Shown: one piece after another, positions 1-31,574 of the stretch
Layout of the letters: the number at the start of each line of letters is the position of its first letter
Numbering within the stretch: position 1 is the first letter of the stretch
IMG/VR virus record: IMGVR_UViG_3300036985_002314
Span: 1 to 31,574 of that record
From: a virus
Direction: 5' to 3' (one strand)
Length of the DNA: 31,574 bases
Position numbers and translations under genes: made by a program
The notes under the pieces: model-generated
Database searches by the model: none
Told to the model about the DNA's origin: nothing
What the model saw: the letters and a program-made list of their open reading frames with translations, nothing else

Positions 1-141
1 GTTCCATTAATTATGACTCCACTTGTGTACGATCCAGATACATTTACTCCACGTAAAGGTTTATTAACTCGTTACGCTAAGAAAATGTTAAGACCAGAAT
101 TTTATGGTAAGATCTACATCAATGGATTAAACACTATCTAA
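1..141 (+). CDS. Major capsid protein, gp23-like (C-terminal end only)
   Basis: The window opens inside a reading frame that gives 46 residues and stops at TAA 139-141. The fragment reads VPLIMTPLVYDPDTF, then PRKGLLTRYAKKM, then a short Tyr/Gly-rich tail. The pattern PL...DPDTF.P..G..TRY is what I know from the C-terminus of T4-family major capsid proteins (gp23), which form the hexamers of the head shell. A strong terminator follows 26 bases after the stop, as expected for the last gene of a head operon, and neck genes follow downstream. The start and most of the protein are outside the window, so the assignment rests on a short fragment. A different head protein with a similar tail remains possible. 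Confidence 0.6.
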   Translation, partial: VPLIMTPLVYDPDTFTPRKGLLTRYAKKMLRPEFYGKIYINGLNTI

Positions 142-167
142 TTCTAAATTAATAGAATAAAAAGAAG

Positions 168-193
168 GGACTCGCATTGCGAGTCCTTTTTTT
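168..193 (+). terminator. Intrinsic terminator after the capsid gene
   Basis: A perfect 8-bp stem GGACTCGC / GCGAGTCC (168-175 with 179-186) has a 3-base loop ATT and is followed directly by seven T (187-193). An A-rich stretch lies before the stem. This is a textbook Rho-independent terminator and should end transcription of the capsid operon. Confidence 0.93.
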
Positions 194-196
194 GTC

Positions 197-210
197 TATA
201 TTTATTGAAA
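197..210 (+). promoter_or_regulatory. Late-promoter-like AT motif upstream of the phoH region
   Basis: TATATTTATTGAAA directly follows the terminator T run. It matches the ATATTTAT core of the motif found upstream of many genes in this window, but lacks the TATAAT part that most copies have. The next ATG is at 224 (a small ORF), and phoH starts at 363. Confidence 0.35.
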
Positions 211-223
211 ACTAATAAGTTTT

Positions 224-382
224 ATGAGTGGAAACATTGCAAGAATACCGCTTATTATCAATTTAAATATTAATATACGCAACTATATTATCTCCTATTT
301 ACCCGCTGTATTAGACGGGCTAATCAACAAATCAACAATTTTATTTACTAAACAACTGTATTATGAGTTCAAACCATCATGA
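224..382 (+). CDS. Possible small ORF overlapping the start of phoH
   Basis: A 52-residue frame opens with ATG 224 and closes with TGA 380-382, running 20 bases into phoH in another frame. The product would be rich in Ile, Asn and Tyr (MSGNIARIPLIINLNI at the N-terminus) and matches no family I know. It starts 14 bases after a promoter-like motif, similar to the spacing seen for real genes here. Against it are its length, the large overlap with a clear gene, and the chance of open frames in AT-rich DNA. If it is not a gene, this 169-base stretch is the phoH leader. Confidence 0.25.
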   Translation: MSGNIARIPLIINLNINIRNYIISYLPAVLDGLINKSTILFTKQLYYEFKPS

Positions 383-1076
383 GGACGAGATCTTCACAGA
401 AAAACGCAAACCCAAAAATCCAATTAAATTTAAAATTCAATTAAACGAGGAACAGAAACAAGCAAAGGAAAAAATTTTAAATAATACAGTTACATTATTA
501 GCAGGTTCAGCAGGTTCAGGTAAAACCTTATTAGCATGTCAAATAGCATTAGAAAAGCTATTTATGAAAGAAGTAGAAAAAGTAATTATTACTAGACCTA
601 CAGTATCAAAAGAAGAAATTGGTTTTTTACCTGGTGATTTAAGAGAAAAAATGGATCCTTGGGTTCAACCAATCTACCAAAACATGTTTTTATTATATGA
701 TAAAGTTGCTATAGAAAAACATATTAATGAGGGTAATATAGAAATTGTACCTGTATCATTTATGCGTGGTAGAACATTTGTTAACTCAATTGTTATTGTA
801 GATGAAGCTCAAAACGTGACACACGAACAAATGGAAATGATTGTTACCCGTATTGGTATTGATTCTAAAATGATAGTATGTGGTGATGATAATCAAGTAG
901 ATTTAAAAAATAAACGTGATTCTGGATTTAAATTTTTGTATACAGCCGCATCAAAAATTAAAAATTTAGTTGGAATTAAATTAAATACTAACCATAGAAA
1001 TCCAATAGTTGAAGATTTAATTGAATTATATAATGACGCTTACGAAAGAGGCATGACCAGTGTTAAAGTTAAGTAA
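363..1076 (+). CDS. phoH: PhoH-like ATPase
   Basis: This 237-residue protein is a P-loop NTPase of the PhoH family. The Walker A motif GSAGSGKT is at residues 48-55, the Walker B segment IVIVDEAQN at about 143-151 with Asp147 and Glu148, and a GDDNQ motif at 174-178. A conserved TRP (ITRPTV) follows in the first third. PhoH proteins bind and hydrolyse ATP and are often fused or linked to RNA-handling proteins. Their phage role is unsettled; they are common auxiliary genes of marine and T4-like phages. About 35 charged residues precede the core. Length is near the short end for the family. The gene stands between the capsid and neck genes, outside the structural logic of its neighbours. The start at 363 has no Shine-Dalgarno sequence. 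Confidence 0.93.
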   Translation: MSSNHHEDEIFTEKRKPKNPIKFKIQLNEEQKQAKEKILNNTVTLLAGSAGSGKTLLACQIALEKLFMKEVEKVIITRPTVSKEEIGFLPGDLREKMDPWVQPIYQNMFLLYDKVAIEKHINEGNIEIVPVSFMRGRTFVNSIVIVDEAQNVTHEQMEMIVTRIGIDSKMIVCGDDNQVDLKNKRDSGFKFLYTAASKIKNLVGIKLNTNHRNPIVEDLIELYNDAYERGMTSVKVK

Positions 1077-1092
1077 GGAACCATATTTTTCC

Positions 1093-1107
1093 GATATTTA
1101 TAATTAA
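1093..1107 (+). promoter_or_regulatory. Late-promoter-like motif
   Basis: GATATTTATAATTAA lies between phoH and the next gene. It contains ATATTTAT and a TATAAT hexamer (1099-1104), and only 8 bases separate that hexamer from the ATG at 1113. If TATAAT is a -10 element, the transcript would begin almost at the start codon. Confidence 0.5.
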
Positions 1108-1112
1108 AAGGC

Positions 1113-1535
1113 ATGGCAACTTTCACTTCCCAAATATTTGAGATTTTAACATTAAATGGAGATAATGTAGGATCTTCTGTTACTAATACTATTAATGATG
1201 TTAATTATATAGATAATAGAATCCTTAGTATCCCTACTAGTTCAGTTACTACATTATTTTCAATGGATTCAGTACCAGGTGCTGGTACATTTGTAACAAG
1301 TAGTATTAAATATGTTAGAGTAACTAATAATTCAGCTATAGTTCCTGTTAAATTAATTATATCTTCTTCAACAGAAGCAATGAGTTATTTAATTTCTGCT
1401 GGTAGCTCATATATGATATCTACAAGTAAAATGACAGGTAGTGAAAGTGGATTTAACTTTAATGATATTAAATCAGTAAAAGCTCAACCTTCAGGAAGCG
1501 CGGCGTCGATAGAATATTACATTGTAACTATTTAA
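1113..1535 (+). CDS. Unknown virion-associated protein
   Basis: I do not recognise this 140-residue protein. It is rich in Ser, Thr, Ile and Val, has no membrane segment or signal peptide, and its alternating hydrophobic pattern (for example YVRVTNN, VPVKLIISS) suggests an all-beta fold. It ends in IEYYIVTI, like a beta strand closing a sandwich. It is the first gene of the run leading into the neck genes, 9 bases before the gp13-like gene, and has its own promoter-like motif. A head decoration, head-fibre or neck-associated protein would fit the place, but this is inference from position only. Confidence 0.7.
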   Translation: MATFTSQIFEILTLNGDNVGSSVTNTINDVNYIDNRILSIPTSSVTTLFSMDSVPGAGTFVTSSIKYVRVTNNSAIVPVKLIISSSTEAMSYLISAGSSYMISTSKMTGSESGFNFNDIKSVKAQPSGSAASIEYYIVTI

Positions 1536-1544
1536 TAAAAGAAT

Positions 1545-2765
1545 ATGAATATACCTATTTGGCCTGGTTCTAGTTCATTTGCAGCCGTATCCGCATCTTA
1601 TTATAATATTCCTTCATCAGGAATCCCTCCTACTCCATTTGGATTTTATGATAATGAAGCTCAATTTAAAACAGACGCTGATAGTGTAGCTATGTTTGTT
1701 ACTCGTAGATTAGGATATCCTATTATGGATATTGAACTTCAAGATATTAACATATATGCTGCTTTTGAAGAAGCAGTTACTACATACGGAAATGAATTAT
1801 ATGCTTTTTTAACTAGAGATAATTATCTTTCGTTTGAAGGAGCTTCAACATCTATTGATGCTGATAATGCTTTAATTACTCCTTCAATGGCTAATATTGT
1901 TAGATTATCTGAACAATATGGAGAAGAAGCAGGTTCAGGAGGTAATGTTACTTGGAGAAAAGGTAGATTAACTTTAATTCCTGGAGTGCAAAGATATGAT
2001 TTAAAAGCTTGGGCTGAGTCTCAAGGTATTGTAGGTGGAATTGAAATTAAAAGAGTATTTTACCAACCACCTCCAGCTGTATCTCAAATGTTTGCTCCTT
2101 TTTTAGGAACAATGGCAGGAGGTTTAGGTGGAGTACCAGCAGCTGGTGCTTATGGTTTAGGAATGGGTTATACAAATTATTTAATGATGCCTACAAGTTT
2201 TACAGCTCAAACTATTCAAGCTATTGAGATGCAAAATACTATAACATTATCTAATTATACTTTTGAAATTACAAACAATGTAATATCAGTATTTCCAGTT
2301 CCTGGAACTGGCTTATTTAATGAAGAAATGGATTCTAGTTTAGATTATGGTATTTATTTAAATTTTGACTATGTTGTATTACAAGAAAGATTAGATTCAG
2401 CTTTTGGTAATGGTACAAATAAAATTACTAATACATCAAATGTACCTTATACTAATCCAAACTATAATGCTTTAAATTCAGTAGGTAGAAGTTGGATATA
2501 TGAATACACTTTAGCATTAACTAAAGAAATATTAGGATATGTTAGAGGAAAATATAGTACAGTTCCTATTCCTAATTCTGAAGTAACTTTAAATCAACAA
2601 GATTTATTATCTTCAGCTACAGCAACTAAAGATGCATTAATTTTAAGATTAAGAGAATATTTTGATCAAACTTCTCGTCAAGCCTTACTTGAAAGAAGAG
2701 CAGCTGAATCTGCAGCACGTGTAACAGAAATAAATCAAGTACCAATGGTAATTTATATAGCGTAA
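1545..2765 (+). CDS. Neck protein, gp13-like (head completion)
   Basis: The 406-residue product resembles T4-type gp13 neck proteins, which bind the portal vertex after DNA packaging and join the head to the tail. The best sign is the segment at about residues 48-85, with FVTRRLGYPIMDIELQ followed by an acidic helix (IYAAFEEAVTTYGNEL); this 'RLG.P..DVEL....F..AFEEA..EYG' pattern is typical of the family. A Gly/Ala-rich stretch near 180-210 is probably a loop. The C-terminal part is helical and ends with an Arg/Glu-rich segment. It is followed after one base by the gp14-like gene, which supports the call, since gp13 and gp14 act together. No terminator or promoter motif separates the two. Confidence 0.75.
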   Translation: MNIPIWPGSSSFAAVSASYYNIPSSGIPPTPFGFYDNEAQFKTDADSVAMFVTRRLGYPIMDIELQDINIYAAFEEAVTTYGNELYAFLTRDNYLSFEGASTSIDADNALITPSMANIVRLSEQYGEEAGSGGNVTWRKGRLTLIPGVQRYDLKAWAESQGIVGGIEIKRVFYQPPPAVSQMFAPFLGTMAGGLGGVPAAGAYGLGMGYTNYLMMPTSFTAQTIQAIEMQNTITLSNYTFEITNNVISVFPVPGTGLFNEEMDSSLDYGIYLNFDYVVLQERLDSAFGNGTNKITNTSNVPYTNPNYNALNSVGRSWIYEYTLALTKEILGYVRGKYSTVPIPNSEVTLNQQDLLSSATATKDALILRLREYFDQTSRQALLERRAAESAARVTEINQVPMVIYIA

Positions 2766-2766
2766 A

Positions 2767-3315
2767 ATGGCATTATTTGGAAGTACAAGAGATGTTTCAG
2801 CTTTAAGATTTATTAATAGAGAATTAATGGGTAATGTTATTACCCAACAAGTTGCTTATTATAAATTTAATCTAGGTCAAACTAGAGTTAATATGTATGG
2901 TGAAAACGTAGAGGGTAAATTTTATATAGGACCAGTTCTATTAAGTTGTTTAATTGAAAGAAATGACCAAGAGTTCCCTACAAGTGATTTAGGTCCTGAT
3001 TTAGTATATGGAATAGATGTAGCTTTTTTAAAAGATGATTTATTAAATAAAAATTATGATTTTAATATTGATACTGAGTTTTATGGTGCTAATTTAGTTC
3101 CACAAGTAGGAGATATTATAATGTACCAAGAAGGATATTTTGAAGTAGATAATGTTGTAAATAATCAACTATTTGTAGGTAAAGATCCGGAATATCCAAA
3201 CAGTATAAATCCTTTAAATCCAGGATTACAAAACTTTGGTTGGGATATTTCAATACTTTGCAAAACACATTATGTACCACAAGATAGAGTAAACATAACT
3301 AAAGCAAGACTATAA
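2767..3315 (+). CDS. Neck protein, gp14-like (head completion)
   Basis: The 182-residue product looks like the T4 gp14 family. It has an N-terminal helix with RFINRELMGNVI, then a beta-rich part with the pattern GDIIMYQEGYFEVDNVVNNQ at about residues 117-136, recognisable as the 'GDI..Y.e.yyEVdnv.enq' core of gp14 neck proteins, and closes with a His/Tyr-containing strand before RVNITKARL. Gp14 joins gp13 at the head-tail connector. The start follows the gp13-like stop by one base, and the stop overlaps the next start (TAATG), so the three neck genes are probably translationally coupled. Confidence 0.75.
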   Translation: MALFGSTRDVSALRFINRELMGNVITQQVAYYKFNLGQTRVNMYGENVEGKFYIGPVLLSCLIERNDQEFPTSDLGPDLVYGIDVAFLKDDLLNKNYDFNIDTEFYGANLVPQVGDIIMYQEGYFEVDNVVNNQLFVGKDPEYPNSINPLNPGLQNFGWDISILCKTHYVPQDRVNITKARL

Positions 3316-4184
3316 TGGCAGGAAGAATACCTATACCTAAAACACAAAAAGAGATACTTGTAGATCAACAAGTACCTTTTGATGTTGAAAGAGGTAATCC
3401 TAATAAGTCTAATGATCCTAATAGAGCCACACAAACCTCTTTTAGGAATGATAATACTAAACTATTTAGTGTTGGTCTTCAAGATATTGATGGAGCTATT
3501 ATGTATTACTTTCAAAATGTCATTAGACCTTTTGTAGTGCAAAATGAAGAAAGAATAGAAGTTCCTGTTATATATGGTTCACCTGAAAAATGGAAATCAT
3601 ATCAAAAGGATGGTTACTATAGAGATGTAAACGGTGCTATTATGGCTCCGCTTATTATGTTTAAAAGAGATAGTATAGAAAAAAATAGGACTATAGCTAA
3701 TAAGTTAGACGCTAATAGACCTAATAATTATACAGTAACAGAAAAACAATACTCTCAAGGTAATATATATAGTAATTTTAATGTTTTAACTAATAGAATA
3801 CCAGTTACTACATATTATGCTTCGGTAGTACCTGATTACTTAACATTAACTTATAGTTGTGTAGTATTTACTTACTATGTAGCTCAATTAAATAAAATAG
3901 TAGAAGCAATTGAATACGCTTCAGACGCATATTGGGGTAACCCAGAACAATTTCAATTCCAAACTCGTATTGATACATTTAATACAGTGACAGAATTACA
4001 AAATACTGCTGAACGATTAGTTAGAAGTACTTTTAATATTAAAGTATATGGCTATATAGTTCCAGAAGTATTACAAAAAGATTTAAACTCTATTAAGAAA
4101 TTTTCAAGTAAGAGTAAAGTCATTATAGGATTAGAAACAACAATAACAAACCCAACAAACGAAATACAATATGGCCAGAATTAA
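3315..4184 (+). CDS. Tail sheath stabiliser / tail completion protein, gp15-like
   Basis: The 289-residue protein carries features of T4-type gp15, which caps the tail tube and sheath at the head-proximal end. After a polar N-terminus (about 45 residues) comes [19 protein letters not shown], then [19 protein letters not shown] and [10 protein letters not shown], the 'R..VP..YGS.ERW....kdG..R...G....P.I.fkR' pattern of the family. The middle is beta-rich and ends in a conserved-looking [14 protein letters not shown] segment. It overlaps the gp14-like stop by one base and itself overlaps the first giant fibre gene by 14 bases. In T4 the genes after gp15 are terminase genes; here a fibre module follows instead. 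Confidence 0.75.
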
Positions 4185-7100
4185 TAACTCCATACCAAGA
4201 AATAATGTACGATTTTTAGATCAAGTATCTATAGCTTCTTTTGAAGTACCTACAGCAGCAAGTGGAAGCGGCGGTGGTACATCTGGTCTTTCAGGCTTAT
4301 CAGGACTTTCAGGTGAATCAGGTTTATCAGGAGCAAGTGGATTTGGAACATCAGGTCTTTCAGGTCTTTCAGGCTTAAGCGGAATTGGTTCTTCAGGTAT
4401 AAGTGGTTTATCAGGTTTATCAGGTTTAACAGGAGCAGGAACTTCAGGTTTATCAGGATTAAGTGGTACATCAGGCCAAAATGGAGCTTCAGGTTTAAGT
4501 GGTTTATCAGGAACTTCAGGTATAAGTGGTACATCAGGCCAAAATGGAGCTTCAGGACAAATAGGTACTTCAGGACTTTCAGGTACAAGTGGCTTAAGTG
4601 GTACTTCAGGCCAAAATGGAGCATCAGGTCAAGTTGGTACAAGTGGTCTTTCAGGTACTTCAGGAATTGATGGAACTTCAGGTTTATCAGGAACATCAGG
4701 ACTTTCAGGTACATCAGGACTTTCAGGTACATCAGGTCAAGTAGGAGCATCAGGTCAAATAGGAACATCTGGTCTATCAGGAACTTCAGGTTTATTAGGT
4801 ACAAGTGGCTTATCAGGAACATCAGGCCAAAATGGCGCCTCAGGACAAGTTGGTACATCAGGACTTTCAGGCCAATCAGGTATAGATGGTGCCTCAGGAC
4901 AAATAGGAACAAGTGGTTTATCAGGAGCATCAGGACTTTTAGGAACATCAGGTTTTTCAGGTCAATCAGGCCAAGTTGGAGCTTCAGGACAAATAGGTAC
5001 TTCAGGTTTAAGCGGTACTTCAGGCCAAAATGGTGCATCAGGTCAAGTTGGTACATCAGGATTAAGTGGTACAAGTGGTTTAAGCGGTACTTCAGGTCAA
5101 AATGGTGCATCAGGACAAATAGGTACTTCAGGTTTAAGTGGTACTTCAGGCCAAAACGGCGCTTCAGGTCAAGTTGGTACATCAGGACTTTCAGGTCAAT
5201 CAGGTATAGATGGTGCCTCAGGACAAATAGGAACAAGTGGTCTTTCAGGCCAATCAGGTATAAATGGAACTTCAGGTTTATCAGGTACAAGTGGTACAAA
5301 TGGAACTTCAGGTCTAAGTGGTACATCAGGTTTAAGTGGAATAGGAACTTCAGGTTTATCAGGTTTAAGTGGTACTTCAGGTACAAATGGAGCTTCAGGA
5401 ACTTCAGGTCTTTCAGGAACTAGTGGTATAGATGGTATATCAGGTTTAAGCGGTACATCAGGTTTAAGTGGTACATCAGGTCTAAGTGGAGCAGGAGCTT
5501 CAGGTCTTTCAGGTACAAGCGGTTTATCAGGTTTATCTGGTACATCAGGTACAAATGGTACATCAGGTCTTTCAGGTTTATCAGGTACATCAGGTTTAAG
5601 CGGTACATCTGGTTTAAGTGGTTTAGGTTTATCAGGTTTAAGTGGTGAAAGCGGCTTATCAGGAACTTCAGGCTTAAGTGGTACATCAGGATTAAGTGGA
5701 ACATCAGGTTTAAGTGGTACAGGTGAATCAGGTTTATCTGGTCTAAGTGGTACTTCAGGTACAAATGGTACATCAGGTCTTTCAGGAACATCAGGTATAG
5801 ATGGAGTTTCAGGTTTATCAGGTACAAGTGGTATTTCAGGTTTAAGTGGTATAGGTACTTCAGGTTTATCCGGTACAAGTGGCCTTTCAGGACAATCAGG
5901 CACAAATGGAACTTCAGGTTTAAGCGGTTTATCAGGAACATCAGGTATTGATGGAACATCAGGTCTATCAGGAACTTCAGGTCTAAGTGGTACTTCAGGT
6001 TTAAGCGGAGTAGGAACTTCAGGTATTTCAGGTACAAGTGGTTTATCAGGTTTATCAGGTACTTCAGGTACAAATGGTGATTCAGGTTTATCAGGAGCTT
6101 CAGGTTTAAGTGGTACAAGTGGTTTATCAGGATTAAGTGGTTTAGGTTTATCTGGTTTAAGCGGTTTAAGCGGTTTATCAGGAACTTCAGGTACAAGTGG
6201 TTTATCAGGTCAAAGCGGTACTGGAGAATCTGGTTTATCAGGGCTTTCAGGTACAAGTGGTCAATCTGGTTTATCAGGAACAAGTGGTACAAATGGAGAT
6301 TCAGGACTAAGTGGCACAAGTGGTTTATCAGGATTAAGTGGTATTGGAACTTCTGGTCTTTCAGGCACAAGTGGTCTTTCAGGACAATCAGGTATAAATG
6401 GAACTTCAGGTTTAAGCGGTTTATCAGGTACAAGTGGTTTAGATGGAACATCAGGTCTAAGTGGTTTATCAGGTCTTTCAGGATTAAGTGGAATAGGAAC
6501 ATCAGGTCTTTCAGGAACTTCAGGTTTAAGTGGTGAAAGTGGCTTATCAGGTATAAATGGTACATCAGGAATTTCAGGTACATCAGGTCTCTCAGGTACA
6601 AGTGGTACAAATGGAGATTCAGGTTTAAGTGGATTAAGTGGTACTTTAGGTATTTCAGGATTAAGCGGTACTTCAGGTTTATCAGGTACATCAGGTCTTT
6701 CAGGACTTTCAGGTACAAGTGGATTAAATGGCATATCAGGTTTATCAGGTTTAAGTGGTACTTCAGGTACAAATGGTGACTCAGGTCTTTCAGGTCTAAG
6801 TGGTATATCTGGAATTTCAGGAACATCAGGACTGTCAGGTACATCAGGTACAAATGGTGACTCAGGTCTTTCAGGCTTATCAGGTACATCAGGTCTAAGT
6901 GGTACATTAGGTACATCTGGTTTATCAGGCGCATCAGGTCTTTCAGGATTAAATGGTGACTCAGGTCTTTCAGGTTTAAGTGGTTTATCAGGTCTCTTAG
7001 GTACATCAGGTCTTTCAGGTACATCCGGAATTTCAGGTCTAGAAGGTACATCAGGAATTTCAGGTTTAAGTGGTATAGTAGGTACCTCAGGTCTATCAGG

Positions 7101-10100
7101 TTTAAGTGGTACAGTAGGTACCTCAGGTCTATCAGGTCTAAGTGGTACATCAGGTATAAACGGTGATTCAGGACTTTCAGGCTTATCCGGTTTATCTGGT
7201 TTAAGTGGTATAGGTACATCAGGTATATCAGGAACTTCAGGTTTGTCAGGTAACTCAGGTTTAAGCGGTTTATCAGGTATTTCAGGTACATCAGGTATAA
7301 GTGGTATTTCAGGTTTATCAGGTACAAGTGGTATTTCTGGTCTAAATGGTACTTCAGGTTTATCAGGTTTAAGTGGTGAAAGTGGTTTATCAGGCATATC
7401 AGGTCTATCAGGTCTAAGTGGTACATTAGGTACTTCAGGCCTATCAGGTTTAAGTGGTACATCAGGTATTTCAGGTACATCAGGTATAAGTGGTATTAAT
7501 GGTGATGGTCAATCAGGAGCAAGTGGTTTAAGCGGTACTTCTGGTCTTTCAGGAACATCAGGTCTTTCAGGCTTAAGTGGACAATCAGGTACAAATGGAA
7601 CTTCAGGTTTAAGTGGTTTATCAGGTACAAGTGGTACAAATGGTGATTCAGGTTTATCAGGTACAAGCGGTATCTCAGGTTTAAGCGGAGTATCAGGTTT
7701 ATCAGGAACATCAGGTACAAGTGGATTAAGTGGTGAATCAGGTTTATCTGGTTTATTAGGAACATCAGGTATATCAGGTACATCTGGTACTTCAGGTTTA
7801 AGTGGTACTTCCGGGTTATCAGGTGAAAGTGGTTTATCAGGTATTAATGGTATATCAGGAATTTCAGGCACAAGTGGTCTTTCTGGTTTATCAGGTGAAT
7901 CCGGTTTATCAGGACAATTAGGTTCATCAGGACTTTCAGGTACAAGTGGTTTATCAGGATTATCAGGAACATCAGGTATTTCAGGTCAAAGTGGTCTTAA
8001 TGGAGATGCTCAATCAGGCGCTTCAGGTTTTAGCGGTTTATCAGGTTTATCAGGTACAAGTGGACAATCAGGTCTTTCAGGTCAGTCAGGTATAAATGGA
8101 ACATCAGGACTTTCAGGTACAAGTGGTCTTTCTGGTACATCTGGTTTAGATGGTACAGGAGGAACTTCTGGTTTATCAGGTACAAGCGGTTTATCAGGTA
8201 CATCAGGTTTAGATGGTATATCAGGTTTATCAGGACTTTCAGGATTAAGTGGTATTTCAGGTACATCAGGTTTAGATGGTACAGGAGGAACTTCTGGTTT
8301 AAGTGGTGCTTCAGGATTAAGTGGAGCAAGTGGTTTAAGTGGTACTTCAGGTTTAAGTGGTTTATCAGGAACATCAGGTTTATCTGGTCAATCAGGTTTA
8401 AGTGGTACAAGTGGTTTACAAGGTATAACAGCAGGCCAAACATATTACTTTAATGAAAGCCAAAACTCAGATGTTTCAGGATATAAAGTATTATCGGCTA
8501 CACCATCAACTGCATCTCAACAAACAGTAACAACAAATTTAACAGGAAATCAACAAAATGTTCTTGTTTCAGATTATATAACTCCACAATTAGGATTCGC
8601 AGTAATTCCTGCTGGTGTTCAAAGATTCCATTTACACTATCTAAAACCTGCATCTAATAATGATATTGATGCTTATGTTGAAATACAATTAGCAGATTCA
8701 TCTGGTACACCTATAGGACCAACAATAACATCTAACATTGCCTTAATTGGTTGGGTTAGTAATGTAATTCCTGTTGAGGTTAATGTTGATATTGTATTAC
8801 CAACAACAACAATTGACCCAACAAATAGAATGATTGTTAGGTTATATTTGAATAATAATACAGCATCATCAAAATCAGTTATTTACTATACTGAAGGTAA
8901 TTCATATTATTCATTTGTTGTAACAACAGTAGGATCTATTGGTAATTCAGGTTTATCAGGTACAAGCGGTTTATCAGGAACTTCAGGTTTATCAGGTTTA
9001 AGTGGTCTCTCAGGACTTTCAGGACTAAGTGGTACATCAGGTACAAGTGGTCTTTCTGGTACATCTGGTTTAGATGGTACAGGAGGAACTTCTGGTTTAT
9101 CAGGACTTTCAGGTACAAGCGGTTTATCAGGTCTATCAGGTATAAATGGAACTTCAGGTTTAAGTGGAACTAGTGGAATTTCAGGTACAAGCGGTTTATC
9201 AGGTACAAGTGGTTTAGATGGTACAGGAGGAACTTCAGGTTTATCAGGTACATCAGGCTTATCAGGCACAAGCGGTTTATCAGGAACATCAGGTATTGAT
9301 GGAACATCAGGACTAAGTGGTACATCAGGTCTATCAGGAACATCAGGTTTATCAGGTCTTTCAGGTACAAGTGGTTTATCAGGTTTATCCGGTATCTCAG
9401 GAACTTCAGGTTTAGATGGTACAGGAGGAACATCAGGATTAAGCGGTACAAGTGGTCTAAGTGGAACTTCAGGTTTATCAGGTACAAGTGGCTTATCAGG
9501 GGTATCAGGATTAAGTGGAACAAGCGGTTTAAGTGGTACATCAGGTATTAGTGGTTTATCAGGTCTTTCAGGTATATCAGGTATTGATGGTACAAGTGGA
9601 TTATCAGGATTAAGCGGTACATCAGGACTTTCAGGAACATCAGGTCAAAATGGTGCTTCAGGTCAAGTAGGAACTTCAGGTTTAAGTGGCACTTCTGGTT
9701 TATCAGGAACATCAGGTTTAAGTGGTACATCAGGTCAAAATGGCGCTTCAGGACAAGTTGGAACATCAGGACTTTCAGGTGAATCAGGCCAAGTAGGTAC
9801 ATCAGGTTTAAGTGGTACATCAGGACTTTCAGGAACATCAGGCCAAAATGGTGCTTCAGGTCAGATTGGTACAAGTGGTTTAAGTGGAACTTCAGGTTTA
9901 TCAGGAACATTAGGTACAAGTGGCTTAAGTGGTACTTCAGGTATAGATGGCACTTCAGGTTTAAGCGGTACATCAGGTCTTTCAGGTACAAGTGGCTTAA
10001 GTGGTACTTCAGGACAAGTAGGTACTTCAGGTTTATCAGGTCAATCTGGTATAGATGGAGCATCAGGCCAAGTTGGCACATCAGGATTAAGTGGTACTTC

Positions 10101-13100
10101 TGGTTTATCAGGAATATCAGGTATAAGTGGTACATCTGGCTTAAGCGGTACAAGTGGCTTATCAGGTCTATCAGGACTTTCAGGCCAATCAGGTCAAGTA
10201 GGAACAAGTGGTCTTTCAGGTGCTTCAGGATTAAGTGGCAGAAGTGGTCTTTCTGGTTTATCTGGTTTATCAGGTGAATCAGGTATATCAGGTCGTTCAG
10301 GTATAAGTGGTATTTCAGGTTTATCAGCGGCGACTGCAATTACTAACAATCAAAATAATTATGTTGTAACAGCTACAGGAAACTCAGCTACTCCATTTAA
10401 TGGTGAATCTGGTTTACAATATGGTGGTGAACAATTACAAGTAAGAAATTCAATAAATATTTCTAGTGGAAGTGAAAATTTTGAGATAAATCAAGGACCA
10501 AATCCTACCCAATCAATAGCTATTGGTAATGATATATTAACTAATAACATATCCGGATATTCAAATATTGGTATAGGTCAAAATGTAATTGGTAATAATA
10601 TAGATGGATTTCAGAATGTAGCTGTTGGTGGTGGCGCATTATATCAAAATGCAAATGGTGATGGTAATACAGCACTAGGATATTCATCTTTATCAAATGT
10701 TTCTGGTAGTTTTAATGTAGGTATTGGATGGGATGCTGGAGCAATGGGTGGTGGTGATTTATCAACATCAGCTTCAACATTTATAGGAGCAGGTTCTGCT
10801 CCAAATTCTAATAATCAAACTAATCAAATTGCTATAGGTTATCAAGCCGTAGGTAATGGCTCAAATACAACAGTAATAGGTAATACAAATACAGTTAGTA
10901 CACAATTACAAGGAACTATAACAGGTTCTGGAGTACAATTAACTTCTATACCTGTAGGTACAACTGAAACAAGAATATTAGTATCAAACGCTTCAGGAAA
11001 TGTATTTTATAGAACTAATTTAAGTTTAACTGGTTCATCAGGTTTATCAGGTGAAAGTGGTTTAAGTGGTCATTCAGGTTTATCAGGTTTATCAGGAACA
11101 TCAGGTATTGATGGTACATCAGGTTTATCAGGTTTAAGTGGTCGTTCAGGATTATCAGGAACTTCAGGCCAAATAGGAACTTCAGGACTTTCAGGCACAA
11201 GTGGCTTAAGTGGTACATCAGGACAAAACGGGGCTTCAGGCCAAGTAGGTACTTCAGGCTTAAGTGGAACAAGTGGCTTAAGCGGAACTTCAGGTCTTTC
11301 AGGTACATCAGGTCAAAATGGAGCATCAGGTCAAGTAGGAACATCAGGACTCTCAGGCCAATCAGGTATAAATGGTACAAGCGGTTTAAGCGGTACTTCA
11401 GGTTTAAGTGGAACATCAGGCCAAGTAGGAGCTTCAGGTCAAGTAGGTACTAGTGGTTTAAGCGGCACAAGTGGCTTAAGTGGTACATCAGGACAAAATG
11501 GGGCTTCAGGCCAAGTAGGTACAAGCGGTTTAAGCGGTACAAGTGGTTTAAGTGGCACATCAGGTTTATCTGGTACATCAGGCCAAAATGGTACTTCAGG
11601 TCAAGTTGGAACAAGTGGTTTAAGCGGTACTTCAGGATTATCAGGTACAAGTGGCTTAAGTGGTACATCAGGCCAAAATGGCGCCTCAGGACAAGTTGGT
11701 ACATCTGGTCTTTCAGGTACATCAGGTTTATCAGGTACAAGCGGTATTTCAGGTACTTCAGGACTTTCAGGAACATCAGGCCAAAATGGAGCTTCAGGCC
11801 AAGTTGGAACAAGTGGCTTAAGTGGTACAAGTGGTTTATCAGGAACTTCAGGACTTTCAGGAACATCAGGTCAAAACGGAGCTTCAGGTCAAGTTGGAAC
11901 TTCAGGACTTTCAGGTACAAGTGGTCTTTCAGGTACATCAGGTATCTCAGGCCAATCAGGTCAAGTAGGTGCTTCAGGACAAATAGGAACAAGTGGATTA
12001 AGCGGTACTTCAGGTTTATCAGGTACATCAGGTCTTTCAGGTCAATCAGGCCAAGTAGGAGCATCAGGACAAGTTGGAACAAGCGGTTTAAGCGGTACAA
12101 GTGGCTTAAGTGGTACAAGCGGTATTTCAGGTACATCAGGTCAAAATGGTGCTTCAGGACAAGTAGGAACATCAGGTCTTTCAGGCCAATCAGGTATAAA
12201 TGGTACAAGTGGTTTAAGTGGCACTTCAGGATTAAGTGGTACTTCAGGTCAAAATGGTGCTTCTGGACAAGTAGGTACTTCAGGCTTAAGCGGCACTAGT
12301 GGTTTAAGTGGCACAAGTGGTTTAAGTGGTACTTCAGGTCAAGTAGGAGCATCAGGTCAAGTTGGTACATCTGGTTTAAGCGGTACATCAGGACTTTCAG
12401 GTACAAGTGGTATATCAGGAGCTTCAGGACAAGTAGGAGCCTCAGGACAAGTAGGTACAAGTGGTTTATCAGGAACATCTGGTTTATCAGGTTTAAGTGG
12501 CCGTTCAGGTTTATCAGGCCAATCAGGTATAAATGGGGCTTCAGGCCAAGTTGGTACTTCAGGATTAAGTGGCACCTCAGGATTAAGTGGGACTAGTGGT
12601 TTAAGTGGCACATCAGGTCAAAACGGAGCATCAGGACAAGTAGGAACAAGTGGTTTATCAGGAACATCTGGTTTATCAGGAACTTCAGGCCAAGTAGGAG
12701 CCTCAGGACAAGTTGGTACTTCAGGCTTAAGTGGAACTTCAGGTCTTTCAGGTCAATCAGGCCAAGTTGGGGCTTCAGGCCAAGTTGGAACAAGTGGTTT
12801 ATCAGGAACATCAGGCTTATCAGGAACATCAGGTCAAAATGGCGCATCAGGACAAGTAGGTACAAGTGGCTTAAGTGGTACAAGCGGTTTATCAGGAACT
12901 TCAGGTCAAGTCGGAGCATCAGGACAAGTTGGTACTAGTGGTTTAAGTGGCACAAGCGGTTTAAGCGGCACTTCAGGAGCTTCAGGACAAGTAGGTGCTT
13001 CAGGTCAAGTAGGAACATCAGGTTTATCAGGCCAATCAGGCCAAGTCGGAGCTTCAGGACAAGTTGGTACTTCAGGTCTTTCAGGAACATCAGGTTTATC

Positions 13101-15021
13101 AGGTACATCAGGCCAAGTTGGAGCTTCAGGTCAAGTAGGTACTTCAGGTCTAAGTGGAACATCAGGTTTATCAGGTTTATCAGGTAGATCAGGACTTTCC
13201 GGTACATCAGGCCAAAACGGCGCTTCAGGTCAAGTCGGAACATCAGGTCTCTCAGGTACTTCAGGTCAAGTAGGAGCCTCAGGACAAGTTGGAACAAGTG
13301 GATTAAGTGGTACTTCAGGTCAAGTAGGAGCATCGGGCCAAGTAGGAGCATCAGGCCAAGTTGGTACTTCAGGTCTCTCAGGTACATCAGGTCAAAATGG
13401 TGCTTCAGGCCAAGTTGGTACTTCAGGTTTAAGCGGTACATCTGGTCAAAATGGTGCTTCAGGCCAAGTTGGAACAAGTGGCTTGTCAGGTACAAGTGGT
13501 GCTTCAGGTCAAGTAGGAGCTTCAGGTCAAGTAGGAACATCAGGTCTCTCAGGTACTTCAGGCCAAGTAGGAGCCTCAGGTCAAGTTGGTGCTTCAGGAC
13601 AAGTAGGTACTAGTGGTTTAAGTGGTACATCAGGCCAAAACGGCGCTTCAGGTCAAGTTGGTACTTCAGGATTAAGCGGTACATCAGGTCAAAATGGTGC
13701 CTCAGGTCAAGTAGGAGCATCAGGTCAAGTTGGAACATCAGGTCTTTCAGGAACATCAGGTCAAAATGGTGCTTCGGGACAGGTTGGTGCATCAGGACAA
13801 GTAGGTACAAGTGGTTTAAGCGGTACTTCAGGTCAAAATGGTGCTTCAGGACAGGTTGGTGCATCCGGACAAGTTGGTACTTCAGGTCTAAGTGGTACTT
13901 CAGGTCAAAATGGTGCCTCAGGACAAGTTGGAGCTTCAGGTCAAGTTGGAACAAGTGGTTTATCAGGTACAAGTGGTGCTTCAGGTCAAGTTGGTGCTTC
14001 AGGTCAAGTAGGTACATCAGGACTTTCAGGAACATCAGGCCAAAACGGTGCCTCAGGTCAAGTTGGTGCATCAGGACAAGTAGGTACAAGCGGTTTAAGT
14101 GGTACATCAGGTCAAAATGGCGCCTCAGGTCAAGTTGGAGCTTCAGGACAAGTTGGAACAAGTGGATTAAGTGGTACATCAGGCCAAGTAGGCGCTTCTG
14201 GTCAAGTAGGAGCCTCAGGTCAAGTCGGAGCCTCAGGTCAAATCGGAGCTTCAGGACAAGTAGGAACATCAGGACTTTCAGGTTTATCAGGCCTAGTAGG
14301 ACCAGTAGCAGGATCAGCAAATCAAGTAGTTTATAAAAATGGATCTAACGTAGCATCAACAACATCAAGTTTTGCATTTACTGATACTAATGGCTCAATA
14401 GCATTATCAGGAACCGCCCCTATATCATTAACAGGAACAGGTACAGGTAATGATCAAACATTGATATATAATAATACAACTAACTACACAATGTTAGATT
14501 TATCATCATCTTACCCTTATTTAAATATTAAACGAAGAGGACAAGGTACTTCAACATTATGGGTAGATGGTGCTAATTTTAGAGTAGGTATAAATGGAAT
14601 AACATCACCAGCTCAAAGTTTACATGTTTCTGGAGAAATTATAGCAACAGGAAATATCACAGCTTATTATTCAGATGAAAGACTTAAAAAAGATATTGAA
14701 CCATTAACTCAAGCTTTAGATAAAGTTAATACATTACAAGCTGTAACTTATTACCAAAATGAATTAGCTGATGTATATTTAGAACCTAACACAGAAAAAC
14801 AAATTGGTGTTTTAGCTCAAAATATACAAAAAGTATTACCAGAAGTAGTTAAACCAGCACCTTTTGATATTATTAGAGATGAAAATGATAAAATAGTTAG
14901 TAAAACTGGTGAAAATTACTTAACAGTACAATATGAAAAAGTAGTACCATTATTAATTGCTGCTATTCAAGAGTTAAATGATAAAGTAAATAATTTAGAA
15001 GAACAACTTAAAAATAAATAG
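4171..15021 (+). CDS. Giant Gly-X-Ser repeat tail fibre with C-terminal S74 chaperone
   Basis: This 3616-residue protein is built of a short N-terminal anchor (1-35), three Gly-X-Y repeat blocks (36-1416, 1591-2052, 2288-3377) and three folded parts. In the repeats Y is almost always Ser and X is Leu, Thr, Ile, Gln, Val or Ala; there is no Pro or Lys in the blocks. Island 1417-1590 looks like a beta-sandwich. Island 2053-2287 contains YadA-like beta-roll repeats (about 2115-2240, NTALGY-type motifs). The end (3378-3616) has a beta-rich stem and then an S74 intramolecular chaperone starting [15 protein letters not shown]. The S74 catalytic pair is Ser3501 and Lys3506; known members cut at this Ser after trimer assembly, which would release about 115 residues. 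The start overlaps the gp15-like gene by 14 bases. The role as a trimeric host-recognition fibre is inferred from architecture. Confidence 0.85.
4276..8418 (+). repeat. Gly-X-Ser coding repeat block 1 (9-nt triplet units)
   Basis: Tandem 9-base units of the form GGN-NNN-(TCA/AGT/AGC/TCT) encode about 1380 residues of Gly-X-Ser. Typical pairs are Gly-Leu-Ser Gly-Thr-Ser, with Gly-Thr-Asn Gly-Asp-Ser inserts. This block has many two-residue breaks in the triplet phase (GF, GI, GA, GL, GV, GD before the next Gly), such as GASGFGTSG and GLSGIGSSG. Confidence 0.95.
8419..8940 (+). other. Folded island in the first fibre, probable beta-sandwich
   Basis: Residues 1417-1590 of the giant fibre are non-repetitive. 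They begin with a TYYFNES segment, include [13 protein letters not shown], and end with [15 protein letters not shown]. Alternating hydrophobic strands and the aromatic ends suggest a jelly-roll or similar beta-sandwich. Domains of this look occur in the middle of phage collagen-like fibres, and I infer a spacer or sugar/receptor-binding role. Confidence 0.6.
8941..10326 (+). repeat. Gly-X-Ser coding repeat block 2
   Basis: About 460 residues (1591-2052) of uninterrupted Gly-X-Y. The first half repeats a [13 protein letters not shown] phrase several times; the second half changes to [13 protein letters not shown] phrases, foreshadowing block 3. It ends in Arg-containing triplets (GRSG) before the island at 2053. 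Confidence 0.95.
10327..11031 (+). other. YadA-like beta-roll island in the first fibre
   Basis: Residues 2053-2287. It starts with a segment nearly identical to one in the second fibre ([11 protein letters not shown], then TPF.GES). At about 2115-2240 come repeats of roughly 14 residues with the pattern N-x-A-[IVL]-G, such as [33 protein letters not shown] and QIAIGYQAV. This is the left-handed beta-roll signature of trimeric adhesin heads. Confidence 0.75.
11032..14301 (+). repeat. Gly-X-Ser coding repeat block 3
   Basis: About 1090 residues (2288-3377) of Gly-X-Y in which I found no phase break. It is dominated by [18 protein letters not shown] phrases, so X is often Gln and Val, unlike block 1 where Leu and Thr dominate. 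It ends in GLVGPVAGS, where the first Pro appears and the repeat gives way to the C-terminal stem. Confidence 0.95.
13678..14172 (+). repeat. 72-bp higher-order tandem repeat
   Basis: A 24-residue unit ([15 protein letters not shown], then GQVGTSGLS) is repeated four times in a row (13678-13965), once in a 63-base form lacking the GQN triplet (13966-14028), and twice more (14029-14172). Copies agree in amino acids but differ by synonymous bases. This looks like recent unit duplication at the end of block 3. Confidence 0.9.
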
Positions 15022-15023
15022 TT

Positions 15024-15617
15024 ATGACTATAACAGGCTCAGGTAATCCACTTTCACTAAATGATTTAAATATAGAGTTTGGAAACGCGGGATCAGACCA
15101 ACTTTCATTATCCCAATCATTTGCCGGTACTTTTGCTCAATATGGTGCTATAAATCGAAATACTACAGCAGGTCAAACTGTATATAGTGTATATACTGCA
15201 GGTACAGATTTTGCTTTAAATACATTTTATAGTTATAATGATCTTGAAAATAATTATTGGGATTATTTATTTGATATGAATGCTTTTGATGGTACTTATG
15301 ATGTGAATTTAGATGTTGCATTAGGTAGTAGTAATTATATTTATATAAACACAGTAGTTGGTGGTACAAAAGATGAATCAGCTGGTTATGTTGATACTAC
15401 ATTCACAGGAGGATCTGGAGGAGCTGATTTACTTTTAAGGATAAGAACTCAATCTAATATGCCTCCTTATGTTGATATAACCGTTACTGATCCTGATACA
15501 AGCACTGCATTAGTTTCATTAACAAATGAGGATCCACTTAATTATAGTCCTGCTGTTCCTTTATGCACAATATATGGATATCAACGATTTCAAATGACTT
15601 TATATTTTCACGGATAA
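15024..15617 (+). CDS. Fibre-associated virion protein with SLNDLN-type N-terminus
   Basis: The 197-residue protein starts two bases after the giant fibre gene. Its N-terminus, GNPLSLNDLNIEFG followed by QLSLSQSF, is the 'isLnDi..EfG....qiSL' motif that begins many phage structural and tail-fibre-linked proteins; I know the motif but not a proven function for it. The rest is rich in Tyr, Asp, Thr and Asn with beta-type patterns (for example YVDITVTDPDTSTALVSL), ending in QMTLYFHG, consistent with a beta-sandwich. It has no membrane segment. A fibre-tip, fibre-connector or minor tail protein is likely from the motif and the place. Confidence 0.7.
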   Translation: MTITGSGNPLSLNDLNIEFGNAGSDQLSLSQSFAGTFAQYGAINRNTTAGQTVYSVYTAGTDFALNTFYSYNDLENNYWDYLFDMNAFDGTYDVNLDVALGSSNYIYINTVVGGTKDESAGYVDTTFTGGSGGADLLLRIRTQSNMPPYVDITVTDPDTSTALVSLTNEDPLNYSPAVPLCTIYGYQRFQMTLYFHG

Positions 15618-15618
15618 T

Positions 15619-15634
15619 TAATATTTATAATAAA
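15619..15634 (+). promoter_or_regulatory. Late-promoter-like motif
   Basis: AATATTTATAATAAAA is a full copy of the recurring motif. The TATAAT hexamer is at 15626-15631, and only 8 bases separate it from the ATG at 15640. Confidence 0.55.
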
Positions 15635-15639
15635 ACAAA

Positions 15640-15954
15640 ATGGCAATACAAGTAACAAACTTTACTACAAACTGGAAATACGAATATATTTCTCCTCAAC
15701 CATTTCCTGATACTAATTTACTTTATATGACAGGAAGTTATATTTTAGTTAGTTATGAAAACCTTAATTCACCTTATATAAACATAGTAGGAAAAATAAC
15801 CAATAACAATGATCCTGGAGCTAAAGTTTTAGATACTATAATGTATTATTCTGTAGAACCAAATGAATCTGATTTATTAAATTTTAGTCATAATTATATT
15901 ATAAATCAATTAACAACTCTTAATCCTGGGATAACATTTACAAAAATACCTTAA
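15640..15954 (+). CDS. Unknown small protein
   Basis: A 104-residue product with no family I recognise. It is rich in Asn, Tyr, Ile and Thr, acidic to neutral, with no signal peptide or clear membrane helix. The segment SYILVSYENLNSPYINIVGKI suggests paired beta strands and the last 30 residues (LLNFSHNYIINQL) a helix. It has its own full promoter-like motif with the start codon 6 bases after it. It stands between the fibre-associated gene and the glycosyltransferases, so a role in fibre assembly or decoration is possible but not shown. Confidence 0.65.
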   Translation: MAIQVTNFTTNWKYEYISPQPFPDTNLLYMTGSYILVSYENLNSPYINIVGKITNNNDPGAKVLDTIMYYSVEPNESDLLNFSHNYIINQLTTLNPGITFTKIP

Positions 15955-15984
15955 TTTAAATTTGGAATTTTAATACTAAATTAT

Positions 15985-16000
15985 TATATTTATTAGTAAA
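15985..16000 (+). promoter_or_regulatory. Late-promoter-like motif
   Basis: TATATTTATTAGTAAA, 12 bases before the ATG at 16013, carries the ATATTTAT core but not the TATAAT hexamer. It would drive the two glycosyltransferase genes. Confidence 0.4.
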
Positions 16001-16012
16001 TACAATTAAGTT

Positions 16013-17344
16013 ATGACCCAAAATGATAAAATAACAGTTATCATTCATACGGAGAATGAAACTAAGTTATTAACTTTATTAGATCAATTACATCAACATC
16101 CCTTAAAGTCTCAATTTTATACTTTACAAGTTAATTGTAAAGATATTACCCCTTGGACTGATCCAATCATATTAGATAAATTAATTACTTTAGCAAGTAA
16201 TAATTACGCTATTACACCTACCCAAAATCAATCTGTTTCTTCATTAGTAGAACTTATATCTAAAACTAAAACTGAATATAGTTTAATTATAGATGAGTCT
16301 AATACACACTTTGATGTTAAAGAATGGGATACACTGTATAATACCATTTTATTAGCAAAAACTAATGACTTATCACGCCTGAATTGGGACATTAAATATC
16401 AATCTATAACATGGTTTATAGCGGATTTAATTAGTCAAAAAACAAAATTTAAATTTGCTTTAGATAATACATCTGATTCAAAACGATATAATAAAAAAGT
16501 GAATCATCTTTTATTTTATGAACGAATTATTTATATAGATGGTGGATTAGGTGACCATGTTATGGCTTATCCATTATTAGAAAAAATAGGTAAAGATTGT
16601 TATATATCTTGTATATATCCATTTTCTTTAAAACATATTGAATGTAAAGGATTTATAGATTGGACAGATGAGTTATTTGGAGGCTATAAAAGATTTGTTT
16701 ACAGTTATGGTTCAGCAAATAATTCATATACAATTATAGAAGCGTTTTTTGAAATGTATGGAGAAAAACGAGAAAAAAAAGATATATTAAATTATACAGG
16801 ACCTAAAACAAAATTTGAAAATAACACAGGTAAACCATTAGCTTTAGTTTGCACTACAGCAGCTAAAGTAGGAGGACAAGAATCTAATAAAGATTGGTCT
16901 GATCTTAAGTGGTTTAAATTAATATTTGAATTAAAACAACAAGGTTATCATATCATACAAGTAGGATCTCATAAAGATGATCAATTACCTACTACTTATT
17001 TAGAAGGTTATCCAAATGTACCTATATGTTTAGGAGGAGTAGATGGTAAATTTTTAGATAAATCAATTCCTGAATTGGCTGGTTTAATTGAAGAAGCTAG
17101 TTTATGGTTAAGTGTAGATACATTTTTTCATCATTTTGCCTCTTCTGTAAATCCATTTACTGGAGTTTGTTTGACTCCATTCTACAACAATCATGCTAAA
17201 CATTATGGTGTAAAGTATGTAGAAAAAGATTGTGGTAAAAATTACCATGATAGAAGATGGTGGTTAGATTCTCAACAACCAGAAAGAAAAGAATGTATGA
17301 ATTTAATTCAAGTAAAAGATATATTAAATATTTTAAATAAGTAA
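16013..17344 (+). CDS. GT9-like glycosyltransferase with N-terminal GT-A-like region
   Basis: The 443-residue protein has two parts. Residues 1-130 (KITVIIHTENETKLLTLLDQL, later YSLIIDESN) look like a shortened or degenerate GT-A nucleotide-sugar fold. Residues 170-440 resemble family GT9 (heptosyltransferase type): IDGGLGDHVMAYPLL with the loop at Gly177-Asp181, a KDWSDLKWFKLI helix after a small-residue strand, IIQVGS, and the acceptor-side motif SVDTFFHHFASS with Asp369 and His373/His374. GT9 enzymes move heptose or similar sugars from ADP- or other nucleotide carriers; substrate here is unknown. It is followed after two bases by a second glycosyltransferase, both between the giant fibre genes, so the target may be fibre Ser/Thr residues. 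Host surface glycan is the alternative target. Confidence 0.82.
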   Translation: MTQNDKITVIIHTENETKLLTLLDQLHQHPLKSQFYTLQVNCKDITPWTDPIILDKLITLASNNYAITPTQNQSVSSLVELISKTKTEYSLIIDESNTHFDVKEWDTLYNTILLAKTNDLSRLNWDIKYQSITWFIADLISQKTKFKFALDNTSDSKRYNKKVNHLLFYERIIYIDGGLGDHVMAYPLLEKIGKDCYISCIYPFSLKHIECKGFIDWTDELFGGYKRFVYSYGSANNSYTIIEAFFEMYGEKREKKDILNYTGPKTKFENNTGKPLALVCTTAAKVGGQESNKDWSDLKWFKLIFELKQQGYHIIQVGSHKDDQLPTTYLEGYPNVPICLGGVDGKFLDKSIPELAGLIEEASLWLSVDTFFHHFASSVNPFTGVCLTPFYNNHAKHYGVKYVEKDCGKNYHDRRWWLDSQQPERKECMNLIQVKDILNILNK

Positions 17345-17346
17345 CA

Positions 17347-19134
17347 ATGTTAAAAACTAAATTAACTTGGTTAGCTAAATATGATGATTATGCATCAATG
17401 GGAATCTTATCTCAGCGGTTATTAGAACAATTAAATGATACTGTAGATTTAGCTTGTAAACCAATTATTGGAACAACAGAAACTAAAAATCCATTAATTC
17501 ATACTTTATTAAATAAGCCATTAAACAAAGAATTAGGAATTATGTTTTCTTATCCTGATGGTATAAATAATTTAAATGAATTTAAAACTAAAGTAATTTA
17601 TACTGGAGTAGATACAACAGGAGAAGCGGGTCAATTTGTAGCTAATGGAAACAATGCTGATTTTTTTATAACACCTTCTAATATATCAAAAAATAGAATA
17701 AAAAACTTTGGTATTAAAAAACCTATATTTGTATTACCACATGGGATTGATCCTGAAGTATTTAAATATACACCTAGAATTAAAGGAGATAAATTTAAAT
17801 TTTTATATGTTGGTGAATGTTCGGATAGAAAAGGTATATTTCATACTTTAAATGCTTTTATTGATTTATTTGGTAATAGTGATAGTGTAGAATTACATAT
17901 TAAATCGAATGATGCTATGTTATTTTACAACAGTAAAGAAGTAAAAGACATTATAAAAGATTATACTAATATATTTTGGCATATAAGTGATGAAGGACAT
18001 GATAGAGTAATTGAATTATATAAAGAATGTCACGCTTATGTTTATCCATCTAGAGGTGATTCGTTTGGAATGACTTTATTAGAAGCTATAGCTTGTGGAT
18101 TACCAACAATAGCAACTTCAGAACCAGGAGCAACAGAATTAATTAAAGGTAGATATTATAATGTTTCTACTAAATCAGTACCTGTTAAAAATCATCCTTG
18201 GTTTAAAGGAGAATGGGGTGAACCTAATCTTCAAGATTTAATAAAACATATGAAATATGTTTATGACCATTATGATTTAATTATTGAAAGTAAAGAGCTA
18301 AAAGAAAACTCAGACTATGTTAGAGAAAATTATTCTTGGGAAAAAATAGCTAATATATTTAAAAATGATATTTTACCTAAATTAGTAAAATCATCTAAAA
18401 TAACTAAAGTAATTACTTTATTAACTTCATTTGATAGACCTCATCATATAGAAAATATGATGAACTCTTTAAAAGAAATAAGAGAACCAGATTTAATAAA
18501 TGATGTTTATATAGTTGATAATTCAAATCCACAATATAAAAATGATACAGTAAAAACTGTAACTAAAAATTTAGATAAATATTTTACATTATATAATTCA
18601 AAATTTAATTTAGGTCAACGAGGTGCTTTACTTCAAATGTTAGAAGATGTAAATTTAGATGATTATGATTTTATTCAATTTACAGATCAAGATAATTTAT
18701 TTTTAGAACCAATAAGTACTTATTGTAATATATTAAATCAATTTCCAGACAAATATATAACTACAGGATATTTAAGTAAAGAACATGAAGAAATAAAATG
18801 GATTGAAACTCAATTTGGACGTTTATGTGAAAAAAAGGCATGTAGAGCAGGACATATGATGTTTAGAGTTAAAGATTTTAAAAATATGTTACCTATACAT
18901 TTAGATAGTCAACATGGTACATCATGGAATTCATCTTGGAATGCTGGTTTAGATTGGGAATTAATGTATTGGAATTCTAAAGCACCAGGACAATTAACAC
19001 AAGGTACATTTACATTATGTGTACCTGGTGGTGTAGTTCATAAAGGTTTAGATAGCACATTTGATGCTAGAGATATTGAAAAAGATGAATATACTTTAGA
19101 AGAGTTAATAGAATTAAGAAAAAATAAATTTTAA
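17347..19134 (+). CDS. Two-domain glycosyltransferase (GT4-like plus GT2-like)
   Basis: This 595-residue protein joins two transferase domains. The N-terminal GT-B part (1-340) has the GT4 core: FLYVGECSDRKG at about 152-163, then YPSRGDSFGMTLLEAIACG with the nucleotide-sugar-binding Glu246, then a TSEPGATE turn. The C-terminal GT-A part (about 352-595) begins ITKVITLLTSFDRP, a GT2-type start, has DNS in YIVDNSN, and carries FTDQDN with Asp447 and Asp449, a DxD-type metal site. A WELMYW segment near 537 and a CVPGGVVHKG segment may form the acceptor side. Such fusions can build a two-sugar glycan. It lies two bases after the GT9-like gene and is probably cotranscribed with it. Both active sites look intact. 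Confidence 0.85.
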   Translation: MLKTKLTWLAKYDDYASMGILSQRLLEQLNDTVDLACKPIIGTTETKNPLIHTLLNKPLNKELGIMFSYPDGINNLNEFKTKVIYTGVDTTGEAGQFVANGNNADFFITPSNISKNRIKNFGIKKPIFVLPHGIDPEVFKYTPRIKGDKFKFLYVGECSDRKGIFHTLNAFIDLFGNSDSVELHIKSNDAMLFYNSKEVKDIIKDYTNIFWHISDEGHDRVIELYKECHAYVYPSRGDSFGMTLLEAIACGLPTIATSEPGATELIKGRYYNVSTKSVPVKNHPWFKGEWGEPNLQDLIKHMKYVYDHYDLIIESKELKENSDYVRENYSWEKIANIFKNDILPKLVKSSKITKVITLLTSFDRPHHIENMMNSLKEIREPDLINDVYIVDNSNPQYKNDTVKTVTKNLDKYFTLYNSKFNLGQRGALLQMLEDVNLDDYDFIQFTDQDNLFLEPISTYCNILNQFPDKYITTGYLSKEHEEIKWIETQFGRLCEKKACRAGHMMFRVKDFKNMLPIHLDSQHGTSWNSSWNAGLDWELMYWNSKAPGQLTQGTFTLCVPGGVVHKGLDSTFDARDIEKDEYTLEELIELRKNKF

Positions 19135-19156
19135 TTTGGATCTTTAAAATATCTTT

Positions 19157-19176
19157 GTATATTTATATATATAAAC
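19157..19176 (+). promoter_or_regulatory. Late-promoter-like motif, extended
   Basis: GTATATTTATATATATAAAC has the ATATTTATA core followed by TATATATAAAC. An almost identical variant occurs at 27725-27746. The next start is at 19204, 27 bases downstream. Confidence 0.45.
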
Positions 19177-19203
19177 TTAACCCATAAAACCCATTAAAAA
19201 ATT

Positions 19204-19470
19204 ATGTCATCACTTTTAATTTTTATTGTAGCTATATTATTAGTAGCAATTATTATTGTATCTGCACTTGTAGGAAAAGAAAAAATATCTACAGATACTA
19301 AACCAAATTCTTTATTCCCTGTTGAAGACTATCCTCATTTTGAAGACGCTCCAGTAGTAGAAGAAAAACCATTTACTGAACATACACAGTCAGTGAAAAA
19401 GAAAAAATATTACTATAGTAATAAAACAAAATCAACTAAAAAACCAAAACAAGTTAAAGCTAATCAATAA
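19204..19470 (+). CDS. Small single-pass membrane protein
   Basis: The 88-residue product starts with a hydrophobic helix at about residues 4-23 (LLIFIVAILLVAIIIVSALV), followed by GKEK and an acidic middle (VEDYPHFEDAPVVEEKP) and a Lys-rich tail with KKKKYYY. The charge pattern suggests a signal-anchored protein, probably with the Lys-rich tail in the cytoplasm, though topology is not certain. It overlaps the next gene by one base (TAATG). The function is unknown. A lysis helper (holin or spanin-like) or a membrane partner of the glycosyltransferases would both suit its size, and nothing in the sequence decides between them. Confidence 0.7.
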   Translation: MSSLLIFIVAILLVAIIIVSALVGKEKISTDTKPNSLFPVEDYPHFEDAPVVEEKPFTEHTQSVKKKKYYYSNKTKSTKKPKQVKANQ

Positions 19471-19904
19471 TGGCTCACATTAAGTTAACGTTACAAGAAA
19501 TTTATAAACTTGATTCAGAACTTAATGGTTTTGTAAATCCATCAACAGGTGAAATTTTATCACTTGGTTTATTGAATGAAAAATTAAGTTTACCTACTAA
19601 ATATTGGTTAACTGATTTAACTAAAAAAACATTATCTGAAAAATTAGTTATTAATCAATTAAAAGAAGATTTAATTGCAAAATATGGTACTAAAGATAAA
19701 GATAATATTTTTGAAATTGAGGTATGGACTGATGAAACTAAAACAGAATTTAATCCATCATATATACAATATCAACAAGAATTTAACACTTTATTACAAG
19801 AAGTAATAGAAATTGAATATCATGAATTTAAATTAGATGATTTTAAAAATATTGAAACATCAGATAATTACACCATATTTTATAAATTAATTCAAGTAGA
19901 TTAA
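19470..19904 (+). CDS. Unknown acidic helical protein
   Basis: A 144-residue product, probably translationally coupled to the membrane protein through the TAATG overlap. It reads as mostly helical and charged: LTLQEIYKLDSELNG, a GLLNEKLSLPTKYWLTDL helix, LIAKYG, then IEYHEFKLDDFKNIE and a final YTIFYKLIQVD strand. The short TGEILSLG turn separates two N-terminal helices. I have a sense of similar small phage proteins but cannot name a family. It is the last gene before a strong terminator and the second fibre gene. An assembly factor is one guess. Confidence 0.65.
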   Translation: MAHIKLTLQEIYKLDSELNGFVNPSTGEILSLGLLNEKLSLPTKYWLTDLTKKTLSEKLVINQLKEDLIAKYGTKDKDNIFEIEVWTDETKTEFNPSYIQYQQEFNTLLQEVIEIEYHEFKLDDFKNIETSDNYTIFYKLIQVD

Positions 19905-19934
19905 GTTATAATTTAATTATTATGTGATATTTAT

Positions 19935-19958
19935 AAACCGCTAGTAGTAGCGGTTTTT
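19935..19958 (+). terminator. Intrinsic terminator before the second fibre gene
   Basis: A perfect 9-bp stem AAACCGCTA / TAGCGGTTT (19935-19943 with 19948-19956) with loop GTAG runs into TTTTTCTCTT. A partial promoter-like motif (GATATTTATAAA, 19926-19937) overlaps the 5' side of the stem, so the region may be used twice. Confidence 0.88.
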
Positions 19959-19970
19959 CTCTTATTTTTC

Positions 19971-19986
19971 CATATTTATAATAAAA
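19971..19986 (+). promoter_or_regulatory. Late-promoter-like motif for the second fibre gene
   Basis: CATATTTATAATAAAA is a full copy, with TATAAT at 19977-19982, 11 bases before the ATG at 19994. Placed directly after a terminator, it marks the start of a new transcription unit. Confidence 0.6.
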
Positions 19987-19993
19987 TTATTAA

Positions 19994-22900
19994 ATGGCAT
20001 TAACATTAGGCATTTCAGGTATATCTACTGGACAACCAGTAGAAGCATCCCAAATAACTCAATCTATTGACGCTTTAACAGGTGCGGTAGCTTATGATAT
20101 AACAATAAGTGGTTCATTAACTGTTACAGGATCATTAGGTATAAATGGTACATTAAACGCAACATCTTCTAATGCAGTTTCAGCTTCATATGCTTTAACT
20201 GCATCTTACGCTTTAAATGGCGGTGGAGGAAGCGGAACATCTGGTATTTCAGGTTTAAGTGGTCTTTCAGGTATAAGTGGCCTTTCAGGTTTAAGTGGTG
20301 CTGGTACTTCAGGTTTGTCAGGTACATCAGGTCTTTCAGGTTTAGGTGGTGCGGGTACTTCAGGCTTATCAGGAACTTCAGGTTTAAGTGGTCTTTCAGG
20401 AGCTACAGGTACAGGTACAAGTGGATTAAGTGGTACATCAGGTTTATCCGGTCAAAGTGGTACAAACGGTAACTCAGGTTTATCAGGCACATCAGGATTA
20501 AGTGGCCAATCAGGTCAATCAGGTATAAGTGGTCAAAGTGGTATTGATGGAAATGGTCAATCAGGTATTTCAGGTACAAGTGGTTTATCAGGTTTATCAG
20601 GTGCTACAGGTACTGGTACAAGTGGTTTATCAGGTACAAGTGGTCTTTCAGGACTAAGTGGTACAAATGGTAATAACGGTGACTCAGGTATTTCAGGTTT
20701 AAGTGGTCTTTCAGGACTAAGCGGCCAAAGTGGTACTAATGGAAGTGGTACATCAGGTATAAGTGGAACTTCAGGTTTATCAGGTCAAAATGGTACTAAT
20801 GGAGATTCAGGCTTGTCTGGTACTTCAGGTTTATCTGGTTTAAGTGGTACATCAGGTACTAATGGTAACTCAGGATTATCAGGTACATCAGGTATAAGTG
20901 GTCAATCAGGTATAAGTGGTATTAATGGTAACGGTCAGTCAGGAGCGTCAGGTTTTAGTGGTACATCAGGTTTATCAGGTACATCAGGTCTTTCAGGCTT
21001 AAGTGGACAATCCGGTACAAATGGTACTTCAGGTTTAAGTGGAACTTTAGGTTTAAGTGGTTTATCAGGTCAAAGTGGTACAAATGGTGATTCAGGTTTA
21101 TCAGGTACATCTGGTTTAAGTGGTCTCTCAGGAGCTACAGGAACTGGTACAAGTGGATTAAGTGGTACAAGTGGTCTTTCAGGCTTATCAGGTACAAGTG
21201 GTACAAACGGAAACTCAGGATTAAGTGGCACTTCAGGTTTATCAGGCCAAAGTGGTACAAATGGTAATAACGGTGACTCTGGACTTTCAGGTACAAGTGG
21301 TTTATCAGGTTTAAATGGAACTTCAGGTCTATCAGGAACATCAGGTATTTCAGGCACAAGTGGTCTTTCAGGACTTTCAGGTACAAGTGGAGATTCAGGT
21401 CTTTCAGGTACTTCAGGCCTATCAGGTTTAAGTGGTACATCAGGTATTTCAGGTACATCAGGTATAAGTGGTATTAATGGTGATGGTCAATCAGGAGCAA
21501 GTGGTTTAAGTGGTACTTCAGGTTTAAGCGGTTTATCAGGAACTTCAGGTTTAAGCGGTACTTTAGGTTTATCAGGTATAAGTGGTCAAAGCGGTCAAAA
21601 TGGTACAAACGGAAACTCAGGTCTTTCTGGTACAAGCGGTTTATCTGGTCTTTCAGGAACTTCAGGAATATCAGGAATATCAGGATTAAGCGGTACTTTA
21701 GGTTTATCAGGTATTTCAGGTACATCAGGTATTAATGGTAACTCAGGTCTCTCAGGAACATCTGGTTTGTCAGGCTTAAGTGGTACATTAGGCTTAAGTG
21801 GTCTTTCAGGACAATCAGGAACAAATGGTAACTCTGGTTTATCAGGTACAAGTGGCTTAAGCGGCACATCAGGCTTAAGTGGTATTTCAGGTACAAGTGG
21901 TCAATCAGGAATAAATGGTAACTCAGGTCTCTCAGGTACATCAGGTTTATCAGGATTAAGTGGTACATCAGGCTTAAGTGGTATTTCAGGTACAAGTGGT
22001 CAAAATGGTACAAACGGAGACTCAGGTCTTTCAGGTACATCAGGTTTATCAGGTTTAAGTGGTACATTAGGTCTTTCAGGTATAAGTGGTCAAAGCGGTC
22101 AAAATGGTACAAACGGAGACTCAGGTTTATCAGGAACAAGTGGCTTATCAGGTACATCAGGTTTAAGCGGTACTTTAGGTTTATCAGGTATTTCAGGTAC
22201 ATCAGGTACTAATGGTAACTCAGGTCTCTCAGGAACATCTGGTTTGTCAGGCTTAAGTGGTACAAGTGGCCAATCAGGCATAAACGGTAACTCAGGACTT
22301 TCAGGTACATCAGGATTAAGCGGTTTATCTGGTTTAAGTGGTACAAGTGGTCTTTCAGGCTTATCAGGAACATCAGGTCAATCAGGAATAAATGGTAACT
22401 CAGGTCTCTCAGGTACATCAGGTTTATCAGGATTAAGTGGTACATCAGGCTTAAGTGGTCTTTCAGGTACAAGTGGCCAATCAGGACTTTCAGGTACATC
22501 AGGACAATCAGGAACAAATGGTGACTCAGGTATTTCAGGCACAAGTGGTCAATCAGGTTTAAGTGGTACAAGCGGTCAATCAGGACTTTCAGGAATATCA
22601 GGTCAATCAGGTTTATCAGGAACATCAGGTCAATCAGGACTTTCAGGAACATCAGGCCAATCTGGTTTAAGTGGCACAAGTGGCACCTCAGGTATTTCAG
22701 GTACAAGTGGCCTTTCAGGTACATCAGGTCAATCAGGTTTAAGTGGTACAAGTGGTCAATCAGGACTTTCAGGAACTTCAGGTCAATCAGGACTTTCAGG
22801 TACATCAGGACAATCAGGAACAAACGGTGATTCAGGTCTTTCTGGTACAAGCGGTTTATCAGGATTAAGTGGTACATTAGGCTTAAGTGGTATTTCAGGT

Positions 22901-24796
22901 ACAAGTGGTCAAAATGGTACAAACGGAGATTCAGGTCTCTCAGGAACATCAGGTTTATCAGGATTAAGTGGTACCTCAGGTATTTCAGGTACAAGCGGCC
23001 AATCAGGACTTTCAGGAACATCAGGTCAATCAGGACTTTCAGGTGCAAGTGGATTAAGTGGTACTTCAGGTATTTCAGGTACAAGTGGTCAATCAGGACT
23101 TTCAGGAACATCAGGTCAATCAGGACTTTCAGGAACTTCAGGCCAATCAGGACTTTCAGGAACTTCAGGCCAATCAGGACTTTCAGGAACTTCAGGCCAA
23201 TCAGGACTTTCAGGAACATCAGGTCAATCAGGACTTTCAGGAACATCAGGTCAATCAGGACTTTCAGGAACATCAGGTTTATCAGGATTAAGTGGTACAA
23301 GTGGCGACTCAGGACTTTCAGGTACAAGTGGTCAATCAGGTTTAAGTGGCACAAGTGGCCAATCAGGTTTATCAGGAACTTCAGGCCAATCAGGAATTTC
23401 AGGTACATTAGGACAATCAGGTATAGATGGTACATCAGGATTAAGTGGTGAATCAGGTTTTTCAGGCATAGAGGGTACATCAGGTTTAAGTGGCGAAAGT
23501 GGCTTATCAGGTGAATCTGGTCTTTCAGGTATAGATGGTACATCAGGAATTTCAGGAACTTCAGGTATATCAGGTCGTTCAGGCTTATCAGGTCTTTCAG
23601 GAACTTCAGGTATTTCAGGCTTAAGTGGCACATCAGGTATCTCAGGTATATCAGGTACATCAGCAGCAACAGCAATTTCATCAGGCAATGTAAATAATTA
23701 TGTAGTAACAGCTACAGGAAATTCAGGAACTCCATTTCAAGGAGAATCTAATTTAACATTTGATGGTTCTAAATTAAATGTTACTGGAAACATAACAAGT
23801 AGTGGAGATATACAAGTTAATGGTATGACAGTAGGTAATGGACCTACTTCTGTAGATTCTAATACTGCTGTAGGTAGCCAAGCGTTACAAGCGCAAACAG
23901 GAGGAATTGCAAATACTGCTATAGGAGGAAATGCAATGTATCTTTCATCAGGTGGTTCAGATAATACAGCATTAGGATTTGCTGCAGGACAAGATATAGA
24001 AGGTAATGGTAATACAGCTTTAGGTAGAGCAACTTTATCTGCAACTAATTTAGCAGGAAGTTACAATATAGGAATTGGATATTTTGCCGGGTTGGCAGTC
24101 ACTGCAGGAAGTGGTAACATATTAATAGGCTCAGGTTCAGGTAGACTTATAACTAATGGTAGTGATAATGTTATTATAGGTGGACATCCAGGTTCTGCTT
24201 CTTTAACTAAAGTTGTAGCTTTAACTGATGCTTCAGGTAGTGTTATTTTATGGGGTACAGGAAGTAAAGTAACTATAGGAGCAGCAGCTACACCAAACGC
24301 TACATTAGATGTTAGAGGTGATACAGTGATTACAGGTTCATTAGTAGTAACAGGAAGCCAAACAATTACAGGTTCATTAACAGTAACAGGAAATATTACA
24401 AATATTTTAGGAATGGGATTTGTAAGTTGTAGCTTATTAGTAAGTGGTTCATCAACAGTTCAAAGAGCATTTTCAGCTTCATTTAAAGATGTAGATGGTA
24501 CATCAATACCACGAGCTCAATCAATACATTGGTGGACAAGTGGTACAGAAACTGGATCAGCATCAACACCAACAGCTGGAGCAGGACCTGTTACATACTT
24601 AGTAGTTTCAGGTAGTAATATTGTACCTATATCAAATTCAGGTTCAATTAATCATGCTGTAACAGACAATAATGGTAATTTTGCTGTACGTTTAACAGGA
24701 GCATCAGGTGGAACAACTCAAACTATTTGGTTTAATACAGAAGTACAAGGTATAATATACTCAATTAGTACAACAATAACAGCAGGAGCAGCATAA
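19994..24796 (+). CDS. Second giant Gly-X-Ser repeat fibre
   Basis: This 1600-residue protein is a paralogue of the first fibre in its repeats and one island. Residues 1-80 form a beta-rich base ([14 protein letters not shown], then [17 protein letters not shown]), a pattern common at the start of phage fibre stems. Residues 81-1223 are Gly-X-Y with Y mostly Ser and no Pro. The head (1224-1600) starts with a segment nearly the same as in fibre 1, then has YadA-like repeats at about 1290-1400 ([33 protein letters not shown]), a stem with repeated GSLTVTG-type motifs, and a last ~110 residues resembling an Ig-like sandwich ([28 protein letters not shown]). There is no S74 domain. It is probably a second trimeric fibre; receptor specificity cannot be judged. 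Confidence 0.85.
20234..23662 (+). repeat. Gly-X-Ser coding repeat block of the second fibre
   Basis: About 1140 residues of 9-base Gly-X-Y units. Phrases change along the block: [10 protein letters not shown] and [10 protein letters not shown] in the first two thirds, then [10 protein letters not shown] in the last third. Phase breaks such as GAGTSG, GTGTSG, GSGTSG and GNGQSG occur mainly in the first part. Confidence 0.95.
23087..23275 (+). repeat. 27-bp tandem repeat, seven copies
   Basis: Seven consecutive 27-base units encode GQSGLSGTS. They differ only at two synonymous positions (GGT/GGC for Gly, ACA/ACT for Thr). This is the most uniform stretch of repeats in the window at the DNA level and points to recent expansion by slippage or unequal recombination. 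Confidence 0.93.
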
Positions 24797-24818
24797 TTAA
24801 AATAATAATATAAAAGTC

Positions 24819-25070
24819 ATGAAAACAGAAAAATTAACAGAACAAGAAATTTTATCAGTGAAAGAAATTCAAAAATTAAGAGCTGAAATAATTGAAAAAT
24901 ATGGATTAATTGAAATGTCAATCCAAGATTTAAAATTACAAAAACAAGAAATAACTGAAGAACTTAAAGAAGTTAAAGTAACAGAAAACAAATTAAGTAA
25001 AGAACTTCAATCAAAATATGGTATAGGAACCATCAATATAGATAGCGGAGAATTCATTGGAACAGAATGA
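24819..25070 (+). CDS. Small coiled-coil protein
   Basis: The 83-residue product is almost all charged helix, with heptad-like spacing of Leu/Ile from residue 10 to 65 (KEIQKLRAEIIEKYG, then LKLQKQEITEELKEV). It ends in a short non-helical tail, KYGIGTINIDSGEFI. Small phage proteins with a coiled coil and a YG.GTIN..sGEF tail are familiar to me next to structural genes, without known function. It starts 22 bases after the second fibre gene and precedes the sheath gene, which has its own promoter motif. A chaperone or scaffold for a fibre or the tail is an inference. Confidence 0.7.
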   Translation: MKTEKLTEQEILSVKEIQKLRAEIIEKYGLIEMSIQDLKLQKQEITEELKEVKVTENKLSKELQSKYGIGTINIDSGEFIGTE

Positions 25071-25085
25071 TTTTAAATCCCTTTA

Positions 25086-25102
25086 ATATATTTATAATAA
25101 AC
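25086..25102 (+). promoter_or_regulatory. Late-promoter-like motif for the sheath gene
   Basis: ATATATTTATAATAAAC is a full copy of the motif. The start codon of the sheath gene is 22 bases further on, at 25125, so the leader is longer here than at 1113 or 15640. Confidence 0.55.
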
Positions 25103-25124
25103 ATTAAACTTATTAACAAATAAC

Positions 25125-27122
25125 ATGGCAGAAACATTAATTTCCCCTGGTGTATTAGCAAGAGAAAACGATTCATCGTTTATCAGACAACAACCAGTTA
25201 ACGTAGGTGCAGCAATTATAGGTCCTACAGTTTTAGGTCCCGTTGAAATTCCAACTGTTGTTACTTCATACAGCGATTACGTAAATAGATTTGGCGCAGG
25301 ATTCCAAAGTGGTAGTGATAATGTATCATTCTTCACTTCAATTGCTGCTTATAATTACTTTAACAATGGTGGTACATCATTATTAGTAGCTAGAGTAGTA
25401 AGTGCAAGTAATACTTGGACATCAGCAACTAGTACAGCAATTTTAAATAATGTAGAAAGTGGAGTATTAGAAACAGGTTCTGCCTTAAGTAATATTTCTA
25501 CTAACTCAACAGCATCAGTTTCAGGTACTACAGGTAGTTTAGCTACAGGTAGTTACATTTATTCTGGTACTTCAGGAGCAGGAGCAGTATTTAGTATTGT
25601 TAAAACTAGTGGCTCAGTAGTTACAAGTATTACAGCTACAACAGCAGGTACAGGATATGCTATTGGTGATACATTTACATTCCAATCAGCTTCAATCGGA
25701 ACTGTTGGTAACGTAGTAGCAACATTAGCAGCCGCTGATATTGTAAATTCAACTATTCCAGCATTTGTTTTAAAAACATTATCTGAAGGTATTATTATGA
25801 ACAGTTCTTCATCAATGGATGTAAGTGGTTCATTAGCTTCAGGTTCAGCAGATAACATTAGATGGCAAATTACAAACGCTGATACAGCGTCAGGAACATT
25901 TAGTTTATTAATTCGTCAAGGTAATGATAATGCAAATAATTTAATTGTATTAGAAACTTGGACAGGATTATCTTTAGATCCATTTGCTGCTAATTATGTA
26001 GCTAAAGTACTTGGAGATCAAGATCAAAACTATAATGCTACAAATAATCAAATTGAAGTATCTGGTTCTTACTTTAACGCTTCACGTTATGTAAGAGTTT
26101 CAGCAGTGAATACTCCAACTCCATATTATTTTACTAATACAGGAGTAGCTAAACCACAATACACATCATCAATCCCCGTTAATGCAAGTGGTTCATTTAC
26201 AGGTGGTGTAGGACAAGTAGCAGGTGGAGCTAATTTTTATGAAACTATTGATGCTTCAGATACACAAGGTTTAGTAGGTTCAGATTATGATAATATGATC
26301 GACTTATTATCAAACCAAGATGAATACAAATTTAACATTTTATTCGCTCCAGGATTATATAACTCAGGATATACATCACAATGTACATCAATGATTAATA
26401 ATACTCAAACAAGAGGAGATAGTTTATTTGTATTAGACTTAGTACCTTATAATACTACTATTTCAACAGTAACATCTCAAGCAAATTCAAGAAATACTTC
26501 ATACGCTGCTTCATACTGGCCTTGGGTTCAAATGATTGATCCTGCAACAGGAAAGAACGTTTGGGTTCCAGCATCAACAGTAATGGCAGGTGTGTTCGCA
26601 TTTAATGATACAGTAGCTGAGCCTTGGTTTGCACCAGCTGGTATTAACAGAGGTGGATTACAAGTAATTAGAGCAGAACAAAAATTACCTCAATCTTCAA
26701 GAGATACTTTATATACAAACAAAGTAAATCCTATCGCTACATTCCCTGGAACAGGCACAGTAGTATATGGTCAGAAAACATTACAAACTCAAGCTTCAGC
26801 TTTAGATAGAGTAAATGTTAGAAGATTGTTAATTGCTCTTAAGAACTACATTTCACAAATTGCTAATACATTAGTATTTGAACAAAATACAATTGCTACA
26901 AGAAATGTATTCTTATCACAAGTAAATCCATACTTAGAATCAGTTCAACAAAAACAAGGTTTATACGCGTTTAGAGTAATTATGAATGAAACAAATAATA
27001 CAGCAGACGTAATTGATAGAAATGAGTTAATCGGACAAATTTATATCCAACCTACAAGAACAGCTGAATTTATTTACTTAGATTTCAACATCTTACCTAC
27101 AGGAGCAACATTCCCAGCGTAA
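25125..27122 (+). CDS. Contractile tail sheath protein, gp18-like
   Basis: The 665-residue protein is a contractile-tail sheath subunit, the shell around the tail tube that shortens at infection. The N-terminus has SPGVLARENDSSF, then GAAIIGPTVLGP and YSDYVNRFG..., the classic opening of the family, followed by YNYFNNGGTSLLVARVV. Residues about 130-230 look like an inserted variable beta domain. The conserved C-terminal part carries FVLDLVPY, ASYWPWVQMIDP, VMAGVFAFNDT, and the helix LDRVNVRRLLIALKNYI from about residue 560, ending in EFIYLDFNILP. Length is close to T4 gp18 (659). The tube gene follows after about 50 bases with its own promoter motif, as usual for sheath-tube pairs. Confidence 0.95.
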   Translation: MAETLISPGVLARENDSSFIRQQPVNVGAAIIGPTVLGPVEIPTVVTSYSDYVNRFGAGFQSGSDNVSFFTSIAAYNYFNNGGTSLLVARVVSASNTWTSATSTAILNNVESGVLETGSALSNISTNSTASVSGTTGSLATGSYIYSGTSGAGAVFSIVKTSGSVVTSITATTAGTGYAIGDTFTFQSASIGTVGNVVATLAAADIVNSTIPAFVLKTLSEGIIMNSSSSMDVSGSLASGSADNIRWQITNADTASGTFSLLIRQGNDNANNLIVLETWTGLSLDPFAANYVAKVLGDQDQNYNATNNQIEVSGSYFNASRYVRVSAVNTPTPYYFTNTGVAKPQYTSSIPVNASGSFTGGVGQVAGGANFYETIDASDTQGLVGSDYDNMIDLLSNQDEYKFNILFAPGLYNSGYTSQCTSMINNTQTRGDSLFVLDLVPYNTTISTVTSQANSRNTSYAASYWPWVQMIDPATGKNVWVPASTVMAGVFAFNDTVAEPWFAPAGINRGGLQVIRAEQKLPQSSRDTLYTNKVNPIATFPGTGTVVYGQKTLQTQASALDRVNVRRLLIALKNYISQIANTLVFEQNTIATRNVFLSQVNPYLESVQQKQGLYAFRVIMNETNNTADVIDRNELIGQIYIQPTRTAEFIYLDFNILPTGATFPA

Positions 27123-27136
27123 GGATTAAATTAAAT

Positions 27137-27151
27137 AATATTTATAATAAA
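27137..27151 (+). promoter_or_regulatory. Late-promoter-like motif for the tube gene
   Basis: AATATTTATAATAAA, a full copy, followed by an A-rich leader of about 23 bases (including a run of seven A) before the ATG at 27175. A separate promoter would allow high expression of the tube subunit. Confidence 0.55.
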
Positions 27152-27174
27152 GAATAAATAACAAAAAAATAAAC

Positions 27175-27663
27175 ATGGCAGTATTAGATCCAAACGAAAT
27201 ATTTTTCACAGCGTTCGAACCGAAACAACAGAACCGTTTCATTTTATACATGGATGGAATTCCAGCGTATATTATTAAAGGAGTAGCAGCAGTGACACTA
27301 CAACAAGATACAGTTACTTTAAATCACATTAACGTTCAACGTTTTGTAAAAGGTAAAAGTAAATGGGGTACTATTCAAATGACATTATTTGATCCAATCA
27401 CTCCTTCAGGAGCTCAGGCAGTAATGGAATGGGTACGTTTACATCACGAATCAGTAACTGGTAGAGATGGTTATAGTGATTTCTATAAGAAAGATTTAAC
27501 ATTAGATGTATTAGGACCAGTAGGTGATATTGTATCAGAATGGATCATTAAAGGTGCTATAATTACAGACGCGAATTTTGGTGATTACAGTTGGGATACA
27601 GAATCAACAGCTCAAAACATCACATTAACTGTACAACCAGATTATTGTATTTTAAATTTCTAA
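27175..27663 (+). CDS. Tail tube protein, gp19-like
   Basis: The 162-residue protein matches the T4 gp19 type of tail tube subunit, which stacks in hexameric rings inside the sheath. Its size is the same as T4 gp19 (163). Visible family features are QQNRFILYMDGIPAYIIKGV near the N-terminus, then KWGTIQMTLFDPI, a helix AVMEWVRLHHESVTGRDGY, and LDVLGPVGDIVSEWIIKGA, followed by a closing strand ITLTVQPDYCIL. A strong terminator comes 31 bases after the stop, ending the sheath-tube unit. Confidence 0.95.
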   Translation: MAVLDPNEIFFTAFEPKQQNRFILYMDGIPAYIIKGVAAVTLQQDTVTLNHINVQRFVKGKSKWGTIQMTLFDPITPSGAQAVMEWVRLHHESVTGRDGYSDFYKKDLTLDVLGPVGDIVSEWIIKGAIITDANFGDYSWDTESTAQNITLTVQPDYCILNF

Positions 27664-27694
27664 AACCCCTCCCCCGAAATACAGGATTAAGATG

Positions 27695-27721
27695 GCTCGC
27701 CTTTTGGCGAGCTTCTTTTTT
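27695..27721 (+). terminator. Intrinsic terminator after the tail tube gene
   Basis: A perfect 7-bp GC-rich stem GCTCGCC / GGCGAGC (27695-27701 with 27706-27712) with a TTTT loop is followed by TTCTTTTTT. Confidence 0.9.
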
Positions 27722-27724
27722 CTT

Positions 27725-27746
27725 CATATATTTATATATATAAACA
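27725..27746 (+). promoter_or_regulatory. Late-promoter-like motif, extended
   Basis: Positions 27725-27746 give the ATATTTATATATATAAAC form also seen at 19157-19176. It lies immediately after the terminator and 22 bases before the ATG at 27769. Confidence 0.5.
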
Positions 27747-27768
27747 TAGTTATAAACAAATCAAATTT

Positions 27769-28512
27769 ATGGAAGAAAACAAATTTAAATTACCTACTGA
27801 AACAGTAGACTTGCCGTCAAAAGGATTACTATATCCCTCAAATAGCCCATTATCAAGCGGTAAAATTGAAATGAAATATATGACGGCGAAAGAAGAAGAT
27901 ATTTTAACTAACGCGGCTTATATCAAACAAGGTGTAGTTATTGATAAATTATTAAAATCTCTTATAGTTTCCCCTATCAATTATAATGATTTATTAGTTG
28001 GAGATAAAAATGCTATAATGATAGCAGCTCGTATTTTATCATATGGAGCATCATATGAATTTGAGTATGATGGAGTTAATCAAAGTGTAGATTTAAGTAT
28101 TTTAGATCCAAAACCATTACATCCAGACTACGAAAAAGCTAATTCAAATGATTTTCAATTTACATTACCTAATTCAGGAAATGTTGTGACTTTTAGATTA
28201 TTAAGTCATGGTGATGAAGCAAAAATTGAAGAAGAAATTAAAGGACTTAAAAAAATTAATAAAGAATCTACTAGTGAAGTAACAGTACGTTTATCTCATA
28301 TTGTAACTTCGATTAATAGTTCATCAGATAAAAAAGAAATTAGAGATTTTGTAAATAATTATTTCTTAGCTAAAGATGCTAGAGCTTTTCGTGCGTATTA
28401 TAATGAAATATCACCTGATATAGACATGAGTGTTACTTTAGTTAATTCTGATGGCGTAGAGGAGGACGTTAACCTACCAGTAGGGATTAACTTTTTTTGG
28501 CCTGACGCCTAG
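27769..28512 (+). CDS. gp26-like protein, tail assembly chaperone (short frame product)
   Basis: The 247-residue product resembles T4-family gp26 proteins: TVDLPSKGLLYP, then KMKYMTAKEEDILTN-type sequence (here EMKYMTAKEEDILTN), GVVIDKLLKSLI, and a GDKNAIMIAARILSYG helix. In T4-like phages this family is annotated as a baseplate hub or hub-assembly protein. Its place between tube and tape measure genes is that of tail assembly chaperones (lambda G/GT type), which hold the tape measure before the tube polymerises. The frame ends GINFFWPDA at TAG 28510-28512. The Phe codons lie in a run of seven T, where a +1 shift opens a further 84 residues. I judge that both a 247- and a 327-residue product are made, but this is inference. 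Confidence 0.8.
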   Translation: MEENKFKLPTETVDLPSKGLLYPSNSPLSSGKIEMKYMTAKEEDILTNAAYIKQGVVIDKLLKSLIVSPINYNDLLVGDKNAIMIAARILSYGASYEFEYDGVNQSVDLSILDPKPLHPDYEKANSNDFQFTLPNSGNVVTFRLLSHGDEAKIEEEIKGLKKINKESTSEVTVRLSHIVTSINSSSDKKEIRDFVNNYFLAKDARAFRAYYNEISPDIDMSVTLVNSDGVEEDVNLPVGINFFWPDA

Positions 28513-28753
28513 TGATAGACTTAATTTATTCTCTACAATACATGAAATTGTATTTCACGGCAATGGAGGATATGATTGGCATACTGTATATAATATGCCT
28601 ATATGGTTAAGAAAATTTACTTATAATAAACTTAAAGATCATTATTCTCCTAAAAAAGATGATGTAGTTGATGAATCAATCAAAAATATGAAAAAGGCAC
28701 CTAAAATGCCAATACCTCAACCAACATATAGTACAAGGGCATCTAAAAAATAG
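28484..28753 (+). CDS. gp51-like extension in the +1 frame, no start codon of its own
   Basis: This frame is open from 28484 (after TAG 28481-28483) to TAG 28751-28753. From GGC 28499 it encodes 84 residues: GLTPSDRLNLFSTIHEIVFHG, continuing with a NGGYDWHTVYNMPIWLRKF-type core, then a Lys/Pro-rich tail. The HEI.FHG.GGY....VYNMP.WLR pattern recalls the gp51-like protein that follows gp26 in many T4-like phages. There is no ATG, GTG or TTG before the conserved part; the first ATG (28595) lies inside VYNMP and would cut it in half. So the sequence is most likely reached by a ribosomal +1 (or -2) shift from the gp26-like frame. A missing or extra T in the sequence is the alternative. Confidence 0.7.
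   Translation, partial: GLTFFGLTPSDRLNLFSTIHEIVFHGNGGYDWHTVYNMPIWLRKFTYNKLKDHYSPKKDDVVDESIKNMKKAPKMPIPQPTYSTRASKK
28492..28498 (+). promoter_or_regulatory. Putative programmed frameshift site, seven T
   Basis: The zero frame reads AAC TTT TTT TGG CCT GAC GCC TAG. A Phe tRNA on the second TTT (28495-28497) can re-pair on TTT at 28496-28498 after a +1 slip, or on 28493-28495 after a -2 slip; both lead to GGC 28499 and the gp51-like frame. The only window in which the shift can occur is 28484-28512, set by the stop codons of the two frames. Confidence 0.55.
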
Positions 28754-28761
28754 ATGCCTTT
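28735..28761 (+). terminator. Weak terminator-like hairpin at the end of the gp51-like frame
   Basis: An 8-bp stem GGCATCTA / TAGATGCC (28738-28745 with 28751-28758) with an AAAAA loop can be lengthened by a G-T pair and two A-T pairs. Only three T follow before G, so termination would be weak. The stop codon of the gp51-like frame lies in the 3' arm, and a promoter-like motif begins directly after it. Confidence 0.4.
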
Positions 28762-28777
28762 GATATTTATAATAAAC
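28762..28777 (+). promoter_or_regulatory. Late-promoter-like motif for the tape measure gene
   Basis: GATATTTATAATAAAC is a full copy, with TATAAT at 28768-28773, 12 bases before the ATG at 28786. Confidence 0.55.
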
Positions 28778-28785
28778 TATTTATA

Positions 28786-31125
28786 ATGGCTAAAAAATCA
28801 CCAGTAACAGATTCTACTCAAGAAATGAAGGACTTCAATAAAGAAGCTGCTTCATTAGTAACTGTATTACAAGATTTAGCCACTGCTTTAAATCAAAATG
28901 CTAAACAAGCTGCTAAATTTACCCAAGAATCAGTATCAGCTTATACAGTAAGTACTAAAGACGCTATTAAATTAGCGGATAAATTAAGTGGATATAATAT
29001 TAATCTACTTAAAACTAAAGCCTCAGAAAAACAATTTAATAGAGATTTAGCTAAATTTCAACAAAATTATGCTAGAATAGCAGCGCGTATTAGTGTTTTA
29101 GAAGAAAAAAGATTAACAGCATCAAAAGAAGAACAAGTTTATATTGACAAAGCGCTTAAAAATCTTATAGCGACAGCTGAAACAATGGATAAAGCAGCAG
29201 ATCATGCTGATACTTTATCAGATAAATTTAAAGATATTAATAGTCAAACTAAAGTATTTGATAGTTTAGCGAATTTCTTTAAAGATATTCCTGTTGTTAG
29301 TAAAATATTAGGTGACTTTCAAAAAGCAGCAGACAAATCTAGAGAATCAGCTGTTAAAGGTGGAGACGCATTTAAAGCGGGAGCTAAAGAATTAGGAAAG
29401 TTAGCAGTTAAAGGTTTAGGTGCTTTAGGTGTTTCTTTTATGGTTAAAGGAATAAAAGATATAGATGAAAAAATAACATCTTTATCTAGAAACTTAAACA
29501 TAAGCAGAGGAGAAGCAGATAAATTAGCAAAATCATTTAACTCAGTAGCTAGAGATATAAAAGGTATTACTGGTAAAGATTTATCAACTGCTACTCAAGC
29601 TTTTGCTAAAACTTTAGGTACAACAGCAGTAATAAGTAAAGACGCAGCTGAAGAATTTGCTACACAAACTAAATTTTTAGGATTGTCAGTAGAAGAAGCT
29701 TCTAAATTAGTTACTTTAACTACAGCCACTAATAAAAATGCTAAAGATTTTGGTAACCAAATTAGAGGAGAAGTAATAGCAAGTAATGCTTTAAATAATA
29801 CTGCTCTTGATTATAAAGATATTACTAAAGATATAGCTAATTCAAATGCCTCTATTCAACTATCTATAGTAGGGCAAGGTAAAAGTTTAGGTCAAGCTGC
29901 TATTGAAGCTAAAAAACTAGGATTAAATTTAAACGCGGTAGACCAAATAGCAGGTTCATTATTAAATTTTGAACAATCAATATCTGCTGAATTAGAAGCT
30001 GAGTTATTAACAGGTAGAAATATTAATTTAGAAAAAGCACGTTTATATGCTTTAAATAATGACACAGCAGGTGTAGCAAGAGAAATAGCGGCTCAAGGTA
30101 TCACAACAGCAAAGTTTGCTGGAATGAACCGAATCCAACAAGAAGCTATTGCTAAATCTATAGGTATGAGTCGTGAAGACTTAGCTAAATCATTATTAGA
30201 ACAACAAGCATTAACTAATTTAGGAGTAAAAGATAAAACTGAATTAGACAAAAAAGTATTACTTCGAGTTAAAGAAATTAATGCTATTCAAGATGCAACA
30301 GCTAGAGAAGAAGCTAGAGCTAAATTAATAAAAGATTTAGGTAGTGATGAATTAGTAAGACAACAAGAAAATAGAACTTTAGCTGAATTACAAGCTGATG
30401 CTTCTCAAAAAATAGTTGAAGCATTTGATAAACTTAGTCCTTTATTAAATATAATTAATAAAGTATTTGGATATATAGAAAAAAATGTCCAACTTATAGC
30501 TTTAGGTTTAACAGCTATGGCTGCTTCTTCTGTTTTTTCTAAATTTAAAAGTCTTAAATCTGACTCAGCAAATATAGCTAGTAATTTATCTGAAGAAGCA
30601 GCGTATTCTGGTGCTAAAGTAGGTAGAGGAAAAAATGGAAGATTTACATCATTAAAAGGAAAAAAAGGTAAATTTGGAAAAGGAATAGGCATTGCTGGTT
30701 TAGCTGGTGGATTAGGATTAGATATGATTGCTAATTCTGCTGAGGAATCAGGTAACACAGGATTAGCTACAGCAGCAAATATAGGAAGTTCAGCGTTAAC
30801 AGGTGCCGCTATAGGATCAATGATTCCAGTTATAGGAACAGCAATTGGAGCTGCTTTAGGAGCAGGATATGGATTATATGAATCTATGCAACCTAAAGGC
30901 CCAGAATTTGCTGAAGGTGGTATTGTAACTGGTACAACATATAATGCTACTATAGGTGAAGCGGGTCCTGAAGCTATTGTACCTTTAGATAAATTTAATG
31001 CATTTATTGATAATATGTTAAAATCTAATGGTGAGTTAATAGCGGCTGTAAAACAAGGCGGAAATGTGTATATTGATAATAGAATGGCAGGAACAGCTAA
31101 AGCTTTAGGTACATATAAAATATAA
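28786..31125 (+). CDS. Tail tape measure protein
   Basis: The 779-residue protein sets tail length and leaves through the tube at infection. The N-terminal 200 residues are charged, Ala/Lys-rich helix with coiled-coil character. The middle remains helical with many Ala, Lys and Glu. Hydrophobic stretches at about 560-586 (VQLIALGLTAMAASSVF) and 632-706 (GIGIAGLAGGLGL, then TGAAIGSMIPVIGTAIGAAL) are the membrane-active type usual in these proteins. Near the C-terminus, EGGIVTGTTYNATIGEAGPE followed by AIVPL (about 710-734) is the standard tape-measure end motif. By the rule of thumb of 0.15 nm per residue the tail would be near 115 nm. I see no peptidoglycan hydrolase domain. It follows the assembly chaperone pair, as expected. 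Confidence 0.9.
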   Translation: MAKKSPVTDSTQEMKDFNKEAASLVTVLQDLATALNQNAKQAAKFTQESVSAYTVSTKDAIKLADKLSGYNINLLKTKASEKQFNRDLAKFQQNYARIAARISVLEEKRLTASKEEQVYIDKALKNLIATAETMDKAADHADTLSDKFKDINSQTKVFDSLANFFKDIPVVSKILGDFQKAADKSRESAVKGGDAFKAGAKELGKLAVKGLGALGVSFMVKGIKDIDEKITSLSRNLNISRGEADKLAKSFNSVARDIKGITGKDLSTATQAFAKTLGTTAVISKDAAEEFATQTKFLGLSVEEASKLVTLTTATNKNAKDFGNQIRGEVIASNALNNTALDYKDITKDIANSNASIQLSIVGQGKSLGQAAIEAKKLGLNLNAVDQIAGSLLNFEQSISAELEAELLTGRNINLEKARLYALNNDTAGVAREIAAQGITTAKFAGMNRIQQEAIAKSIGMSREDLAKSLLEQQALTNLGVKDKTELDKKVLLRVKEINAIQDATAREEARAKLIKDLGSDELVRQQENRTLAELQADASQKIVEAFDKLSPLLNIINKVFGYIEKNVQLIALGLTAMAASSVFSKFKSLKSDSANIASNLSEEAAYSGAKVGRGKNGRFTSLKGKKGKFGKGIGIAGLAGGLGLDMIANSAEESGNTGLATAANIGSSALTGAAIGSMIPVIGTAIGAALGAGYGLYESMQPKGPEFAEGGIVTGTTYNATIGEAGPEAIVPLDKFNAFIDNMLKSNGELIAAVKQGGNVYIDNRMAGTAKALGTYKI

Positions 31126-31130
31126 TAAAT

Positions 31131-31148
31131 TAATATTTATAACAAAAT
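31131..31148 (+). promoter_or_regulatory. Late-promoter-like motif
   Basis: TAATATTTATAACAAAAT, with C in place of T in the second half (TATAAC), 14 bases before the ATG at 31163. Confidence 0.45.
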
Positions 31149-31162
31149 TAAAACATAAAATT

Positions 31163-31432
31163 ATGGGCTTATTAGACAGATTAAGAAAACAAGGTTCAAA
31201 CCAAAGTAAATACGGAGGTAATACACCACCAACAAATCCATTAGCAACTAAAGAATCAAAAATGCATGCATTTGGAGAAGCACCAGGCTATTCATTAAAT
31301 GGCGCTTTTAACTCAACTGTAACACGTGATTACAATAAGTATGATGATGGTGTATTAAATACATTACCTCAACCATCAAACCTTGACATTAAAACACCTG
31401 CACAAAAATACGTAGACGTTAAACCAGCGTAA
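31163..31432 (+). CDS. Unknown small protein after the tape measure gene
   Basis: The 89-residue product starts with a basic amphipathic helix (MGLLDRLRKQGSN) and continues in Pro-, Asn- and Gly-rich sequence with little regular structure (GGNTPPTNPLATKES, NTLPQPSNLDIKTPAQKY). There is no membrane segment. I know no family for it. It overlaps the next gene by one base (TAATG), so the two are probably coupled, and its place behind the tape measure gene suggests a baseplate or tail-tip part. Confidence 0.65.
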   Translation: MGLLDRLRKQGSNQSKYGGNTPPTNPLATKESKMHAFGEAPGYSLNGAFNSTVTRDYNKYDDGVLNTLPQPSNLDIKTPAQKYVDVKPA

Positions 31433-31574
31433 TGGGATTAAGAGATATCTTTACTAACCCCAGTAAATTTGTATTTTACGGAGGGGCAGGCTATCCTACA
31501 CCAAATGTTTACACAGGTGGTGTAAATGGGGTAGAGCCTCTGTTAACTCTTAAATACGGTAAAGATTCTCCAGG
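31432..31574 (+). CDS. Unknown protein, N-terminal 47 residues only
   Basis: The frame opens with ATG 31432, overlapping the TAA of the gene before it, and runs off the right edge. It starts MGLRDIFTNPSKFVFYGGAG and continues with Tyr-, Gly- and Val-rich sequence. The first residues (MGL.D...) resemble those of the preceding protein but not beyond. A baseplate or tail protein is likely from position; no family can be named from this fragment. Confidence 0.6.
   Translation, partial: MGLRDIFTNPSKFVFYGGAGYPTPNVYTGGVNGVEPLLTLKYGKDSP

Follow-up and report, generated by a model that had tools for sequence, protein, structure and literature searches.

The question raised by this locus is whether a tail gene resembling T4 gene 26, which ends shortly after a run of seven T, is continued by an overlapping reading frame that has no start codon, and by which mechanism the two would be joined. 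The window, i.e., the whole stretch of 31,574 nucleotides that was analysed (IMG/VR virus record IMGVR_UViG_3300036985_002314), carried both frames on the same strand (Table 1). A first-pass annotation, made from the letters alone, had proposed a programmed frameshift of +1 or -2 between a gp26-like and a gp51-like sequence. The best explanation, which we consider highly probable, was that one gene yields a short protein (TAC-N) and a long protein (TAC-NC) through a +1 slip at the T run.

The zero frame ended in CCA GTA GGG ATT AAC TTT TTT TGG CCT GAC GCC TAG, giving a product with the C-terminus GIN FF WPDA*, and the seven T occupied positions 28492-28498. The +1 frame was open from 28484, just past a +1 stop at 28481-28483, to 28753 (TAG stop at 28751-28753), and in the window contained no ATG, GTG or TTG before codon 33 of TAC-C, an internal Met. 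The first-pass annotation had thus placed the gp26-like frame, the T run and the startless +1 frame correctly, and the lack of a start upstream of the conserved domain of TAC-C was confirmed. Among 83 relatives examined, the zero-frame stop was found 3 to 11 codons past the site, and at 4 or 6 codons in 81 of them. The hairpin at the fusion-frame stop had a counterpart at the equal place in 68 of 76 relatives, its sequence encoding part of the conserved TAC-C C-terminus ASKK*.

Table 1. Features of the chaperone locus and its neighbours, in window positions
Feature	Position	Strand	Evidence or remark
Tail tube protein	27175..27663	+	phrog_4542 tail tube, 5.5e-23
TAC-N, short form, T4 gp26-like, PF12322	27769..28512	+	Pfam, phrog_150, predicted fold
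AAC codon preceding the run	28489..28491	+	in relatives, third base other than T whenever TTT TTT follows
Slippery site TTT TTT TGG (zero frame), run of seven T	28492..28500	+	conserved in 178/220 distinct contexts
TAC-C, +1-frame domain, gp51 C-terminus-like, 84 aa + stop	28499..28753	+	conserved motif, phrog_150 extension
Zero-frame stop, 4 codons past the run	28510..28512	+	stop spacing in relatives
Terminator-like hairpin over the fusion-frame stop codon	28734..28762	+	12-pair stem
Tape measure protein	28786..31125	+	weak phrog_167 match (0.004); position; immuto counterpart

TAC-N matched the Pfam family T4_baseplate (PF12322; 1.7e-6, 28.3 bits against a curated cut-off of 24.5) and phrog_150, 'baseplate hub' (1.1e-11). 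T4 gp26 and gp51, referred to in the first-pass annotation as separate hub proteins, were both PF12322 matches, and gp51 consisted of a PF12322 domain with a C-terminal extension matching phrog_634 ('baseplate hub assembly catalyst'), both domain kinds lying within one reading frame. Since gp51 combines a gp26-like domain with a tail, it is the whole fusion, and not its second half alone, that corresponds to gp51. The 'gp51-like' label given earlier to the second frame therefore held for the C-terminal extension of gp51 and not for gp51 as a whole, gp26 being the counterpart of the short form and gp51 that of the long form. When the two frames were fused, the phrog_150 match, which ended at position 233 for TAC-N alone, reached position 264 of 282.

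Homology between TAC-C and the gp51 C-terminus was drawn indirectly, through relatives with a -1 frameshift, because a direct profile comparison of the window TAC-C with only T4 gp51 gave no significant match (E 0.45). The window TAC-C matched TAC-C of the -1 group (E 8e-6), which matched the gp51 C-terminus (E 1.6e-5), and this chain of profile comparisons points to a common origin. Judged by its sequence, the gene is a T4-like tail assembly chaperone gene, whose short form corresponds to gp26 and whose long form corresponds to gp51. Each of eight genomes or contigs (127-191 kb) contained one TAC-N and one TAC-C, always adjacent, and no separate full-length gp51-like gene that could supply the long form was found in these eight. 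In T4 itself, genes 26 and 51 are separate and on opposite strands, which rules out frameshifting there.

As the first-pass annotation had indicated, the chaperone gene was located between the tail tube gene (phrog_4542) and the tape measure gene; the latter was assigned from a weak phrog_167 match and from phage immuto, in which the gene at the equivalent position is annotated as tail tape measure and the gene order is that of the window. TAC-N and TAC-C were modelled as separate domains. The AlphaFold model of TAC-N had a mean pLDDT of 90, and Foldseek placed the HK97 tail assembly chaperone gp13 (2ob9) far ahead of other structures in probability (0.54), the match being weak (E 0.89). Scores from VIA-align were also weak, with 3klu (B. 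subtilis YqbN) at Z 5.9, 2ob9 at Z 5.0, 5ir0 at Z 4.0 and the next structure at 2.4; these three matches all fell within TAC-N residues 1-94, and the 2ob9 alignment, covering 80 residues, was specific but weak. Neither a fold search with the TAC-C model, of moderate confidence (75.6), nor a search of PDB sequences with the profile of TAC-N returned a meaningful match. The weak fold likeness of the model and the location of the gene, with the tube gene on one side and the tape measure gene on the other, support a putative role like that of lambda G/GT.

Relatives were collected through the short domain (80) and through the second domain alone (80), with further sets obtained from Mel-JY01, LR756508, LIS04 and RM378 as queries, for a total of 220 distinct contexts; the +1 frame was counted as open when it extended over at least 45 codons or up to the contig end. 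It was open in 218 of the 220 contexts, while the -1 frame was open in 5. The probe made of the second domain alone, which involved no selection for the site, found the +1 geometry at 80 of 80 loci. The +1 domain was under purifying selection (pN/pS 0.31) and carried the conserved motif GLTPxYRxxLFxQIHEIVFHGxGGYDWxTVYNMPIWLR, and protein conservation started at the slippery run. An overlapping startless frame, a conserved direction (218/220) and a conserved slippery site (TTT TTT TGG in 178/220), as expected of a G/GT-type gene, were thus all found, and the conservation of the T run, which the first-pass annotation had asked about, was seen in most relatives. Its concern over a homopolymer error was settled as well: the seven T recurred in independent assemblies and in the cultured phages Mel-JY01 and RM378, ruling out a sequencing or assembly error.

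In public annotations, the second domain appeared as a short separate 'hypothetical protein' in immuto (L082:5851-5961), SP-15 (L094:3821-3940), RM378 (L084:4677-4853) and Mel-JY01 (L083:5749-5985), and the long form has apparently been overlooked in these four phages.

In the proposed mechanism, most ribosomes would remain in the zero frame and stop four codons past the T run, releasing TAC-N of 247 residues, and a minority would slip +1 on the Phe codons, with peptidyl-tRNA-Phe leaving UUU and re-pairing with the UUU that overlaps it, or with UUC if the fourth base is C. The slipped ribosomes would read 84 more codons and produce TAC-NC of 327 residues, with the junction NFF-GLTPSDR. The gene resembles that of lambda gpG/gpGT in lying between tail tube and tape measure genes, in its overlapping frames and in the predicted short and rare long chaperones; lambda shifts by -1 whereas the window would shift by +1, and the weak fold match was to the HK97 equivalent. 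With the partners of each domain taken by analogy from lambda (PMC5009743), the short form would coat the tape measure protein, as gpG does, and the rare long form would recruit the tail tube protein via its C-terminal domain, as gpGT does.

The slippery site varied within limits across the 220 contexts. Besides TTT TTT TGG (178), TTT CTT TGG (15), TTC TTT TGG (10), TTT TTT TAC, TTT TTT TTC and CTT TTT TGG (3 each) were found, together with single cases of TTT CTA TGG, TTT CTA TTC, TTT TTT AGT, TTT TTT CAC, TTT TTT CGT, TTC TTT CGT, TTC CTT TGG and TTC TTG TAT. Nearly every working variant retained a codon able to shift +1 (UUU to UUY, or CUU to UUU as in RF2), and no one slip codon covered all of them, TTC TTT TGG requiring the second codon and the CTA variants the first. 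The P-site tRNA slips +1 at CUU_UGA in RF2 (prfB), at UUU_CGU in influenza PA-X and at UUU-pyrimidine in E. coli; TTT CTT TGG and the TTC TTT CGT of phage GXN1 appear, by analogy, to be closely similar sites. RF2 differs in having a stop codon in the A site, where the window has a sense codon (mostly UGG among relatives), in its SD sequence, none being present at the RF2 spacing here, and in its gene and purpose.

No stimulator of the shift stood out around the site. The conserved GGCCTGAC found 3' of the run was mostly accounted for by double coding (W-P-D and G-L-T), RNAalifold predicted no conserved pairs downstream, and the mean z directly after the site was -0.73, against values from -0.2 to -0.6 for the majority of control stretches. 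No well-placed SD-like element was seen; many relatives had GAGGAGG some 26 nt 5' of the run, beyond known +1/-1 spacing. The Firmicutes phages GXN1 (L093:3001-3750), SP-15 (L094:3001-3741) and LIS04 (L085:3983-4711) shared NCC CGA after the Phe codons, possibly a second candidate +1 slip site (CCC_CGA in GXN1).

The same second frame would be reached by a -2 ribosomal shift at the seven T, with one extra Phe, as in the chaperone gene of phage Mu (PMC5009743), and with seven T, as in the window, a UUU in the P site could indeed pair again two bases further 5'. This pairing fails in relatives with TTC TTT TGG (10 contexts, the L276 group), in which Phe-tRNA would have to pair with UCU, and in those with TTT CTT TGG, in which Leu-tRNA would have to pair with UUC, although both keep the +1 frame. 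Because the TTC TTT TGG relatives cannot re-pair at -2, the +1 slip is preferred and the -2 shift is unlikely; of the two directions left open by the first-pass annotation for a frameshift linking its gp26-like and gp51-like parts, which the comparison bore out, +1 was the better fit. These two variants also bear on transcriptional slippage, by which mRNAs one T short would encode the fusion without any ribosomal slippage: a homopolymer of seven T in an AT-rich genome (35% G+C) would suit it, but the run is merely seven long and both groups of relatives keep the frames without a long run. Moreover, an eighth T was tolerated on the 3' side (TTT TTT TTC) and never seen on the 5' side, which looks like an effect of decoding rather than of run length and makes transcriptional slippage very unlikely.

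Translation of the second domain as a separate protein, from an unusual or coupled start and with no fusion, would agree with the 118 of 220 contexts that had some ATG, GTG or TTG in the +1 frame upstream of a conserved Arg, and with one lineage (L286/L291) in which the TAC-N stop is followed, 2-5 bases on, by an ATG belonging to the domain. No such codon preceded the conserved Arg in the other 102 contexts, including the window, and a +1 stop was located within 5 codons of the site in 81 contexts. The positions of start codons were not conserved, whereas conservation of the protein begins at the slippery run, and T4 gp51 joins both domain kinds in one reading frame; we hold a separate protein to be extremely improbable.

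The base preceding the run carried a signature of direction. Before TTT TTT it was C in 148, G in 31, A in 8 and T in none of 187 contexts, while T was the third base of 77% of the Asn, Ser, Thr, Asp and Gly NNY codons in the remainder of these genes. Where the run was broken, T preceded it in 8 of 33 contexts (Fisher 1.2e-7, a guide only as the contexts are related by descent), and none of 38 clusters at 60% identity had T before an intact run. The pre-run codon encoded N, S, T, D, G, K, E, R or A, always with a third base other than T, a nucleotide rule that neither protein frame accounts for. A base other than T prevents formation of the heptamer T_TTT_TTY, and the rule would reflect avoidance of -1 slippage.

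Relatives with a -1 frameshift displayed the opposite pattern. In P-SSM2, S-PM2, HTVC008M, Cr30, phiM12, KVP40, W-14 and XacN1, the base before TTT TTY was always T, giving T_TTT_TTY, and sampled cyanophage, pelagiphage and proteobacterial relatives had -1 sites mostly of this type, as opposed to the +1 branch of the window. Two loci (L309 and L310) had A_AAT_TTT as the -1 site, and Vi01 and LR756511 were -1 by frame only, their slip sites not being evident. The window did not conform to the -1 heptanucleotide, its second domain lying in the +1 frame and the base before its run being C.

In the L286/L291 lineage the run was lost (TTC TTG TAT and TTC CTT TGG), and the second domain, in another frame behind its own ATG, carried a new N-terminal stretch (L286:2160-2570, L291:2160-2511). 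Both loci were nested beside L069 and L072, whose run was already broken (TTT CTT and TTT CTA); loss of the run thus coincided with gain of a start in one lineage of two loci. The first-pass annotation had held that relatives with a conserved start codon for the second frame would speak against a frameshift, and such a start was found only in this nested lineage, which also lacks the T run. T4 gp26 ends in LKEFFELL*, in which a remnant of the Phe-Phe site may survive. On a tree, the direction label needed 4 changes for +1, but XacN1, LR756511 and RM378 were on long branches, which makes this number of switches tentative. A scenario that we regard as evenly poised is that the chaperone frameshift reversed its direction from one main branch of the T4-like superfamily to the other (T_TTT_TTY for -1, V_TTT_TTT for +1), that the non-T base before the run forbids the wrong shift, and that the site decayed at least twice to separate genes, by duplication in T4 (genes 26 and 51) and by gain of an ATG in L286/L291.

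In 2022, Vladimirov, Gautam and Davidson (Virology 566:9-15) reportedly proposed that gp26 is a TAC-N and gp51 a TAC-NC, and that certain T4-like groups make use of frameshifting. Long-tailed phages other than T4 have conserved G-T frameshifting, and -1, -2 and +1 chaperone frameshifts each occur in different phages (Atkins 2016, PMC5009743). In some T4-like phages a short gene is accompanied by a longer, fused one (PRFect, PMC10885494, paraphrasing Vladimirov et al. 2022), and poly-T -1 signals occur in T4-like TAC-N genes (PMC12846349, citing Vladimirov et al. 2022). The link between T4 and the lambda G/GT type drawn in the first-pass annotation was therefore supported but not new, the chaperone idea for gp26 and gp51 having been published in 2022 (PMC10885494, PMC12846349).

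With frameshifted T4-like chaperones and the lambda link already known, the +1 direction looks to be the new part; no description of the +1 branch, the base rule or the loss lineage was found in the literature, and Vladimirov 2022 may already report +1 cases. Over 200 sequences from one large branch conserve this direction, while sampled relatives from the other branch slip backward, which makes it testable what decides whether slippage at a U run goes forward or backward. T4 gp26 and gp51 belong to the same family (PF12322/phrog_150) and have the same short and long forms as the gene of the window, but are encoded by two genes on opposite strands instead of one gene with a +1 frameshift. The two-gene solution of T4 was thereby tied to a state, seen in its relatives, of a single gene with a frameshift.

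Elsewhere in the window, two giant repeat proteins with collagen-like SGLSG/SGTSG units, probably both fibre proteins, were encoded at 4171-15021 (3616 aa) and 19994-24796 (1600 aa). The first ended in a Peptidase_S74 chaperone domain (PF13884, 1.7e-15) and the second had a PF01391 match. Between these fibre genes, inside the tail module, two glycosyltransferase genes (PF01075 and PF00534) were located at 16013-19134.
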